The position numbers were made by a program, and so were the translations under genes. DNA of 64,000 nt, from contig NZ_JAOZVW010000030.1 of NCBI RefSeq assembly GCF_025869345.1, positions 3,692 through 67,691 of the forward strand. Direction: 5' to 3'. The notes below the pieces were generated by a model that did no database searches, had not been told where the DNA came from, and saw nothing but the letters and a program-made list of their open reading frames with translations. Each line of letters opens with the position of its first letter. Positions within the stretch are counted from its first letter, which is position 1. Below, piece by piece: positions 1 through 64,000 of the stretch. The DNA comes from Sphingopyxis sp. GTDB lineage: Bacteria; Pseudomonadota; Alphaproteobacteria; Sphingomonadales; Sphingomonadaceae.

Positions 1-65
1 GCGCGCGGCCCCGCCCCCCCCAGCCGCGCGCGCCCCAATTTTCAAACGACAGAAAGGAACATGCG

Positions 66-677
66 TTGAAAAATCTTGCTCTCCCCCTCTCGCTCGGCGC
101 GTTGATCGCCGTCGGCACGGCGGCGCCCGCGGCGGCCCAGACCTTCGAGGGCCCCTATGTCGGGGCGCAGGCGGGCTGGAGCCAGAATCGGCTCGGCTCG
201 GTCGAGACCGACCTTGGCACCGCCACGATCGACGACAGCCGCGATGCGGCGACCGCCGGCATCTTCTTCGGCTATAATCTCCAGCCAACCGCCAAGGTCG
301 TGCTTTCGGCCGAAGGAGCGGTCAATTTCGGGTTCGACGACGACCTGTCGCGTGCGCAAAAGGACGCATCGGCCGCGATCAATCCCGAATATGGTTTCGA
401 CCTGGGCGTCCGCGCCGGTTACCTCGTGACCGACAAGACGCTCGTCTATGCGCGCGGCGGTTATGAGAATATCCGCACCAGGGTGCAGATCCTCGATCTC
501 GAAGGTCCGCGCCGCGGCAAGGACAATCTCGACGGTTGGTCGGTTGGCGGCGGCATCGAACGGGCTGTCACCGACCATATCTCGGCGCGCGTCGAATATC
601 GCTACAGCGACCTTGGCAGCGGCGGCACCAAATGGGATCGGCATCAAGTCCTGGCGGGCGTCGCCTGGAATTTTTGA
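66..677 (+). CDS. outer-membrane beta-barrel protein (OmpA/opacity-porin-like)
   Basis: A 203-residue protein with a signal peptide over about residues 1-24 (cleavage likely after AAPAAAQ) followed by alternating aromatic and glycine-rich strands such as GYNL, GGYEN and VEYRYSDLG. It ends in W-N-F, the terminal aromatic typical of barrels inserted by the BAM machinery. The start is TTG at 66: AAGGA lies just upstream and only this frame gives the signal peptide. An ATG at 61 opens a two-codon ORF (ATG CGT TGA) whose stop overlaps the TTG. The family is a small surface barrel; the ligand or role is unknown. It is followed after about 110 bases by an Rrf2 regulator and is probably a separate unit. 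Confidence 0.82.
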   Translation: MKNLALPLSLGALIAVGTAAPAAAQTFEGPYVGAQAGWSQNRLGSVETDLGTATIDDSRDAATAGIFFGYNLQPTAKVVLSAEGAVNFGFDDDLSRAQKDASAAINPEYGFDLGVRAGYLVTDKTLVYARGGYENIRTRVQILDLEGPRRGKDNLDGWSVGGGIERAVTDHISARVEYRYSDLGSGGTKWDRHQVLAGVAWNF

Positions 678-711
678 GGATCGCTCATCCTATCCGAAAA
701 CTGAATGTGGC

Positions 712-759
712 AGGCAAGGCAAGGCAAGGCAAGGCAAGGCAGGAATGTCTTGCCTTGCC
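712..759. repeat. six AGGCA tandem copies running into an inverted repeat
   Basis: Positions 712-741 are six perfect copies of AGGCA. The last copies form the left arm of an inverted repeat, GGCAAGGCA at 733-741 and TGCCTTGCC at 751-759, separated by nine bases. The right arm overlaps the -35 box of the promoter for the Rrf2 gene. It is therefore a good candidate for an autoregulatory operator, and the pentamer number could vary by slippage. The operator role is inference. Confidence 0.7.
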
Positions 760-778
760 AAACGCGGACAAATATACT
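750..778 (+). promoter_or_regulatory. sigma70-type promoter of the Rrf2 gene, near-leaderless
   Basis: TTGCCT at 750-755 and TATACT at 773-778 are separated by 17 bases. Transcription would begin at about 785-786, on or next to the ATG at 786. That predicts a leaderless or very short-leader mRNA, consistent with the absence of a Shine-Dalgarno sequence in front of either candidate ATG. Confidence 0.6.
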
Positions 779-785
779 CTGCGTT

Positions 786-1325
786 ATGGCGCACATGACC
801 GTAAGCGTGGAATATGGGCTGCATTGCCTGCTGGGCCTGATCGATGCGGGCGATGCGCCGCGCAGCGCCCGCGATCTGGCTCTCTTCCAGGGAATTTCGT
901 CGAGCTTCGCGGCCAAGATTTTTGCCAAGCTGGAAAAGGCGGGGATCGTGACGGCAGCGGAAGGCGTGCGCGGCGGGTATCGGCTCGCGCGGCCGGCCCA
1001 TGCGATCAGCGTGCTCGAACTGGTCGATGCGATCGAGGGGCGCAAACCCTTGTTCGACTGTCAAGACATACGCGGGCGTTGCGCTCTGTTCGAGGACGGC
1101 GCGCCCGAGTGGGCGACGCGCGGCGTGTGCTCGATCCATGCGGTCATGCTCAAGGCCGAAAAGGCAATGCGCGACACGCTGGCGAGCGAGACGCTGGCCG
1201 ACATTGGCGGCCGGCTCGAGCGCAAGGCCCCCGCCGAGTTCGGCGGCGACACCAAAGCCTGGTTCGACGCGCGACTCGCAAGACGGCGGTCGCGCCCGTC
1301 GCAAGCAGAGGATAGGCAAAGATGA
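786..1325 (+). CDS. Rrf2 family transcriptional regulator, probable Fe-S sensor
   Basis: A 179-residue winged-helix regulator. The N-terminal half matches Rrf2/IscR/NsrR proteins: TVSVEYGLHCLL, the helix-turn-helix around ISSSFAAKIFAKLEKAGIV and the wing VRGGYRLARP. Three cysteines, C92, C99 and C115, sit where family members bind an iron-sulfur cluster, so redox, nitric oxide or iron sensing is likely. The start at 786 (or ATG 795) is chosen because the family homology begins there; the frame is open to 705, but that part encodes the AGGCA repeat. Its stop overlaps the start of the next gene (ATGA), so it is probably co-transcribed with the two-component cluster. Confidence 0.88.
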   Translation: MAHMTVSVEYGLHCLLGLIDAGDAPRSARDLALFQGISSSFAAKIFAKLEKAGIVTAAEGVRGGYRLARPAHAISVLELVDAIEGRKPLFDCQDIRGRCALFEDGAPEWATRGVCSIHAVMLKAEKAMRDTLASETLADIGGRLERKAPAEFGGDTKAWFDARLARRRSRPSQAEDRQR

Positions 1326-1972
1326 TCCGACCGGCATGCGAGGAACAGCCGCCGCTCGTGCTGGTCGTCGACGACGATGAGGACGTTCGCACCGCAATCA
1401 GCGAGCTGATGTTATCGGTAGGGATAGAGGCCGAATGCTGCGCCTCGACCCGCGACCTCATCGAATCGCCGCTTCTCGATCGCGCGGGCTGTCTCGTCCT
1501 CGACGTACGAATGCCGGGCGCGAGCGGGCTCGACCTCCAGCAGCATCTGGCCTCTGCGGGTATTTCCAAACCCATCGTCTTCCTGACCGGGCACGGCGAC
1601 ATCCCCATGTCGGTGCAGGCGATGAAAGCCGGCGCGGTCGATTTTCTGACCAAGCCGGTCCGCGATCAGACCTTGCTCGATGCCGTAACCGCGGGGATCG
1701 AACGCGACATTGCCGAGCGTGCCAATGCGCAAATCGTCCATGAACAGGTCGAACGCTATGCGACGCTGACGCCGCGGGAAAGTCAGGTCATGCGCGAAGT
1801 CGCACTGGGGCGGCTGAACAAGCAGATCGCTTACGACCTAGGTATAACCGAGATCACTGTGAAGCTGCACCGCAGCAATGTGATGCGTAAAATGCAGGCC
1901 GCTTCGGTTGGCGAACTGATCCGCGCGTGGGAAAAATTGCCGGCGGAGGTGCGCGAACCGGCCCCGGCCTAG
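1322..1972 (+). CDS. FixJ/NarL-type two-component response regulator
   Basis: A 216-residue regulator with a receiver domain (about 10-125) and a LuxR-type helix-turn-helix (about 147-205). The acidic pocket is D17-D18-D19, the phosphoacceptor is D61 in LDVRMPG, T89 follows in FLTGHGD, and K111 is in LTKP. The DNA-binding part reads LTPRESQVM then NKQIAYDLGITEITVKLHR, typical of the FixJ branch. The ATG overlaps the Rrf2 stop. The partner kinases are most likely the two PAS kinases encoded just downstream. Confidence 0.92.
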   Translation: MIRPACEEQPPLVLVVDDDEDVRTAISELMLSVGIEAECCASTRDLIESPLLDRAGCLVLDVRMPGASGLDLQQHLASAGISKPIVFLTGHGDIPMSVQAMKAGAVDFLTKPVRDQTLLDAVTAGIERDIAERANAQIVHEQVERYATLTPRESQVMREVALGRLNKQIAYDLGITEITVKLHRSNVMRKMQAASVGELIRAWEKLPAEVREPAPA

Positions 1973-2057
1973 ACTTTGGTATGGTTATAATGGCTTACAA
2001 GCTGCGCGACATTGACCCCATCGGCCAGCGAGGCCGCGTGAAAGAGGATGCCGCCGC

Positions 2058-2447
2058 TTGTCCCATATGCCGACCGTCGCGATCGTGGACGATGACGAGG
2101 CCGTTCGCGAAGCCCTGGGCGACCTTCTGATGGTCTCGGGGCTCGCCTGCGAATGTTTCGAGGGCGCTGCCGAGTTTCTTGCGGCGCGCCGCGTCCGCCA
2201 ATTCGATTGCCTTGTGACCGACATTCGCATGCCGGGCATGTCAGGCATCGATTTGATCGAACGATTGCGCGACGAGCGCGCGGGATTGCCGGTGATCGTC
2301 CTATCGTCGGTGCTCGACGAAGCGACGCGTTCCCATGCCCTCGCGATCGGTGCGCGCGCGTGGCTCACCAAGCCCGTCACCGACGAGCATCTGCTGGGAG
2401 CGCTCGCGCAGGCAATCGCGAGTTCAGGTTCGAGCTCAAAGCGGTGA
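2058..2447 (+). CDS. single-domain response regulator (receiver only)
   Basis: A 129-residue stand-alone receiver. It has D11-D12-D13 for metal binding, D55 as phosphoacceptor in VTDIRMPG, S83/S84 in VLSS and K105 in LTKP. No output domain follows: after residue 120 the protein ends in a short Ser/Lys tail. Start TTG at 2058 is preferred over ATG 2067 because AGAGGA lies about nine bases before the TTG. Its stop overlaps the GTG start of the first kinase (GTGA), implying translational coupling. It may be a phosphate sink or a regulator of kinase choice. Confidence 0.85.
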   Translation: MSHMPTVAIVDDDEAVREALGDLLMVSGLACECFEGAAEFLAARRVRQFDCLVTDIRMPGMSGIDLIERLRDERAGLPVIVLSSVLDEATRSHALAIGARAWLTKPVTDEHLLGALAQAIASSGSSSKR

Positions 2448-4477
2448 CGGCGACCCTCCTCGACCCGCTTGAGAGCGATGTGGAGGGCATCGCGGAACTC
2501 GCATCGGAGAGCATCGTCATCCTCGATCCCGCCGGGATCATACGCTATTGGAACCCGGCCGCCGAGCGCCTGTTCGGCTGGCCCGCACTCGCCGTTTGCG
2601 GGACCGATGGCGCCCAGCTGTCGCCCGCGCCAGGCGACGAGGCGAACGCCTGGTCGCAATTGCTTCAGGAAGGCGCGTGGGAGGGACGTGTTCGGCGCCG
2701 CACGCGCGACGGCGACGTGCGGGTCGCAAGGGTCCGGCGGCATCTGCGCTATGACGGCGCCGGAACGCTGCGCGACGTCGTCGAATATGCCCGCGCAGAG
2801 CCCGAGGCACCAGGCTGGGCGGGAGCGCACGACCGAGTCCCGGATCGGTCGATGGCGGCGAGTTGGGAAATCGACGTCGCGCCCGCCGCCGACATCCTCG
2901 CTCGTCTCGCACCCCGCGCGCCCGGCGCCGACACGTCCGAGCGCGACGAACTTCTCCACGGGCTCGTCAATGCCGCGCGGATCGTCGAGGTCAACGATCG
3001 GACCGCGAGGCTGGTTGGCGGCAATCGCGGGCGGGCCCTGATGGCCGGGCAGTCGGTCGCGGCTTTCTGGCCTCTCGAAAGTCGGACGATCCTTGCGAAT
3101 CTCATCCTCGAGGCACGCGCCGACCGCGAAGGCCGCAGCGTCCAGCGCCGCCTCGCCTCCGATGGCATCCTGCGCGATCCCCTCGTTACCGTATGGCGCG
3201 CGGGCGACGATCGACCGGACCGGTTGTTCGTTGCCGTCGACGGCGCAGCCGACGACGATCGATCCTACCTCTATCTGCGCGCGAGCGAGGCGCGCTACCG
3301 CAAGCTCATTCACTATATGCCGGTCGCGCTCTGGCAGGTCGATGCGAGCCACATGGGCAAGATATACGCCCAGCTGCGCTCGCGCGGTGTCACTGACTTT
3401 GCAGGACATCTCGACGATCACCCTGAACTCGTCGAATTCGCAGCGGCGAGCGTTCCGGTCACCGACGTCAATCGATGCGCGATCGAACTCGTCGGCGGCG
3501 CCAGCGTACAGGACTTAATCCGGCCTGTCGGATATCTGTTCGCCGAAAGCCCGGACTCGCTGCGCCGCGTCATGATCGGGCGATTCAGCGGGCGCAAGAA
3601 TTACAGCGAATATATGAAGATACGCGCGCTTGACGGCCGCCTGCTCGACGTCCGCTTTTCGGTCACCTATCCCGAGCCGCTGCTCGAACTCGACACGACA
3701 ATTTTCAGCCTCGAAGATGTGACGGAACGCCTCCGCATCGAGACCGAGCTCCGACAGCTGCAGGCTGATTTTAGCCACGCCGCGCGCATCTCGACCCTCG
3801 GCGAGCTGACCAGTTCGATCGCCCATGAAGTCAATCAACCGCTGGCGGCAATCATGACGAATGCCGAGACGAGCCTTCGCTGGCTGGCGCGCGACGAACC
3901 CGACATCGGCAAGGTCGCGCAGCTGACAACGCGGATCGCGACGAGCGCGCGCCGCGCCGACGATATCGTGCGCCGCATTCGCAGCATGGCCGTCAAGCAG
4001 GCACCCGAACCGGTACCGATCGCGCTCAACGACCTCGTGCAGGAAAGCCTCCTCTTCGTCCGCCACGAGATCGAAACACGCGGCATTCGTGTGACGACAT
4101 CCTATGCACGCCGCGTTCCGAAAATCGTCGGCGATCGCATCCAGCTCCAACAAGTCATCGTCAACCTGCTGATCAATGCGGCGCAGGCGGTCGAGGCATC
4201 GTGCGAGGCCGATAGGGAAATCCATATTGCAACGAGGGCGGGCTTAAAAGGCGAAGCCCTGTTTACTTTGCGCGACCGGGGACCGGGAATCGACCCAGAT
4301 CATCTCGGCCATATCTTCGACGGCTTCTTCACCACGAAGCCGCAAGGGATGGGAATCGGCCTCGCGATCTGCCGATCGATCGTCGCGGCGCACGGCGGAG
4401 GAGTGTCAGCCTCCAACCATCCAGAAGGCGGCGCGGAATTTCGCGTCCGCTTGCCACCCGCGCGCCAGGCATCATGA
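2444..4477 (+). CDS. PAS-domain sensor histidine kinase (first of a tandem pair)
   Basis: A 677-residue cytoplasmic kinase with no obvious membrane segment. An N-terminal PAS domain (about 12-100) includes SIVILDPAGIIRYWNPAAERLFGW, more PAS-like sequence follows through about residue 440, then a dimerisation/phosphoacceptor region with H461 in SSIAHEVNQPL and a HATPase_c domain with N box VNLLINAAQAV, G1 DRGPGIDP and G2 GMGIGLAI. The start is GTG 2444, inside the stop of the receiver gene; the open frame extends further upstream, but that part overlaps the receiver gene out of frame. It probably phosphorylates the FixJ-like regulator. The signal is unknown. Confidence 0.87.
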   Translation: MTATLLDPLESDVEGIAELASESIVILDPAGIIRYWNPAAERLFGWPALAVCGTDGAQLSPAPGDEANAWSQLLQEGAWEGRVRRRTRDGDVRVARVRRHLRYDGAGTLRDVVEYARAEPEAPGWAGAHDRVPDRSMAASWEIDVAPAADILARLAPRAPGADTSERDELLHGLVNAARIVEVNDRTARLVGGNRGRALMAGQSVAAFWPLESRTILANLILEARADREGRSVQRRLASDGILRDPLVTVWRAGDDRPDRLFVAVDGAADDDRSYLYLRASEARYRKLIHYMPVALWQVDASHMGKIYAQLRSRGVTDFAGHLDDHPELVEFAAASVPVTDVNRCAIELVGGASVQDLIRPVGYLFAESPDSLRRVMIGRFSGRKNYSEYMKIRALDGRLLDVRFSVTYPEPLLELDTTIFSLEDVTERLRIETELRQLQADFSHAARISTLGELTSSIAHEVNQPLAAIMTNAETSLRWLARDEPDIGKVAQLTTRIATSARRADDIVRRIRSMAVKQAPEPVPIALNDLVQESLLFVRHEIETRGIRVTTSYARRVPKIVGDRIQLQQVIVNLLINAAQAVEASCEADREIHIATRAGLKGEALFTLRDRGPGIDPDHLGHIFDGFFTTKPQGMGIGLAICRSIVAAHGGGVSASNHPEGGAEFRVRLPPARQAS

Positions 4478-6327
4478 TCGAACCGGCTGGCCTGTTCGCC
4501 GGTCTGGCAATCGGCGTTGCGATGGGCGCGCTTGCGTGGCGGCGCCATGCCGAACCCCATATCCATGCGGACGAGGCGATTCATCCCGGCGACCGCCAAG
4601 CCATTGCACAGGCCGAAGCACGCGCCTTTTGCAGCGGCGTACCGCAGGTCGTCAGCTACCGCCAGCGCTCGCCAAGGCACGGATGGCGATGGCACAAATA
4701 TCGTGCCGAACCTGCCTATTCCTCCAATGTCACCGTACGCCCCTTGGTTCACGACCCGCACGAAGACTGGGCGCTCGCCACCTCGCTCGGGGAAACCGGC
4801 GATGCGGTAAACGCCGCGAAGATCATCGAAGACGTCTACGGCTCTGCGTTCGCCTTCGACGCCGAGGGACGCTTCACCTATGCGACCCCCATGGCCCAGA
4901 CATCGCTTGCGATGACATTGGACGATTTCAACGAGCCGCTGAGCGACGCGGCTTTCCTCGACGGCGGTGACCTTGGCTGGAAGAAGGGCGTGCATCCGGC
5001 AGACTATGACGGCGCTTCTGCCGAGCTGCGCCGCTGCATGCGCAGCGGGACACCGTTCAACTACGAATATCGCGTGCTGCGGGCAACCGGCGAATATGTT
5101 TGGCACCGCTTCGCGATCCGCCCTGCACGCGCCGACGACGGCCGCGTTACGGGTTGGTACGGCACGGGTTTCGACGTCGATGTCTTCCGCCGGACCGACG
5201 CCGCCCTGCACGAGAGCGAGCGCTCCCTGCGCGAACTGCTCGAGACTGCGCCCGCTCTTATCTGGTGCATGACGCCGTCGGGCCGGCCGATCTACTTCAG
5301 CCGCCACATGCGCGAATTCCTCGGCTTCGACGTCGCGGCGAAGGACGAACCCGATGTTCCGCGATTGCAAAGCCTGTTGGGCGCCATCATCCATCCCGAC
5401 GATCTCGACCGCGTAAACGAACGTCTCGATCATTCGCTGCGCACGGGCGCGCCCTATGCGCTCACCCATCGGCAGCGCCGCTTCGACGGGACATTTCGCT
5501 GGGTCGAAACGCGGCTCGCCGCCATGCGCGACGAAGCCGGCGAAATTGTGCAGTGGAACGGCGTTTGTCTCGATATCGACGACCAGATCCGCGCGCAGGA
5601 TGAGCTCCGGCAAGCGCAGGATAAACTCGCGAAAGCCGGCGAGGCGGCGAGCCTCGCCCAGCTCTCGGCATCGATCGCGCATGAGGTCAATCAGCCGCTC
5701 GCCGCCATCATGACCAACGCCCAGGCTTGCCAGCGGTGGCTGGCCGGCGACGAACCGAACATCGCCCGCGCGCGGGGCATCGTTGACCGGATCGTGCGAA
5801 GCGCCGAATCCGCAGCCGACATCGTCAGCCATATTCGTGCCCTTTTCCAAAAGAGCGCCGGTCCGCGCCGATCCACCGACCTCGGCGCGCTGGTCGGCGA
5901 AGTGCGAGACCTTCTCGCCGAGCCCTTCGCGCAAAGTCGAACATCTCTCGACATTCGGCTCGCCCCCGGCCTTCCACCCGTCGCGATCGATGCGGTCCAG
6001 ATCCAGCAGGTTTTCGTCAACATCCTGCGCAACGCGATCGAGGCAATGGCTGCGAGCCCGGAGGGCAGCCGAAAGTTACGGCTGGAAGGAGCCGTTGAGC
6101 GCGGTCGCATACGGATCGATATCGCCGACACGGGGCCAGGCCTTGCCGACCCCGATCACGCGTTGGAAGCCTTCTTCACGACCAAGGTGCACGGCATGGG
6201 AATGGGTCTCGCCATCTGCCGCTCGATCGTCGAAGCGCACGGCGGCCCACTCCGAGCCAACAACGTCGAACCCACGGGCGCGCGCTTCACCTTCACCCTT
6301 CCAATAGCGAAGGGCGGCGAGGACTAG
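4474..6327 (+). CDS. PAS-domain sensor histidine kinase (second of the pair)
   Basis: A 617-residue kinase. Residues 6-24 form one possible membrane helix (LFAGLAIGVAMGALAW). Two PAS regions follow (about 105-235 and 240-380), the second ending in the PAC-like FRWVETRLAAMRDEAG and WNGVCLDIDD. H403 lies in SASIAHEVNQPL, and the ATPase domain has VNILRNAIEAMA, DTGPGL and GMGMGLAI. The transmitter halves of this kinase and the previous one are strikingly alike, with identical IAHEVNQPLAAIMTNA blocks, so they arose by duplication and then acquired different sensor parts. The ATG overlaps the stop of the first kinase. Confidence 0.87.
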   Translation: MIEPAGLFAGLAIGVAMGALAWRRHAEPHIHADEAIHPGDRQAIAQAEARAFCSGVPQVVSYRQRSPRHGWRWHKYRAEPAYSSNVTVRPLVHDPHEDWALATSLGETGDAVNAAKIIEDVYGSAFAFDAEGRFTYATPMAQTSLAMTLDDFNEPLSDAAFLDGGDLGWKKGVHPADYDGASAELRRCMRSGTPFNYEYRVLRATGEYVWHRFAIRPARADDGRVTGWYGTGFDVDVFRRTDAALHESERSLRELLETAPALIWCMTPSGRPIYFSRHMREFLGFDVAAKDEPDVPRLQSLLGAIIHPDDLDRVNERLDHSLRTGAPYALTHRQRRFDGTFRWVETRLAAMRDEAGEIVQWNGVCLDIDDQIRAQDELRQAQDKLAKAGEAASLAQLSASIAHEVNQPLAAIMTNAQACQRWLAGDEPNIARARGIVDRIVRSAESAADIVSHIRALFQKSAGPRRSTDLGALVGEVRDLLAEPFAQSRTSLDIRLAPGLPPVAIDAVQIQQVFVNILRNAIEAMAASPEGSRKLRLEGAVERGRIRIDIADTGPGLADPDHALEAFFTTKVHGMGMGLAICRSIVEAHGGPLRANNVEPTGARFTFTLPIAKGGED

Positions 6328-6469
6328 TCGCCAACCTGCCTCGACCTTGGCATAGTCGCAGCGCATCCCCCGTATAATCGCGCTGCCGCCCGAAATCCTT
6401 ATCCCAAATGGGCCGATCCCGTCCCGGGCATCCCGTATACGGCATCGGTTCGACGCGAAGGATCACAGC

Positions 6470-7441
6470 ATGCCCATACTTCAGGATTTCATGATCGGTC
6501 GCCGGGCGCTCGTCGCCGCCGGTGGCGCGGCGACGCTTGCAGGCGGCCTGGGCTGGTCGGCTGTCAGCCTTGGCACAATCCCCCCGAAAGCTCACAAAGG
6601 AGCCGATCCCATGACTTATATCACTGCCAGTGACGGCGCGCAGATTTTCTACAAGGACTGGGGGCCGCGCGATGCGCAGCCGCTCGTCTTCCATCACGGC
6701 TGGCCGCTCACGGCCGACGAGTGGGACAACCAGCTGCTCTTCTTCCTCTCTCAGGGCTACCGCGTGATTGCCCACGACCGGCGTGGTCACGGCCGCTCGA
6801 CGCAGACCGATCACGGCAACGAGATGGACACCTATGCCGCCGACGTCGCGGCGCTGGTCGCTTCGCTCGACCTCAAGGGCGCGGTACACATCGGCCATTC
6901 GACCGGCGGCGGCGAAGCTGCGCATTATGCCGCACGCGCCAAAGCCGGAACGATCGCAAAGCTGATTCTCGTCGGCGCAGTTCCGCCAGTCATGGTGAAG
7001 AAGGCCAGCAACCCCGGCGGTCTTCCCGTCGAGGTGTTCGACGGGTTCCGCAAGGCACTGGCCGAGGACCGGTCGCAATTCTACCTCGATATCGCCTCGG
7101 GCCCTTTCTATGGCTTCAACCGCGACGGCGCGAAGGTCAGCCAGGGCCTGATCCAGAACTGGTGGCGGCAAGGCATGGTCGGCAGCGCCAAGGCCCACTA
7201 CGACTGCATCAAGGCGTTTTCCGAAACCGACTTCACCGAAGATCTGAAGAAGATTGCGGTCCCTACGCTGGTCATGCACGGCACCGACGATCAGGTCGTG
7301 CCGTTCGCGGACTCCGCCCCGCTCTCGGCGAAGCTGCTCGCGAAGGGGACGCTGAAGGCTTATGAAGGTTATCCGCACGGCATGGCCGCGACCCATGCCG
7401 ATGTGATCAACAAGGATATGTTGGCCTTCATCCGGAGCTGA
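6470..7441 (+). CDS. alpha/beta hydrolase, non-haem chloroperoxidase/arylesterase type
   Basis: A 323-residue hydrolase. The catalytic triad is visible: S144 in GHSTGGG, D273 in GTDDQVV and H303 in YPHGM, together with the oxyanion segment [11 protein letters not shown]. This is the pattern of the non-haem chloroperoxidase/perhydrolase family, whose natural substrates are esters or lactones. An N-terminal extension of about 47 residues carries an arginine pair followed by a hydrophobic stretch ([20 protein letters not shown]), compatible with Tat export. If instead translation began at the internal ATG 6611 (MTYITASDG), the protein would be cytoplasmic and of usual family length. It follows the kinase cluster and may be one of its targets. 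Confidence 0.85.
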
Positions 7442-7450
7442 TGGGAAAAT

Positions 7451-7478
7451 CCGGGACGGATCGCGCCGTCCGTCCCGG
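7451..7478. terminator. bidirectional terminator between convergent genes
   Basis: A perfect 10-bp stem, CCGGGACGGA at 7451-7460 and TCCGTCCCGG at 7469-7478, with an eight-base loop. It lies between the hydrolase (plus) and the LOG-type gene (minus). The T-tract is weak on the plus side, so efficiency is uncertain. Confidence 0.65.
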
Positions 7479-7497
7479 TTCCATTGCGGCGATCCGG

Positions 7498-8106
7498 CTA
7501 TCTGTCGGGGCGGCCTACCCACTTCCCGACTGCCGGCGCACGATATCGCGCTATCGTCTGCAACAGACATGCCGGATCATCCTCGACGATCAGCATCTCG
7601 CGGTGAATAGGCTTCAGAAAGCCCTGTCCGACGACATGATCGAGGAAGGTGAGCAGCCCGTCGTAAAAGCCAAGGCCGTTGAGCAGGGCGCACGGCTTCG
7701 CATGGGTCCCAAGCTGCGCCCAGGTCCAGACCTCGAACAGTTCCTCGAGCGTGCCTATCCCGCCCGGCAGCGCGATAAAGCCATCCGACAGATCCGCCAT
7801 CAGCGCCTTGCGCTCATGCATCGAGCTTACAATGCGCAGCTCGGTCAACCCGCGATGCGCGACCTCCTTTTCGACCAGCGCCTGCGGGATGACGCCAATG
7901 ACCTGGCCACCGCCCGCCAGCACGGCATCGGCGACGGCGCCCATCAGGCCGACAGCCGCGCCGCCATAGACCAGGGCGATGCCGCTCCGTGCCAGCTGCT
8001 CGCCAAGGCGCCGCGCAGCGCATTCATAGGCCGGCGAGATTCCGGTGCTCGACCCGGAAAAAACGCAAAGCCGGCGCGGCGACTCCTGCTTGAGCGCGGG
8101 GCTCAT
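7498..8106 (-). CDS. LOG-type nucleoside 5'-monophosphate phosphoribohydrolase (TIGR00730 family)
   Basis: A 202-residue Rossmann-fold protein. It carries FSGSS near the N-terminus, YGGAAVGLMG and the family signature PGGIGTLEELFE with its catalytic arginine/glutamate region. Enzymes of this family cleave cytokinin riboside or purine nucleotide monophosphates to base plus ribose 5-phosphate. The start is ATG at 8106, which overlaps the stop of the SDR gene (ATGA); the frame extends further upstream, but homology begins with RRLCVFSGSS. It is in an operon with the SDR gene. The physiological substrate in bacteria is uncertain. Confidence 0.87.
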   Translation of the reverse strand: MSPALKQESPRRLCVFSGSSTGISPAYECAARRLGEQLARSGIALVYGGAAVGLMGAVADAVLAGGGQVIGVIPQALVEKEVAHRGLTELRIVSSMHERKALMADLSDGFIALPGGIGTLEELFEVWTWAQLGTHAKPCALLNGLGFYDGLLTFLDHVVGQGFLKPIHREMLIVEDDPACLLQTIARYRAPAVGKWVGRPDR

Positions 8107-9089
8107 CAGCAATATCCGGGCTGACGGATATCGAGCAACCGGGCGCTTTCGTGCCACAGCGCTTCGGCTGTGTCGGGGTCGACGGCGAAAGGACGCACAC
8201 CAGGCCCGCCGAGTTCGCCGTCCGCCTCGATGAAAGCAATGTCGCAGTCTTCACAATAGACCCCGCCGAAACTCGCCAGAGCGGGCGACGTGGCGCACCA
8301 GATCGTCGTGGCGGCGCCTTGCTGCGGACTCTTGAGGTCGCGCCGCGGATCGACAACGGCCGTGCCGTCCGGATGCACCGCGCCAAACTGCTCAATCTCC
8401 TCCCGGCTCAAGTGACGCGCAAGCGGTCCCAGTATCGAACCGGGATGGACGGAAAAGGCGCGAATGCCGTGCTCCGCGCCGCGCGCGTCGAGCGCGACGG
8501 CGAAGAGGGCGTTTGCCGTCTTGGCCTGGCCGTACGCCAACCATTTGTCGTAGGCGCGGCGCCGGAAATCGAGATCTGACAGGTCGAGTCCGCCAAGTTG
8601 GTGCGCGCGCGACGACAGGACGACCACGCGCGCGCCGCCGGCTGCACCGCGAAGCCGCGGCCAGAGCGCGGCGGTCAGACGAAAATGACCGAGATGATTA
8701 GTCGCGAACTGACCTTCCCGCCCCGCGGGGTCGCGAAACAGCGGGGTCGCCATGACTCCGGCGCTCAGGATCAGGAGATCGAGCGCGCGACCGCTCTCCT
8801 CAAAGCCGGACGCGAAGGCTGTGATCGACAATGGGTCGAGAAGGTCCATCGCGGCGACTTCGACGTTTGGCATATCGTGGAAAACTTGCCGGGCCGCGCT
8901 CGCATTGCGTGCCGGCACGACAACATGAGCGCCTTTCAAAGCGAGTATCTTGACCGTCTCAAAGCCCAGATTCGATGCGCCGCCCGTGACGATCGCGGAC
9001 TTCCCTGTAAGATCGACGCCATCGGCGACATCAGCGGCGGTCGTGAACGGGCCGAAGGGCGTATCAAGCGGCAATTGCACAGCAGTCAT
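8106..9089 (-). CDS. short-chain dehydrogenase/reductase
   Basis: A 327-residue SDR. The cofactor site TGGASNLGFE (TGxxxGxG) lies near residue 35, the NAG-like motif is replaced by LSAGVMA, the catalytic serine is in VVLSSRAHQ, and YGQAKTANALF supplies the YxxxK pair. The C-terminal half resembles the retinol dehydrogenase/WW-domain oxidoreductase-like group, and YCEDCDIAF near the end is typical of that group in bacteria. Substrate is unknown. It is first in a two-gene operon with the LOG-type gene. Confidence 0.86.
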   Translation of the reverse strand: MTAVQLPLDTPFGPFTTAADVADGVDLTGKSAIVTGGASNLGFETVKILALKGAHVVVPARNASAARQVFHDMPNVEVAAMDLLDPLSITAFASGFEESGRALDLLILSAGVMATPLFRDPAGREGQFATNHLGHFRLTAALWPRLRGAAGGARVVVLSSRAHQLGGLDLSDLDFRRRAYDKWLAYGQAKTANALFAVALDARGAEHGIRAFSVHPGSILGPLARHLSREEIEQFGAVHPDGTAVVDPRRDLKSPQQGAATTIWCATSPALASFGGVYCEDCDIAFIEADGELGGPGVRPFAVDPDTAEALWHESARLLDIRQPGYC

Positions 9090-9200
9090 GGAGAGTTCCT
9101 GTTCGATAGGGGACGACGGGCCGCAATTGCGCCCGCGGGAAAAATGTCGGTCGAGAATGAGTGAGGCGCACGACCATCGCGGAGCCCGGCAAAGCGCCCC

Positions 9201-10415
9201 TCAGAAATCGACCGTGCGCGCCTCGAAGGCATTCTGGAATGCTGCCGCGCGCTCTGCCGCGGGCGGATATATCCAAACGCGATTGACCTCCATCTTGACC
9301 TTTTTCGCCTCGGGTCCGGTGATCTCGACGGTCCGGGGTGACCAACCGCGGGTGAAGATCGCGGCATCGGGACCGAGATCAAGGCACACGACATAGGATG
9401 GTTGGTCATATGGCAGGGTTGGCTCGCCAAGCAGGTCGGCGGCGGCATTATGCCCGGCAAAGGCGCCGAGGCGGCGCGCGTGCTGACATGACATCAGCGA
9501 AAAATTACCCTTATCGTCGGTGGCCGCCTTCGCGGTATCGCCGGTTGCGAAAATATGCGGCGCTCCAGGGACCCGCAAATCGGGATCGACGAGGACGCGG
9601 CCGAGCGTGTCGCGCTCTCCGGGCAATTGTGCGGTCAGGGGCGAAGCACGCATGCCTGCCGACCAGATCACCGTGTCGGTTTCGATCCGCGCGCCATCGT
9701 CGAGCGCGACACCGCCTTCGTCGAGGCCGGAAACGCCGGATCCGACGATCGTCTCGATACCGAGCTCGCGCAGCCGTGCCTCGATATAAGGACGAGGCTC
9801 GTCACCCATGTCGCCGGCGACACACGGCCCATGCTCGACGATCACCACGCGCACCGGCGTATCCTGCCCCAGGATTTCGCGCAGCCGGTCGGGCATTTCG
9901 GTCGCCACCTCGATCCCCGTGAAGCCGCCGCCGACCACCACCACAGTATCACGCGCGGGCGATGCTGGTCGATCGGCGAGTGCTTGCAGATGTTTATCGA
10001 GTGCGACCGCGGCCGCCCGATCGTTCACACTATGGCCGAAATCGGCAAGGCCAGGTATCGGCGGCTGAAATCCGTGGCTTCCCGCGGCGACGACCAGACG
10101 ATCATAGGGCAGCATTTCGGCCGCGCCGTCCACGCCCTTCAGACTGATAACGCCCTTCCCTGCATCGATCGTGTCGACCCATCCGGCACGGAAATCGATA
10201 TCGGTCGCGGCGAACAGCTCGCCGAGGGGCGCCGTCATCGACGCGGGATCGCGTTCATAGAGGCGCGGCCTGACGATCAGCGCGGGTTCGGGCGCGACGA
10301 CGGTAATGGTCAAATCCGCTGGCGAGACGCCCTTCTCATTACGCAGCCGCGCCGCCGAAAGGGCGGCCAGCAGTCCGGCGAAACCGGCTCCGATAATGAC
10401 GATTTTCTGTGACAC
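9201..10415 (-). CDS. FAD-dependent NADH dehydrogenase (NDH-2-like) or related pyridine nucleotide oxidoreductase
   Basis: A 404-residue two-dinucleotide-fold flavoprotein. The FAD site is IVIIGAGFAGLLAA at the start, the NAD(P)H site is TVVVVGGGFTGIEVATE, and HIFATGDTAKA is the second FAD contact before the C-terminal domain. There is no C-terminal membrane helix; some NDH-2 proteins bind the membrane by an amphipathic helix instead. The start is GTG 10415 (V-S-Q-K-I-V), six bases after a strong AAGGAGA, rather than ATG 10448. It is probably monocistronic. Confidence 0.84.
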   Translation of the reverse strand: MSQKIVIIGAGFAGLLAALSAARLRNEKGVSPADLTITVVAPEPALIVRPRLYERDPASMTAPLGELFAATDIDFRAGWVDTIDAGKGVISLKGVDGAAEMLPYDRLVVAAGSHGFQPPIPGLADFGHSVNDRAAAVALDKHLQALADRPASPARDTVVVVGGGFTGIEVATEMPDRLREILGQDTPVRVVIVEHGPCVAGDMGDEPRPYIEARLRELGIETIVGSGVSGLDEGGVALDDGARIETDTVIWSAGMRASPLTAQLPGERDTLGRVLVDPDLRVPGAPHIFATGDTAKAATDDKGNFSLMSCQHARRLGAFAGHNAAADLLGEPTLPYDQPSYVVCLDLGPDAAIFTRGWSPRTVEITGPEAKKVKMEVNRVWIYPPAAERAAAFQNAFEARTVDF

Positions 10416-10624
10416 GGGACTCTCCTTGCTGAATGGGGCCTCCTCCAACCCGCTGAAGCGGGCGCCGGGAAGATCGACCCGAGCATCGCGGACCGCCCGG
10501 GCCCCGCCTATCGTGCAAGGGGCTAGCGGCTGCAGGCCGATGGCGAGGCGGACCTATTCCTTAGGACAGGGCGAGGTGACGGAATGTCGCACCCATCAAG
10601 TTGGCAGGCTGGCGACACCGACCT

Positions 10625-10984
10625 TCAGAATCGATACAGAAGGTTCAGCAAGCTGGCCGCGACAAAATCGCGCTCAAGAGGAGACAGGCGCATTGTAAGG
10701 GCCACCAGCGTGACCACGGTTTCGAATATTTGGAACGGTGCGTTGCGAAGAAAAGCACCTTGCAGCAAAGGCGCCCTTCGAACCCCATTGCCCGAGAGCA
10801 CCGCAAATACCGCGAAGGCGATAACGCTGGCGCATAGCGCAAGCGGCAAATTTACCGAAGCCCATAGGCAACATCCGAATGCGAACAGCTGAGAAAGTCG
10901 GGCGCTCGGTTGCGCCGACAGGAAGATATTTCTCCGAAGGCTGTTCCAGAGAATGCGTGAAAGGATTGGGGGGTCGCCTCGCAT
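10625..10984 (-). CDS. hypothetical small membrane protein
   Basis: A possible 119-residue protein with two hydrophobic stretches, LWASVNLPLALCASVIAFAVFAV split around residues 40-63 and IFETVVTLVALTM around 86-98. Base composition is lower in GC than the neighbours, and nothing in the sequence is recognisable as a known family. No convincing ribosome-binding site is visible in front of ATG 10984. It could be a real horizontally acquired gene or a chance frame in an intergenic region. Confidence 0.35.
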   Translation of the reverse strand: MRGDPPILSRILWNSLRRNIFLSAQPSARLSQLFAFGCCLWASVNLPLALCASVIAFAVFAVLSGNGVRRAPLLQGAFLRNAPFQIFETVVTLVALTMRLSPLERDFVAASLLNLLYRF

Positions 10985-11236
10985 GATTTCTGCCTCGATG
11001 ATGCGATGGCAGATTGCGTTCAGGAATGATTTACGACCATTCTACTCAATGGCCTAATGACCCTGTGCGAAAATATGGGGTCAACGCTTGTCTTGGCAAG
11101 CAGCGCCCGCAGCACGGGGATCAATGGCCGATAGCGGTCAGGCGGCTATCAAGCCCGAACCCAAGAAAGCCGACATTCCGCAGAGACCGGCGCGAATAAT
11201 CCTTGGATGCGGTTCGGGTTTAGACCCAAGGAAACA

Positions 11237-11268
11237 AAGGGCGGGCTCACTTCCCCGCGCCCGCCCTT
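11237..11268. terminator. rho-independent terminator of the adhesin gene
   Basis: AAGGGCGGGC at 11237-11246 pairs perfectly with GCCCGCCCTT at 11259-11268 around a 12-base loop. Read on the minus strand it lies directly after the adhesin stop at 11280 and is followed by a T-rich run; a T-tract also follows on the plus side. Confidence 0.85.
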
Positions 11269-11279
11269 CCCTTTTTAGC

Positions 11280-13001
11280 TCAGAATTCGCCGGCGACCCC
11301 AATTCGCGCGGCCGTATTGTGACGCCCAGCGTAAGAGACGCCGGCCGTGAATGCGAACGGGTTGTCGGTATTGAACCGGTGCGCGATCGACGCGCCGGCC
11401 GCCTGTTCGCCGCGGAATGTGGCAAGGTTGAACGTATAGCTCGTCCGTCCAGGCTCCGACGGCATCGTCGCCGCGACCAGCGCAACCGCGGCGGCGGTTC
11501 CGCGCTGCGCCTCGCGGCGGTCGCGGTCGGTGATCGCATAAAGGTCGCCGATCTGTGCACTGTGCGTCGCGGCAAGCGACTGGAGCGCGGGAAGCGCGGT
11601 TCCGGCCATGCTTTCCAGCGACATCAGCCGATTGTCCTGCACATTGTTCACCGTCTGAATCGCCGCAATCTGGTTGTCCTGCACCATATTCTGCGACACG
11701 GCGGCATCGGCGGTGATGTGAGCCGCCGCCGCGGCGGTCGCGACCGTCTGGACCTGACCGACGTTCGCCGCATCGGTCGCCGCGGTGCCCGCGGCGACGT
11801 TCACGATACGCCGCTGAAAGCCCGCCGAGCCGACCGACACGGTATTCGCCTCATCGGCAACCGAGCTGGAGCCGATCGCAACCGAGTCCGCCCCCAACGC
11901 TTTCGCGTTCACGCCCAGCGCGGTCGCCCCGAGGGCCGTGGTCTGACTGTTCACGCCCAAGGCGACCGAATAGCCGCCATTGGCGAAGGCCCCCGACCCC
12001 GTCGCCGTGTCACCCTCCTTGATCGCGCGCGCGCCATAGCCCGTGGCAGTCGAGAAATCGCCCCCGGCAGCCGCGCCTTGGCCGAAAGCGGTGCTTGCAA
12101 GGCCGCTGGCAAGGCTGTCGCGACCGACTGCGGTCGCATTTTGCCCGCCTGCCGCGGCGTTGGCGCCGATCGCCACCGATGCCGGCGACGCGATCGTGTC
12201 ACGACCAATGGCGATGCTGCCATCGGCCAGCGCATTCGCATTGTTGCCGATGGCGATGGCCGACAAGCCAAAGGCGCTGGAGGCTTTGCCCAAGGCGACA
12301 GCGCCGTCGCCGATCGCCTGATTGTCGGCGCCGATCGCTACAGCGCCGGTCCCGGTCGCGACATTCGGATCGCCGATCGCGACGGCGCCGTTGCCGGTGG
12401 CAGTCTGTCCCTGTCCCAGCGCGACGGCGCCATTACCGCTTGCGGTGCTGCCGTCGCTTTGCAGGCTGCTATCGCCGCTGTTGCCGCTGCGCACCGCCGA
12501 GTTGGCGATCGCGGTCAGCGCCGCGGCACCCATGGCGGTATTCAATTGCCCCACATTGACAGCGTCGGACACGAGCGTCCCTGCCGCGACATTGGTGATC
12601 TGGCGCTGGAGGCCGGCGTTGCCAACCGATATGGTCGCACCGCGGTCTGCGACCGATCCCCAGCCCAGCGCAACCGACTGGTCCGCGGTCGCGCTGCTGC
12701 CCGTGCCGACGGCGGTCGAGCGCGTTTCTTCGGCAGCGGCGATGAATCCGACCGCCATCGCTTCGTTGCCCGTCGCCTTGGCCCCGCTTCCATAAGCGGT
12801 GGCGCCCGGCGCCGAAGCTTCGGCGCCAAGCCCGCACTCGAGCGTATTTTCGGGGTCGTCGGGCGTGCCGAGAACGCCATCGGCCCCCGCGTTCTGAACG
12901 CACGGGACGGTCGCCTGTGCATAGGCGTTCGGCGCGGCGCCGACGGCAGCAAGGATCGCAAGGGGCGCGGTCGCGCCAATGAGGGTGGTCATGCGTTTCA
13001 T
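11280..13001 (-). CDS. YadA-like trimeric autotransporter adhesin
   Basis: A 573-residue surface adhesin. A signal peptide covers about residues 1-29 (ending AYAQA). A long head follows, made of 14-residue-type YadA repeats with G-x-x-A-x-A-x-G patterns (for example SVALGVNSQTTALGATALG). Two neck-like segments read VNVGQLN and AANVGQVQ, there is a short stalk, and the C-terminal anchor has the barrel strands TSYTFNLATFRGEQAAGAS and ends in F. It trimerises in the outer membrane and mediates adhesion or autoagglutination. It is divergent from the ECF sigma gene across a 236-base intergenic region, which suggests shared control. Confidence 0.9.
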   Translation of the reverse strand: MKRMTTLIGATAPLAILAAVGAAPNAYAQATVPCVQNAGADGVLGTPDDPENTLECGLGAEASAPGATAYGSGAKATGNEAMAVGFIAAAEETRSTAVGTGSSATADQSVALGWGSVADRGATISVGNAGLQRQITNVAAGTLVSDAVNVGQLNTAMGAAALTAIANSAVRSGNSGDSSLQSDGSTASGNGAVALGQGQTATGNGAVAIGDPNVATGTGAVAIGADNQAIGDGAVALGKASSAFGLSAIAIGNNANALADGSIAIGRDTIASPASVAIGANAAAGGQNATAVGRDSLASGLASTAFGQGAAAGGDFSTATGYGARAIKEGDTATGSGAFANGGYSVALGVNSQTTALGATALGVNAKALGADSVAIGSSSVADEANTVSVGSAGFQRRIVNVAAGTAATDAANVGQVQTVATAAAAAHITADAAVSQNMVQDNQIAAIQTVNNVQDNRLMSLESMAGTALPALQSLAATHSAQIGDLYAITDRDRREAQRGTAAAVALVAATMPSEPGRTSYTFNLATFRGEQAAGASIAHRFNTDNPFAFTAGVSYAGRHNTAARIGVAGEF

Positions 13002-13237
13002 ATCGATCTTTCCTTATGGATCGGCGCAATGCCGATCGGTTTCCGGGCGACCCCTCGCAGCGACCTTTGGTGGCGCCTTGTTCGCGGTCACCTCGTCGAC
13101 GCCGCCGAACGCGGCGCCGCGGGTGCAGCATTTGGAAAGACGGGAATGGTCGCCCGATCCGGACAGGTCTCGTCTCCGAAAAAGCGGAAATTATCTCGCC
13201 GACCGCAAATAAATTAGGCATCTAGGGTGCGCGCCAC

Positions 13238-13804
13238 ATGGCGCGCCATGCGGGGAGATCGGCGATCAACGAGGAACCGGGTCGTGCTGGCAGCATCGAC
13301 GGCGACGCCGACGCGCTCATCGCCACGCTGTATGACGAGCTCAAGATCATCGCGCGCCGGGAACATTATCGCGCGGGCGGCGGACAGACACTGCAAACGA
13401 CGGCGCTGGTTTCAGAAGCCTATCTGAAACTCAGCAAGCGCAACGATTGGGAGAGCGAACGCCACTTCCTCGGCTGCGCGGCGACCGCGATCCGCCACAT
13501 ACTGATCGACGCCGCCCGCGCCCGCATGACGGCGAAGCGTGGCGCTCCCGACTATGCCTTTACCGAAAGCCTCGATTCGCTCGCCGCGGCGGCGCCCGAG
13601 GACGAGGATGTCGTGCGGCTGGGCGAGGCTTTGCAACGGCTCGCGCGCCTCGACCCCAATCTTGCGCAACTGATCGACTGCCGCTTCTTCGCCGGGATGA
13701 CCGAGGAGGAAACCGCAAAAATCCTGGGCGTCAGCGACCGGACGGTGCGCCGCTGGTGGCTCCAGGCGCGCGCTTGGGTGCACAACGAAATGGGCGCGGG
13801 CTAG
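13238..13804 (+). CDS. ECF sigma factor (Sigma70_ECF/TIGR02999 type)
   Basis: A 188-residue sigma factor. Region 2 covers about 20-90 (LYDELKIIARREH, LQTTALVSEAYLKL, FLGCAATAIRHILIDAARARM) and region 4 about 125-180 (LDPNLAQLIDCRFFAGMTEEETAKILGVSDRTVRRWW). This branch is typically linked to Ser/Thr protein kinases rather than to anti-sigma factors, and a kinase gene lies tail-to-tail with it here, overlapping by four bases. It probably controls genes of this surface locus, perhaps including the divergent adhesin; that is inference. Confidence 0.88.
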   Translation: MARHAGRSAINEEPGRAGSIDGDADALIATLYDELKIIARREHYRAGGGQTLQTTALVSEAYLKLSKRNDWESERHFLGCAATAIRHILIDAARARMTAKRGAPDYAFTESLDSLAAAAPEDEDVVRLGEALQRLARLDPNLAQLIDCRFFAGMTEEETAKILGVSDRTVRRWWLQARAWVHNEMGAG

Positions 13805-16233
13805 GTGCTCAAGCGCCGACGCAATGTGGCGAAGGATTTGAGGTAGGATTCGCCCGGCGCGCCGAGCGTCCTGAATATCTGTTCCGATGCGTCGGCCTCG
13901 CGCCGCGCCTCGGCCATCCGCCCCTGCTTCAGACGGATGATCGCCCGCGTCCGCGCCGCAATGCCCTGCGGCAGGCCGACCGGTCCCATCGAGGCGATCC
14001 GCGGCGCGGCTTCGGCAAGTAACGCTTCGGCCCGTCCGGTGTCGCCCGCCTCGGCCAAGGCTTCGGCAAGGCCGAGCGTGATGACGAGCGTCGGCACCGC
14101 ATCGGGGCCAAGATTGTCGATCGCCATCGGCCGCGCCTCGCCAAGAACATCGCGCGCCGCGGCGAATTTCCCCAGCGCCAGTTCGGCGCGCCCCAGTTGC
14201 AGCAGATCGACCGCCAGCGCCGCAGACTTGCCGAACACCGCGCAGCGCCGGTCGGCGACGCTGCGGAACAGGCGCTCGGCCTCGGCCAGCCGGTCGAGCT
14301 TCATCAACCGCACGCCCTTCAATTGCTCGATCGCCAGCCCCTGTGCACTGCCCTGTTGCCCCGTCCGCGCCAGCGCCGCGTCGGCGGCGGCAAAGACCGC
14401 GGGCATCGCATCGAGCCGGTTCGCCTCGACCATATAGACGAGCAGGTTATTGTAGCGCGTCAGCAGTTCGCGATGATCCTCGGCATAAACGCGGTCGGCG
14501 TCAGGCAGGCTCGATTGCAACAGCCGGATCGCGGTGTCGTAATCGCCCTTGCGCCGCGCGAGCTGCGCCCGGCCGCTCATGCTTTCGAGGCGTTCCTTGC
14601 GGAAACGCGCCGGGTCGGCGGCAAAGACGGCATCGGCTGAATCGAGCAGTGGCGCCATGTCGTCGGTCCGCCCCATTGCGGCAGCGGTCGAGGCGAGGCG
14701 CAGCTTGATTTCCGCGGTCGCCACCGGATCGCCGGCGCCGATGCCGCGCGCAAGCGCTTGGCTGAGCAGCGCGTCAGCGCCGGCGGCATCCTCCAGATTG
14801 ACGTAAAGATCGGCAAGCGTGGTAATCAGCGTCGCCGATTTCGCGCTCCGGTCGACCGACGCGACAAGCTGCGCCGCCGTCTGATCTAGCATCTGCTTGA
14901 CCGTTGCCTCTTCGCCGACGGCGCTGCTGGCGGTGTCGCGGAACATGACGGTCAGCATGCGGTTGATCGATTCCGATCGCCGCGCTTCGGCCAATGCGAC
15001 ATCGCGCTCGATCGCCGTCTGACGCGCCTGCCAGGCGGCCGCACCGCCACCCGCCACGATGGCGAGCAGAGCGGCGGCTGCCGCTGCCGTCGCGACACGG
15101 TGCCGGCGCAGGTAGCGCCCGATCGTATAGCCCGCCGAACCCGAGCGCGCCGCAACGGGGCGCAGGGCGATATGGCTTCGGACATCGTCAACCAGGTCGC
15201 CGACACCGCGATAACGGTCTTGCGGTGCGCGGCGCATCGATTTGAGCACGATCGCGTCAAGATCACCCGCTACCTCGCGCCGCCCGAAGGGATAGCCGGG
15301 CGGCACGAGCGCGCTGGGCAGGGGCGGGTCTTCGTTCAGGATGCGCCGGATCACCGACGGCAGCGCCGATCCCGGCTCGCGCCACGGGCTGCGACCGGTA
15401 AGCAGTTCGAACAACAATACGCCCAGCGCATAGACGTCGGTGGCAACGGTCGGGGCGGCATTTCCGAGTTGTTCGGGTGCAGCATAATCGGGGGTCATCA
15501 GCGCGACCGTGGTTTGCGCCTCGCCCTCGCCTTCGATCTCCACAAAGCGCGCGATGCCGAAATCGAGCAGCCGCACGCGGCCGTCGCCGTCGACCAATAT
15601 GTTCGACGGCTTGAGGTCGCGGTGGACGATCAGGTGGCCGTGCGCATAGGCCACCGCTTCGCAGACATCGCAGAAAAGCCGCAATCGCGTCGCAAGATCG
15701 GCGTCATGGGTCCGGCACCACGCGTCGATCGGCTCGCCGGTCACATATTCCATCGCCATATAGGGCCGCCCGTCTGGCGCGACACCGCCGTCGATCAGCC
15801 TCGCAATCCCCGGGTGCTCGAGTCCGGCGAGCAGGCGGCGTTCACGGTCGAACAACTCGCTGTGCGCAACCGATTCGGGACGGAGCAGCTTGATCGCCAC
15901 TTGCTGGTCGAACATCCTGTCGCTGCGATGCGCGGCGTAGACCTCGCCCATCCCGCCGCGCCCGATCAGGCGGTCGATGGTAAAGCCGCCGATGACGGCG
16001 CCTTCGGAAAGCGAGCTGTACGCCCGGCACGGGGCGGTTTCGAACGACGACGGCGCCGCGCCGTCCAATATCCCCGAATTGCGCGACGCAGCGAGCAACG
16101 CCCGCAACTGCCCGCCAATGAAGTCGTCCTCCGCCGCCAGCCGGTGCTCCTGCGCCGTGGGGTCGAGATCGATCAATTCGACGAACAGCGCCTGGATATG
16201 GCTCCATTCGGACCGGCTCGGCTGCCGCACCAT
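13801..16233 (-). CDS. Hanks-type Ser/Thr protein kinase with membrane helix and TPR-like tail
   Basis: An 810-residue protein. The kinase domain spans about 80-360: glycine loop LIGRGGMGEVY, lysine in VAIKLLRPE, catalytic loop HRDLKPSN, DFG in LLDFGIARF and APE in YAAPEQ. A single membrane helix follows (AAAAAALLAIVAGGGAAAW), then about 400 alanine-rich residues with TPR-like helical repeats probably outside the membrane. The start is ATG 16233, seven bases after AGGGGAGG. The ECF sigma factor encoded convergently is the obvious target or partner by analogy with known ECF-kinase pairs. It is last in a minus-strand run behind three exported-protein genes. Confidence 0.9.
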   Translation of the reverse strand: MVRQPSRSEWSHIQALFVELIDLDPTAQEHRLAAEDDFIGGQLRALLAASRNSGILDGAAPSSFETAPCRAYSSLSEGAVIGGFTIDRLIGRGGMGEVYAAHRSDRMFDQQVAIKLLRPESVAHSELFDRERRLLAGLEHPGIARLIDGGVAPDGRPYMAMEYVTGEPIDAWCRTHDADLATRLRLFCDVCEAVAYAHGHLIVHRDLKPSNILVDGDGRVRLLDFGIARFVEIEGEGEAQTTVALMTPDYAAPEQLGNAAPTVATDVYALGVLLFELLTGRSPWREPGSALPSVIRRILNEDPPLPSALVPPGYPFGRREVAGDLDAIVLKSMRRAPQDRYRGVGDLVDDVRSHIALRPVAARSGSAGYTIGRYLRRHRVATAAAAAALLAIVAGGGAAAWQARQTAIERDVALAEARRSESINRMLTVMFRDTASSAVGEEATVKQMLDQTAAQLVASVDRSAKSATLITTLADLYVNLEDAAGADALLSQALARGIGAGDPVATAEIKLRLASTAAAMGRTDDMAPLLDSADAVFAADPARFRKERLESMSGRAQLARRKGDYDTAIRLLQSSLPDADRVYAEDHRELLTRYNNLLVYMVEANRLDAMPAVFAAADAALARTGQQGSAQGLAIEQLKGVRLMKLDRLAEAERLFRSVADRRCAVFGKSAALAVDLLQLGRAELALGKFAAARDVLGEARPMAIDNLGPDAVPTLVITLGLAEALAEAGDTGRAEALLAEAAPRIASMGPVGLPQGIAARTRAIIRLKQGRMAEARREADASEQIFRTLGAPGESYLKSFATLRRRLST

Positions 16234-16296
16234 ATCGCCCCTCCCCTGGCGCATCATCACGCTTCGGTACGAAGCAGCACCGCCGCGCGGCGGTCG

Positions 16297-16863
16297 TCAA
16301 GCACCAAGTTTGCGTGCGAGCGCGACCGCCTGCTCCTTCGAAGCCTCGCTCGCCGGCACCGTGATGATCGCGAATTTATCCTCGCCGATGAAGACATTGA
16401 GCGATTTGGTCATCCCAGCCCAAAAGGCGGCCTTGCCGAGTCCGTCGATCGTCTCGACATGACCACCAAAACCCTTGAGCGTCTGCTCCAGGCCATTGCG
16501 GGTCAGGTTGATCGATCCCTCGCTATTGTCGCCGATCGGCGACCAGCGCAGCATCAAGGTAGCCGATCCGCCATCGGCAAGCTGATAGCTGCATTCGGAG
16601 GTGACCGCGGTCGCGCCATCGCTTTGGCTGACATTGCCGAGGCGGGTTTCGGTGACCGCCTGTCCGAGGATCGCCGACATCGCCGCCTTGTCGACCACGG
16701 CGCAGGCGTCGGCGGCATTCCAGTCGCGCGGCGGTGCCGTCCCGCTCTTCGCTGCGACCGACGAAGCCTTACCCGCGCCGTCGCCCTTGTCCGCCGCTTC
16801 GCCGCCACATCCTGCAAGCGTCAGCGACGCCGCGACAGCAACCAGCATGATCGATCTGCTCAT
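16297..16863 (-). CDS. hypothetical lipoprotein
   Basis: A 188-residue predicted lipoprotein: MSRSIMLVAVAASLTLAGCGG has a clear lipobox (L-A-G-C) at about residues 15-18. The mature part starts with a short disordered linker and then a globular domain with C50 and C86-like cysteines (ADACAVVD and TSECSYQ), a spacing that recalls DUF3558-type lipoproteins. That family link is tentative. The start is chosen at 16863 because AAAGGA precedes it and the signal sequence begins there. It lies between the kinase gene and two secreted-protein genes. Confidence 0.7.
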   Translation of the reverse strand: MSRSIMLVAVAASLTLAGCGGEAADKGDGAGKASSVAAKSGTAPPRDWNAADACAVVDKAAMSAILGQAVTETRLGNVSQSDGATAVTSECSYQLADGGSATLMLRWSPIGDNSEGSINLTRNGLEQTLKGFGGHVETIDGLGKAAFWAGMTKSLNVFIGEDKFAIITVPASEASKEQAVALARKLGA

Positions 16864-16892
16864 CCCCAAAATCCTTTCGTTCACAAATGACG

Positions 16893-17747
16893 TCAGCGGC
16901 ACGCGCCGGGGCGGTTCGCCCGCCGGTCCGCGCTCATATAGGTGGCATAGCCAAGGCGGTCGGACTCGGTGAGGCCGCGCGCGAAGCCGATCAGCTTGCC
17001 GCCATCAGGCGTCAGCCCGACATAACCGCGCAGTCGTCGCGGCGCGCCGTCGGGGCCCGTCTCCACCATGTCGAGCGTCAACACCCGGCCGTCGATCCGG
17101 CCCGTGATCCGCCCCGCCTGATATTCGTAACAGCCGGTTACGGTATCGCCGCTCTGCGTCAGGTTGAGCGTGCCCCAGCCGCTCCATCCTTCATAGCGTC
17201 CGGTGACATCGGGCAATGTTGCCGTTGCGGTGAGCGGACGGCCATAGCCGTGAAAGCCGGTGAAGCCGGTATAATCGTCCCCATAATTGCTCGCGATCGT
17301 CAGCCGCACCCAACGCCCGACCGGGCGATGCTCAGGGTCGAAGCCGAAGCTTTGACCATCCTTCTTCATCTTCAGATCAGCCGCCAAGATCGGCACGAAA
17401 CCACTGCGCGCCGACGTGTCGGACAGTTCGACGCGGATCGCGCGCGGTGACTTTTCGTCGCGATTGAGGAAGGCGGTGTCAAAGGCGACGCGCGACAATT
17501 CGGTTCGCTCCGCCAGTTCGAGCACGAACACGGCGGGCCGCCCCGCTTCGCCCGTCCAGTCGGTCGTCGCCGATCCGTCGATCAGGTTGAACGGGCTGCT
17601 GTCCATCGCCGTAAATTCGGCGTCGTCCGGAACCTGCACCAACCGCGCCCCTTGCGAAAAGGCGAACAAGTCGGTCGCGGGACCGGTTTGCGCCGCCGCC
17701 GGTGCGGCGAGCGCGAGCGCGACAATCATCGTTCCGAGATATTTCAT
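16893..17747 (-). CDS. secreted discoidin-like (F5/8 type C fold) protein
   Basis: A 284-residue exported protein with a signal peptide at about 1-19 (ending APAAAQ). Residues 40-175 resemble a galactose-binding/discoidin domain of the kind annotated NADase-type glycan-binding (NLIDGSATTDWTGE, VFVLELAERTELSRVAFDTAF, GRWVRLTIASNYG). The C-terminal 100 residues contain a lipocalin-like strand set (GRYEGWSGWGTLNLTQSG, VTGCYEYQAGRITGRIDGR). Two cysteines in the C-terminal part may pair. Its ATG overlaps the stop of the Asn-rich protein gene (ATGA), so the two are co-translated. Confidence 0.65.
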   Translation of the reverse strand: MKYLGTMIVALALAAPAAAQTGPATDLFAFSQGARLVQVPDDAEFTAMDSSPFNLIDGSATTDWTGEAGRPAVFVLELAERTELSRVAFDTAFLNRDEKSPRAIRVELSDTSARSGFVPILAADLKMKKDGQSFGFDPEHRPVGRWVRLTIASNYGDDYTGFTGFHGYGRPLTATATLPDVTGRYEGWSGWGTLNLTQSGDTVTGCYEYQAGRITGRIDGRVLTLDMVETGPDGAPRRLRGYVGLTPDGGKLIGFARGLTESDRLGYATYMSADRRANRPGACR

Positions 17748-19048
17748 TTCTTCTGCTTCCTTTTCTTTGCGGTTTCGACGACCGCGCGCAGCAGCGGCGA
17801 AACGCCGCCGGCGACGGGCGCCTCGATGCCCACGGCGCCGGTCAGCGGGTCGACCCGGTCGCCGATCCGGCGCAGGCCTTCCTCCGCATCGACCGCTTCC
17901 GCGTCGCGTTTCTCACCCAGCAAATCACGCCCCGCCGCAGCCGCGCCCAGATCGCCGAAGCGCCGCCGCGCCGCCGCCCGGCCAACCGGGTCGCTACCCG
18001 CCGACCAGCCTTCTTCTTCGGGCCGATCGGGGGCGCCGGCCTTGGCCGCGCCATCCGAATTGCCTTCGGGAGGCGCGTCCCGGTTGCTCCGATCCGACCC
18101 GCCATTGTCGTTGGCATTGCTGTCGTTGCGCGCCGAACGATCGTCGCCATCGGCTCCCGACTTGTCCTTCTGGCTGTTCGGGGCTTCGCGTCCCGAGTTG
18201 TTTGCGGGCGTCTCATTCTGGTTTCGATCGACCGACCTGTCCGATCCCGAGCCCGCCGAATTGCCCTGCGCGGGCAGGTTTCTTGCCGATCCGCCGGCGC
18301 TGTCGCGGCCGCCGCCTGAGTTTCCGTTTTCGGCGGGACCGCCGTTCGAGCGCCGGTTGCCGTTGCCATTGCTATTGTCGGACCGACCGCCGTTTGCACC
18401 GCCGAAGGAGTTCAGCGCGCCCTCGATCCCGGTGCTGCCGGAATTGGTGCCGCCCTGCGCCGAGTTACCGCCGCTGCCGCCGTTGCTGTTCCCGCCCAGC
18501 CCGGCCACCGAATTGAGCAGGCCGGCGCTGGACCCCAAATTGCCTTCGCCGGCAGAATTGAGGCCGACACCGCCAGCCGATCCGCCATTGCCGTTATCGG
18601 GTAAGGCGGCGGCACGACCATAGCCGCGTTCGACATCGGAGACCCGGACACCCTCATTGACGTCGCCGCTTAGTCCGGACGGCACTGCCCCGTTCGCACC
18701 ACCGCTCTTTTTGCCCGTGGCGAACGAGTCCCGACCAGCAGCATTGTCCGAAGATGCAGCCCCTTCGACGGTGTCCGGATCCAAGACGGTCTTCGGCAGC
18801 GTATCAAACTGTCCACGGCGGGAATTGCCGGGATTGCCGATGATGGTCACGGGCTGTGCCGGCACGACCGGCACCGCAATGGAACTGCGCTGCTTGCCGG
18901 GCGGCGGTTCAGCGGGCCGCTGCTGCGCATCTCGTTGTTCAGGCGGTTGCTCGGTCGCGGCAAATTGGGCCAGGCAATCCGGCGCCAATCCAACTGTGGC
19001 ACATACGGCCAATGCTACCCGGCCACCCGTCCCGATCCACTTCGTCAT
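17744..19048 (-). CDS. secreted Asn/Gly/Ser-rich low-complexity protein
   Basis: A 434-residue protein with a signal peptide over about 1-27 (VALAVCATVGLAPDCLAQ). Residues 80-370 are dominated by Asn, Gly, Ser and Asp with runs such as GGNSNGGSGGNSAQGG, likely intrinsically disordered. The C-terminal 60 residues return to ordinary composition (FGDLGAAAAGRDLLGEKRDAEAVDAEEGLRRIGDRVDP) and end in a basic KKRKQKK tail. The start ATG 19048 follows GGGAGA. No known family is recognised; it looks like a structural or adhesive surface component. It is first in the run leading to the kinase. Confidence 0.7.
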   Translation of the reverse strand: MTKWIGTGGRVALAVCATVGLAPDCLAQFAATEQPPEQRDAQQRPAEPPPGKQRSSIAVPVVPAQPVTIIGNPGNSRRGQFDTLPKTVLDPDTVEGAASSDNAAGRDSFATGKKSGGANGAVPSGLSGDVNEGVRVSDVERGYGRAAALPDNGNGGSAGGVGLNSAGEGNLGSSAGLLNSVAGLGGNSNGGSGGNSAQGGTNSGSTGIEGALNSFGGANGGRSDNSNGNGNRRSNGGPAENGNSGGGRDSAGGSARNLPAQGNSAGSGSDRSVDRNQNETPANNSGREAPNSQKDKSGADGDDRSARNDSNANDNGGSDRSNRDAPPEGNSDGAAKAGAPDRPEEEGWSAGSDPVGRAAARRRFGDLGAAAAGRDLLGEKRDAEAVDAEEGLRRIGDRVDPLTGAVGIEAPVAGGVSPLLRAVVETAKKRKQKK

Positions 19049-19518
19049 CGATTTTCTCCCGTCTGCCCTCGTGCCACGGCGCAAGTCGTCGGGCAGGCAT
19101 TCTTCCCGAACCTTTCGCTAGACGAGAGAGGCTGGTGAAAGCGGACAGCACCGTGCGGGATTGTCCGATTTTTTTGGCGCCGAAGGCAGCAGCTCCGTTT
19201 CCGAGTTCCGCGCAGCCCGTTCCGAAACGATTGCCAATCGAAGCCGATCAAGAATCTGCAGTCTGCTTTCAGATCGCGACCGGCGCCTGTTCGAGCCTCC
19301 GATTTCAGGCGCGTTGCATACCGGCCGCTAGTTTGCTCGACTTGGCCGTTTGCGGTCAGTCAGCTTTCGGACGCGTCCCTAGCAAAGCGGATATTCGATT
19401 GCCGACCCTCTCGGTGTAAACGAGACGCTCTCCCCCCCAATGACCAAAGCTGGCCGGAAGGGGCTGGTCGCCTTGCGGGCGCGAATGGTGTGAAGCGGAT
19501 ATGGCTGTTCCGCATCGC
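19049..19518. other. intergenic region, no gene seen
   Basis: About 470 bases with only short frames on both strands, none with coding-like composition or a ribosome-binding site. It contains the promoter region of the Asn-rich protein gene and the 3' flank of the GNAT gene. I see no repeat or RNA structure worth naming. Confidence 0.5.
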
Positions 19519-20004
19519 TCACAGCAGTCGTTGCCACCAGCCGACATCGTGCCAAGCATCGAATTTTCGTCCGACCTCGCGGTAGATGCCGACCTGTTCG
19601 AAGCCCATAGCTTCGTGCAGCCCGACGCTCGCGTCGTTCGGCAGTGCGATGCCCGCAAATGCAGCGTGATAGCCCAAGCTCGCCGCGGCAGGCAGCAGAC
19701 GGGAATACAAGCGACGCGCCACACCGCCCCGCTGCGCGCCGGGTGCCACATAGACTGCGACATCGACGGATGTTCGATAGGCCGCGCGAGTCCTGTGCTC
19801 GCTGGCGTAAGCGTAACCGACAACCTGCCCATCCACTTCGGCGACCAGATAGGGGTATTTGGGTAGAATGGCGGCGATGCGCCTTTCCATCTCCCCAATA
19901 TCGGGCGGCGCTTCCTCGAACGAGATGGTGGTGGAAGTTACATAGGGTGCGTAGATCGCCTGAACTGCCGGTGCGTCCCCTAAGTCTATCTGACGCACGT
20001 CCAT
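19519..20004 (-). CDS. GNAT N-acetyltransferase, phosphinothricin acetyltransferase-like
   Basis: A 161-residue acetyltransferase. It begins DVRQIDLGDAPAVQAIYAPYV and continues TSTTISFEEAPP, the signature of the phosphinothricin/methionine sulfoximine acetyltransferase group, then VDVAVYVAPGAQRGGVARRLYSRLL (acetyl-CoA loop) and SVGLHEAMGFEQVGIYREVG. It probably acetylates small amines using acetyl-CoA; the exact substrate is unknown. ATG 20004 is chosen because family homology begins there; the frame is open upstream to 20058. It is divergent from the arsenic operon. Confidence 0.86.
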   Translation of the reverse strand: MDVRQIDLGDAPAVQAIYAPYVTSTTISFEEAPPDIGEMERRIAAILPKYPYLVAEVDGQVVGYAYASEHRTRAAYRTSVDVAVYVAPGAQRGGVARRLYSRLLPAAASLGYHAAFAGIALPNDASVGLHEAMGFEQVGIYREVGRKFDAWHDVGWWQRLL

Positions 20005-20139
20005 CTTTGCACCACTTCCAATCAGACTTGGACACATTGACCCGCCGCGGTCGGACAATCAAGACACCACTCAACTGCTGCATGCACGGTACCCAAGCGT
20101 CGCCAGTCCAGACGCTGAGCGAGGTCGCTGCCGTCAACT

Positions 20140-20197
20140 CATCGTAAATTCACGATGCGATTTGACTTGGCAATGTGCATCGTATAATTCCGATGCA
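20140..20197 (+). promoter_or_regulatory. ars promoter with two operator-like dyads
   Basis: TTGACT at 20162-20167 and TATAAT at 20183-20188 are 15 bases apart. Two related dyads flank and overlap them: CATCGT-N6-ACGATG at 20140-20157 and TGCATCG-N8-CGATGCA at 20176-20197. The second covers the -10 box and the start codon, an arrangement expected for ArsR repression. The predicted transcript starts almost at the ATG 20197, so the mRNA is close to leaderless. Confidence 0.8.
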
Positions 20198-20526
20198 TGG
20201 ACAATGATTCAGCCCTGCTCGCCCTAGCTGCACTGGCACATCCGACGCGGCTCGATGCTTTCCGGCGGCTCGTCCAGCATGAACCGGAGGGACTTTCGAC
20301 AGGACAACTCGTCGAACAATCAGGCCTGACCCAGAGCACCTTCTCCACGCACCTTGCCGTGCTTGCTAAGGCTGGGCTCGTTCAGTCGGAGAAGCGGGGG
20401 CGCCACTTCATCCAGCGTGCCGACATAGATGCGCTTCGCGGCCTCATGCTTTTCCTCGCGAAGGACTGCTGCCAGGGCCGCGCCGAGCTCTGCGAACCCC
20501 TGCTTGCAGAACTCGCCTGCTGCTGA
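20197..20526 (+). CDS. arsR: ArsR/SmtB family arsenite-responsive repressor
   Basis: A 109-residue winged-helix repressor with LAHPTRLDAFRRLV, the recognition region TQSTFSTHLAVLAKAGLV and the wing SEKRGRHFIQ. The usual ELCVCD metal site in the DNA-binding helix is absent (LTQSTFSTHL instead). Cysteines cluster at the C-terminus: C91-C92, C99 and C108-C109, a site type known from other ArsR subfamilies. It is first in arsR-arsC-acr3-arsH and overlaps no neighbour. No Shine-Dalgarno sequence precedes the ATG, matching the near-leaderless promoter. Confidence 0.92.
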   Translation: MDNDSALLALAALAHPTRLDAFRRLVQHEPEGLSTGQLVEQSGLTQSTFSTHLAVLAKAGLVQSEKRGRHFIQRADIDALRGLMLFLAKDCCQGRAELCEPLLAELACC

Positions 20527-20539
20527 TCGGAGCGAAGCC

Positions 20540-20968
20540 GTGACCGACATCATCATCTACCACAACCCCGATTGCGGCACGTCGCGCAACACGCTCGGCC
20601 TCATCCGCAATGCCGGGATCGAACCGCATGTCGTCGAATATCTGAAGACACCGCCGTCGCGCCCGCTGCTCGAACAGCTGATAGCCCGCGCCGGGATCGC
20701 GCCGCGTGACCTGCTTCGCGAAAAAGGCACCCCCTATGCCGAACTCGGCCTCGACGATCGGGCGCTCGGCGATGTCGAGCTCATCGACGCAATGATGGCG
20801 CATCCGGTGCTCATCAACCGCCCACTCGTCGTCTCGCCGCTCGGGGTCCGGCTCTGCCGCCCCTCCGAGGTCGTGCTCGACATTCTCCCGGCCCGCCAGC
20901 TTGGCGCTTTCGCCAAGGAAGATGGCGAGCCCGTCGTCGACGCCGGCGGCAACCGCGTGGGCAACTGA
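20540..20968 (+). CDS. arsC: arsenate reductase, glutaredoxin-linked
   Basis: A 142-residue ArsC of the plasmid R773 type. The catalytic cysteine is C12 in HNPDCGTSRNTL; the arginine-rich end of the active site appears in LINRPLVVSPLGVRLCRPSE. It reduces arsenate to arsenite using glutaredoxin and glutathione. The start is GTG 20540, 13 bases after the arsR stop; the frame is open upstream but overlaps arsR. It hands arsenite to the Acr3 pump encoded three bases downstream. Confidence 0.94.
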   Translation: MTDIIIYHNPDCGTSRNTLGLIRNAGIEPHVVEYLKTPPSRPLLEQLIARAGIAPRDLLREKGTPYAELGLDDRALGDVELIDAMMAHPVLINRPLVVSPLGVRLCRPSEVVLDILPARQLGAFAKEDGEPVVDAGGNRVGN

Positions 20969-20971
20969 CCA

Positions 20972-22030
20972 ATGGCCGACACCAACCGGCTGTCATTCCT
21001 CGACCGCTACCTGACGCTCTGGATCTTCCTCGCGATGGCGCTCGGCGTGCTGCTCGGGTCGATCTTCGAGGGGCTGCCCGCCGCGATCGATGCATTGTCG
21101 ATCGGGACGACCAACATCCCGATCGCGATCGGTCTTATCCTGATGATGTATCCGCCGCTGGCTCGGGTGCGCTACAACGAGTTGCCGCGCGTATTCGACG
21201 ATCGCCGCGTGCTGGCAATCTCGCTGATCCAGAACTGGATCATCGGGCCGGTCCTCATGTTCGTGCTCGCGGTCCTTTTCCTCTCGGACAAGCCCGAATA
21301 TATGACCGGCCTGATCCTGATCGGCCTCGCCCGCTGCATCGCGATGGTCATCATCTGGAACCAGCTCGCGAAGGGCGACAATCAATATGTCGCCGCGCTC
21401 GTCGCCTTCAACTCGATCTTCCAGATCCTCTTTTTCAGCGTCTACGCATGGTTCTTCCTGGCCGTGCTGCCGCCCCTCTTCGGCCTCGAAGGCAGCGTCA
21501 TCGATGTCAGCTTCGGCACGATCGCCGAGGCCGTCCTTATCTACCTCGGTATTCCATTCGCCGCAGGTTTCCTGACGCGCCGCGTTCTCGCGAAGGCCAA
21601 GGGGGACGAATGGTATGAGACGCGTTTTCTCCCGAAGATCGCGCCGATCACCCTCGTGGCGCTGCTGTTCACGATCGTAGCCATGTTCAGCCTGAAAGGC
21701 AGCGAGATCGTCACGATCCCCGGCGACGTGATCCGGATCGCAATCCCGCTCACCATTTATTTCGTGGTCCAGTTCCTCATCAGCTTCTGGATGGGCAAGC
21801 TCATCGCGGCCGACTACCCACGCACGACCGCGGTCGCCTTCACCGCCGCGGGTAACAACTTCGAACTCGCGATCGCGGTTGCGATCGCCGCCTTCGGTCT
21901 CGCATCGCCGGTTGCCTTCGCCGCGGTCATCGGTCCGCTCGTCGAGGTCCCGGTTCTCATCCTGCTTGTCAGCGTCGCGTTTCGGCTCGGCCGCCGCTGG
22001 TTCCCCGCGACGGCCCCTACGGACAATTGA
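20972..22030 (+). CDS. acr3: Acr3 family arsenite efflux permease
   Basis: A 352-residue inner-membrane protein with about ten helices, beginning [20 protein letters not shown]. Family hallmarks are visible: [15 protein letters not shown], the conserved cysteine in [29 protein letters not shown] and [17 protein letters not shown]. It exports arsenite using proton motive force. It starts three bases after arsC and is followed by arsH after four bases. Confidence 0.94.
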
Positions 22031-22034
22031 AATC

Positions 22035-22790
22035 ATGACAGACCAGAATTTCTCTCGCCTACGCACGCTCGCCGATCCTGACCATCTTCCAGCGCTCAGC
22101 CCCGAATATCTCCGCGCGCAGCCCGCGCTCGGTCTCGGGCCGCTCGCCCCCGCCCCGCGCATCCTGTTGCTCTACGGGTCCTTACGCGAACGCTCATACT
22201 CGCGGCTGGTTGTCGAGGAGACCGCGCGCCTGCTGCAGCAATTCGGGTGCGAGACGCGCATCTTCGATCCTTCGGACCTCCCACTGCCCGATCAGGTCGC
22301 CGATGACGATCATCCGGCCGTCGAGGAACTGCGCCAGCATTCGCTCTGGTCGGAAGGCCAAGTGTGGTGCAGCCCCGAGCGTCACGGCCAGATCACCGGC
22401 ATCATGAAGGCGCAGGTCGATCATCTCCCGCTCGCATATAAGGGCCTCCGGCCGACGCAAGGCCGCACGCTCGCGGTCATGCAGGTGTCGGCAGGGTCGC
22501 AGTCGTTCAACAGCGTCAACACGCTGCGCATCCTCGGCCGCTGGATGCGGATGATCACCATCCCCAACCAGTCGAGTGTCGCAAAGGCCTATCAGGAGTT
22601 CGACGAGGCGGGCCGGATGCTTCCATCGAGCTATTATGACCGGATGGTCGATGTCGCCGAGGAACTAGTGCGCTTCACCGTCCTCACGCGTGGCCATGTC
22701 GATCAGCTCGTCGACCGCTATTCGGAGCGGAAAGATCGGAAAGAGCCCGTAGTGACACCGGCAGAATTGGCCGGAATTCCGCGCGCCTGA
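22035..22790 (+). CDS. arsH: ArsH NADPH-dependent FMN reductase/organoarsenical oxidase
   Basis: A 251-residue flavodoxin-fold protein. The FMN loop is [13 protein letters not shown], followed by [21 protein letters not shown] and the ArsH-specific ending region [20 protein letters not shown]. ArsH oxidises trivalent methylated arsenicals and produces or quenches reactive oxygen in vitro. Start ATG 22035 lies four bases after acr3; the frame is open earlier only because it overlaps acr3. It is last in the operon. Confidence 0.93.
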
Positions 22791-22982
22791 CGAGCATTTC
22801 TGGCCGCTTGCAGCCGGTCCGCTTTCGCCCCTAAATCGTACAAAGCTGCCGCCCAAACGGCCTCCATTCGAACGACTATTAGCGGGTTGCACGGTCAACA
22901 TATGACATCGGCAGCAGGTAAGCATCGGTGATGATGATAACGCGTCGATCAACAAGCTACCATTAATCGGGCCGAGCCTGGT

Positions 22983-24370
22983 TCACACCAGACTACCCCG
23001 GCGCGCAGAGCATCGGTAGCCATTGCTGTCGTTGTGCGCGTTTAACACCGTCGACGCTTTGGTCCGCTTGAATCGCTTCTGACAATACGGACACTCGACC
23101 GTATAGCTAGCGGGCCGTGTCCGGAGACCGCGGCGCGAAACGATCGAAAGTCCTCCCCCGCCCCCGCGCGGATTGCCCTTGAAGGATCCTCCGAAATACT
23201 GGTTATGCGGTGATTCTCCTGCTTTCGACAGCTCGATCTCAAAGCGCGGTTCGAAGCTGTCCTCGGTCGCAGCGAGCGCCTCCACTTTCGGGTGCAGAAA
23301 GGATTTGATGCCGGGGCCTGAGCGGGTGCCGCCGGTCAGATCATAAGCATAGAAATACTCGCTAGCATGTCCGTCCTGACGCCGCTTGTATGCAAGCGAA
23401 TAAGGCTCAATAACGCGCTCGGTGCCGTCATAAGTTATGCGCATCAGGCGACGACGGGCGCCCGCGTCCAGGATCAGGTTGCGATACTCTGCCGGATAGA
23501 ACGGATCAGCGCCTAATCCTGCAGTGTCGGTGCTGCCGAAAATGAACTCAATCGCGGCATTGAACCCTTCAGTGATGCGGTCAAAATCGAACCGACTTGC
23601 CGCGGGACAGACGAATACTTGTTCCAGACGCTGCCGAAGAATGCCATCGGTAGTCCCAGCAGAATCCGTTTCGCTGAGCCGGGGCTTCGTTCGAATATCG
23701 TCTTGCGCAGGAACGCGCTGAGCACGAGCGAGCGATCTACCGCAATCGACCGCTCCAGAAACGTCGCATAGACCAAGTCGTACAGGTCGAAGGAGTGCCG
23801 TCGTTGCAGGAGACACTTCAGCTTGTTCGCCAGCAATTCTTCGAGCGAGACACAGGCGATTCCGATCTGGCAAACGCTTGCATCGGAATAGGGGTGAAGC
23901 AGGGGGCGTACGACCGTCGGCAGAAAAAGCCTGTCGAACTCTGTGACATCGAGTTTGACGCTGATGGTGAGATCGCCGTTTACGCCGTAGAAATCACGAA
24001 AATAGACCTTGCCCTTGAAGGATTGCCGCTGGGAATCGATCATCCGGTCAGCAACGAAACTGTTCTTCTCCGTCTCGAACACCACACCGCAGGCATCCTG
24101 CGCCGCACGGCACGCTTCGTTGATCTCCGCTTGAAACCGTTCCGGGTCGATCGCGGACGTGACGCTGAAATCGAGATCCGACGAGAAGCGCGTGTTGGGA
24201 TAGTAGGCTTTGCGCATGCAGTTGCCGCCTTTGAAAACGAGCAGCCTGCTGAGGTACGGATTTTCGTAGAATGCCTTGAGCAACCAGCCGAACACATAGT
24301 CGCGTTCGACATGGGCAGTGTGGACACCGAGCATTCCTCCCTGTGCATCGATTTCATCGCGCTCAATCAT
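22983..24370 (-). pseudogene. AbiEii/AbiGii-type nucleotidyltransferase with WYL and zinc-finger parts, frameshifted
   Basis: Two overlapping minus-strand frames give one protein of about 460 residues interrupted once. The first frame (from ATG 24370) carries the AbiEii nucleotidyltransferase: LLVFKGGNCMRKAYYPNTRF, SSDLDFSV (catalytic acids) and VKLDVTEFDR. It breaks in WNKYSS near 23613-23617; the second frame resumes VCPAASRFDFD and runs through a WYL-like domain (RLMRITYDGTERVIEPYSLAY, FYAYDL, IKSFLHPKVEAL) to a C2HC finger (ECPYCQKRF, LNAHNDSNGYRC). One missing T in TATTC explains the shift. No AbiEi antitoxin gene is adjacent. It may be a real mutation or an assembly error in a T run. 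Confidence 0.75.
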
Positions 24371-24435
24371 GGCAGCAACCTACCGCACGGCGGATCAGAA
24401 TAATACTAGGCGACATTGGACACGCGAGGAACAAT

Positions 24436-25137
24436 ATGGGACGCGTTTCGAAAGAAGTGGGGACGGCAGTCACTGCGCGCACTCGTGGGACGGCAAAACG
24501 CGAGCCCGACCGTGCAGTGTTCCCCGAAGAGAAGGCCCATATTCAACACATCGGCGAGGTAATTCATGCATGGAATTGCGCGCATGGCGCTTTGTATCGA
24601 GTTTTCGCTCGTATCGCAGTCGATTCCGACTACGATCTTGCACTGGAACTTTGGCACACAGCCTCAAGCGACAATGCTCGACGAGATATGCTGGAAGCGT
24701 TTGTTCGCGCACGGCTTAAGACCCGCCGACTGACATATCGGTCGGGAATACTTTGGGCACTGACTGCACTGAATCAGCTCACCACTTATCGTAACGATGC
24801 CGCCCATGCCGAAATGATCTATTATTATGACCGGATGGCACCGGGCATGTCGACCAAACGCAAGACAGCAGAACGCTATGAGAGAGCACCATTGAGCAAG
24901 CATTGGCGAACTCTCCGTGGAGATCTCTACGCCATTGCCAGCTATCTCGAACAGGTCGATTTCAGCTTATGGTTTGACTATCCGAGACCACTGGTACGAA
25001 AACCCCGGCTGGGTCTGGCGAGACAAACGTCGGCGAGGCAGCAAGCAGTAAACCGGAAGAAAAAGACTGCGTCCCGCGAACGGCAGCGGATGGCATCGAA
25101 ATCTTTGCGCGTTAGCGGTGCGAACGAGGAAGACTGA
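24436..25137 (+). CDS. hypothetical protein with HEPN-like R-x4-H motif
   Basis: A 233-residue, mostly helical protein. Residues 115-124 read LTTYRNDAAH: R119 and H124 form the R-N-x3-H (Rx4H) motif of HEPN ribonucleases, set in predicted helices (ILWALTALNQL before it and AEMIYYYDRM after). The C-terminal 50 residues are very basic and could bind nucleic acid. Start ATG 24436 follows AGGA. It is divergent from the AbiEii-like gene, 65 bases away; nucleotidyltransferase-HEPN neighbours are often toxin-antitoxin pairs. HEPN assignment rests on the motif and helical context only. Confidence 0.6.
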   Translation: MGRVSKEVGTAVTARTRGTAKREPDRAVFPEEKAHIQHIGEVIHAWNCAHGALYRVFARIAVDSDYDLALELWHTASSDNARRDMLEAFVRARLKTRRLTYRSGILWALTALNQLTTYRNDAAHAEMIYYYDRMAPGMSTKRKTAERYERAPLSKHWRTLRGDLYAIASYLEQVDFSLWFDYPRPLVRKPRLGLARQTSARQQAVNRKKKTASRERQRMASKSLRVSGANEED

Positions 25138-25330
25138 ACGCTTTGGCGCGTCCGTGCACGAAGTTGAGGACCAATCCTAAATAGCCGACAAGAGGGAATT
25201 TCGCATTGGGAGATCTGTGTGGCCGATTACGTTCGCTCCATGCGCTGACCAACCTTCGAAAAGATCCAAAACGGTTGGATCTCGCGGCGGCGCTTTCGTT
25301 TCTATCCAAATCTGATTAGCGTATCGCGCC

Positions 25331-27275
25331 ATGACCGTGGGGGAAGATGGATCAATTGGACCGGGATCGCTTTGGCTGAGATGGGATCCGCACGTCCACG
25401 CCCCAGGAACCATCTTTAACGATCAGTTCAAGGGCGACTGGGACGCCTATCTCAACGCGATCGAGGGCGCCACGCCGGCAATTCGCGCGCTCGGTGTCAC
25501 GGATTATTACGGGCTTGAACTCTACAAGGAGGTTTGCGCACGAAAGGAGCAGGGCCGCCTGAAGGACTGCGACCTGATCTTTCCTAACATCGAGTTGCGA
25601 TTCAGTGTTGGGACCGCACGATCCTGGATCAACGCGCATTTACTAGTGTGTCCTGACGATCCGGAACACCTCGATCAGCTGACACGATTTCTTCAGCGGC
25701 TGACCTTCAAGACAACGACGGACACCTTCGCCTGCAACCCGTCAGAGCTCATTCGGCTCGGCCGTTCGCTTGACCCGAAACTGACTGATGATCGGTCGGC
25801 CCTTCGCCATGGCTCCGAACAATTCAAAGTAAACTTCGACCAGCTTCGCGAAGAGTTTAAGGCGATGAGCTGGGCGCAGGAGAATATCCTTATCGCGGTC
25901 GCCGGCGCGAAGGGCGACGGGACCTCGGGGCTTCAAGACGGCGCCGACCAGGCGATGCGCCAGCAGATTGAACATTTCGCTCACATCATGTTCGCATCGA
26001 GTCCTGCTCAGCGAGAGTTTTGGCTCGGTCGCAAGACCAGCCGCGAGCATATCTGCGAGACTTATGGCGGCCTCAAGCCCTGCATGCACGGTAGCGACGG
26101 GCACTCTGTCGAGCGGACGGGCGCGCCCGATGGCGATCGCTACACTTGGATCAAGGGCGCGGCGACATTTGACGGACTGAAGCAGGCCTGCATCGATCCC
26201 GAGGGTCGCGCTTACGTTGGGGCCGAGGCGCCGCCCGCGGCCGCTCCGTCAGAGACGATCCGCCGTGTAACCCTGACCAATGCTCCTTGGGCGCCCAATT
26301 CGGTGATCGATCTCAACCCGGGCCTTGTCGCCATTATCGGCGCGCGAGGTTCCGGCAAGACCGCGCTCGCGGACATGATCGCTGCGGGCTGCGATGCCCA
26401 TGCCAACCAGCTCCCCATGCAGTCCTTCCTGGTTCGGGCGGGCGAATATCTCGACGACGCGACGGTAAAACTCGATTGGGGCAATGGAATTGTCACCGAA
26501 CGCGGCCTCAGGAATGTCGCAGCGGCATGGGACGGCTTTCTGACGCAGTACAGCGGCAATGTGGACGGCATCATCAACGACAATCTGTCCTCCACCCGGA
26601 AGAACCGCGATGGGTGGCGCGGGATCGATATCGCAATCACCGATCCAGCGGCCCCGCTCGTCGCCGACGATGCCGATCTGACGAAACTGCCCTTGGGCCG
26701 GCTCGATGCCGAAATCCGGCGGCTCGGAGATATCATCAACGTCGACAAGGAAACGCGCGAACGGTTTAATTCGCTGTCGGCGAAAATCACGACCGAGACC
26801 GAACTCCTCTCGGTCCTGCAAGACAAGCTGAAGGACTATGAGGGCGCAGAGGAACGCGCCAAGGGCCTGCCAGCGGAAAGGCAGACAAGTTACCGGCGAA
26901 TTTTCGAAGCGGTGTTTTCGGAACAACAGGTCCTCAACGACCTCTAAGCGGCCGCTGATCATCGATCAGCCCGAGGAAAATCTCGATCCCAAGTCCATCT
27001 ATGATGAACTCGTCGGCCTGTTCCTCAAGGCCAAGGCCAAGCGCCAGGTCATCATCGTCACGCATAACGCCAATCTCGTGATCAACACCGATGCCGATCA
27101 GGTCATCGTTGCATCGGCCGGTCCGCATCCGGGGGATGGCTTGCCCGAGATCGCCTATGCGAGCGGCGGCCTCGAGGACGCGCCGATCCGCAAGATGGTC
27201 TGCGACATTCTCGAGGGCGGGGAACATGCGTTTCGCGAGCGCGCACGGCGCCTTCGTGTCCGCCTGGAGCGTTAG
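25331..27275 (+). pseudogene. PHP-AAA ATPase (TrlF-like) with internal deletion and frameshift
   Basis: The 5' part (25331-26947, 538 codons) encodes a PHP-type phosphoesterase (DPHVHAPGT near residue 20, HGSDGH near 256) and the N-terminal half of an SMC/ABC-like ATPase with Walker A in IIGARGSGKTALAD and a coiled coil. It ends early at NDL-stop. The remainder continues in another frame (about 26955-27275) with the ABC signature end: LIIDQPEENLDPKS (Walker B, D-loop) and VIIVTHNANLV (H-loop). The segment expected between them, including the ABC signature region, is missing, so a deletion of a few hundred bases with frameshift is likely. Intact relatives are defence-associated ATPases. Confidence 0.75.
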
Positions 27276-27314
27276 TTTCAATATTTTGCACGGGCTCAAG
27301 GGGGAGCGAAACCA

Positions 27315-27788
27315 ATGAGGAAAATCATTCTGGCTGCGGCGCTGATCTGCGCGCCGGCACTGGCTCAGGCGCAATCGGGCTGCACAGCCTACACGGGCAC
27401 CACGGTGCAGCCGCAGACCTTCGACCAGGCTATCGCGTCCATCAAGCCCATCGCGCCGAAGGACGAATTCGAGACCAGCGATGCATACCGCGCCCGGCTT
27501 GCAGCAGCGGGCGGCTCAGGACTTCGAGCAGAAAGCGTTGGGGGCGTTGCAGCGGGTCATCGTAAGCTCGATCCGCACCAACTGGAGCCTCGCGAAGTTA
27601 GGACTGCTCATCCGTCTGTTCGGGCTTCTCGGTCAGGCGAGAATATTGGTGCAGTTTGCGACAGACGAATTGTTCCACGAGCTTGGGGTCTGGCCGGAAA
27701 TCGAACCCTATCTGCTGACGATCGCGGTCGATCCGAATGGGGATGCCGAAACAAGGCTGTGGGCACTCGATGGCCTGGTCTTCAATGA
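27315..27788 (+). pseudogene. truncated secreted protein (5' end only)
   Basis: A strong Shine-Dalgarno (GGGGGAG) and ATG 27315 open a frame with a signal peptide (MRKIILAAALICAPALAQAQ) and about 45 further sensible residues (FDQAIASIKPIAPKDEFETSDAYRAR). After about 27510 the frame becomes Arg/Pro-rich and overlaps the SEC-C gene out of frame, so the original protein appears cut off there by a deletion that joined it to the next gene. The function of the original is unknown. Confidence 0.55.
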
Positions 27789-28761
27789 TCTGCGCGAGGG
27801 AGATTATGAGGCCGGCCGGAAGCGGGTCGACGAGATGGAGTCGCTGCTGAGGGAAAACGAACTCGGCGACGAGGAGTGGATGGCTTGGGGCATGAAGCGG
27901 ATGTTGCTCTTGTCCGAGCTCGGCGACATCGATGGCGTCCGGGCCATGCTTGACCAGGTTGCGGATCGACTTCCTGACCAGCCCGAACATCTGCGAGTGT
28001 TCCGCTACAATCGCGCCCTCGCCCTGTTCAAGCTAGGCGACAACGATACGGCTGTAAGTGAGGCGCTCGCCCTCATCGACGAATATTATCGGGAGCTCGG
28101 GATCAGGCCCGACGATGTGGTGGGACGGAACGCCCCCGAACTTCGGCAGCTTCTTCCTAAAGACGAAGATCTCACCGATCGGCTGAAACATCTGGCAGAC
28201 AGTCACGATCTTTTCGCGCAGGCCTTGGGCCGGAAGAGCCAGCGATCTACTCTCGCACGCATCCATGCGATGAAGTTCTACGAGCTGTCGCAATCCTACC
28301 AGTCCTTCGTCCGGGTTGGTCTCGACCTTGTCGAAGAACTGGTCTGGGTGAACGACTTCATAAGCGCCCGCGAGGCCTTCGAACGTAACATATTCCCCAT
28401 CTTGCAAGGCGCGGGCCTCGCGGGGCGCGTCCTCGAAGCCCGCGCGCTATACGCGGTGGTCCTTGCCTATTGCGGCGATCATGACGCTGCGGCGAATGAG
28501 GTCGAGCGGCTGCTGCCGTTCGAAGATGCGATGGATCCGAAGCAGCGCAAGGCGTTCCAGGAGCAGAAGGCCATTATTCGCCAAGTCCGGCTCAAAGGCG
28601 GTCCGCCGCAGCGACAGGTTGTGATTCCTGCTCCGTTGCAGGCGCTGTTCGATCAGCGCCGCGGCACCCCTCGGGAGGTCGAGCCCAGGAAAAAGGTCGG
28701 TCGCAACGAGAAATGTCCATGCGGTTCGGGCAAAAAATTCAAAGTCTGTCACGGACGTTGA
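27481..28761 (+). CDS. SEC-C motif protein with helical repeats, 5' end possibly lost
   Basis: A 426-residue frame ending in a classic SEC-C zinc motif, RNEKCPCGSGKKFKVCHG, which in SecA binds zinc. The preceding 380 residues are helical with TPR-like units (for example RALALFKLGDNDTAVSEALALI and ARALYAVVLAYCGDHDAAANEVERLL). The first codons overlap the remnant of a secreted protein and no ribosome-binding site precedes ATG 27481, so the true N-terminus may have been deleted. It sits at the end of a decayed defence-like stretch, just before the conjugation module. Confidence 0.65.
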   Translation: MHTAPGLQQRAAQDFEQKALGALQRVIVSSIRTNWSLAKLGLLIRLFGLLGQARILVQFATDELFHELGVWPEIEPYLLTIAVDPNGDAETRLWALDGLVFNDLREGDYEAGRKRVDEMESLLRENELGDEEWMAWGMKRMLLLSELGDIDGVRAMLDQVADRLPDQPEHLRVFRYNRALALFKLGDNDTAVSEALALIDEYYRELGIRPDDVVGRNAPELRQLLPKDEDLTDRLKHLADSHDLFAQALGRKSQRSTLARIHAMKFYELSQSYQSFVRVGLDLVEELVWVNDFISAREAFERNIFPILQGAGLAGRVLEARALYAVVLAYCGDHDAAANEVERLLPFEDAMDPKQRKAFQEQKAIIRQVRLKGGPPQRQVVIPAPLQALFDQRRGTPREVEPRKKVGRNEKCPCGSGKKFKVCHGR

Positions 28762-29000
28762 TCGGGAGCGATTAGAGGCGGTCGTATAGGGGCGCGTCGA
28801 AGATAACGGAATAATGGCTGCTGCCTCAGAATGACTGCTTTTGGTCACAGGCCGATGGGTGTTGGAAGGACCGACTTCGGGCGCGATGCAGCCGCGCTGA
28901 TACCTATCGCGAAATCTGATCTGGCATCGAAATAGCTACGGAGAGAGCAAACAGGAGCGTTGCAGGCTGGGACCCTTATCCCTTCGCGCTGCGTCGCGGT

Positions 29001-29030
29001 GCGTCATCACGCGTCATAACCGTCATATGA
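29001..29030 (+). repeat. three iteron-like 10-mers at the left end of the module
   Basis: GCGTCATCAC, GCGTCATAAC and CGTCATATGA follow one another without gaps, 65-95 bases before traG. The same three units occur in copy 2 at 59475-59504 with one change. Conservation in a non-coding stretch suggests a protein-binding site, for instance for the CopG-like protein or part of an origin of transfer. That role is inference. Confidence 0.55.
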
Positions 29031-29062
29031 GATTTTCCCGACCCAGCTGATTTTTGGGCCGC

Positions 29063-29081
29063 CGACGCGATCCCTGCGTCG
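29063..29081 (+). promoter_or_regulatory. conserved hairpin just upstream of traG
   Basis: CGACGC at 29063-29068 pairs with GCGTCG at 29076-29081 around GATCCCT. It ends three bases before the GGGAGA Shine-Dalgarno of traG. All 19 bases are unchanged in copy 2 at 59537-59555. It may influence traG translation. Confidence 0.5.
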
Positions 29082-29094
29082 CCGGGAGATTCTC

Positions 29095-31113
29095 TTGACG
29101 CCTACCAAGCTCCTTGTCGGACAGATTTTCGTCGTCTTCGCGATGGTGATCGCGGGCGTCTGGATTGCGACGCAATGGTGTGCGGCGCAGCTTGGCTATC
29201 AGCCCCAGCTTGGGTCGGCGTGGTTCGTCCTGTTCGACACGCCGATCTATCGGCCGTGGGCGATATTTCCGTGGTGGTATCACTACGAAGCCTATGCGCC
29301 CGAGGTTTTCGACAAGGCGGGGATGATCGCCGGGGCGAGCGGCTTTCTCGGCTGCGCGTCCGCCATCGCCGGATCACTCTGGCGCGCCCGTCAGTCACGC
29401 CACGTCACGACATACGGTTCGGCGCGCTGGGCAACGAAGCGCGAGATCGACCGAGCTGGACTGCTCTGCGACAGCGGCGTCTTTCTAGGCCGCAAGCGGT
29501 GGCGCTACCTTCGTCACGACGGGCCGGAGCATGTCATGGCGTTCGCGCCGACGCGTTCGGGCAAAGGCGTCGGCCTCGTCATCCCGACGTTGCTAAGCTG
29601 GACCGGCTCAGCCATCATCCACGACATCAAGGGCGAGAACTGGCGGCTTACCGCAGGTTGGCGCGCACGCTTTTCGCACGTTCTGCTATTCAACCTGACG
29701 GACCCGCGGTCGGCCAAATATAATCCGCTGCTGGAGGTCCGGAAGGGCGCGAACGAGGTTCGCGACGTTCAGAACATCGCCGACATTCTTGTCGATCCCG
29801 AAGGCGCGTTGGAACGGCGCAACCATTGGGAGAAGACCAGCCACAGCCTGCTGGTCGGCGCGATCCTCCACATCCTCTACGCCGAGGAAGAAAAGACGCT
29901 CGCCCGTGTCGCAACCTTCCTGTCCGATCCGCAGCGCCCGTTCACGACGACGCTGCGCCGGATGATGACCACCAATCATCTCGGCACCAAGGAGGCGCCG
30001 CAGGTTCATCCCGTCGTCGCGTCGGCCGCTCGCGAGGTGCTGAACAAGTCGGAGAACGAGCGCAGCGGTGTCCTGTCCACCGCCATGTCATTTCTCGGCC
30101 TCTATCGCGACCCGACCGTCGCGGCGGTCACGTCACGATGTGACTGGCGCATCGCCGATCTTGTCGAAGCCGATCACCCGGCATCGCTCTATCTGGTGAT
30201 TCCGCCGTCTGACATTTCGCGGACCAAGCCGCTCGTGCGCCTGATCCTCAACCAGATCGGGCGTCGGCTGACCGAGAAGCTCGACGCCGACCCGACGCAG
30301 GGGCGCAAACATCAGCTTCTGATGATGCTCGACGAGTTCGTCGCCCTGGGGCGTCTCGACTTCTTCGAGACGAGCCTAGCCTTCATGGCGGGCTACGGAA
30401 TCCGGGTCTATCTGATCGCGCAGTCGCTCAATCAGGTCGATAAAGCCTATGGCGAGCATAATTCGATTCTCGATAACTGCCACGTCCGCGTTGTTTTCTC
30501 GACCAATGACGAGCGGACGGCAAAGAGGGTTTCCGATGCTCTCGGCGTCGCCACCGAACAGCGCGCGATGCGGAACTATGCGGGTCACAGGCTCGCCCCC
30601 TGGCTCGCGCATGTCATGGTCAGCCGGCAGGAGACGGCGCGCCCGCTGTTGACGCAGGGCGAGGTCATGCAGCTTCCGCCCGCCGACGAGCTGGTTCTTG
30701 TGTCGGGCACGGCCCCGATCCGGGCGAAGAAGCTACAATATTACAAGGACGCCAATTTCCGCGCGCGGCTCCTGGCACCGCCCGCGCTCTCGCTTGGTGA
30801 CTATGCCGATCGGCCACCCAGCCGCCCCGACGACTGGACGGGGCTGGTCAGCGCGCCCGATAGCAGGCTCGGCAAGGTGGACGAGGAGCCCGGCGCGGAC
30901 GAGGACGGCGGGTTGCAGCAGCAACGGCACCCGTTGATCGACGAGACGCCGCCGCAGGCGGAACCCGCGACGCAACTCGAATTGCCCGACATGGAGCGCG
31001 ACGACCCCGACGCCGCCGCCGACAAGCGCGTCATGGAACGCGTTCGCGCCTCGCTCGTGCGCGGCCATGCGATGAATCAGCCGCAGTCCCAAGACCTGTT
31101 GCCGGGACTGTAA
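29095..31113 (+). CDS. traG: type IV coupling protein TraG/VirD4
   Basis: A 672-residue inner-membrane ATPase that links DNA substrate to the pilus machinery. N-terminal helices cover about 8-27 and 78-97; Walker A is APTRSGKGVG with K157; Walker B is in LLMMLDEF; the remainder has the coupling-protein features LVIPPSDISRTKPLVRL and QSLNQVDKAYGEHNSILDNC. The start is TTG 29095 after GGGAGA, supported by membrane-protein sequence from the first codons. The last 90 residues are acidic and Pro/Glu-rich. In copy 2 this TTG has become TTA. Confidence 0.93.
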   Translation: MTPTKLLVGQIFVVFAMVIAGVWIATQWCAAQLGYQPQLGSAWFVLFDTPIYRPWAIFPWWYHYEAYAPEVFDKAGMIAGASGFLGCASAIAGSLWRARQSRHVTTYGSARWATKREIDRAGLLCDSGVFLGRKRWRYLRHDGPEHVMAFAPTRSGKGVGLVIPTLLSWTGSAIIHDIKGENWRLTAGWRARFSHVLLFNLTDPRSAKYNPLLEVRKGANEVRDVQNIADILVDPEGALERRNHWEKTSHSLLVGAILHILYAEEEKTLARVATFLSDPQRPFTTTLRRMMTTNHLGTKEAPQVHPVVASAAREVLNKSENERSGVLSTAMSFLGLYRDPTVAAVTSRCDWRIADLVEADHPASLYLVIPPSDISRTKPLVRLILNQIGRRLTEKLDADPTQGRKHQLLMMLDEFVALGRLDFFETSLAFMAGYGIRVYLIAQSLNQVDKAYGEHNSILDNCHVRVVFSTNDERTAKRVSDALGVATEQRAMRNYAGHRLAPWLAHVMVSRQETARPLLTQGEVMQLPPADELVLVSGTAPIRAKKLQYYKDANFRARLLAPPALSLGDYADRPPSRPDDWTGLVSAPDSRLGKVDEEPGADEDGGLQQQRHPLIDETPPQAEPATQLELPDMERDDPDAAADKRVMERVRASLVRGHAMNQPQSQDLLPGL

Positions 31114-31116
31114 GCG

Positions 31117-31521
31117 ATGAAGGTCCGGCAGAATCTCTACATCGACAGCGACTTGAGCGATGCGCTCGACGGGCTGGTCATCCGGCGCGGCGGCAACAAG
31201 TCGCGCATCGTCAACGAGGCGCTTCGCGATTGGCTGGCGCGCCGCGCGTCGAAGCAGGTCGACGACCTTCTGAAAGTCCGGCTCGATCGCATATCGCGCG
31301 AGGTCGCGGCCGGCCGCCGCGACATGGAGGTGGTGCTGGAGGCGTTGGCGCTGTTCGTGCGCTACCAGCTCACCGTCACCGCGCCGCTCCCCGAAGCCGA
31401 CGCCGCCGCGCTTGCGACCGGCAATCAGCGTTTCGAGCGATTTATCGCCCAGCTTGGCCGCCAGATCGCGGGCGGCAAGCGGACACTCGACACCCAGAAC
31501 GTCACCGAGGCACAGCCATGA
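31117..31521 (+). CDS. CopG-like ribbon-helix-helix protein
   Basis: A 134-residue protein with an N-terminal ribbon-helix-helix: VRQNLYIDSDLSDALDGL then GGNKSRIVNEALRDWL. The rest is helical. It lies between traG and trbB, three bases after traG and overlapping trbB by four bases (ATGA). Proteins at this position are usually relaxosome accessory or autoregulatory DNA-binding factors; the 10-mer repeats in front of traG are a possible site. Confidence 0.8.
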   Translation: MKVRQNLYIDSDLSDALDGLVIRRGGNKSRIVNEALRDWLARRASKQVDDLLKVRLDRISREVAAGRRDMEVVLEALALFVRYQLTVTAPLPEADAAALATGNQRFERFIAQLGRQIAGGKRTLDTQNVTEAQP

Positions 31522-32528
31522 CCGAGGCGCTTTCCGACGCCAATAATTCCTTTGGGCGCCGCCGCGCAATGCTCCGTACCGCAATGGGACCAGGCATCGC
31601 GGCGGCACTGTCCGACCCCGCGGTTATCGAGATCATGGTGAACCCCGATGGGGTGCTACGGCTCGACCGGCTTGGCGAGGGGCGCATCGACACCGGCACC
31701 CGCTACGACCCGGCGCAGATCGAGCGCATCATTCGCCTGGTTGCGAGCCATGCACGGACTGAGGCCCATGCAATGGCACCGATCATATCGGCCGAACTGC
31801 CGCCGCACGGCGAAGGCGCGGGCGAGCGGTTCGAGGGCGTGCTTCCGCCCGTCAGCCTCGCGCCCTGCTTCTCGATCCGTAAGCCGGCTGCGCGCATCTA
31901 TACGCTGCTCGATTATGTGAACGACGGCATCATGCCCGCCGACACGGCGCGGCTTCTGTCGATGGCCGTCGTCGAGCGTCGGAATATCCTTGTCGCGGGC
32001 GGCACGTCATCGGGCAAGACGACGCTCGCCAACGCGTTGCTTGCCGAAATGGCGGGCCTCGACGAGCGCGTCATCATCATCGAGGACACGCGCGAACTGC
32101 AATGCGCGGCGTCCGATGTGGTCGCGCTTCGCACTCGGACAGTTGGCCCGAGCGGGGCCGGCGCAGTCACGATGGCCGACCTTGTGCGTTCGACGCTGCG
32201 CCTTCGCCCCGACCGCATCATTGTGGGCGAGGTTCGCGGGCGCGAGGCGCTCGACATGCTCAAGGCATGGAATACCGGCCATCCTGGCGGCATCGCGACG
32301 GTCCACGCGAATAGCGCGACGGCCGGGCTCTACCGGCTCGAACAGCTTGTTCAGGAAAGCGTCGTCACTGTCCCGCGCCGCCTCATTGCCGAGGCCATCG
32401 ACATGATCGTGTTCATATCCGGGCGCGGCCTCGCGCGCCGCGTGGACACGATTGCGCGCGTCACCGGCCTCGACGCGCAGGGCGGTTACGCCGTTCGCGA
32501 CCTCACCCCCGACAACCAAGGAGAATAG
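31518..32528 (+). CDS. trbB: conjugative transfer ATPase TrbB (VirB11-like)
   Basis: A 336-residue secretion ATPase. Walker A is GGTSSGKTT at about 161-169, the Asp box is IIIEDTRELQC, Walker B is RIIVGEVRGREALDMLKAWNTGHPGG split across the strand, and the His box is ATVHANSA. It forms a cytoplasmic hexamer powering pilus assembly. The start ATG 31518 overlaps the CopG-like stop; longer frames upstream overlap that gene. Confidence 0.94.
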   Translation: MTEALSDANNSFGRRRAMLRTAMGPGIAAALSDPAVIEIMVNPDGVLRLDRLGEGRIDTGTRYDPAQIERIIRLVASHARTEAHAMAPIISAELPPHGEGAGERFEGVLPPVSLAPCFSIRKPAARIYTLLDYVNDGIMPADTARLLSMAVVERRNILVAGGTSSGKTTLANALLAEMAGLDERVIIIEDTRELQCAASDVVALRTRTVGPSGAGAVTMADLVRSTLRLRPDRIIVGEVRGREALDMLKAWNTGHPGGIATVHANSATAGLYRLEQLVQESVVTVPRRLIAEAIDMIVFISGRGLARRVDTIARVTGLDAQGGYAVRDLTPDNQGE

Positions 32529-32531
32529 ACT

Positions 32532-32864
32532 ATGCGCCTGTCCCGCACCCGTCACCCCAACCGCCTCATTGCCGCCGCGGCTGTCGTGCTCGGCCTGGCT
32601 GCCGCCGCCACAGCGCACGCCGCCGGGTCGGGAATGCCGTGGGAGGAGCCGTTGCAGCAGGTCCTGGAGTCCGTCCAAGGCCCGGTCGCCAAGATCGTCG
32701 CGGTCATCATCATTATCGTGACCGGCCTGACGCTCGCGTTCGGCGAGACGGCGGGCGGCTTCCGGCGCCTCATCCAGATCATTTTCGGTCTGTCGATCGC
32801 CTTCGCGGCCAGTTCCTTCTTTCTCAGCTTCTTTAGCTTCGGCGGCGGGGCGTTGATCGCATGA
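32532..32864 (+). CDS. trbC: conjugal pilin TrbC (VirB2-like)
   Basis: A 110-residue pilin precursor with a long signal peptide (cleavage around AATAHAAG, residues 24-31) and two hydrophobic segments, KIVAVIIIIVTGLTLAF and IFGLSIAFAASSFFLSF. It makes the pilus shaft. It lies three bases after trbB and overlaps trbD by four bases. Confidence 0.9.
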   Translation: MRLSRTRHPNRLIAAAAVVLGLAAAATAHAAGSGMPWEEPLQQVLESVQGPVAKIVAVIIIIVTGLTLAFGETAGGFRRLIQIIFGLSIAFAASSFFLSFFSFGGGALIA

Positions 32865-33133
32865 TCGGCGCAGGCTCGCATATCGAAGGCTTCGAAGCGC
32901 CGATGCACCGCGCCTTGGCCGAACCCCTCCTGCTCGGCGGTGCGCCGCGCGCCATCGCGATCGTCAATGGCACGATCGCCGCCGCGCTTGGCCTCGGCTT
33001 GCAGCAATGGATTGCCGGGCTGGTGATGTGGGCGGCGGGTCACACGCTCGCGGTGTTCGCCGCAAAACGCGATCCCGATTTCGCGCCCGTCCTCGCCCGC
33101 CACCTTCGCCAGCGGGGGTATCTCACATGCTGA
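32861..33133 (+). CDS. trbD: TrbD (VirB3-like) membrane protein
   Basis: A 90-residue protein with HRALAEPLLLGGAPR near the start, typical of TrbD/VirB3, and two membrane segments (AIAIVNGTIAAALGLGL and WIAGLVMWAAGHTLAVF). It works with the VirB4-type ATPase in the inner membrane. Both ends overlap neighbours, trbC by four and trbE by seven bases. Confidence 0.9.
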   Translation: MIGAGSHIEGFEAPMHRALAEPLLLGGAPRAIAIVNGTIAAALGLGLQQWIAGLVMWAAGHTLAVFAAKRDPDFAPVLARHLRQRGYLTC

Positions 33134-35580
33134 ACCTCAAGGAATATCGCAGCGGCGCCGACCGGCTTGCCGATCATCTGCCGTGGGCGGCGTTGATCGC
33201 CCCCGGCGTGGTGCTGAACAAGGACGGCAGCTTTCAGCGCACCTTGCGCTTTCGCGGACCGGACCTGGAAAGCGCCACGGAGGCCGAACTTGTCGCCGCC
33301 TGCGCGCGGGCGAACAATGTCCTCAAACGCTTTGGATCAGGTTGGGCCTTACACTTCGAGGCCGAACGCCGCGAAGCGCTGGGCTATCCCGGCAGCGACT
33401 TTCCCGATGCGGCGTCCTGGCTGGTCGATCAGGAACGGCGCGCGGCGCTCGAGAGCGCGGGCGCGCACTATGAGAGCCTCTATTATGTGACGCTGACTTT
33501 CCTGCCGCCGCCCGATCAGGCCGATACGGCGGGCCGCGCGCTGGTCGAGCGCAGCGATGATGCGAAAGGCCGCGATTGGCGGCAGGCGCTCGCCAGCTTC
33601 ATCGCCGAGACGGACCGGGCGCTCGACTTGTTCAGCGGTTTCATGCCGGAGGTGCGCGCGCTCGACGATGGCGAGACGCTGACGTTCCTTCACGGCACCA
33701 TATCGACGCGCCGCCATGTCGTCGCGGTCCCCGAAACCCCAATGTATCTCGACGCCATATTGACCGACACGCCATTGACCGGCGGGTTGGAACCGATGCT
33801 CGGCGACGAGCATTTGCGGACGCTGACCATATTCGGCTTTCCGAATGTCAGCCGGCCCGGAATCCTCGATGCGCTCAATCACGAAGATTTTTCATATCGT
33901 TGGGTCACGAGATTTATAGCCCTCGACAAGCAGGAGGCGACCAAGGCGCTGACCAAGCTGCGCCGCCAATGGTTCAACAAGCGCAAGTCGGTGACGGCGA
34001 TGCTGCGCGAGGTGATTTACAACCAGCCCGCACAGCTTCTCGATAGCGACGCCGACAACAAGGTGGTCGATGCCGACCTGGCCTTGCAGGCGCTCGGCGG
34101 CGATCATGTCGCCTTCGGTTATCTGACGACCACGATCACCGTTGCCGATACCGATCGCGCTCGCGTCGAAGAAAAGGTGCGGGCGGTCGAGCGCATCGTC
34201 AACGGGCTGGGTTTCACCTGTATCCGCGAGACGGTCAACGCGGTCGAGGCGTGGCTGTCGAGCCTCCCAGGCCATGTCTATGCCAACGTCCGGCAACCGA
34301 TCGTTCACACGCTCAATCTGGCCCACCTGATGCCGCTATCGTCGGTATGGGCGGGATCGGCACGCAACGCGCATCTGGACGGACCGCCCTTGCTCTATGC
34401 CGAGACGAGCGGATCGACCCCGTTCCGGCTCTCGACCCATATCGGTGACGTCGGCCACATGCTCATTGTTGGCCCGACCGGCGCGGGCAAGTCGGTGCTG
34501 CTGGCATTGCTCGCCTTGCAGTTCCGGCGTTACCCCGATTCCCAAGTCTATATCTTCGACAAGGGTTTTTCGGCGCGCGCCGCGGTGCTGGCGATGGGCG
34601 GCGCGCATCATGCGCTCGGCCTCGGCAGCGAGGACGAAGGCGGGAAGGCCATCGCCTTTCAACCTCTACGGCATATCGACCGCGCCGACGAACGGGCGTG
34701 GGCGGCCGAATGGATCGGCGCCTTGCTCGCCCATGAAATGATCGTGGTCACGCCGGAGGTCAAGGAAGCGGTCTGGTCGGCGCTAACCAACCTCGCGACC
34801 GCGCCGGTCGAGCAACGGACGCTGACCGGCCTGTCGCTGCTCTTGCAGTCGGCGCCGCTGCGTGTCGCCCTCGCGCCCTATACGCTCGAAGGGCCATTCG
34901 GGCGACTGCTCGATGCCGCTGAGGACGACCTTGCGATTGCCGATGTTCAGTGCTTCGAGACCGAGGCGTTGATGGGGCACGCGGGCGTCGTCGCGCCGGT
35001 GCTGACCTATTTGTTCCATAGGCTCGAAGAGCGGTTCACCGGGCGGCCGACGCTGCTCATTCTTGATGAAGCCTGGGTGTTCCTCGACCATCCGCTGTTC
35101 GCGGCGCGCATCCGCGAATGGCTGAAGGTGCTGCGCAAGAAGAATGTCAGCGTCGTGTTCGCGACGCAATCGCTGGCCGACATTGCGGATTCGACGATCG
35201 CACCCGCGATCATCGAGAGTTGCCCGCAGCGCATATTGCTGCCGAATGACCGGGCGATCGAGCCGCAGAGCCAGGCGGCCTATGTCCGCTTTGGCCTCAA
35301 CGCGCGGCAAATCGAGCTGGTCAGCCGCGCCGTGCCGAAGCGGCAATATTATCTGCAATCGGCGCGCGGCAACCGCCTGTTCGAACTGGGACTAGGCCCG
35401 ATCGCGCTCGCACTGTGCGGTGCGTCCGATCCCGACACCCAGAAGCGCATCGACGCGACCCTCGCCAAACATGGCGCGGACGATTTTGCGGCGCATTTCC
35501 TGACCCAAGCCGGCCTCGATTGGGCGGCCGAGCTGCTTGGCCGATTCCCCGCCGTCCAACCTCCAGCAGAAAAGGAATAG
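33127..35580 (+). CDS. trbE: conjugative transfer ATPase TrbE (VirB4-like)
   Basis: An 817-residue ATPase. Family features run from LKEYRSGADRLADHLPWAAL at the N-terminus to Walker A in GPTGAGKSVLLAL (about 449-461), Walker B in LLILDEAWVFL and the downstream RKKNVSVVFATQSLADI. It energises pilus biogenesis at the inner membrane. The start is ATG 33127, inside the end of trbD; the open frame extends upstream to 33007 only by overlapping trbD. Confidence 0.94.
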   Translation: MLNLKEYRSGADRLADHLPWAALIAPGVVLNKDGSFQRTLRFRGPDLESATEAELVAACARANNVLKRFGSGWALHFEAERREALGYPGSDFPDAASWLVDQERRAALESAGAHYESLYYVTLTFLPPPDQADTAGRALVERSDDAKGRDWRQALASFIAETDRALDLFSGFMPEVRALDDGETLTFLHGTISTRRHVVAVPETPMYLDAILTDTPLTGGLEPMLGDEHLRTLTIFGFPNVSRPGILDALNHEDFSYRWVTRFIALDKQEATKALTKLRRQWFNKRKSVTAMLREVIYNQPAQLLDSDADNKVVDADLALQALGGDHVAFGYLTTTITVADTDRARVEEKVRAVERIVNGLGFTCIRETVNAVEAWLSSLPGHVYANVRQPIVHTLNLAHLMPLSSVWAGSARNAHLDGPPLLYAETSGSTPFRLSTHIGDVGHMLIVGPTGAGKSVLLALLALQFRRYPDSQVYIFDKGFSARAAVLAMGGAHHALGLGSEDEGGKAIAFQPLRHIDRADERAWAAEWIGALLAHEMIVVTPEVKEAVWSALTNLATAPVEQRTLTGLSLLLQSAPLRVALAPYTLEGPFGRLLDAAEDDLAIADVQCFETEALMGHAGVVAPVLTYLFHRLEERFTGRPTLLILDEAWVFLDHPLFAARIREWLKVLRKKNVSVVFATQSLADIADSTIAPAIIESCPQRILLPNDRAIEPQSQAAYVRFGLNARQIELVSRAVPKRQYYLQSARGNRLFELGLGPIALALCGASDPDTQKRIDATLAKHGADDFAAHFLTQAGLDWAAELLGRFPAVQPPAEKE

Positions 35581-35584
35581 CATC

Positions 35585-36337
35585 ATGCCCCGCTCTCCCG
35601 TCCGCAATTATCTGCTCGCCACAGCGCTTGGCCTTGGCACGATCGGCACCGTCATCGTCGGGGTCTACACGACGAGCACCCCCGCCTCGGCACAGATCAG
35701 CGTGTTCGATCCGACCAATTATCGGCAGAACCTGCTCACCGCCGCGCGGACGCTCCAGCAGATCAACAATCAAATCCAGAGCCTTCAAAACGAAGCCCGG
35801 ATGCTCGTCAATCAGAGCAAGAACCTCTCGCGCATCGACTTCCCGCAGCTCGACCAACTTCGCCAGACGCTCGGCGAGATCGACAAACTCATGGGGCAAG
35901 CGCAGGGCATCGACTTCCGCGTCGATCAAATCGACGAGCAATTCCGTCGGCAATTTCCCGACAGCTTCGCGTCGGTGATGAAGCGCGACCAGCGAATTGC
36001 GACCGCTAGACAGCGCCTCGATAATGAAATGGCCGCGTTCCGGCAGACGATGCAGGTTCAGAGCGGTATCGTCGAGAATGTCCGCGATGACGCGCAAACC
36101 CTCGCGGCGATCGTCGCCAAGAGCCAAGGCGCAGAAGGAAGTTTGCAGGCACAGCAGGCGACAAACCAGCTTCTCGCGCTCGCGACCAAGCAGCAGTTCC
36201 AGCTCCAGAACCTGATGGCGGCGCAGTTCCGAACCGAATCGCTCGAAGCGGCGCGGCGCGGCCAGAGCGCGCGCGAGGCCCGTGTCCGCACGAGCCGATT
36301 CCTCGGCGACGGCAAGGCCTACACGCCGCAGCCATAG
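35585..36337 (+). CDS. trbJ: TrbJ (VirB5-like) secreted pilus component
   Basis: A 250-residue periplasmic protein with a signal peptide over about 1-37 (TSTPASAQ). The mature part starts VFDPTNYRQNLLTAARTLQQINNQIQSLQNEARM, the characteristic TrbJ coiled region, and stays helical to the end. It is thought to sit at the pilus tip or in minor pilin assembly. Start ATG 35585 follows AAAAGGA. Confidence 0.9.
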   Translation: MPRSPVRNYLLATALGLGTIGTVIVGVYTTSTPASAQISVFDPTNYRQNLLTAARTLQQINNQIQSLQNEARMLVNQSKNLSRIDFPQLDQLRQTLGEIDKLMGQAQGIDFRVDQIDEQFRRQFPDSFASVMKRDQRIATARQRLDNEMAAFRQTMQVQSGIVENVRDDAQTLAAIVAKSQGAEGSLQAQQATNQLLALATKQQFQLQNLMAAQFRTESLEAARRGQSAREARVRTSRFLGDGKAYTPQP

Positions 36338-36463
36338 CTTGGGCGGCGCTGCGCCCCTTGTTCCCCGGCGAGCGCCGTCCCGTCGCGGGGACCGCATGGC
36401 TCCCCCCTCTCGCGGCCAGCGGTTCCCGCGACCCCAATCCATTGCCTTTAAGGAGTCCCGTGC

Positions 36464-37765
36464 GTGCAGGATTTGAATGTCATCGACCAGTTCATGCAGG
36501 CGTTCATCGCCTATATCGACAGCGGTTTCGGGCTGCTCGGCGGCGATGTCGGTTTCCTGACCACGATCCTGATCGGCATCGATATCACGCTCGCCGGGCT
36601 GTTCTGGGCGCTTGGCGGTGAGGACGACGTCATCGGCAAGTTTTTGAAGAAGATTCTCTATGTCGGCGCCTTCGCGCTGATATTGAACAGCTTTCCGCTC
36701 CTCACCGACATCATCTTCCGCAGTTTCGCCGGACTGGGACTGACCGCGGGCGGCAGCGCGATCGGCGCGCAGGATTTGCTGATGCCGGGCCGGCTCGCGG
36801 GAACCGGATTCGAGGCCGCCTTTCCGCTTCTGGTGCAAGCGAAAGAGCTCGTCGGCCCGATCGACTTCTTCAATAATTTCGTCGAGATCGCGGTGCTGGT
36901 AATTGCCTGGGTGATCGTCATCGCGGCCTTCTTCATTCTCGCGATCCAGCTTTTCATCACGATCTTGGAATTCAAGCTGACGAGCCTCGCGGGCTTCGTG
37001 CTGGTTCCCTTCGCACTCTGGAATCGCACATCCTTCCTCGCCGAGCGTGTGCTGGGCAATGTCGTCTCGTCCGGCATCAAGGTGATGGTGCTGGCGGTCA
37101 TCGTCGGTATCGGTTCCAACTATTTTGCCGACTTCACCGGCGCGATTGCCGGCGAGGAGGTGTCGATCGAGCAGGCGGTATCGCTGATGCTCGCGAGCCT
37201 GGCCCTGTTCGGCCTCGCTATCTTTGGTCCCGGCATTGCGTCCGGGTTGGTCGCGGGCGCCCCGCAGCTCGGCGCCGGTTCCGTCGTCGCGACAACCGCA
37301 TTGGCCGCAGGCGGCTTCGCGATGGGCGGAGCCGGCGCTGTTGCCGCTACGCGGGGCGTTGCCGGCGCCGGTCTCGGCGCGCTTCGCGCCGGAACGGCGA
37401 TGGGGAGCGCAGCTTCGACGGCTTACAAGCTGGGCCAGGAAACGTCCGGCACCTCGACCATCGGCGCCGGTATCGGCGGCATGGCGAGCGCCGCCAAAGG
37501 GGCTGCCGCCAACCGGATGCACAATGCCCTCGGCCTTCGCGCTGCTGCCGCGCGCGGTCAGCAAGCCGCCTGGGCCGCGGGAACCAGCGGTGCATCGAGC
37601 GCCAACGCCAGCGCCGCAAGTGGCGACGCATCGCCGCCGGCATGGGCGCAAAAACTCCACGCCACCCAGGCTAGCCGTCACCGCCGTCAGATGGCGATCC
37701 ACGCCGTTCAATCGGGCGATCGTGGCGGCGCCGGGATCACACCGGACATCAAGGAAAGGGATTAA
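36464..37765 (+). CDS. trbL: TrbL (VirB6-like) inner-membrane channel protein
   Basis: A 433-residue protein with about six membrane segments between residues 20 and 270 (for example TTILIGIDITLAGLFWAL and LVIAWVIVIAAFFILAIQLF) and the TrbL signature region LEFKLTSLAGFVLVPFALWN. The C-terminal 150 residues are Ala/Gly/Ser-rich and probably cytoplasmic. The start is GTG 36464 after AAGGAG; GTG 36460 is in another frame. A 126-base gap separates it from trbJ where I see no trbK-like gene. Confidence 0.9.
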   Translation: MQDLNVIDQFMQAFIAYIDSGFGLLGGDVGFLTTILIGIDITLAGLFWALGGEDDVIGKFLKKILYVGAFALILNSFPLLTDIIFRSFAGLGLTAGGSAIGAQDLLMPGRLAGTGFEAAFPLLVQAKELVGPIDFFNNFVEIAVLVIAWVIVIAAFFILAIQLFITILEFKLTSLAGFVLVPFALWNRTSFLAERVLGNVVSSGIKVMVLAVIVGIGSNYFADFTGAIAGEEVSIEQAVSLMLASLALFGLAIFGPGIASGLVAGAPQLGAGSVVATTALAAGGFAMGGAGAVAATRGVAGAGLGALRAGTAMGSAASTAYKLGQETSGTSTIGAGIGGMASAAKGAAANRMHNALGLRAAAARGQQAAWAAGTSGASSANASAASGDASPPAWAQKLHATQASRHRRQMAIHAVQSGDRGGAGITPDIKERD

Positions 37766-37768
37766 GTC

Positions 37769-38572
37769 ATGAGATTCAAACGAGCCGTGCAGCGCTATGG
37801 GCAGACGCCCGAACCTGAAACTCCCTATCAACGCGCCGGACAACTATGGGACGAGCGCATCGGTGCCGCCCGCGTTCAGGCGAAGAATTGGCGGCTGATG
37901 GCGTTCGGTGGGCTGCTGCTCACCGCGGGCCTGTCGTCCGCGCTGATCTGGCAGTCGATGCAGAGCCATGTTGTGCCCTATGTCGTCGAGGTCGACACTC
38001 TCGGTGAGGCGCAGGCGGTCGCGCCGGCAGACACGGAGTATCAGGCGACCGACCCGCAGATTGCCTGGCACCTTGGCAAGTTCATCGTCAATGTCCGCTC
38101 GCGTTCGCTCGATCCGGTGCTCATGCGTGAGAACTGGCTATCGGCATACGACTTCGCCACCGAACGCGCGTCGCTCTTCCTTGGCGAATATGCCCGCGCC
38201 GATAATCCGTTCGCGGATGTAGGCCGTCGCACGGTGTCGGTACAGGTGACGAGCGTGGTCCGCGCATCGGATAGTAGCTTTCAGGTCAAATGGACCGAGC
38301 AGGCTTATGAACGCGGCAGCCTGTCGGGCACTTCGCGCTGGACCGCGATGCTGACCGTGAAGGTGCAGCCGCCACGCTCGGCCGAGGTGCTGCGCAAGAA
38401 CCCGCTCGGCCTTTATATCGACGCGATCGACTGGTCCCGCGAACTCGACACCGATGTTCTGAAACCGCTCGATCGCTTCCCGAGACCGGACGAATTGGTC
38501 GCGCCGGAACCGCCCGCCGATATGCCGATCGACCCCGAACCGCCGCAGACCCCCGAAAGGAATGAACCATGA
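37769..38572 (+). CDS. trbF: TrbF (VirB8-like) inner-membrane assembly factor
   Basis: A 267-residue protein: short cytoplasmic N-terminus (RYGQTPEPETPYQRAGQLWDER), one membrane helix (LMAFGGLLLTAGLSSALIW) and a periplasmic NTF2-like domain. The family stretch VVPYVVEVDTLGEAQAV follows the helix. The C-terminal tail is proline-rich. It overlaps trbG by four bases. Confidence 0.92.
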   Translation: MRFKRAVQRYGQTPEPETPYQRAGQLWDERIGAARVQAKNWRLMAFGGLLLTAGLSSALIWQSMQSHVVPYVVEVDTLGEAQAVAPADTEYQATDPQIAWHLGKFIVNVRSRSLDPVLMRENWLSAYDFATERASLFLGEYARADNPFADVGRRTVSVQVTSVVRASDSSFQVKWTEQAYERGSLSGTSRWTAMLTVKVQPPRSAEVLRKNPLGLYIDAIDWSRELDTDVLKPLDRFPRPDELVAPEPPADMPIDPEPPQTPERNEP

Positions 38573-39387
38573 TCCGCGCCGTCATCCTGTCGGTTAGCGT
38601 CCTTGCGCTTGCCGTTCCCGCCGCCGCCCAGCCGACCGCAAAGGTCGCCGCCGCCAACAAGGCCGCGCTGCGCGAGCCGTCGAACGCCGGATTCGTCGGC
38701 GCGGTGCAGGTCTATCCCTATAGCGACGGGACGCTCTATCGGCTCTATGCCGCCCCCGAGCGCATCACCGACATTGCTTTGCAGCCTGGCGAGGCGGTCA
38801 CGTCGGTTGCCGCGGGTGATACCGTGCGCTGGACCGTTGGCGACACGACCAGCGGCAGTGGCGCAGAGCAGCGCACCCATATTTTCGTGAAGCCCTATTC
38901 GGCAGGACTTCGCTCGAATCTCGTCATCACGACTGACAGGCGCGTCTATCACATCGAACTCGAAAGCCGATCGACCGGCGCGATGGCGGCGCTGTCGTGG
39001 ACCTATCCGAAAGACGAGCTGATCGCGCTGCGCCGCCAGCAGGACGCGGCAGCAGCAGCCGCGCCGATCGCGTCGGGCCTCGCGGTCGATCGCCTCAATT
39101 TCCACTATGCGATTTCCGGCGACAAACCTGCATGGCGTCCGCTGCGCGCGTTCGATGATGGGCGGCAGACCTTTATTGAGTTTTCGCCGAGCATTGCGGT
39201 TGGCGAGGCGCCGCCGCTGTTCGTCATTGGGGACGACGGCGAGGCGCAACTTGTGAACTACCGGGTCGCGGGCCGCTACTATGTCGTCGATCGGCTGTTC
39301 GGCGCGGCCGAGTTGCGCCTTGGCGGCAAGAAGCAGCAGATCGTGCGGATCGAGACGGCGCAGCCGAAGCGGAGGAAAGGCAAATGA
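38569..39387 (+). CDS. trbG: TrbG (VirB9-like) outer-membrane core component
   Basis: A 272-residue periplasmic/outer-membrane protein with signal peptide about 1-22 (VPAAAQ). It contains the VirB9/TrbG sections RITDIALQPGEAV, RTHIFVKPYSAGLRSNLVITTDRR and the C-terminal domain WRPLRAFDDGRQTFIEFS, where it contacts the VirB10-type protein. It overlaps trbF and trbI by four bases each. Confidence 0.92.
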   Translation: MIRAVILSVSVLALAVPAAAQPTAKVAAANKAALREPSNAGFVGAVQVYPYSDGTLYRLYAAPERITDIALQPGEAVTSVAAGDTVRWTVGDTTSGSGAEQRTHIFVKPYSAGLRSNLVITTDRRVYHIELESRSTGAMAALSWTYPKDELIALRRQQDAAAAAAPIASGLAVDRLNFHYAISGDKPAWRPLRAFDDGRQTFIEFSPSIAVGEAPPLFVIGDDGEAQLVNYRVAGRYYVVDRLFGAAELRLGGKKQQIVRIETAQPKRRKGK

Positions 39388-40601
39388 TCGACCCGGCTAT
39401 CCCGCCCGTCAGCACCGCACCGGCCAAGGCCGACCCCGAAACGCTCGCCCTTCGCGCCGCGCCGGGTCGCGTGACCCGCTTTCGGCGCGGCGCGATCGTC
39501 GCCATTGCCGCTGTCGGATCGACCGCGATTGTCGGCGTCACATGGCTGGCGTTGAAGCCTGCGAGTATCGGCATCATCGCACCCGCCGACGACAAGCTGC
39601 ATGGCGCGAAGGCGCCGCCCGATGCACTCGCGGGCGCTCCCGTCAGCTATGGCGACGTGCCGCAACTCGGGCCGCCGCTCCCCGGCGACCTTGGCAAGCC
39701 GATCCTCGACCATCAGCGCAAAATCGGGATGGCGCCGATCGAGTCCGCGGACGAGGCGGCGCGGCGCACGGCGCAGGAGGCCGAAGCCGAACGCCAGCGC
39801 ATCGCGGCCGAACAGCGCGCGGCCCGCGAGTCCGGCGTCATGCTGCAAGTCGCCGGCAACACCGCATCTGCTCGCCCGGTCGCGGTCACGGCAGAACAGA
39901 CGCCCGAGTTGCCAGCGTCGCCGCAGGCCGCAGACGATCCGAACGGACAGCAGCGCAAGAACGCAATGATCGGCAAAGCGAACGCGGGCGGCGACGTAAA
40001 CCCGCACAGGCTGACCGCGCCCGTCTCACCCTGGACCGTGCAGGCGGGCAGCGTCATCGCGGCGAGCCTCATCACCGGGCTTATTTCCGATTTGCCGGGG
40101 CTGGTGACGGCGCAGGTCACGGAAAATGTCTATGACAGCGTGACCGGCCAAAGCCTGCTTATCCCGCAAGGCTCGCGGCTGGTCGGCAGTTACGATAGCG
40201 TCGTCGCGTTCGGCCAAAGCCGCGCGCTGGTGGTCTGGCAGCGCATCATCCTTCCCGATGGTTCGTCAATCCGCATCGACAATGTTCCCGCGACCGACAC
40301 GCAGGGCTATGCGGGCCTCGCCGACAAGATCGACCGGCACACATGGCAGCTATTGAAGGGCGTCGCGCTCTCGACGCTGCTTGGTGTCGGCTCGGAATTG
40401 AGTTTTGGCAGCAGCGAGAGCGACCTTGTTCGAGCGATCCGCGAGTCCGCGCAGCAGAGCGGCGCGCGCGCGGGCGACCAGCTCGTCACCCGCAATCTCA
40501 ATATCCAGCCGACTATGCGCGTCCGGCCCGGCTGGCCGCTGCGTGTCATCGTCCACAAGGATATTGTCGTCGGGCGGCCGTGGGGAGGCGGAAATGGCTG
40601 A
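39384..40601 (+). CDS. trbI: TrbI (VirB10-like) core complex scaffold
   Basis: A 405-residue protein with a cytoplasmic N-terminus, one membrane helix (AIVAIAAVGSTAIVGVTWLAL), a long Pro/Glu/Ala-rich periplasmic linker and the C-terminal barrel domain with LIPQGSRLVGSYDS and IILPDGSSIRIDNVPATDTQGYAGL. It spans both membranes in the core complex. Its end overlaps the start of the DUF2274 gene by eight bases. Confidence 0.93.
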   Translation: MIDPAIPPVSTAPAKADPETLALRAAPGRVTRFRRGAIVAIAAVGSTAIVGVTWLALKPASIGIIAPADDKLHGAKAPPDALAGAPVSYGDVPQLGPPLPGDLGKPILDHQRKIGMAPIESADEAARRTAQEAEAERQRIAAEQRAARESGVMLQVAGNTASARPVAVTAEQTPELPASPQAADDPNGQQRKNAMIGKANAGGDVNPHRLTAPVSPWTVQAGSVIAASLITGLISDLPGLVTAQVTENVYDSVTGQSLLIPQGSRLVGSYDSVVAFGQSRALVVWQRIILPDGSSIRIDNVPATDTQGYAGLADKIDRHTWQLLKGVALSTLLGVGSELSFGSSESDLVRAIRESAQQSGARAGDQLVTRNLNIQPTMRVRPGWPLRVIVHKDIVVGRPWGGGNG

Positions 40602-40809
40602 CCTGAAATTGCCGAAGCTGCCGGAGCGAACGCCGAAGAGAATCACGTTCAACGCCATGCCGGGTTTGTTCGAGGCATTGAACGCTTATGCCGACGCTTA
40701 CGAAGCGGCATACGGCAGGCGTGAATCCGTGCCGGACCTTATTCCTGCAATGCTTACGGCTTTCATCGAAACCGATCGCCGCTTTCACCGAGGGAGGCGG
40801 AAGCCATGA
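40594..40809 (+). CDS. DUF2274 family protein
   Basis: A 71-residue protein starting MADLKLPKLPERTPKRITF, the signature of DUF2274, which is regularly found directly after trbI in trb-type elements. Function is unknown; the basic N-terminus and helical remainder would fit a DNA-binding accessory factor. Start ATG 40594 follows GGGGAGG. It overlaps the HTH gene by four bases. Confidence 0.85.
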   Translation: MADLKLPKLPERTPKRITFNAMPGLFEALNAYADAYEAAYGRRESVPDLIPAMLTAFIETDRRFHRGRRKP

Positions 40810-41027
40810 GCAAGATGCAGAGCAGGCAAGGGCCGCAAGTTGCGTCCGAGGACCGCCACCATTTCGAACCGATCAGCGTCCGCATATCCGCCGCGGTTAA
40901 ACTCACTGGCATTGGACGGTCGACGCTCTACGAACTCATCAAGGCCGGAGAGCTAGAAACTGTAAAAGTCGGTCGATCGACCTTCATTCGATACGCCAGC
41001 CTCAAGCGCCTGTTCGAGAAAAGCTAG
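40806..41027 (+). CDS. excisionase-family helix-turn-helix protein
   Basis: A 73-residue protein whose core is AAVKLTGIGRSTLYELIKAG then LETVKVGRSTFIRYASLKRLFE, the winged HTH_17/AlpA excisionase fold. Such proteins direct recombination or regulate transfer genes in integrative elements. No integrase is present nearby. It is last in the trb run. Its last 50 codons are preserved in copy 2 with one conservative and one Ser/Ala change. Confidence 0.87.
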   Translation: MSKMQSRQGPQVASEDRHHFEPISVRISAAVKLTGIGRSTLYELIKAGELETVKVGRSTFIRYASLKRLFEKS

Positions 41028-41089
41028 GGCGCCGCGAGCGAGCCGCAGGGGATGGCCGGCAAAATCCCTTGCGCCTGTCTATAGGCAAT

Positions 41090-41129
41090 TTACCCTGCAA
41101 TTCTCCGTTTTTCGTCAGATGCAGGGTAA
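41090..41129 (+). promoter_or_regulatory. inverted repeat downstream of the HTH gene, conserved with covariation
   Basis: TTACCCTGCA (41090-41099) and TGCAGGGTAA (41120-41129) form a perfect 10-bp dyad with a 20-base loop. In copy 2 the arms are TTATCCTGCA and TGCAGGATGA (60251-60260, 60280-60289): one C-G pair has become T-A on both arms and another position is a G-T pair. Paired change indicates that the structure is, or was, selected. It lacks a T-tract, so it is not an ordinary terminator. Confidence 0.65.
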
Positions 41130-41157
41130 TGGACCGGCAGGCCCGCCACCGAACTTT

Positions 41158-41209
41158 TTCGATTCCCATTTTCGCGAAGTTCGATCCTCTATTCGATTCC
41201 CATTTTTCG
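41158..41209 (+). repeat. two 17-18-base direct repeats at the right end of the module
   Basis: TTCGATTCCCATTTTCG at 41158-41174 and TTCGATTCCCATTTTTCG at 41192-41209 are 34 bases apart. Copy 2 has the equivalent pair at 60318-60335 and 60350-60367. They are followed by a shorter repeat (GAGGGTGTCAGC, GAGGGTATGTC) at 41222-41244. TTCGATTCCC resembles a tRNA T-arm, the common target of integrative elements, but no tRNA body is present. They may be recombinase arm sites. Confidence 0.55.
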
Positions 41210-41371
41210 TTATAGTCGCGTGAGGGTGTCAGCGAGGGTATGTCTCGGCCGATTGGAAATAATATTCATTATAAACATCATCTTAGGAAGGTGATGCGGC
41301 TCCCTGCTTCGACGAAGGACAGGCACGGCTAGGGGCGAAATGTCGCGGACCGCGGCCCTTGGATTTTCGTC

Positions 41372-41478
41372 CTTACAATCCGTGTGTACAAACCCATATA
41401 GCATCTATCGCGGCCCTCCTTTTTGTAAGCCGCCGCGGCTGAGAGCCTGTGCTCCCGCTTACGCAGAGGAGCCCCGCC
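41372..41478 (+). promoter_or_regulatory. promoter candidate and Shine-Dalgarno hairpin leader A
   Basis: An RpoH-like promoter candidate reads CTTA (41372-41375), 17 bases, CCCATATA (41393-41400). The leader contains CTGAGAG (41439-41445), then GCTCCCGCTT (41451-41460). GCTCC (41451-41455) can pair with GGAGC (41468-41472), which is part of the Shine-Dalgarno AGAGGAG. This resembles leaders B-E of the same island, though the stem is shorter (5 bp). Regulation is inferred. Confidence 0.5.
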
Positions 41479-41766
41479 ATGAATCGCCCCGACACCGCCG
41501 AAAGAACCGTCGCATCGTCTCGCCCCGTGCGCCATTTCCACAAATATCGAAGCCCGCTCTCCCTCGATCATGCCCGGCGTCAGGGTGACATCAGCCAGCT
41601 TGCCTATCTGGTGATGGGCGGACGCGACCCTGCCATCGCCTTTCTCAATGGAGAAAATGTCGTGCTTGGCGGAAGGCCGCTCGCCATCGCAACCGCCAGC
41701 CCGGAGGGCTATGTGCAGGTCGCGGAGATCATCCGCTCTGGTGCTTCCGTGCCGGAATCGACGTGA
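41479..41766 (+). CDS. small DUF2384-like protein (MbcA/ParS toxin-binding-domain-like), paralogue 1
   Basis: A 95-residue protein. Residues 38-85 (LAYLVMGGRDPAIAFLNGEN, then GGRPLAIATASPEGYVQVAEII) match the layout of the DUF2384 domain of Xre/MbcA/ParS-type antitoxins, but the helix-turn-helix that usually precedes it is missing and no RES toxin gene is adjacent. A close paralogue lies at 55865-56161. The start at ATG 41479 follows AGAGGAG. It overlaps the next gene by four bases (GTGA). Confidence 0.7.
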   Translation: MNRPDTAERTVASSRPVRHFHKYRSPLSLDHARRQGDISQLAYLVMGGRDPAIAFLNGENVVLGGRPLAIATASPEGYVQVAEIIRSGASVPEST

Positions 41767-41987
41767 GCCGCGCGATCAACCTCGCGTTGCCTGAGGCCGA
41801 TGTCAGGGAAATCTGCCGTGCGTCGGGAGTGGCTATCAGTGCGATCGAGCGGTTGCCGTCAGGCGGCACGCGCTTGGTCTGCACGACCAGTAGCGGCGCC
41901 GACGAAATCCGCCTCAGACTCGCTGGCCACCTGATCGAAGGCGCGGTCGATCGATTCCGCTTCTATAGGCCATCCCCGACCGGTTGA
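41763..41987 (+). CDS. hypothetical 74-residue protein
   Basis: Starts at GTG 41763 overlapping the stop of the DUF2384-like gene, so it is translationally coupled. The sequence has a helical first half (LPEADVREICRASGVAISAIERL) and strand-rich second half (GTRLVCTTSSGADEIRLRL). I do not recognise a family. Its position parallels that of the hypothetical gene at 56151, which also follows a DUF2384-like gene, but the two proteins are not obviously alike. Confidence 0.6.
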   Translation: MSRAINLALPEADVREICRASGVAISAIERLPSGGTRLVCTTSSGADEIRLRLAGHLIEGAVDRFRFYRPSPTG

Positions 41988-42102
41988 TGGCATGCAATGG
42001 CGCCGGAGGCGGCCTAGCTCGATCAGAAGAAAGCGGGCGCGACGAAACTTAGGGGGAAGCCGCGGGTTGAGACCTTATCCCCGCTGACCGAAGGATCCGA
42101 TC

Positions 42103-44250
42103 ATGGCGAAGAAGCCCGTGCCGTCACCCGCCGCAGACCATGCACTTCGTGACCACCAACCGGGAGAGGGCCAGCCGGCGCCGATTGACAGCAGAGGCGA
42201 TGGCGATGAACTGCATCAGCAAGTCGGAGATGGAGTCGCCGATGCGGCGGCTTATCTCACCGATAATTTCGGTCACCGTATCTCCGACAATCAGAATTCG
42301 CTTCGCGCCGGCGCACGCGGGCCGACCTTGCTCGAGGATTTCGCCCTCCGCGAGAAAATCTTCCATTTCGACCATGAGCGCATTCCCGAACGCATCGTCC
42401 ATGCGCGCGGGTCGGGCGCGCACGGCGTGTTCGAATGCACCAGGGCGATTCCCGAACTGACCAAGGCGTCGATCTTCCAGAAGGAAGGGGCGAGTTGTCC
42501 GGTCTTCGTTCGCTTCTCGACCGTCGCCGGCGGCGCCGGATCGGTCGACACGCCGCGTGACGTGCGCGGCTTTGCGGTCAAGCTCTACACCGAAACCGGT
42601 AATTGGGATCTGGTCGGCAACAATATCCCGGTCTTCTTCATCCAGGACGCGATGAAGTTCCCAGATCTCGTCCACAGCGTGAAGATGGAGGCCGACCGCG
42701 GTTATCCGCAGGCGGCGAGCGCACACGACACCTTCTGGGACTTCATCGGCCTGATGCCCGAATCGATGCATATGATCATGTGGGCGATGTCCGACCGCGC
42801 GATCCCGCGCAGCTTCCGCATGATCGAAGGCTTCGGCGTTCATACCTTCCGCTTCGTCAACGATGAGGGTGCGGGCAAATTCGTCAAATTCCACTGGAAG
42901 CCCGTGCTCGGCATCCAGTCGACGACATGGGACGAGGCGGTCAAGATCGCCGGTGCCGATCCCGATTTCCTGCGCCGCGACCTGTTCGAGGCGATCGATG
43001 CCGGCGACTTCCCGGCGTGGAATCTCGGCGTGCAGGTCTTCGACGAGGCGTTCGCGGCAAAGCAGCCCTATGACGTGCTCGACGCCACCAAGCTGATCCC
43101 CGAGGAGGATATCCCCGTCGAGATCGTCGGCCGCATGACGCTCAACCGCAACGTCGACAATTTCTTCGCCGAAACCGAGCAAGCCGCCTTCCTGCCGTCG
43201 AACATCATCCCCGGCATCGATTTCAGCAACGACCCGCTGCTGCAGGGCCGGCTCTTCTCCTATCTCGACACGCAGAAATCGCGGCTGGGAACGACCAATT
43301 TCCACCAGATCCCGATCAACGCGCCGAAATGCCCCTTCCACAATTTCCAGCGCGACGGGATGATGCAGACGCTCGTGCCAACGGGGCGTGCCAATTACGA
43401 ACCCAACAGCCTTGCCGAAGCCGGAGAGCATGGCGGCCCACGCGCGAGCGCCGAAACGGGCTTCTCGACCTACATGGCCAATGACGAACGGAACGACCCC
43501 GCGCAGAAGCTGCGCATCCGCGCCGAACTGTTCGCCGACCATTTCACCCAGGCGCGGCTCTTCTACCTGTCGCAGACCGCGAATGAGCAGGCGCATATCG
43601 CCTCGGCGCTGGTGTTCGAGCTGTCGAAGGTGACGCTCGATCATGTCCGCGCGCGTGTCGTCGGCCAGCTCCGCAACATCGACGAGGATCTGGCGAAGCG
43701 CGTCGCCGCGGGCCTCGCGATCGACCTGCCGGCGAAGGAAAAGGCCGCGCGCGCCGCGGTTGACCTAAAACCCTCCGCCGCGCTGTCGATCCAGAAGAAT
43801 GCCGATGACACGATGGAGGGCCGCAAGGTCGCGATCCTGTTCGCCGAAGGGTCGGACAAGGCGGCGATCGACAAGCTGAAAGGCGATATCGAAAGTGCGG
43901 GCGGCACCCCCTTTCTCGTCGCGCCGAAGGTCGGCGGGATCAAGGTAAAGGGCGGCACGCTCAAGGCCGACGGCCAACTCGCCGGATCGCCTTCGGTGCT
44001 GTTCGACGCGGTCGCCTCGATCCTGACAGAAGAACAGGCCAAGGCGCTTTCGGTGCAGGGTGCGGCGGTGCAATGGTTCATGGACGCCTATGGCCATTGC
44101 AAGACCATCGCCCACGACGACGCGACGCAGCTGCTGCTCGACAAGGCGGGCGTCGAAAAGGACGGCGGTGTCGTCGCGATCGACGCGTTCGCCGACGTCG
44201 GCACGCGGCGCCACTGGGCGCGCGAAGCCAAGGTGCGCGATCTTGCCTGA
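42103..44250 (+). CDS. katE: large-subunit (clade 2) catalase HPII
   Basis: A 715-residue monofunctional catalase. The catalytic His is H100 in [20 protein letters not shown] carries the active-site asparagine, and the haem tyrosine is in [13 protein letters not shown]. After about residue 570 comes the flavodoxin/DJ-1-like C-terminal domain ([21 protein letters not shown]), which defines large catalases. It decomposes hydrogen peroxide and is usually under general stress control. An AAGGA precedes ATG 42103. No clear promoter is identified upstream. Confidence 0.95.
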
Positions 44251-44262
44251 TCGCCCACGTTG

Positions 44263-45495
44263 ATGACGGCCGCGTCCGCGACCCGTCACCGCGATCTTCG
44301 CACCGGGCGGTCGATCTGGTCGGCCCGGCGTCGTCCGGCGATCTCGTCAAAGCCGTTGACGCGCGATATCGTGTGCGATGCGGTCGTCGTCGGTGCCGGC
44401 GTATCGGGCGCGCTGATCGCGGAGGCGCTGTCGGAAGCGGGTCTCAGGACCGTCATCGTCGATCGCCGCGGCCCCGCCGAAGGATCGACCGCAGCATCGA
44501 CGGCTATGCTGCAATATGAACTCGACACGCCGCTCTCGCTGATGGCCGCGCGTATCGGGCGCGAAAAGGCCGAGCGCATCTGGCGCCGCTCGCGCCAGGC
44601 GGTCGATGCGCTGCGCGAGCGGACCGAGCGGCTGGGCCTCGCCGTCGACGGCGCGACGCGCGGTTCCATCTATCTCGACGGCAATGTCCTCGACGCCGAC
44701 GGCCTGGCGCGCGAAGCCGACGCCCGCCGGCGCGCGGGTTTCGAGGTCGAGCTTCTCAAACCCGCCGCGGTGTTGGAGCGCTACGGGATCAAGGGACGCC
44801 ATGCGCTGATCGGTTTCGGCAATTATTCCGCCGACCCGCGCCGGATGACCCTTGGCTATCTGAACGCCGCCATCGCGCGCGGCGCCCGGCTCTATTCGCC
44901 GGTCGATATCTGCGACATCGACGCGCGCGAAGACGGCGTGACGCTTCACAGCGCGCGCGGTCCCGAGATCCGTGCGCGCCATGTGGTCATGGCGACGGGC
45001 TACGAGATGATGAAGGGCATCCCGCGCAAGGGAAACAGGATCATATCGAGCTGGTCGATCGCGACCCGCCCTCAGCCCCGCGCCATCTGGCCGACGGCCG
45101 CGATGATCTGGGAAGCCGCCGACCCCTATCTCTACATCCGCACCACCCCGCGCGGCGAGGTCATATGCGGCGGCGAGGATGAGGAAATCGCGGACGCGGG
45201 CGAACGCGACGCGAAGCTTCCCGGCAAGATCAGAACCCTGTCGCGCAAGCTCGCCGCGCTGCTGCCGGGAATCGACGCGACTCCGGTCCATGGCTGGGCC
45301 GGCAGCTTCGGCGACAGCCCTGTCGGCACCCCGACGATCGGCCGCATCCCGCGCATGCCCAACTGCTATGCAGCCATGGGTTATGGCGGGAATGGCATCA
45401 CCTTCTCGATGATGGCGGCGCAGATGCTGCGCGGGCTGATCTGCGGCTATGGCGATCCCGACGCGGACCTCGTCAGCTTCCATCGAAAATTCTAG
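44263..45495 (+). CDS. FAD-dependent amino acid oxidase-like protein (DAO family)
   Basis: A 410-residue flavoprotein. The dinucleotide site is DAVVVGAGVSGALIAEALSEAGL, followed by VIVDRRGPAEGSTAASTAML, and the C-terminal FAD contact is CYAAMGYGGNGITFSM. The fold is that of glycine/D-amino acid oxidases (DAO). The natural substrate is unknown. Start ATG 44263 follows directly on TTG 44260; the first 35 residues are basic and precede the fold. It lies 12 bases after the catalase gene and probably shares its transcript. Confidence 0.86.
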   Translation: MTAASATRHRDLRTGRSIWSARRRPAISSKPLTRDIVCDAVVVGAGVSGALIAEALSEAGLRTVIVDRRGPAEGSTAASTAMLQYELDTPLSLMAARIGREKAERIWRRSRQAVDALRERTERLGLAVDGATRGSIYLDGNVLDADGLAREADARRRAGFEVELLKPAAVLERYGIKGRHALIGFGNYSADPRRMTLGYLNAAIARGARLYSPVDICDIDAREDGVTLHSARGPEIRARHVVMATGYEMMKGIPRKGNRIISSWSIATRPQPRAIWPTAAMIWEAADPYLYIRTTPRGEVICGGEDEEIADAGERDAKLPGKIRTLSRKLAALLPGIDATPVHGWAGSFGDSPVGTPTIGRIPRMPNCYAAMGYGGNGITFSMMAAQMLRGLICGYGDPDADLVSFHRKF

Positions 45496-45691
45496 GCGGG
45501 TCCGCGCAACGCAGTCGCGCCATCGCACCTGTCAGTGTCTTTTCCTGCTTCCGATGAGCAGCATGGTCTTGGCGCCGTCGCTGGTGTAGGGTCGATCCTT
45601 CACCGCCACCGATAGCGCGGCCGCTTTACCCATCGGCGCTCCATCATACCGAGTGCCGCCGGCATGGCGGCTCTTTCCGAAAGGATCGCTA

Positions 45692-47518
45692 TTGCCCCAT
45701 GACACCAGCCTTCTCGCCATGCTCGTTATGGGACTGGTCCTCGCTTTCATCGGCGGATTCATTGCCAGCAGGCTGAAGCTGCCGCCGCTCGTCGGCTATC
45801 TGCTCGCAGGCGTGGCGGTCGGCCCCTTCACTCCCGGCTTCGTCGGCGATGCTGCGCTGGCGAACCAGCTCGCGGAGATCGGCGTGATCCTGCTGATGTT
45901 CGGTGTCGGGCTGCATTTCTCGATCAAGGATTTGGTCGCTGTCCGCAGGATCGCCATCCCCGGCGCGCTCGTCCAGATCGTGGTTGCGGCCCTGCTCGGG
46001 GCGGGCCTGGTGCATCTCTGGGGCTGGACCACCGGGGCGGGCCTGGTTTTCGGTCTTGCCCTGTCGGTCGCGTCGACCGTCGTGCTGCTGCGCGCGCTCG
46101 AGCAGCGCAATACGCTCGATTCGATCAACGGCCGGATCGCCGTGGGTTGGCTGATCGTCGAGGATCTTGTCATGGTGCTGGCCCTTGTGTTGCTGCCGGC
46201 GTTAGGGCGCGCGCTGGGAGGGGAAGGAGCTTCGGGCGGCGCGGGCGATATCGCGCTCGTCTTGCTTGTCACGCTCGGAAAGGTTGCGCTGTTCCTTGCG
46301 CTTGTCCTGATCGTCGGAACGCGCGCCGCGCCCTGGATATTGGAACGTGTCGCCCGAACGGGCTCGCGCGAATTGTTCACTCTGTCGGTTCTCGCGACCG
46401 CGCTCGGTATCGCTTTCGGCTCGGCCGCCCTGTTCGGCGTGTCCTTCGCACTCGGCGCCTTCTTTGCTGGCGTGATCCTCAGCGAAAGCGATTTCAGTCA
46501 TCGGGCGGCCGCGGACTCGCTGCCGTTGCAGGATGCTTTTGCCGTCCTGTTCTTCGTCTCGGTCGGGATGCTGTTCGATCCGGGCATCCTGGTCCGTGAA
46601 CCGTCCGCCGTTCTGGCAGTGCTGGCGATCATTCTGGCCGGCAAGTCGGTTGCGGCGTTTGGGATCGTGCTGGCCTTCGGCTATCCGGCGCGGACGGCGC
46701 TGACCGTCTCGGCGAGCCTGGCGCAGATCGGCGAGTTCTCCTTCATCCTGATCGGCCTGGGCGTCACCTTGGGGCTGGTCGAGGCGGAAGCGAGGGACTT
46801 GGTCCTCGCCGGCGCGCTGCTGTCGATTACGCTCAATCCGCTCGTCTTCATCGCTTTCGACGGCTTCGAGAGATGGCTGCGACGACGACCGCGGCTGTTG
46901 GCATTGCTGGAGCGGGGAGGCGATGAGAGCCATTCCCGTCTGCCCGACGCGAAGCACAGCAGCTTTCGCCATCACGCGGTCGTTGTCGGCTACGGCCGGG
47001 TCGGGCGCGTGGTCGGTAGGATGCTCAAGAGCGAAGGTCTTCCCGTTATCCTCGTCGACAAGGATCGACGCCGCGTCGAGGCGCTGCGCGAGCGCGGCAT
47101 TACGGCCATCTATGGCGAAGCATCGACCCCGGGTATTCTCGAGGCGGCGGATATCGCCCAGGCGCGGCTGCTCGTGATCGCGACGCCGGATGGCTTTCAG
47201 ACACGGCGCATCATCGAGATCGCGCGCGAGCTCAATCCCGAAATCGACACCGCGATCCGGACCCACAGCGAAGCCGAGGTCGCCCATCTCGAAGGTCAGG
47301 GCGTCGGCCTCGCGATCATGGGCGCGCGCGAGCTGTCGTTCGGCCTCGCCGGCTATGCGCTGCGCAGCCTCGGCATTTCGAAGAAGCGCGTAGCGGCCAT
47401 CGTTCAGAAGGAGCGCATATCCGGGGAAGGCGGCGCGTTCGAGCGCCGGCCCGACATACCGCCTCGCGAAGCGCCAGAACTGCGCCAGCGCCGGGGGGAT
47501 GACGAGGATGCAGGCTGA
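45692..47518 (+). CDS. Kef/YbaL-type monovalent cation:proton antiporter (CPA2)
   Basis: A 608-residue transporter with about 12 membrane helices and a C-terminal RCK_N/TrkA-N domain (HHAVVVGYGRVGRVVGRML, ILVDKDRRRVEALRERG). Near-identical segments to E. coli YbaL occur early: LKLPPLVGYLLAGVAVGPFTPGF split by family positions, LMFGVGLHFS and GWLIVEDLVMVL. It probably exchanges potassium or sodium for protons under nucleotide control. Start is TTG 45692, six bases after AAGGA; it aligns with the YbaL N-terminus. Confidence 0.92.
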   Translation: MPHDTSLLAMLVMGLVLAFIGGFIASRLKLPPLVGYLLAGVAVGPFTPGFVGDAALANQLAEIGVILLMFGVGLHFSIKDLVAVRRIAIPGALVQIVVAALLGAGLVHLWGWTTGAGLVFGLALSVASTVVLLRALEQRNTLDSINGRIAVGWLIVEDLVMVLALVLLPALGRALGGEGASGGAGDIALVLLVTLGKVALFLALVLIVGTRAAPWILERVARTGSRELFTLSVLATALGIAFGSAALFGVSFALGAFFAGVILSESDFSHRAAADSLPLQDAFAVLFFVSVGMLFDPGILVREPSAVLAVLAIILAGKSVAAFGIVLAFGYPARTALTVSASLAQIGEFSFILIGLGVTLGLVEAEARDLVLAGALLSITLNPLVFIAFDGFERWLRRRPRLLALLERGGDESHSRLPDAKHSSFRHHAVVVGYGRVGRVVGRMLKSEGLPVILVDKDRRRVEALRERGITAIYGEASTPGILEAADIAQARLLVIATPDGFQTRRIIEIARELNPEIDTAIRTHSEAEVAHLEGQGVGLAIMGARELSFGLAGYALRSLGISKKRVAAIVQKERISGEGGAFERRPDIPPREAPELRQRRGDDEDAG

Positions 47519-47620
47519 TCCGGTGCGCAGGCCCATTCTGCGTGGCGAATTGATGCCCGCATCATGTCCGTCTGTGATAGGATGTGTCATCACCCGATTT
47601 CGATCGCAAGCTTCCCGTGA

Positions 47621-47664
47621 CTGAGAGACCTCGAGCTCCCGCTTGCCCAGCGGGAGTCTATTCG
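47621..47664 (+). promoter_or_regulatory. Shine-Dalgarno-sequestering hairpin leader B
   Basis: CTGAGAGACC at 47621-47630 is followed by a perfect 8-bp hairpin: CTCCCGCT (47636-47643), loop TGCCC, AGCGGGAG (47649-47656). The 3' arm contains GGGAG, the only Shine-Dalgarno sequence for ATG 47665, eight bases on. Leaders C and D have the same GAGAGAC plus GCTCCCGC block. Confidence 0.7.
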
Positions 47665-47964
47665 ATGATTTCCATCCACGAACCCTCGCGATCTTTCGGC
47701 CGGATCATTCGGTTGTGGAACCGGCTTCTCCATCACGGGCTGGAACATGTTCCGCAAACGATGGGAAACGCGTTTCACCAGTCGCGGCGCCGGCGACACG
47801 ACCTCGAGCGCGCAATCGAAAGCTGGGAGCGCGAAAACGACGCCTGCTCGGGGGCGCCGCAAACAGCCCATCCTCAAGTCGTGTCGTCGTCTTCTGTCCA
47901 GCATGCCCTTGAGCAATGGGACAATGAGGGCGGAGCACAACCAGCGAAAGGAACGCGATCATGA
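47665..47964 (+). CDS. hypothetical 99-residue stress-island protein
   Basis: A hydrophilic, helical protein (FGRIIRLWNRLLHHGLEHV, QSRRRRHDLERAIESWE). No family recognised. Its start at ATG 47665 is fixed by the hairpin leader with GGGAG. Its stop overlaps the start of the next small zinc-binding protein gene (ATGA), so the pair is co-translated. Confidence 0.65.
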   Translation: MISIHEPSRSFGRIIRLWNRLLHHGLEHVPQTMGNAFHQSRRRRHDLERAIESWERENDACSGAPQTAHPQVVSSSSVQHALEQWDNEGGAQPAKGTRS

Positions 47965-48113
47965 TACTGCACAATCTCTTCGGCCGTCACCTCGTCGATT
48001 TCAAGGCGAGCCACTGGGATCGGGGGCGCTTCGTCAGCCATTGCACCGTTTGCGGTTGCGAGATGGTCAAACTACCCGGCTTGGTTTGGCAGGCGAGCGG
48101 ACGGCGGGGCTGA
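47961..48113 (+). CDS. 50-residue protein with CxxCxC cysteine cluster
   Basis: Reads MILHNLFGRHLVDFK, then a region with H-C-T-V-C-G-C-E at about residues 27-34, and ends at a TGA at 48111. The three cysteines and a preceding histidine could form a zinc site. AAAGGA lies nine bases before the ATG, which overlaps the upstream stop. The gene is too short to be found by length filters. Function is unknown. Confidence 0.6.
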   Translation: MILHNLFGRHLVDFKASHWDRGRFVSHCTVCGCEMVKLPGLVWQASGRRG

Positions 48114-48176
48114 GACGATCGGCTCTGCCGCTCGACCGGACGGAATCGCTCTATTAGCGACCCGGCATGATAAACA

Positions 48177-48201
48177 GGAACAATGCCCTATCCCGCGCGT
48201 C
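48177..48201 (+). promoter_or_regulatory. candidate general-stress (EcfG-type) promoter
   Basis: GGAAC at 48177-48181, 16 bases, then CGTC at 48198-48201; the alphaproteobacterial EcfG consensus is GGAAC-N16/17-CGTT. It lies about 45 bases before a small hydrophilic stress-type protein gene. One mismatch in the -10 element keeps confidence moderate. Confidence 0.5.
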
Positions 48202-48245
48202 TTCTCCATGCCCACTACCGGGCAATTGAAGAGAGGAGAATGGTC

Positions 48246-48416
48246 ATGGTCAACCCCGACCAGAACCAGACCGGCAGCCAGCCGGGCCGCAAGTCGGAAG
48301 GCGAGCGCCAGCCCCAGCAGGAGGACGGCGGCCGCCGTCAGCCCGGCCAGCCGGACCGCGACAAGCGGCCTCAGCAGGGTGGAGAAGCGGAAAAGCCGGG
48401 CAAGCAGAGCAGCTAG
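48246..48416 (+). CDS. small disordered hydrophilic protein
   Basis: A 56-residue protein rich in Gln, Gly, Pro, Lys and Glu (NPDQNQTGSQPGRKSEGER), with no hydrophobic core. Such proteins are common among stress-induced genes of this bacterial group. ATG 48246 is chosen because GAGGAG ends seven bases before it; ATG 48240 would be only one base away. A terminator follows directly. Confidence 0.65.
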   Translation: MVNPDQNQTGSQPGRKSEGERQPQQEDGGRRQPGQPDRDKRPQQGGEAEKPGKQSS

Positions 48417-48440
48417 TCCGAGCTAACCGATCGTCCCCAG

Positions 48441-48479
48441 GCCGGGCTGCGTGTCGATACGTGGCCCGGTTTCGTTTTG
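48441..48479 (+). terminator. rho-independent terminator
   Basis: CCGGGC (48442-48447) pairs with GCCCGG (48464-48469), with an inner CGT/ACG extension, followed by TTTCGTTTT. It ends the transcript of the small hydrophilic protein gene and sits before the convergent GH130 operon. Confidence 0.8.
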
Positions 48480-48536
48480 GAAGTGTCCTGCCGCGCTTCA
48501 AGTCATTCCCGCTCGCCGACAGTATCCGATTTCCCT

Positions 48537-48719
48537 TCACATGCGGGAACGGCATGCCTGTGCAACCGCGTCGGCAAGGCTGGCATAGCGATAGCCGTCT
48601 AGGAGATAGGTCGCGGCGGGCACGCGGGTAATGCCGTATCGATCGAGTGTTTCACGCTCGGCGGCGTCGATACCGCCGCATTTGCATGACCGGTCGTTGC
48701 CGGACGGGGTCTTGTCCAT
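48537..48719 (-). CDS. conserved hypothetical 60-residue protein
   Basis: Begins MDKTPSGNDRSCKCGGIDAAE and contains a C-K-C motif at about 12-14; the second half (ITRVPAATYLLDGYRYASLADAVAQA) looks like a small alpha/beta unit. AAAGG precedes ATG 48719. It lies 11 bases after the GH130 gene and is the last gene of that operon. The cysteines could bind metal. Confidence 0.6.
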   Translation of the reverse strand: MDKTPSGNDRSCKCGGIDAAERETLDRYGITRVPAATYLLDGYRYASLADAVAQACRSRM

Positions 48720-48730
48720 GTCGAAGCCTT

Positions 48731-50032
48731 TCAATCCTTGAGCTGGTCGAGAAGTGTCGTGATCCTGATCGTGGCGACGGTCGAAAAGGCGTCCGATATG
48801 GCATAGGGAAGCAGGATGCGCTCTCCGACCTTGATGGCGCCGCACGAATAGACGACGTTCGGGACATAGCCATGGCGCTCCGCGGTCGCGGGCTGGACGA
48901 GCGGTACGCGCGAGCGCCCGAGCACGCGCGAGGGATCGTCCTTGTCGAGCAGAACCGCGCCGATCGAATAATGGCGTACGGGGCCGACGCCATGGGTGAA
49001 GAGCAGCCAGCCTTCGTCGAGTTCGATGGGCGAGCCGCAATTGCCGATTTGGACGAACTCCCAAGGATATTTGGGCTTCACGATCACCTCGCCGAGGCCC
49101 CATTCGTGGAGGTCGTCCGACAGGATGAGGTGCAGGCTCTCATTGTCGTGGCGCGCGATCATCGCATAGCGACCGCCGATCTTTCGCGGAAAAAGCGCCA
49201 TCCCCTTGTTGTGCGCCGCAGCGCCCTTGAGCGGTGCCAGATGGAATGTCACGAAGTCCCGGGTTTCGATCAGCTCCGACCTTATGCCGCTTCCGCTGTA
49301 GGCGGTGAAGGTCGCATAATAGATGGTCTGGCCTTCGTCATGGAAGGCGACGAAGCGGGCATCCTCGATCCCGTTCGCCTGCCTCTCGGTGACGGGGAAG
49401 ATCACCCGCTCCGCGATGTCGCTGGCGGGATCGAAGCCGAGTTCCAGACGATCGCCGACACGGGCGGTCACGACGGGCGTCGCGGCGAGCCGCGCGGGCG
49501 GGTCGATGGTAACGGTTCCGTCGGCGGCCAATATTCCCGACCGGAACGTCAGGGAAGAGATGTGGCCTTCGCCGACCGCGCGCAGGCTAAGGATGAAGCG
49601 GCGGCATCCTGCGGCGACTCCCGACTGGTCGGGGTGCGGCACGATGCTGGGATTGAACAGCGCGGCTGCTTCGAAGCTGTACTCATGAAGAAAGTAGGCG
49701 CCGACGAGCTGACGCTGCGCCTGCGAGAAGCTCTTGTGAGCTGTGAAGGCATCCTCCATTTCCGCGGCGCGCCGTTCGAATATTGCGGGGAGGTTGCGGT
49801 GCCGGTCGTCGAAGTTTCGCAGCGTTTCGGCAAGCAGCGCGTCGGTCTCGTCCGCGGTCATTGCGAGGACGCGGTCGACGATGTGATTGGCGCGGGTCTT
49901 GTCGACGGGATGCAGGTCTCGGGGTTCGACCGCCGGCCGGAACGGCCGGACGACGACGCGCGACGGGTCGGGCCGCAAGTGAAGCGCCTGCCGGTTGAAG
50001 AAGGGCGCGGATGGCGGAGCCCCGTCAGGCAT
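48731..50032 (-). CDS. glycoside hydrolase family 130 (mannoside phosphorylase-type) protein
   Basis: A 433-residue protein of the five-bladed propeller GH130 family: FNPSIVPHPDQ, EDARFVAFHDEG, NKGMALFPRKIGGRYAMIAR and IGNCGSPIELDEGWLLFTHGVG are family blocks including the catalytic acid region. Members phosphorolyse or hydrolyse beta-mannosides. Its start overlaps the end of the glycosyltransferase gene by eight bases, so it acts with it, perhaps in turnover of a mannose-containing glycan. Confidence 0.88.
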   Translation of the reverse strand: MPDGAPPSAPFFNRQALHLRPDPSRVVVRPFRPAVEPRDLHPVDKTRANHIVDRVLAMTADETDALLAETLRNFDDRHRNLPAIFERRAAEMEDAFTAHKSFSQAQRQLVGAYFLHEYSFEAAALFNPSIVPHPDQSGVAAGCRRFILSLRAVGEGHISSLTFRSGILAADGTVTIDPPARLAATPVVTARVGDRLELGFDPASDIAERVIFPVTERQANGIEDARFVAFHDEGQTIYYATFTAYSGSGIRSELIETRDFVTFHLAPLKGAAAHNKGMALFPRKIGGRYAMIARHDNESLHLILSDDLHEWGLGEVIVKPKYPWEFVQIGNCGSPIELDEGWLLFTHGVGPVRHYSIGAVLLDKDDPSRVLGRSRVPLVQPATAERHGYVPNVVYSCGAIKVGERILLPYAISDAFSTVATIRITTLLDQLKD

Positions 50033-52343
50033 TGATGGCTTCGTGTGTGGATGGGCTCGGCTGTGACGGCGCCCGCCGGTCCGCCGCTCTCAGGCGCTGC
50101 ATATCGGCCAGCGCGAGCAGGAAGGATAGCACCGATTCCGCCCCCCGGTTCTCGTTCGCGCGGTCCGGGTGGAGGCCGTCGCGGCAACTGCCCGTCGCGA
50201 GGTCAGCCAGCTTGATGCCGAGATCGTTCGCGCCAAGAAACCATGCGAAGGCGCGCTCGGCTTCCGCACGCCACGAAGAGTCTGGATCGACGCCTTTCGC
50301 CGCGATACAGGCCGCGATCGTCGCGCAAGCCTCCAGCGGCTGTTGATCGAACGGTTCGGGACTATTGCGCGAGGTCATCAGGAAGCCATGCGAGCCGACG
50401 GGCCGGAAATGACCTTCGGGCGCCGTCTGCATCGCCACCAACCAGCGCAGACTTCGCAATCCCGCTTCGACCATGGTCGCCGAGAGCGCTGCGGCGCCCG
50501 TGACGATCAGCGCTTGCGGCAGCCGGGCGTTGTCATAGCTGAGGCCATTTTCGAACCATGTCCATTCGGGACCTTCCTGTTCGCCCAGCAACCTTTCGAG
50601 GCGGCCGGCGAGTTCGGCACGCAGGCGCGCGGCGGCATGATCTTCGGCATAAACCGCGCAATAGGATGCGAGGCCGAGCAAGGTGAACGCCCAGGACCGC
50701 GGTGAGGTGAAGGCCTCGACGTCGGCCAGCGCCTCGCTGAACAGCTCTTTTGCCCAGCGCGCATGGCCAAGGGAGCAGGCACGCGCACTATAGGCGCCCA
50801 GCGCCCAAAGCGTCCGCCCGTGACTGTCCTCCGAGCCCGCATCTTCCAGCCATCGCCGGTCGAAGCCCATGAAATTGCGAAAACGCCGATTGCCCGGATT
50901 CCAGCCGTGCTGGATGAAGGCCGCGAATGTGGATGACAGCCGGCGCGCCAGCGGCGCATCGGGGCCGCCGGCGAGACCGCAGCACAGGAGCAGCGCCCGT
51001 GCATTGTCGTCGATGCAATATCCATGACTGCGGTCGGCGATTGCGTGAACGGCATGCTGGAATATCCCCGTGTCGTCGGACATCGCGGCGAGATGGTCGA
51101 GCGAGATCGGTGGGAGGTCGGGTTGGACGTTCGTCCGCAGGCGGACTGGCCCGGGTTCGGGCATCCCCGCCTGGCCGCCGGACGCGAGCCTGCGCTCACG
51201 GCAAGCCTTGCGAAAGCTCGCGGCATAGCGCCGCGCCGAATTGGCCCAGATCATGGGGCGGCTCGCCGCATAGGCCTTGCGCCCCATCGCCAGACGTTCG
51301 GTGTCATTGCCCAGCAGATCGGAAATCGCCGGGCCGAAGCCTGCCGGATTGTCGAACGGGATCAGGACGCCCGACCCGTCGGCGAGCAACTCGGCGGCGT
51401 GCCAATAGGGCGTGGAAACGACCGGACGCCCCAGACCATGCGAATAGGCGAGCGTTCCCGACGTCATTTGCGCCGCCGCCAGATAGGGCGTCGCATAGAC
51501 ATCGCACATCGCGATATGGTCGAGCAGTTCGGGGCGGTCGACGAAACGGTTGATGAACGCGACATGGTCATCGAGGCCAAGCTCGCGTACCCGCGCCGTC
51601 AGCGTGTCGCGATAACGCTCGCCCTCACGGGCCAGCAAGGCGGGGTGGGTGGCGCCCATCACCACATAGAGGACATCGGGCGTGCGCCGGACAATCTCGG
51701 GCATGGCCTCGATCATCGTCTCGATACCTTTGTTCGGGCTCATCAGCCCGAATGTCAGGATCACCTTGCGATCGGTAAACCCCAACCGCTCCTTGGCGGC
51801 TCGCGCCGAGGCGAGCGGAACATCGGGAATGCCGTGGGCGATAACGTCAATCTTCCCCGGATCGGCGCCATAGACATTGATCAGCATGTCGCGGGCCTTG
51901 TCGGCCATGACGACCACCCGCGCCGATGCGGTAACGATATCCTTCATGACGCGGCGCTGCGCCGTGGTCGGCCGATCGAGAACCGTGTGCAAGGTGGTGA
52001 CGAGCGGCGCATCGAGCCTCGCTACGAGGCCGAGAATCAGCGCGCCTGCCTCGCCGCCGAAGATGCCGAACTCATGCTGGAGGCAGACGAGATCGAACGC
52101 CTCGCGATTGATGAAATCGGCGGCGGCGCGATAGTCGGCCACCTGGCCCTGCCGGATTGTCTTGCGGACGGCTGGCGGAAATTCGTGGTCGCCGCCCGGC
52201 TCGATCATCGCGACAATGGCCGTATCCGCAACCTCGCCGAGCGCGCCGACCGCGAGTTCGAGGTCGGTCGTGAATGTGGCTATGCCGCAGCGGCGCGGGA
52301 GGGCATTGCCGACGAACGCGATCCGCAGCGCCGGCGTGTGCAG
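50025..52343 (-). CDS. GT4 glycosyltransferase fused to an alpha/alpha-barrel domain; apparent CTG start
   Basis: A large protein. The N-terminal half is a GT-B fold family 4 glycosyltransferase (FGLMSPNKGIETMIEAMPEI, LAAAQMTSGTLAYSHGLGRPVVSTPYW). The C-terminal 340 residues form a helical toroid-like domain (HGYCIDDNARALLLCCGL, TWFENGLSYDNARLPQALI). ATG 52208 would remove the first strand and nucleotide-sugar loop; the frame continues upstream through LRIAFVGNALPRRCGIATFT, typical family N-terminus, to a TGA. No ATG/GTG/TTG lies there; CTG at 52343 or 52328 is the likely start. Function in glycan synthesis is inferred. Confidence 0.82.
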   Translation of the reverse strand: MHTPALRIAFVGNALPRRCGIATFTTDLELAVGALGEVADTAIVAMIEPGGDHEFPPAVRKTIRQGQVADYRAAADFINREAFDLVCLQHEFGIFGGEAGALILGLVARLDAPLVTTLHTVLDRPTTAQRRVMKDIVTASARVVVMADKARDMLINVYGADPGKIDVIAHGIPDVPLASARAAKERLGFTDRKVILTFGLMSPNKGIETMIEAMPEIVRRTPDVLYVVMGATHPALLAREGERYRDTLTARVRELGLDDHVAFINRFVDRPELLDHIAMCDVYATPYLAAAQMTSGTLAYSHGLGRPVVSTPYWHAAELLADGSGVLIPFDNPAGFGPAISDLLGNDTERLAMGRKAYAASRPMIWANSARRYAASFRKACRERRLASGGQAGMPEPGPVRLRTNVQPDLPPISLDHLAAMSDDTGIFQHAVHAIADRSHGYCIDDNARALLLCCGLAGGPDAPLARRLSSTFAAFIQHGWNPGNRRFRNFMGFDRRWLEDAGSEDSHGRTLWALGAYSARACSLGHARWAKELFSEALADVEAFTSPRSWAFTLLGLASYCAVYAEDHAAARLRAELAGRLERLLGEQEGPEWTWFENGLSYDNARLPQALIVTGAAALSATMVEAGLRSLRWLVAMQTAPEGHFRPVGSHGFLMTSRNSPEPFDQQPLEACATIAACIAAKGVDPDSSWRAEAERAFAWFLGANDLGIKLADLATGSCRDGLHPDRANENRGAESVLSFLLALADMQRLRAADRRAPSQPSPSTHEAINA

Positions 52344-52349
52344 GCCATC

Positions 52350-52484
52350 TCAGTGCTTGCCTTTCGGTTTGGCGGTCATTTTCACCGCAGACGCCTCTTG
52401 GGCGGCAAGGGCAGTGAGTGCTTTGGGTTTTGCTGCCTTGGGCTTGCGGATCTCGCGATTGCTGCGCTTTTGCGATTTTGCCAT
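52350..52484 (-). CDS. small basic conserved protein (MAKSQKRSNREIRKPK type)
   Basis: A 44-residue Lys/Arg-rich protein starting MAKSQKRSNREIRKPKAAK, a sequence type seen across proteobacteria without known function. It lies between an 81-residue gene (one base between the stop and this ATG) and the glycosyltransferase, whose frame is the same as this one, separated only by the TGA stop and six bases. Too short to appear in usual ORF listings. Confidence 0.75.
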   Translation of the reverse strand: MAKSQKRSNREIRKPKAAKPKALTALAAQEASAVKMTAKPKGKH

Positions 52485-52485
52485 G

Positions 52486-52731
52486 TCAGACGTCCTTCCG
52501 TTCGATCATCCGATACGAGAATTCGTCCGAACGCCGCGGGCGGGCCGAAGCGATCGCTCCGCTCCGGACATTCGGAGAAAGATAGGGACGGTGACGGTAG
52601 GGGAAGGATTTGAAGCACTGACCGAGGCTTTCGATCTTGCGCCGATATCGCATGACCTCCGAGGGTTTGGTCGCGGCGGAATAGCGCATCAGCGCGATCT
52701 GTTCGTCTTCGAGTAGCTGATTGAGGCACAT
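52486..52731 (-). CDS. 81-residue protein, divergent member of the YHHQMA-like family
   Basis: Starts MCLNQLLEDEQIALMRYSAA, which parallels the [20 protein letters not shown] start of the 55240 protein (Q-L-L, a three-residue swap, Q-x-A-L). Later residues (YRRKIESLGQCFKSFPYR) are basic and tyrosine-rich. ATG 52731 lies eight bases after AGGAG, which is in a hairpin (leader E). First gene of the operon that continues with the small basic protein, GT4 and GH130. Confidence 0.6.
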   Translation of the reverse strand: MCLNQLLEDEQIALMRYSAATKPSEVMRYRRKIESLGQCFKSFPYRHRPYLSPNVRSGAIASARPRRSDEFSYRMIERKDV

Positions 52732-52761
52732 GGTGCGTGCTCCTGCATCAAGCGAGAGCAC
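52732..52761 (-). promoter_or_regulatory. Shine-Dalgarno-sequestering hairpin leader E
   Basis: On the minus strand GTGCTC (52761-52756) pairs with GAGCAC (52742-52737) around a 13-base loop. The 3' arm overlaps AGGAG (52744-52740), the Shine-Dalgarno of ATG 52731. The 5' part GTGCTCTCGCTT closely matches leader A (GTGCTCCCGCTT). Confidence 0.55.
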
Positions 52762-53079
52762 AATTTTTGTCCCTCTGTCACATGGAGCTTGTTCAAAATT
52801 CAGGTGATGAGGGCCTTATACCACGGATCGCGCAAACCACCCCACGAATTCGGGGCAATTCGAATGCCTATATGTTTATCATTGCGGCCAACACTTCCCG
52901 GGCAGAGCGACACCAACCTGACGGCAATGGCTATGATCTGTTGATTCTGGAGGATTTGCGCGCGGTTGCGAACGCAGTCGGCCGCACGCCTCGCCGGGGG
53001 CAATCGACCGCATTCGTATCGAGCCCGTTCGCTATTGGCTTGTCGTTTCCGCAGCGTTGCGCCGCGCGCGATCAATTCA
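52762..53079. other. intergenic region, no gene seen
   Basis: About 320 bases between two minus-strand genes. Frames on both strands have atypical composition and no supporting ribosome-binding site. The base composition is lower in GC than the flanks. It holds the promoter region of the GT4/GH130 operon, but I cannot identify a clear promoter. Confidence 0.45.
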
Positions 53080-54240
<1,161 letters not shown>

Positions 54241-54671
54241 GTCGATGAAAGGCTTCGCGCCGTCCCGGCGCGACGCAAATGCCGCACATGATCGAGAAGG
54301 CTGCCGCGACGGCGGTTCAACTTATGCCTGCCGAGACGGCCGAGCTTAGCCAAAGCCGAACAACCGCGGCGCGACGGCATTCCAGATGTCACTGCGTGCG
54401 ATCCGCGACTCGGTCGTGTGGAACGGAATCAGGATCAGCGCAGCCCGGAGCGGTACCGGATGAATCGGTTCCACCCAAGCCCCCCAAGATCTGAATCATA
54501 GGACCCTCTCCCGGAAAATCGCCGAAAATCGTCTGGCTCGTCGGCTGTGGTCTTGGCTGTGAAGCGACGGGGTGCCACCGGCCAAACATTTGGTCAGCCG
54601 TTCGAAGCGCGCCGGATTTTGGATTCCCGCAAGGCCGGCGATATATTCGGGAGATAATTGGAGTCGCACCT
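54241..54671. other. intergenic region, no convincing gene
   Basis: About 430 bases after the aldo/keto reductase remnant. A plus frame from 54279 (MPHMIEKAAATAVQLMP) soon becomes Arg/Ser-rich and is not convincing; the reverse frame is no better. The 3' end holds the ribosome-binding region of the next gene (GGGAGATAATTGGAG). Confidence 0.45.
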
Positions 54672-54995
54672 ATGGGAACGAAGGCCACTCGCGACCTGTG
54701 GGGCCAAGCCCTCGCCATCGAAAATCAGTTTGGCGATCGTGGGCCCGAGGTTCTCGCACGGCGTATCGACCGGCTGCGCGATGCTGGTGAAATCGAGGAC
54801 GCGGAATTCTGGTCGCAGGTCGCCGGATGCCTGACCGATCTGCATGCGATCCGCCTGCCGGGCGCTTGCGCCGTCAATATGGACGGGCCGCGCGGCCAGC
54901 GCCAAAGTGCACACACGCCATGCAATTCGGCCTCGCCGGATACACCCGCGGAACGCGTGCAATTGAACTCAGTCGATCAGTTTCAGAGTGATTAG
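54672..54995 (+). CDS. DUF6961-like small protein with unusual C-terminal tail
   Basis: Residues 6-60 (TRDLWGQALAIENQFGDRG, then RIDRLRDAGEIEDAEFWSQVA) have the pattern of small sphingomonad proteins grouped as DUF6961: D-x-W, A-x-x-x-E, a helix pair and W near residue 47. The last 45 residues (ACAVNMDGPRGQRQSAHTP) are of different composition and may reflect a frameshift or fusion after residue 62. Function is unknown. Confidence 0.5.
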   Translation: MGTKATRDLWGQALAIENQFGDRGPEVLARRIDRLRDAGEIEDAEFWSQVAGCLTDLHAIRLPGACAVNMDGPRGQRQSAHTPCNSASPDTPAERVQLNSVDQFQSD

Positions 54996-55135
54996 CTCGA
55001 CCCTTTCTCTTCGACGGGTTCAATATCGGCTATCAAAGCACCCAGGCTGAATTTCGGCGCCGCTCGGTTGTCGGCTGCAAGCCGCTGTCGATCCGCAGCA
55101 TTGCGAGCCGGCAAGCACGGGGCCGAACCCCCTCT

Positions 55136-55164
55136 CTTGTAAATGAGAAGCCGCTACCCCATCT
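55136..55164 (+). promoter_or_regulatory. RpoH-type heat-shock promoter candidate
   Basis: CTTG at 55136-55139, 17 bases, then CCCCATCT at 55157-55164. This matches both the alphaproteobacterial RpoH pattern (CTTG-N17/18-CYTATNT) and the E. coli sigma32 -10 (CCCCAT). Transcription would begin near 55172, leaving a leader of about 68 bases that contains hairpin C. Confidence 0.65.
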
Positions 55165-55200
55165 CCATGAGATCGTCGGCGTCCTTTCGCTTGCCGGGGA

Positions 55201-55239
55201 CTGAGAGACCATCGCGCTCCCGCTGAACGGGAGGTGGAC
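55201..55239 (+). promoter_or_regulatory. Shine-Dalgarno-sequestering hairpin leader C
   Basis: CTGAGAGACC (55201-55210), then CTCCCG (55217-55222), loop CTGAA, CGGGAG (55228-55233). GGGAGG at 55229-55234 is the Shine-Dalgarno for GTG 55240, five bases on. Combined with the RpoH-like promoter just upstream, this is the best candidate in the window for an RNA thermometer. Confidence 0.7.
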
Positions 55240-55875
55240 GTGGATCTCAATCAACTCCTTTATCATCACCAGATGGCGCTGATCGCAGCGAACCGCGCCC
55301 ACCGCGATGGGCGGCCCCACGCCAATTTCGATCTTCCGCGCTATTATGCGAAGCGGATCGGCGAGTATCGCGCGCGGCGCGGCCTCGGCGTCGGTCCGGC
55401 CCTCATGGCCGATCGAGACGGCGGCCCGCGCGCGGATCCTCCGACCTCGGCACAGGGCGACGACTATCCGGTTTTTCTTGGCGACACGCTGGTTGCCGAA
55501 CTTCTCGTCAACAAGGCGCTGGCCATGACCGAGGCCGAGCGCGCGGCATGCGCGCTGGGCGGCATAGCCGAGCGCTTGACCGATCTCCACGAAGAGCTGT
55601 GGGTCATCGGACACGATATCTACCAGGCCCTCGATCTCGACGAGGAAAAACTCGCGAAGCTGGCTGCCGACCTGCCTCCGCCCCCCCCCCACGAACGGCA
55701 GGCCGTGCATCTGCGGCCTTTCCGCCCGCAGTCGGACGAGGGCATCGTCCATAGCTATGTTGACCAGTTCAGCGTGGGAAGCTTTCGCTATACCAATATC
55801 GAGGATGCCCGCGCCGCGCTGCGTCGTCAGCGCGAGAGCGCTGCGAATTCCGGGAGGCAAGCCAATGATGCCTGA
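55240..55875 (+). CDS. YHHQMA family protein, 211 residues
   Basis: Starts [14 protein letters not shown] and continues FDLPRYYAKRIGEYRARRGL; then VFLGDTLVAELLVNKALAM and ELWVIGHDIYQALDLDEEKLAKL, paralogous to the 53080 protein. A proline run (residues about 149-154) and a short tail follow. GTG 55240 is preferred over GTG 55234 by spacing and by alignment with both paralogues, which begin M-D-x-(D/N)-Q-L. Its stop overlaps the start of a DUF2384-like gene. Function is unknown. Confidence 0.78.
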   Translation: MDLNQLLYHHQMALIAANRAHRDGRPHANFDLPRYYAKRIGEYRARRGLGVGPALMADRDGGPRADPPTSAQGDDYPVFLGDTLVAELLVNKALAMTEAERAACALGGIAERLTDLHEELWVIGHDIYQALDLDEEKLAKLAADLPPPPPHERQAVHLRPFRPQSDEGIVHSYVDQFSVGSFRYTNIEDARAALRRQRESAANSGRQANDA

Positions 55876-56161
55876 CCGCAAGGAGATGCCGGCGGCGCGC
55901 GCGCGGACCAATCCGTTCAGGCGGCGCCGGCCCTTCGCACCGCTTCCGCCGCAAGAAGCGAAGCGTCAGGGCGCGATCAGCGCGCTCGCTTTCCAGTTGC
56001 TCGGCGGGCGCGATCCCGCGCTGACCTTCCTGAATGGCGAAAGCGCCGAATTGCGCGGCCGCCCGATCGCAATCGCCACCCTGAGCGATACGGGCTACGC
56101 TCTCGTCGAGCGGGAAATCCGCTCGCGCGCGGCCGAGACCGGTGAGCGCCATGTCAGGTGA
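55865..56161 (+). CDS. small DUF2384-like protein, paralogue 2
   Basis: A 98-residue protein with an Arg/Pro-rich N-terminus (NPFRRRRPFAPLPPQEAKRQG) and the same core as the 41479 protein: LLGGRDPALTFLNGESA, RGRPIAIATLSDTGYALVE. Shared positions include R-Q-G-x-I-S-x-L-A and GGRDPA-x2-FLNG. No RES toxin or helix-turn-helix is present. ATG 55865 overlaps the upstream stop and its end overlaps the next start. Confidence 0.7.
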   Translation: MMPDRKEMPAARARTNPFRRRRPFAPLPPQEAKRQGAISALAFQLLGGRDPALTFLNGESAELRGRPIAIATLSDTGYALVEREIRSRAAETGERHVR

Positions 56162-56384
56162 TCGGGAAGCCGCGCGGCATATCACGCGCACATGGTTCGA
56201 GTGGGAAATCGACGGGCTGGCACGCAAAGTCATTCTTGTCGTCGAAACCGATCTGGCCATGCAGCCCGACGAGCAGGACTATGACGCGCTTACTCTCGAC
56301 ATGCTGCGTACGGAAGCGATCGCCCGGTCGCGGGCGTCGCCCGGCGCGATCGATCGCATTCGCATCGTGCCCGTTCGCTACTAG
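56151..56384 (+). CDS. hypothetical 77-residue protein
   Basis: An acidic protein (MSGDREAARHITRTWFEWEI, KVILVVETDLAMQPDEQDYD) with a strand-helix layout. Not recognised. The frame also has GTG 56142; ATG 56151 is slightly preferred. It overlaps the end of the DUF2384-like gene and ends 30 bases before the DUF3892 gene. Confidence 0.6.
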   Translation: MSGDREAARHITRTWFEWEIDGLARKVILVVETDLAMQPDEQDYDALTLDMLRTEAIARSRASPGAIDRIRIVPVRY

Positions 56385-56414
56385 TGGCCATGACACAGGG
56401 ATGGAGCATCCGGC

Positions 56415-56684
56415 ATGGCCGATTATGAAATCACCGGCATCCGGCAAGGCGGGATGGACGGACGGACGCATCATATCGAGGCGGTAAAAGTCGGCGAAAG
56501 CCTGTTCCTCGTCGATCAGATCATCGACTGGACGAAGGACGAGGTTCATCGCTTCTGGATATGGTTCCAGGAAGAGAGGATCGATATCGTGGCGCTACAG
56601 CACGGCTCGTCGCGGCGTTTTTATCTCACCGTCGACGGTGGCGGTTTCCCGCCGGCTGCTTTGCTGTCGCTCCCGCGCGTTTGA
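56415..56684 (+). CDS. DUF3892 family protein
   Basis: An 89-residue protein: MADYEITGIRQGGMDGRTH, VDQIIDWTKDEVHRFWIWF and FYLTVDGGGFPPAALLSLP fit DUF3892, small proteins of unknown function often found near stress or mobile genes. GGAG lies in front of ATG 56415. It is last in the operon that begins at 55240 and ends before the terminator at 56775. Confidence 0.82.
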   Translation: MADYEITGIRQGGMDGRTHHIEAVKVGESLFLVDQIIDWTKDEVHRFWIWFQEERIDIVALQHGSSRRFYLTVDGGGFPPAALLSLPRV

Positions 56685-56774
56685 TAGCGCGCGGGATTTG
56701 GACTTTCTGCTGCACCGGAAATCGTGCGGGCCATCGCGAAGAGACTTCGGACGATCGGGCAAATCTCCATCGCA

Positions 56775-56806
56775 AAAGGGCCTCGCATCTGCATGCGAAG
56801 CCCTTT
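56775..56806. terminator. bidirectional terminator
   Basis: AAAGGGC (56775-56781) and GCCCTTT (56800-56806) enclose a second stem TCGCAT/ATGCGA with a CTGC loop. A-rich on one side and T-rich on the other, it can end both the plus-strand operon at 56684 and the minus-strand operon ending at 56893. Confidence 0.85.
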
Positions 56807-56892
56807 CATCCTCTGCGCTCGTGACCAAAGGAAGCCCCATTGGCCTTCCCGGGTCGCGAGGAAAGCCTTTGTCATACGACAATAGGCCGATG

Positions 56893-57135
56893 CTAGGCGA
56901 TGTCGAGCGCGATCGCGCCCGAGCCGGTCTTTATCACCGCGACGGGCCGCCGCGCATGCGCGCTGCTATATCCGACAAAATCAGGTTCGAGACCGCGTTT
57001 TTCGCGAAACCGGTTGATCCGCCGGGCATAATGGTTCGGGAGATCGAAACCGGCGGGTGCTTCGCCGGCGCGGTGTGCCCGGTCGGCAGCGATCACGGCC
57101 ATTTGATGATGATAGAAGAGCTGGTTCATATCCAT
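56893..57135 (-). CDS. YHHQMA family protein, short form (80 residues)
   Basis: MDMNQLFYHHQMAVIAADRA then FDLPNHYARRINRFREKRGL; only the N-terminal module of the larger paralogues is present, followed by a 30-residue tail (YSSAHARRPVAVIKTGSGAIA). ATG 57135 follows AGGA and is chosen by alignment. Unlike its paralogues it has no CTCCCG hairpin leader. Last gene of the cspA-infA operon. Confidence 0.75.
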   Translation of the reverse strand: MDMNQLFYHHQMAVIAADRAHRAGEAPAGFDLPNHYARRINRFREKRGLEPDFVGYSSAHARRPVAVIKTGSGAIALDIA

Positions 57136-57208
57136 GATGGTGTCCTGGTGGGGCCTTTCGTCATGCTGACGGCCGCCGTGCCGGTGATTCAGGTTCGCGC
57201 TCGCGGAT

Positions 57209-57415
57209 TCAGGCGAGACATTGGGCACGGACCGCTTCGGCGAGCCGATCCCTGTCAGCGCGGGCCTGTTCGGATTTGAACTGGCGGTTGGCCAGCGCGT
57301 GCCACGCGGCGGCCGAACGGAGATTGCGCTCGCGAACCAGTGTCAGGTCCGCCGCGGCGGCGGCGGCCTCGCATCGCTCGGCCTGTTCGCGATAATTGTC
57401 GCTGGTTGCTGCCAC
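57209..57415 (-). CDS. hypothetical 68-residue helical protein
   Basis: Reads MAATSDNYREQAERCEAAAA and then VRERNLRSAAAWHALANRQF, resembling small sphingomonad proteins with an YREQAxxC...R...AAxxWxxxAxR pattern. The start is GTG 57415 after GAAAGGAAA. Function is unknown. It lies 16 bases after the 47-residue gene of the same operon. Confidence 0.65.
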   Translation of the reverse strand: MAATSDNYREQAERCEAAAAAADLTLVRERNLRSAAAWHALANRQFKSEQARADRDRLAEAVRAQCLA

Positions 57416-57431
57416 GGCGCTTTCCTTTCGT

Positions 57432-57575
57432 TCAATCGATCATGTCGGCGATCAGCCGCTTCAGTTCGCGGCGCGAGAGCGTTGGCGAACGGCGCGGCGT
57501 GCGGCATATCACGATCGGATTGCCTGCCAGCGGGAGGCCGGCGAGCGCGGGTAGAATGGTGTTGGTCTGAAACAT
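57432..57575 (-). CDS. hypothetical 47-residue protein
   Basis: MFQTNTILPALAGLPLAGNP followed by a basic, helical C-terminus (TLSRRELKRLIADMID). Short, but coding composition and the tidy position between infA and the 68-residue gene support it. AAGAAG a few bases upstream of ATG 57575 could serve as a weak ribosome-binding site. Function is unknown. Confidence 0.5.
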   Translation of the reverse strand: MFQTNTILPALAGLPLAGNPIVICRTPRRSPTLSRRELKRLIADMID

Positions 57576-57599
57576 ATCGGTCTTCTTGGAGTGCAGGTG

Positions 57600-57857
57600 T
57601 CAGCGGCGCTTGCGGGCGCCGCCGACTGGACCGCCGGGGCCGCGATCGCGGTAGACGATGCGGCCCTTGGTCAGGTCATAGGGCGTCATTTCGACGCGGA
57701 CGGCGTCGCCGACCACCGAACGGATACGAAAGCGTCGCATCCGCCCGGCGGTATAGGCGATCAGCCGATGGCCATTTTCAAGGATGACGCGGAACCGCCC
57801 GTCGGGCAGGATTTCCTCGATCGAGCCCTCGAAGCTGAGGACATCTTCCTTGGCCAT
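57600..57857 (-). CDS. infA: translation initiation factor IF-1 (accessory copy)
   Basis: An 85-residue OB-fold protein: [39 protein letters not shown] and [14 protein letters not shown] are IF-1 blocks. The C-terminus carries a Gly/Arg tail. IF-1 binds the A site of the 30S subunit and also melts RNA structure. Here it lies 15 bases after a cold-shock gene within a stress island, so it is probably a second copy rather than the housekeeping gene; that needs the rest of the genome to confirm. Confidence 0.93.
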
Positions 57858-57872
57858 TGCCGAAGGGCCGGG

Positions 57873-58079
57873 TCAGGCCGCTTCGAGATTGACCGCGGAG
57901 ATCTTGCCGTCGCGGCCGGTTTCCAGTTCGTACGAGACGCGCTGGTCCTTGCCCAGCGACGCCATTCCGGCGCGCTCGACGGCAGTCACATGGACGAAGC
58001 TGTCGCCCGAGCCGTCTTCATTCGAGATGAAGCCATAGCCCTTGTCGCTGTTGAAGAATTTGACTTTGCCGATCGGCAT
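57873..58079 (-). CDS. cold-shock protein (CspA family)
   Basis: A 68-residue cold-shock domain with RNP1 KGYGFIS and RNP2 DSFVHVTAV; an OB-fold RNA chaperone. The transcript upstream has a long GC-structured 5' region (58080-58230) with at least two hairpins, as in cold-shock genes. AAAGGAAA precedes ATG 58079. First gene of the operon with infA. Confidence 0.94.
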   Translation of the reverse strand: MPIGKVKFFNSDKGYGFISNEDGSGDSFVHVTAVERAGMASLGKDQRVSYELETGRDGKISAVNLEAA

Positions 58080-58597
58080 GAGTGTTTCCTTTCACGAAAA
58101 CAGGGTATCCGCCGGCAAAAGCACCGACAGAGCTGGAAGCGTGAGAAGGGAAGAATCGCCCCGGAGCGGGGTATCAAAATTCCGTCGCAGGCGACGTTAG
58201 CAACTGTGATATGGGCCATCCTTTTCGAAAAGTCAAGTTTCTGCCTGGATTTTCATTAAATGGCGAGGGCGGTGTTTCCTGTTTTTCTCTTTGAGGACTG
58301 GAATTATTCAATCGCAGCTTTTTACGGTCGCGGCCTCTCGTCGCCTTCTCGACCTGCTGGCGGATCTGCGCGATGCGCGTCGATGTCAGCTCTGGTGCCG
58401 ATATAAGCGTCGTGTGCTCTGCATGAGCTATTGATTGGGACGTCGCCAACGCGGCGGGATTGGCTGGATGTATCTATGTCCGTGCCGGGCGGAATAACCA
58501 CCTTCCAGAGCCGCACAATGCATAGCTTCCTATGTCTTCTGCAATAAGCGCCGTTCCAAGAGGCTTGCGAAACCACGGCGGCCATCTGCGATAATAG
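58080..58597. other. cspA 5' region and non-coding stretch
   Basis: The first 150 bases are the probable cspA leader: GTCGC-CT-GCGAC (58187-58198 region) and CCCCG-CTC-CGGGG (58156-58169 region) can pair. TTGACTTTTCG on the minus strand near 58230 could be a -35 box. The remainder, to 58597, is lower in GC and has no convincing gene. Confidence 0.45.
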
Positions 58598-59047
58598 CGA
58601 CGGTTAAGGGGGCAACGGAACTTCAGCCTGCGGTTCGGTTTAATTCAATCGCCATTGTTAGCGTCTGTCGTGCTTGACCATTCGGCTCTCGGCGCGGCGA
58701 TCGCTTGCGTCAACAACGCAGTCTGGCCAGTGTCGATATATGTAGACGACATCATCGTGTCCTCGCACGATGTTGCGACGGTTGATCATGCTTTGAGCGA
58801 AATACGCGCTGCCGCCGATGCATCCGGCTTCGTTATAAATGATGCCAAGTCCGATGGGCCCGCAGCAGAGATCACCGCTTTCAACATCCATATCGGTAGC
58901 AGGCGTATGGAAATTGCTGCTGATCGGATGGTCGAATTTCTCGAAAATATTCAAGGCGGTTCGGACGAACAAGTCGCCGGAATCCTGAATTATGTCGGTA
59001 GCGTAAATGAAGGTCAGAGGGAGCTACTTGTAGCTGGGAGGGACTAA
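58598..59047 (+). pseudogene. reverse transcriptase, C-terminal palm remnant
   Basis: From about 58619 the frame reads NFSLRFGLIQSPLLASVVLD (motif B region, QSP), then VSIYVDDIIVSSHDVATVDH (motif C, YVDD) and FVINDAKSDGPAAEITAFNI (motif D/E region), ending at a stop at 59045. An in-frame stop at 58595 cuts it off from fingers and motif A, so only the palm C-terminal half is left. The type resembles stand-alone bacterial reverse transcriptases with defence roles more than group II introns; that assignment is uncertain. Confidence 0.7.
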
Positions 59048-59392
59048 CCCGAATCTATCGGCTTTCAAATACCGGATACGGGATGGCTACAAGCGCCCTT
59101 CGGTCGATCACGGTATCCGCAAAAGGTAGGATGCTCCGGCGGCCAGCCGCTCTGTCGGAACGCCATTCGCCCAAAACGCTGAAAGTGTTGAGGAACCTTC
59201 GAAAGTCGCGGCCTCGTCGATCAATTTCCTATTCCGCGCTCCGCGGCGCGGTCTCCTAGCACTAACTGTGCTCGGCCAAATGCCCAAGCATGTCGAGTAA
59301 TACCGTACGGCGTGCGGCATCGTGCTCGACCGGCCGCTGGCGGAGAGCGAAAAGGACGGCGGTGCCCGCATTTCGGCTCGGGCTCATCAGAG
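59048..59392. other. non-coding stretch between RT remnant and module copy 2
   Basis: About 345 bases. A reverse frame at 59108-59371 has no recognisable content. There are no repeats that I can see. It probably represents decayed flanking DNA. Confidence 0.4.
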
Positions 59393-59568
59393 GTGGAACG
59401 GCCGACATCAGGCGCGATGCAGTCACGCCGATACCTATAGCGAAATCTGATAGCCCTTCGCACTGCGTCGCGGCGCGTCATCACGCGCCATAACCGTCAT
59501 ATGAGATTTCACCGACCCGGCTGATTTTTGGGACGCCGACGCGATCCCTGCGTCGCCGGGAAAATGTC

Positions 59569-60035
59569 TTAACGCCTACCAAACTCCTTGTCGGACAGAT
59601 TTTCGTCGTTTTCGCGATGGTAATCGCAGGCGTCTGGATCGCCACGCAATGGTGTGCGGCACAGCTAGGTTATCAGCCGCAGCTTGGACCGGCATGGTTT
59701 GTCCTGTTCGACACGCCGGTCTATCGGCCGTGGGCGATATTTCCGTGGTGGTATCACTACGAAGCCTACGCGCCCGAGGTTTTCGACAAGGCCGGGATGA
59801 TCGCCGGAGCGAGCGGCTTTCTCGGCTGCGCGTCCGCCATCGCCGGGTCGCTATGGCGCGCGCGCCAGTCGCGGCATGTCACCACATACGGCTCCGCGCG
59901 CTGGGCTACAAACGGCGAGATCGACCGCGCCGGCCTGCTCAGCGACAGCAGCGTCTTTCTCGGCCGCAAGCGGTGGCGCTATCTTCGCCACGACGGGCCG
60001 GAGCATGTCATGGCCTTCGCCCCGACGCGCTCGGG
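59569..60035 (+). pseudogene. traG 5' fragment (copy 2)
   Basis: Aligns without gaps to 29095-29561. The start codon TTG has become TTA, and AAAATGTCTTAA at the site gives only a two-codon frame. The reading frame is otherwise open and stops being TraG within Walker A (PTRSG). Most differences from copy 1 are silent, so the sequence diverged while still under selection. Confidence 0.85.
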
Positions 60036-60190
60036 TATGCGTCCGCATAGCCGCCGCGGTGAAACTCACCGGCATAGGTCGATCGACGCTCTACGAACTC
60101 ATCAAGGCCGGCGAGCTTGAAACGGTAAAGGTCGGTCGATCAACCTTCGTCCGATACGCCAGTCTCAAGCGCCTGTTCGAGAAAAGTTAG
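60036..60190 (+). pseudogene. excisionase-like HTH gene 3' fragment (copy 2)
   Basis: Codons encode RIAAAVKLTGIGRSTLYELI and the rest of the HTH protein to its natural stop at 60190, matching 40876-41027. The first 24 codons are gone. The fragment is fused, out of the TraG frame, to the traG remnant near 60036-60039, at GCGTC which both parent sequences share nearby. Confidence 0.82.
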
Positions 60191-60250
60191 GTGCCATGAG
60201 CGAGCCGCAGGAACGACAGGCAAGATCGCTCGCGCCTGTCCATAGGCAAT

Positions 60251-60289
60251 TTATCCTGCAATTTCGCGTTTTCGCCAAATGCAGGATGA
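60251..60289 (+). promoter_or_regulatory. inverted repeat downstream of HTH remnant (copy 2)
   Basis: TTATCCTGCA at 60251-60260 and TGCAGGATGA at 60280-60289 can pair over ten positions with one G-T pair, with a 19-base loop. It corresponds to 41090-41129 in copy 1; see that entry for the paired substitution. Confidence 0.6.
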
Positions 60290-60492
60290 AGGACAAGTAA
60301 GCCCCACCACCGGCGTGTTCGATTCCCTTTTTTCGCGTTTCATCCTCTTTTCGATTCCCATTTTTTCTTTGTGGTCGCGTGAGGGTATGAGTGAGGGTAT
60401 GTCCTGTCCGATCGGAGAGAATATTCAATATTAACATGCCATTAGGTGGATGGTGTGGCTCCCGCTACCCGCTCCATTCTCCGCCTATCCGC

Positions 60493-61416
60493 CTACGCAT
60501 GATCGCCCTTCTCGCACGCGGCGTCTCCGCGTTCGATCTGAAGCGTCGCATGTTCGATCTCGAACCGGCCGTGCAATTGGTCGGCCACGCGCCGCCGGAC
60601 CTGCTGCTCGTCTTCCGGTGTGTCGATGACGATATGGGCGGTCAAACTCCGGTCGTCGCCTGCGACCGACCAGAGGTGCAGATCGTGGACGCTCGCGACA
60701 CCGGCGACATCGGCAATGGCCCCGCGCACCGCGTCGAGATCGATGCCGCGCGGGACGCCCTGAAGCAGGATGTTCGTCGTATCGCGCAGCAATATCCAGG
60801 TGCGCGGCAGCACCCACAGGCCGATGGCGATGGCGACGGCCGGATCGACCCAGGTCCAGCCGGTCAGCCAGATGAGCGCCGCGGCCAGCAGAACGCCGAT
60901 CGAACCGAGCATGTCGGCCCAGACTTCCAGATAGGCGCCCTTCACGTTCAGGCTCCGGTCGCGCCCGCCCGCGAGCACGCGCATCGCGATCAGGTTGACC
61001 ACGAGCCCGAAGAAAGCGACGGCCAGCATGCCGGCCGACCCGACCGGCTGCGGATCGAGAAAACGCTGGATGCCTTCATAGAGGACATAGCCGGCGATGA
61101 CGAACAGCAGCAGCGCATTGAACGAGGCCGCGAGAATCTCGAACCGTCGATAGCCATAGGTGCGCTTCTTGTCGGCCGGCCGCTGCCCGATCCGGATTGC
61201 CGCCAGCGCAATCGCCAGCGCCGCGGCATCGGTGAACATATGCGCGGCGTCGGACAGGAGAGCGAGGCTGTTGAACAGCCACGCCCCCGCCAATTCGGCG
61301 ATCAGGAAGCTGCCGGTCAGGGCAAGCGCGATCGAAAGGCTGCGAGCGTTTGCGCCGGCCGTATGGTCGTGCGCGTGCGCCCCGCCGCCTTCGCCATGAT
61401 CATGTTGATGTCCCAT
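60493..61416 (-). CDS. CDF family metal exporter (CzcD/DmeF-like)
   Basis: A 307-residue cation diffusion facilitator with a His-rich N-terminus (MGHQHDHGEGGGAHAHDH), six membrane helices and the family metal sites LLSDAAHMFTDAAAL (H-x3-D) and EVWADMLGSIGVL (D-x3-D type). The C-terminal cytoplasmic domain has VHDLHLWSVAGD. It exports zinc, cobalt or cadmium by proton exchange. It begins 11 bases after the RND pump gene, so both form one metal-resistance operon. Confidence 0.9.
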   Translation of the reverse strand: MGHQHDHGEGGGAHAHDHTAGANARSLSIALALTGSFLIAELAGAWLFNSLALLSDAAHMFTDAAALAIALAAIRIGQRPADKKRTYGYRRFEILAASFNALLLFVIAGYVLYEGIQRFLDPQPVGSAGMLAVAFFGLVVNLIAMRVLAGGRDRSLNVKGAYLEVWADMLGSIGVLLAAALIWLTGWTWVDPAVAIAIGLWVLPRTWILLRDTTNILLQGVPRGIDLDAVRGAIADVAGVASVHDLHLWSVAGDDRSLTAHIVIDTPEDEQQVRRRVADQLHGRFEIEHATLQIERGDAACEKGDHA

Positions 61417-61427
61417 CGAATCTCTCC

Positions 61428-64000
61428 TTATTCCGGGACCGGTCGATCAGGCAAAGCCAGGCGCCATCCGCCGAAGCGCGGCCGCCCTTCGGAACCGAGC
61501 ACGACCTTTGCGATGGCGGGCAGCACGAGCAGCGTCAGGATCGTCGCCGCGATCAGGCCGCCGATCACCGTCGTCGCGAGCGGCTTCTGCACCTCGGCGC
61601 CGGTGCCGGTCGCGATCGCCATCGGCACGAAGCCGATCGCGGGCACGAAGCCGGTCATGATCACCGCGCGCATCTTTTCGGCCATGCCCTCACGGATCGC
61701 TTCCGCAAGCGCGACGCCATGTTCGAGCCGCTCGCCGATCGCGGTCATGACGACGAGCCCGTTGAGCACCGCGACCCCCGCGAGGCAGATGAAGCCCACC
61801 GCCGCCGACACCGAGAAATTGATCCCGGTCAGCGCCAGCGTGAACACCCCGCCCGCGAGGCCCAACGGCACCGCGAGGAACACCGCCGCGGCCCGGCCGA
61901 ATCCGCCGAGCGCCAGATAGAGCAGCACGAAGATCGCCGCGAAACAGAGCGGGACCACGATCGACAGGCGGTCCGATGCGGCCTGAAGGCTTTCGAACTG
62001 CCCGCCCCATTCGAGATAATATCCCGCGGGCAACTTCACCTTTGCGATCTTTTCCTGCGCTTCGGCGACGAAGGAGCCGGCGTCGCGCCCTTCGAGGTTC
62101 ACCTGGACGACGACGCGCCGCTTGCCATTCTCGCGGCTGATCTGGTTGAGCCCTTCGGTGAGCCGGATCTGGGCGACCTGCGAGAGCGGAATCTGCCCCC
62201 GCACCCCGCCCGCCTGCGGCAGCAGGATCGGCAGCGCCCGGATGTCGTCGAGATTGACGCGGGTCGCATCGGGAACGCGGACCATGATGTCGAAACGCCG
62301 GTCGCCTTCATAGAGGAGGCCCGATTCACGCCCGCCGAGCGCCGCCGCGATGGTATCGGCGACCTCCTGCACCGTAAGGCCGTATCGCGCGATGGCATTG
62401 CGATCGAGCCTGACGTCGAGGGTCGGCGCGCCGCCGATCTGGTCGGCCTTGACGCTGCCCGCGCCGGGGACTGCTTGCAGAACGCGCACCATCTCGTTCG
62501 CGGCAAGCGACATCTTGTCGAGGTCGTCGCCATAGAGCTTGATGGCGACATCGCCGCGGACGCCCGCGATGAGTTCGTTGAAGCGCAATTCGATCGGCTG
62601 CGACACCTCATAGAGTTGGCCGAGGATCCCGGTTGCCGCCTTCTCGACGCGGGCGATCACCTGTTCCTTCGCCGTCACGCCCGCGGGCCATTCCGCCTTG
62701 GGCTTCAGAATGACGAAGCCGTCGGACACATTCGGCGGCATCGGATCGGTCGCCACCTCGGCGGTGCCGGTCTTCGAGAACATCAGTTCGACTTCGGGAA
62801 GGCTGGTGATCGCGGCCTCGACCTTGCGCTGCATCGCGAGCGACTGCTCGAGGCTGACCGAAGGAACGCGGGTCGAGGCGAGCGCCATATTCTTCTCGTC
62901 GAGCTTGGGGATGAATTCCGACCCCAGCAGGCCGAAAACGGGAATCGCGAGGAGGAAGAAGGCGAGGCCTCCCGCGATGAAGCCCCAGGGTTTCGCGATC
63001 GCCCTGTCGAGCAGGGGCAGGTAGCGCTCCTTGGCCTTGCGGATGATCCAGACTTCCTTCTCGGCGACCTTGCCGCGGATCATCAGCGCGACGAGCGCCG
63101 GGACGAGCGTGATCGCCAGAATGAAGGCCGCGACCAGCGCCAGCATGATGGTGACCGCCATCGGCGAGAAGGTCTTGCCCTCAACGCCAGTGAACATCAG
63201 CAGCGGCGCGAAGGCGAGCAGGATGATCGCCTGGCCGAAGACGGTCGGCTTGATCATCTCCTGCGACGCACGCATCGTTTCTTCGAGGCGTTCGCGGAGC
63301 GACAGCAACCGGCCCTCATGCGCCTGCCGGTGCGCCAGGCGCGCGAGGCAATTCTCGATGATGATGACGGCGCCGTCGACGATCAGGCCGAAGTCGAGCG
63401 CGCCGAGGCTCATCAAATTGCCGGGGACGCGAAAGGCGTTCATCCCCATCGCCATCATCAGGAAGGAAAAGGGAATGACGAGCACCGCGATGATCGCCGC
63501 GCGCCAGTTGCCGAGCAGCAGGAAGAGCGCGGCGGCGACGAGCAGCGCGCCTTCGGTGAGGTTCTTTTCAACCGTTCCGACGGTGGCGTTCACCAGCCCG
63601 GCGCGATCGAGGACGATCTTGACCTCGACGCCGGGGGGCAATGTTTTCGCGATCCGATCGATCTTCGCCGACACATCTTCGGCGACGGTGCGGCTGTTTT
63701 CCCCGATCAGCATGAGCACGGTGCCGATCACCGCCTCCTTGCCGTTCATGCTGCCGGCGCCGGTGCGCAGGTCGCCGCCGATCTTCACCTCGGCAAGCTG
63801 GGCGACTGTGACCGGCACGCCGCCGCGCGTCGCGACGACGGTCCCCCGTATCTCGTCGACCGAGCGCACGCGGGCATCGACCCGCACCAGATAGGCTTCG
63901 CCGCCGCGGTTATAGTAATTGGCGCCGACCGCGAGATTGGCCCGCTCGAGCGCTTCGCCGAGCTCGCTGTAGGAGATGCCGAAGCTGGTGAGTCTGGTGG
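61428..64000 (-). CDS. czcA: CzcA/CusA-type heavy-metal RND efflux pump (N-terminus outside window)
   Basis: The 3' 857 codons of an inner-membrane RND transporter; the frame is open to the window edge at 64000. Recognisable blocks are GANYYNRGGEAYLVRVDARV near the edge, NLMSLGALDFGLIVDGAVII with the proton-relay acid in helix 4, the central TGTAEVATDPMPPN (CzcA-type metal region), and the last helices ending FGGWRLALPDRPVPE. It drives metal export across both membranes with CzcB and CzcC, whose genes must lie beyond the edge. Confidence 0.93.
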   Translation of the reverse strand, partial: TRLTSFGISYSELGEALERANLAVGANYYNRGGEAYLVRVDARVRSVDEIRGTVVATRGGVPVTVAQLAEVKIGGDLRTGAGSMNGKEAVIGTVLMLIGENSRTVAEDVSAKIDRIAKTLPPGVEVKIVLDRAGLVNATVGTVEKNLTEGALLVAAALFLLLGNWRAAIIAVLVIPFSFLMMAMGMNAFRVPGNLMSLGALDFGLIVDGAVIIIENCLARLAHRQAHEGRLLSLRERLEETMRASQEMIKPTVFGQAIILLAFAPLLMFTGVEGKTFSPMAVTIMLALVAAFILAITLVPALVALMIRGKVAEKEVWIIRKAKERYLPLLDRAIAKPWGFIAGGLAFFLLAIPVFGLLGSEFIPKLDEKNMALASTRVPSVSLEQSLAMQRKVEAAITSLPEVELMFSKTGTAEVATDPMPPNVSDGFVILKPKAEWPAGVTAKEQVIARVEKAATGILGQLYEVSQPIELRFNELIAGVRGDVAIKLYGDDLDKMSLAANEMVRVLQAVPGAGSVKADQIGGAPTLDVRLDRNAIARYGLTVQEVADTIAAALGGRESGLLYEGDRRFDIMVRVPDATRVNLDDIRALPILLPQAGGVRGQIPLSQVAQIRLTEGLNQISRENGKRRVVVQVNLEGRDAGSFVAEAQEKIAKVKLPAGYYLEWGGQFESLQAASDRLSIVVPLCFAAIFVLLYLALGGFGRAAAVFLAVPLGLAGGVFTLALTGINFSVSAAVGFICLAGVAVLNGLVVMTAIGERLEHGVALAEAIREGMAEKMRAVIMTGFVPAIGFVPMAIATGTGAEVQKPLATTVIGGLIAATILTLLVLPAIAKVVLGSEGRPRFGGWRLALPDRPVPE

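Follow-up and report, generated by a model that had tools for sequence, protein, structure and literature searches.

The window, by which we mean the whole 64-kb stretch of DNA that was analysed, contains five leaders built on one common element of about 80 nt, which consists of a hairpin P1, the joiner CUGAGAGAC and a hairpin P2 with GCUCC opposite the Shine-Dalgarno sequence GGAG. The structure of this 5′ leader is conserved, backed by covariation in P1 and between the P1 and P2 loops, which is the criterion applied to riboswitches; P2 is without such backing. The leaders probably represent an uncatalogued alphaproteobacterial family of cis-regulatory RNAs, in which translation stays low as long as no trans-acting signal, probably one that reads the joiner, opens the fold. 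The sequence-only reading had reported that five genes share leaders hiding the Shine-Dalgarno sequence in a hairpin, and this observation as a whole was confirmed, its letters and places matching the sequence. The leaders and the genes behind them are listed below with scores from two covariance models, R1 (15 training rows, leader A included) and R2 (alignment A3, which holds leaders A–D, not E).

41407..41482, + strand, leader A: full element; 69.4 bits in cmsearch with R1 (A among the training rows)
41425-41430 and 41457-41462, leader A: loops L1 GTAAGC and L2 GCTTAC, 6 complementary bases
41439-41447, leader A: joiner CTGAGAGCC
41451-41455, leader A: P2 5′ arm GCTCC
41468-41472, leader A: Shine-Dalgarno arm GGAGC
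41479..41766, + strand, gene A: 95 aa
47589..47667, + strand, leader B: full element; L1 GCAAGC, L2 GCTTGC; R1 35.4 bits
47665..47964, + strand, gene B: 99 aa
52486..52731, − strand, gene E: 81 aa, ATG at 52731
52728..52808, − strand, leader E: divergent; joiner CAGAGGGAC, P2 GTGCTC/GAGCAC; L1 CAAGC and L2 GCTTG by eye
53080..53910, − strand, gene D: 276 aa, paralog of C
53907..53979, − strand, leader D: full element, strong P2 CTCCCG/CGGGAG; R1 27.8 bits, R2 44.5 bits
55172..55244, + strand, leader C: full element, strong P2; R1 35.8 bits, R2 48.2 bits
55240..55875, + strand, gene C: 211 aa, GTG at 55240, MDLNQLLYHHQ...
56893..57135, − strand, paralog F of C and D: MDMNQLFYHHQ..., the internal negative

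The joiner position is occupied by CTGAGAGCC in A and by CAGAGGGAC in E, indicating that all five leaders are one element. Leader E was weak with R1 (13.2 bits, E-value 0.11) and reached 29.3 bits with R2 (E=1.9e-4 genome-wide); genome G000 gave five matches at E≤0.01, all on contig C30. A block running from GAGAGAC to CG-x-GCTCCCGC had been described for B, C and D with a gap of three to six bases; the block is present in all three, though the gap is 2 in B and 3 in both C and D. Across the 64 kb, GAGAGAC followed by 2–8 nt and CG-x-GCTCCCGC has three occurrences, which are those of B, C and D; GTGCTC-Y-CGCTT, likewise reported earlier, has two, in A and E. A pairing of GAGAG with CUCCC was dropped by inspection, with one consensus mismatch. 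The upstream hairpin P1 and the P1–P2 loop–loop pairing were absent from the earlier description.

Inputs for the wider comparison came as sets of 100, 30 and 73 sources in three runs. P1 showed two-sided changes in 8/8 pairs, and the covariation score of the whole structure was 0.417 compared with 0.184 in shuffles (0/500), in an alignment that had been fitted to the structure. Without structure fitting, 6.94 of the 8 P1 pairs formed, compared with 5.28 when 3′ arms were swapped among leaders (z 21, n=145, the leaders left after the anchor filter of the joiner and P1 test), and outside the family the values were 6.92 and 6.00 pairs (z 8.8, n=61, after duplicates and rows with weak anchors had been removed from the 77 of A6). 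The complementary run between L1 and L2 averaged 4.92 against 4.03 in permuted pairs (z 12.8; 144 of 152 distinct leaders used). It remained longer in the 81 leaders with an L2 other than GCTTRC (4.16 and 3.42, z 7.3) and outside the family (3.93 and 3.62, z 3.5). Loop pairing is weak or absent in leaders C and D of the window and in some further leaders: it is not clear in C, where 5 scored bases fall inside a P1 arm, nor in D (3 bases).

P2 is almost without covariation, a two-sided change being found at 1/5 pairs in a single sequence; its outermost pair is broken in 42/114, and pairs flanking or extending it did no better than permuted ones (n=145). Because P2 is nearly invariant, covariation is unable to prove it. 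A covariance model of the leaders, proposed earlier as a check that would look for covariation in the stem, found the element widely, with covariation in P1 and between the loops, but almost none in P2, the stem that had been drawn. Single-sequence folds were unremarkable (11 leaders, z +1.5 to −2.6), and several, such as those of L017, L009 and leader A of the window, departed from the modelled P1 and P2. In the minimum-energy fold of leader A, the Shine-Dalgarno stretch pairs instead with CTCC of the P1 loop.

In the 176 usable leaders out of 219 distinct ones, the Shine-Dalgarno sequence was predicted to be unpaired with a probability of 0.06; for 200 control frames the value was 0.34 (p 4e-35), and this comparison is biased by the choice of leaders with models that contain P2. 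The sequestration proposed from the sequence is thus supported by prediction. Among the 87 leaders having a 5-bp P2, the first start codon lies 2–8 nt past the P2 arm in 85. The joiner CTGAGAGAC is present in 93/145 leaders, a count inflated by our own search pattern, with which the leaders were in part selected; CTGAGAG is kept in at least 42 of 61 leaders outside the family that were found by the model only (criterion for a row: 7/9 joiner letters fit). The five leaders of the window have five distinct L2 sequences yet an almost identical joiner, suggesting that any trans factor common to them would recognise the joiner and not L2.

Covariance-model matches were found in 57/119 genomes of the family and in 52/76 genomes of a second alphaproteobacterial order, with at most 14 in each, and single genomes reached 10–14 matches. 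Records with the element include, by name, sphingomonads, Bradyrhizobium and Microvirga, and it extends to other alphaproteobacterial families; beyond the class, only near-chance matches appeared, in four genomes. The pattern GAGAGACN{2,9}GCTCCCGC occurred in 93/249 family genomes and its reversed form in 16/249, which argues against chance. Among 12 class-level loci inspected, L287 has no joiner and L291 no GCTCCC arm, and both are probable false matches. The element occurs in several copies per genome ahead of unrelated genes, encoding small proteins, Crp/Fnr regulators and DUF6894 proteins, and the downstream genes point to no common pathway or ligand. In the first set, no frame of ≥40 aa followed 13 leaders, and 137 of 139 distinct proteins were scanned (L088 and one of L122 excluded); in the second, 65 of 66 were scanned (L318, in the wrong frame, excluded). 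Because a script picked the frames, some starts may be wrong. No thiamin family was among the listed Pfam matches of these 137 and 65 proteins.

The average profile of 151 leaders has sigma70-like spacing, and P1 starts at the predicted +1; L014, which is unlike the element, was excluded from the comparison of promoter boxes and elements. Some leaders carry the −10 boxes CCATAT/CCCCAT, which we take to resemble RpoH promoters; the sigma70-like spacing of the average led us to reject an RpoH promoter as the common feature. EcfG promoters have a consensus of the GGAAC-N16/17-GTT type. A loose EcfG-like pattern (GGAAC, 15–18 nt, then GTT/TTG/GTC/ATTG) was found in 3/111 (A3), 0/29 (A4) and 5/70 (A6) upstream regions, and with this minority of 8/210 an EcfG promoter was likewise rejected as the shared feature. 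Gene content, together with these eight regions, makes stress control of the leader genes plausible.

The sequence-only reading preferred common control to gene duplication alone, pointing to unrelated proteins on both strands. A and B are indeed different proteins, but C is a paralog of D, the two sharing 48% identity across 211 aa. Gene A shows a weak likeness to the Xre/MbcA/ParS antitoxin C-terminal domain (E 0.0018; 18.7 bits, below the Pfam cut-off of 24.5), and gene B has WDNEGG close to its C-terminus, resembling by eye the WENEGGS small proteins downstream of leaders in other genomes. The N-terminus of gene E (MxLNQLL..Q.AL) is like that of C and D over about 20 residues, a likeness not significant by BLAST (E 0.08–0.5). 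F is 63% identical to C over 49 aa and 52% to D over 64 aa (the F entry compared had one additional codon ahead of the ATG; entry 55866, in the wrong frame, was unused). That the leaders were merely carried along in the duplication of paralogs, as the similar leaders of C and D might suggest, is very improbable, and the covariation already contradicts it, the compensatory changes showing selection on the RNA. Moreover, no leader was found upstream of F (cmsearch, locus L388, E≤0.5), A and B are different proteins, and among 24 MDLN-family genes the leader stands directly in front of 14 and is missing from 9, whereas Crp/Fnr, DUF6894 and other genes carry it in distant families. Common control was thus upheld, the leader preceding several protein families in many genomes. 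In a plasmid search, protein C (145 aa) gave no match; the island matched 55 records, and among the 20 of 55 matches listed the best cover was 26%, with 18 on the catalase gene and 2 on a glycosyltransferase stretch.

An RNA thermometer, in which heat melts P2 and frees the Shine-Dalgarno sequence, would suit the predicted hairpin of the model-selected leaders and the −10 boxes presumed to be RpoH-like. However, the predicted unpaired probability goes only from 0.06 at 20 °C to 0.07 at 50 °C (folded without the loop–loop contact), and since the predicted pairing does not loosen over this range, the temperature control suggested earlier is unsupported. A melting stem would work without a conserved joiner in single-stranded form, Rfam thermometers gave no match on the leaders in the stretches scanned, and the Pfam matches of the scanned downstream proteins (137 and 65) include no heat-shock family; we regard a thermometer as distinctly unlikely. 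Much the same standing is given to an element that answers to no signal, in which P1 guards the 5′ end and P2 fixes a low rate of translation: the start of P1 at the predicted +1 agrees with it, but it would not call for a conserved joiner or a covarying loop–loop contact. A trans-encoded small RNA that opens the leader by pairing with CUGAGAG or the CUCCCG arm is somewhat less improbable than either. In Caulobacter, GsrN reportedly acts on katG in this way. The joiner and the GCUCCC arm are conserved both within and between genomes, as a shared target would be (counts inflated by the search pattern), but the wide taxonomic span would require one co-conserved small RNA, and simple target pairing leaves the covariation of P1 and the loops unexplained.

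Considering these results, we propose the following scenario for the preferred reading, a cis-regulatory RNA opened by a trans-acting signal. Transcription would start at the A of AUCG, as the average −35/−10 placement suggests, and the RNA would fold in the order P1 (8 bp), CUGAGAGAC, a spacer of 3–10 nt and P2 (GCUCC with GGAG), with the loops of P1 and P2 pairing in many members. The closed Shine-Dalgarno sequence may keep default translation low. A signal acting in trans, for which a small molecule or a protein that recognises the CUGAGAG joiner is the likeliest candidate, may then shift the loop–loop/P2 fold and open it, though the direction may be the reverse. Small proteins and regulators with differing promoters would thereby be coordinated as a set. 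A narrower and tentative version, which we consider rather doubtful, is a new riboswitch class across Alphaproteobacteria: its CUGAGAG joiner would form a pocket resembling the turn that binds the pyrimidine in TPP riboswitches and would take up a stress-related small molecule, whose binding would break the loop–loop lock and open the translation of small stress proteins and Crp/Fnr-type regulators. Few structured leaders occur in many copies per genome, and the known examples, among them the c-di-GMP riboswitches, are signs of a global signal. Through this element many uncharacterised small proteins are connected with Crp/Fnr regulators and DUF6894 proteins. Being an RNA of about 80 nt that can be tested, it gives a concrete way of asking what these genes answer to.

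The statement that no nameable riboswitch or thermometer class fits the leaders held against Rfam 15, which gave no match in the whole 64-kb window at gathering cut-offs, four matches in 41000-57300 at E≤5 with none on the leaders, none in 14 relatives at E≤2 and two, both off the leaders, at 9 loci outside the family at E≤2. The SAM-II, suhB, ybhL, speF and serC elements are included in Rfam, and none of them appeared in these scans of the window, relatives and outside loci; nor did the whole TPP aptamer RF00059. The former are structured elements of alphaproteobacterial intergenic regions (metA in the case of SAM-II), according to the available part of PMC1273637. None of the literature results listed names such an element, though supplementary motif lists, which lay beyond the search, may hold an entry. 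CUGAGA, contained in the joiner, is the pyrimidine-binding motif of TPP aptamers in the accessible text of PMC9544697, and does not occur in the accessible main text of PMC6478431. The likeness to the TPP riboswitch is in letters alone, so far a six-letter coincidence in an element of about 80 nt in all. The odc1 motif, for which an example from Sphingomonas echinoides was tested, is a single large-loop hairpin at ornithine decarboxylase, with an 11-aa upstream frame and tandem UUG starts (PMC8632094, as far as available). It is likewise alphaproteobacterial, with the Shine-Dalgarno sequence in a stem and a pseudoknot; judged by that partial description, identity was rejected, our element having two hairpins and other genes.

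A further close likeness is to cobalamin riboswitches, which act on translation through a loop–loop (kissing) contact with a Shine-Dalgarno hairpin, and to guanidine-II (mini-ykkC), with two tandem hairpins, kissing loops and a fixed ACGR loop. Two hairpins, loop–loop pairing, a Shine-Dalgarno sequence in the second hairpin, a 5′ leader position and several targets are shared with these systems, whereas the present leaders are without an Rfam match, have loops that covary in place of a fixed ACGR and carry a long conserved joiner.

Five leaders, each before its own gene, lie in the window:
41407-41482 (+), leader A
47589-47667 (+), leader B
55172-55244 (+), leader C
53907-53979 (-), leader D
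52728-52808 (-), leader E

The sequence-only reading placed the Shine-Dalgarno sequence of all five, between 41.4 and 55.2 kb, in a hairpin; the letters were present and closure was supported by prediction. The GAGAGAC block that it ascribed to three leaders was indeed found at B, C and D only within the 64 kb, though its spacing to CG-x-GCTCCCGC was 2-3 bases rather than three to six. GTGCTC-Y-CGCTT, described as common to A and E, likewise had no other occurrence within the 64 kb. The corresponding stretches of A (CTGAGAGCC) and E (CAGAGGGAC) are altered forms of one conserved CUGAGAG-containing joiner, and all five leaders thus represent one element. A first covariance model, R1, trained on 15 leaders including A, scored A at 69.4, C at 35.8, B at 35.4, D at 27.8 and E at 13.2 bits. 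The wider model R2, whose training rows held A-D with E left out, found leader E genome-wide (29.3 bits, E-value 1.9e-4), and all five R2 matches at E<=0.01 in the host genome were on the window's contig.

Relatives retrieved by pattern search revealed a longer element: behind a promoter comes AUCGC...P1...GCGRCUGAGAGAC (P1, the upstream hairpin), and after a 3-10 nt spacer GCUCCCGC, which is separated by a loop from GGAG, with the start codon next; the last hairpin (P2) would hold the Shine-Dalgarno sequence. The joiner CTGAGAGAC was exact in 93/145 leaders, a count inflated by the many leaders retrieved with a pattern containing GAGAGAC. CTGAGAG was kept in at least 42 of 61 leaders from other families found by the model alone, where a row was kept only with at least 7/9 joiner letters. 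Alignment A3, fitted to the model, had 89.1% of its cells paired, a covariation score of 0.417 against 0.184 in shuffled and at most 0.082 in slid versions, and two-sided changes in 8/8 P1 pairs. Because A3 leans to the model, the P1 test was repeated with bare sequences. With controls that remove shared ancestry only in part, 6.94 of 8 P1 pairs formed within a leader versus 5.28 with 3' arms swapped among leaders (z 21, n=145), and the mean complementary run between the P1 and P2 loops (L1 and L2), in a search stretch that takes in the inner P1 arms, was 4.92 within a leader versus 4.03 after permutation (z 12.8, n=144) and 4.16 versus 3.42 in the 81 leaders with L2 other than GCTTRC (z 7.3). 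The commonest loop form was GUARGC with GCUUAC, alternative sets being GCAAGC/GCUUGC, GAUGC/GCAUC, CAGGC/GCCUG, GAGC/GCUC and others. Outside the family (n=61), P1 pairing gave z 8.8 and loop pairing z 3.5. In the window, the loops of A and B share six complementary bases and those of E five by eye; no clear contact was seen in C and D. P1, the loop-loop contact and a conserved joiner are shown by sequence comparison.

P2 was the weakest part by covariation: 1/5 pairs changed two-sidedly, in one sequence, the outermost pair was broken in 42/114 sequences, and the P2 flanks showed no pairing above chance. P2 is supported by position and energy, as the first start codon lay 2-8 nt past its arm in 85/87 leaders with a 5-bp P2, and the mean predicted accessibility of GGAG was 0.06 in leaders (usable in 176/219, all picked by P2-containing models) versus 0.34 in 200 control frames, each 120 aa or longer, taken from the retrieved loci. 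Single-sequence minimum-energy folds were often unlike the model (11 leaders, z +1.5 to -2.6), and that of leader A paired the Shine-Dalgarno stretch with CUCC of the P1 loop. Shine-Dalgarno closure is a prediction of the folding model.

The mean upstream profile (n=151) was T-rich at -35/-34 and (C/T)AT-like from -12 to -10, with a pyrimidine preceding the A that opens P1; TTRHA began at -35 or -34 in 40/151 regions and YATHT at -12 in 39/151. We infer a sigma70-like promoter with transcription starting at the element's first base. EcfG-like GGAAC spacing was found in a minority of upstream regions (3/111, 0/29 and 5/70). In the alphaproteobacterial order of genome G600, other than the host's, the P1 stem was often extended (CCAUCGC...GCGAUGG) and a TTGGAC-like box was frequent upstream by eye (loci L299-L319), which suggests a different promoter type. 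Leader pairs on opposite strands, about 80-100 bp apart, headed divergent genes from a single intergenic region at L070, L073, L075 and L122.

The pattern GAGAGACN{2,9}GCTCCCGC occurred in 93/249 family (Sphingomonadaceae) genomes against 16/249 for the reversed control. R1 matched in 57/119 family genomes at E<=0.05 and in 81/246 genomes drawn from the host's order at E<=0.01. At the latter threshold, R2 matched in 22/289 class genomes, of which 3 belonged to the family (2 of 12 loci inspected look false), in 52/76 genomes of the G600 order with up to 14 matches per genome (29 loci inspected), and in 24/249 genomes of the phylum, of which four, from outside the class, matched at E 0.002-0.009, near chance. 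Five genomes among those listed from one genus with 6.9-8.8 Mb genomes had 3-10 matches each, and genome G898 had 10. Scanning named genomes for the exact pattern yielded at least 118 stretches; by name, the matches listed belong to sphingomonads, apart from one Microvirga, one Bradyrhizobium and two labelled just Pseudomonadota or Proteobacteria. R2 confirmed Bradyrhizobium genosp. SA-3 (59.5 bits), Microvirga VF16 (57.4), Sphingobium SYK-6 (53.0), Bradyrhizobium sp. 195 (50.8) and, weakly, Bradyrhizobium CB82 (29.8). The Microvirga sp. SRT01 record (L209) carries a sphingomonad-type leader (58.7 bits), and its organism label may be wrong.

Among 137 downstream proteins of the family, at least 54 had no Pfam match at E<=0.01, a bound set by overlapping Pfam family counts totalling 83; matches included Crp helix-turn-helix (13), response regulator (4), DUF6894 (3), MbcA/ParS (3), zf-CHCC (2) and alternative oxidase (1), and NCBI Fnr/FixK models matched 11. 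The 65 downstream proteins of other families included DUF6894 (10), Crp helix-turn-helix (8), zf-CHCC (1) and PAS (1), and several products there were membrane peptides of about 30 aa. The leader thus stands before the same kinds of gene even in families that are far apart. A conserved MKDWLVPPVLFPIFLILLIAGYAILRTPT-type membrane peptide of about 30 aa follows the leader in the G600 order (L299, L304, L310, L360, L363), and related xxWIVPPVIVPLLL peptides do so in the 6.9-8.8 Mb genus (L325, L334, L346). The commonest small family, MDLN..., gave 24 matches in 14/59 genomes, a sample biased towards the leader since the query was made from leader-bearing genes; the leader was immediately upstream in 14/24, and at L379 upstream of the preceding small frame. 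No leader was found at E<=0.01 for 9/24, including F, the window's own paralog of genes C and D (56893-57135, -); L389, which belongs to these nine, shows a weak, incomplete match (12.2 bits, E 0.14) at the expected position.

The window's stretch from leader A to leader B (42103-47518) encodes, by Pfam, a large catalase, an FAD-dependent oxidoreductase and a Na/H exchanger that contains a TrkA domain, and genes for glycosyltransferase and GH130 phosphorylase lie at 48731-52208. Conjugative-transfer-like frames (TrbF/G/I-like by eye, 37769-40601) adjoin this island, and the regulated genes may thus sit on a mobile element.

We propose the following scenario. Translation would be low by default, and the leader would open in response to a signal that recognises the joiner. 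The window leaders have five different L2 sequences and a nearly identical joiner, so a shared signal should, judging from these sequences, act on the joiner and not on L2. Stress- or temperature-controlled translation had been suggested from the sequence alone; an RNA thermometer is unlikely under the folding model, since no loosening of the predicted pairing was seen from 20 to 50 C. The leader may possibly be a small-RNA target.

Rfam gave no match on any leader among the stretches scanned, and no such element was named in the literature covered, whose scope left aside the supplementary motif lists of two surveys of GC-rich intergenic regions. The odc1 motif, of which a Sphingomonas echinoides example was tested in its source, is a different element. 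The CUGAGA of the joiner also occurs in the TPP aptamer, a likeness that serves as a lead only.
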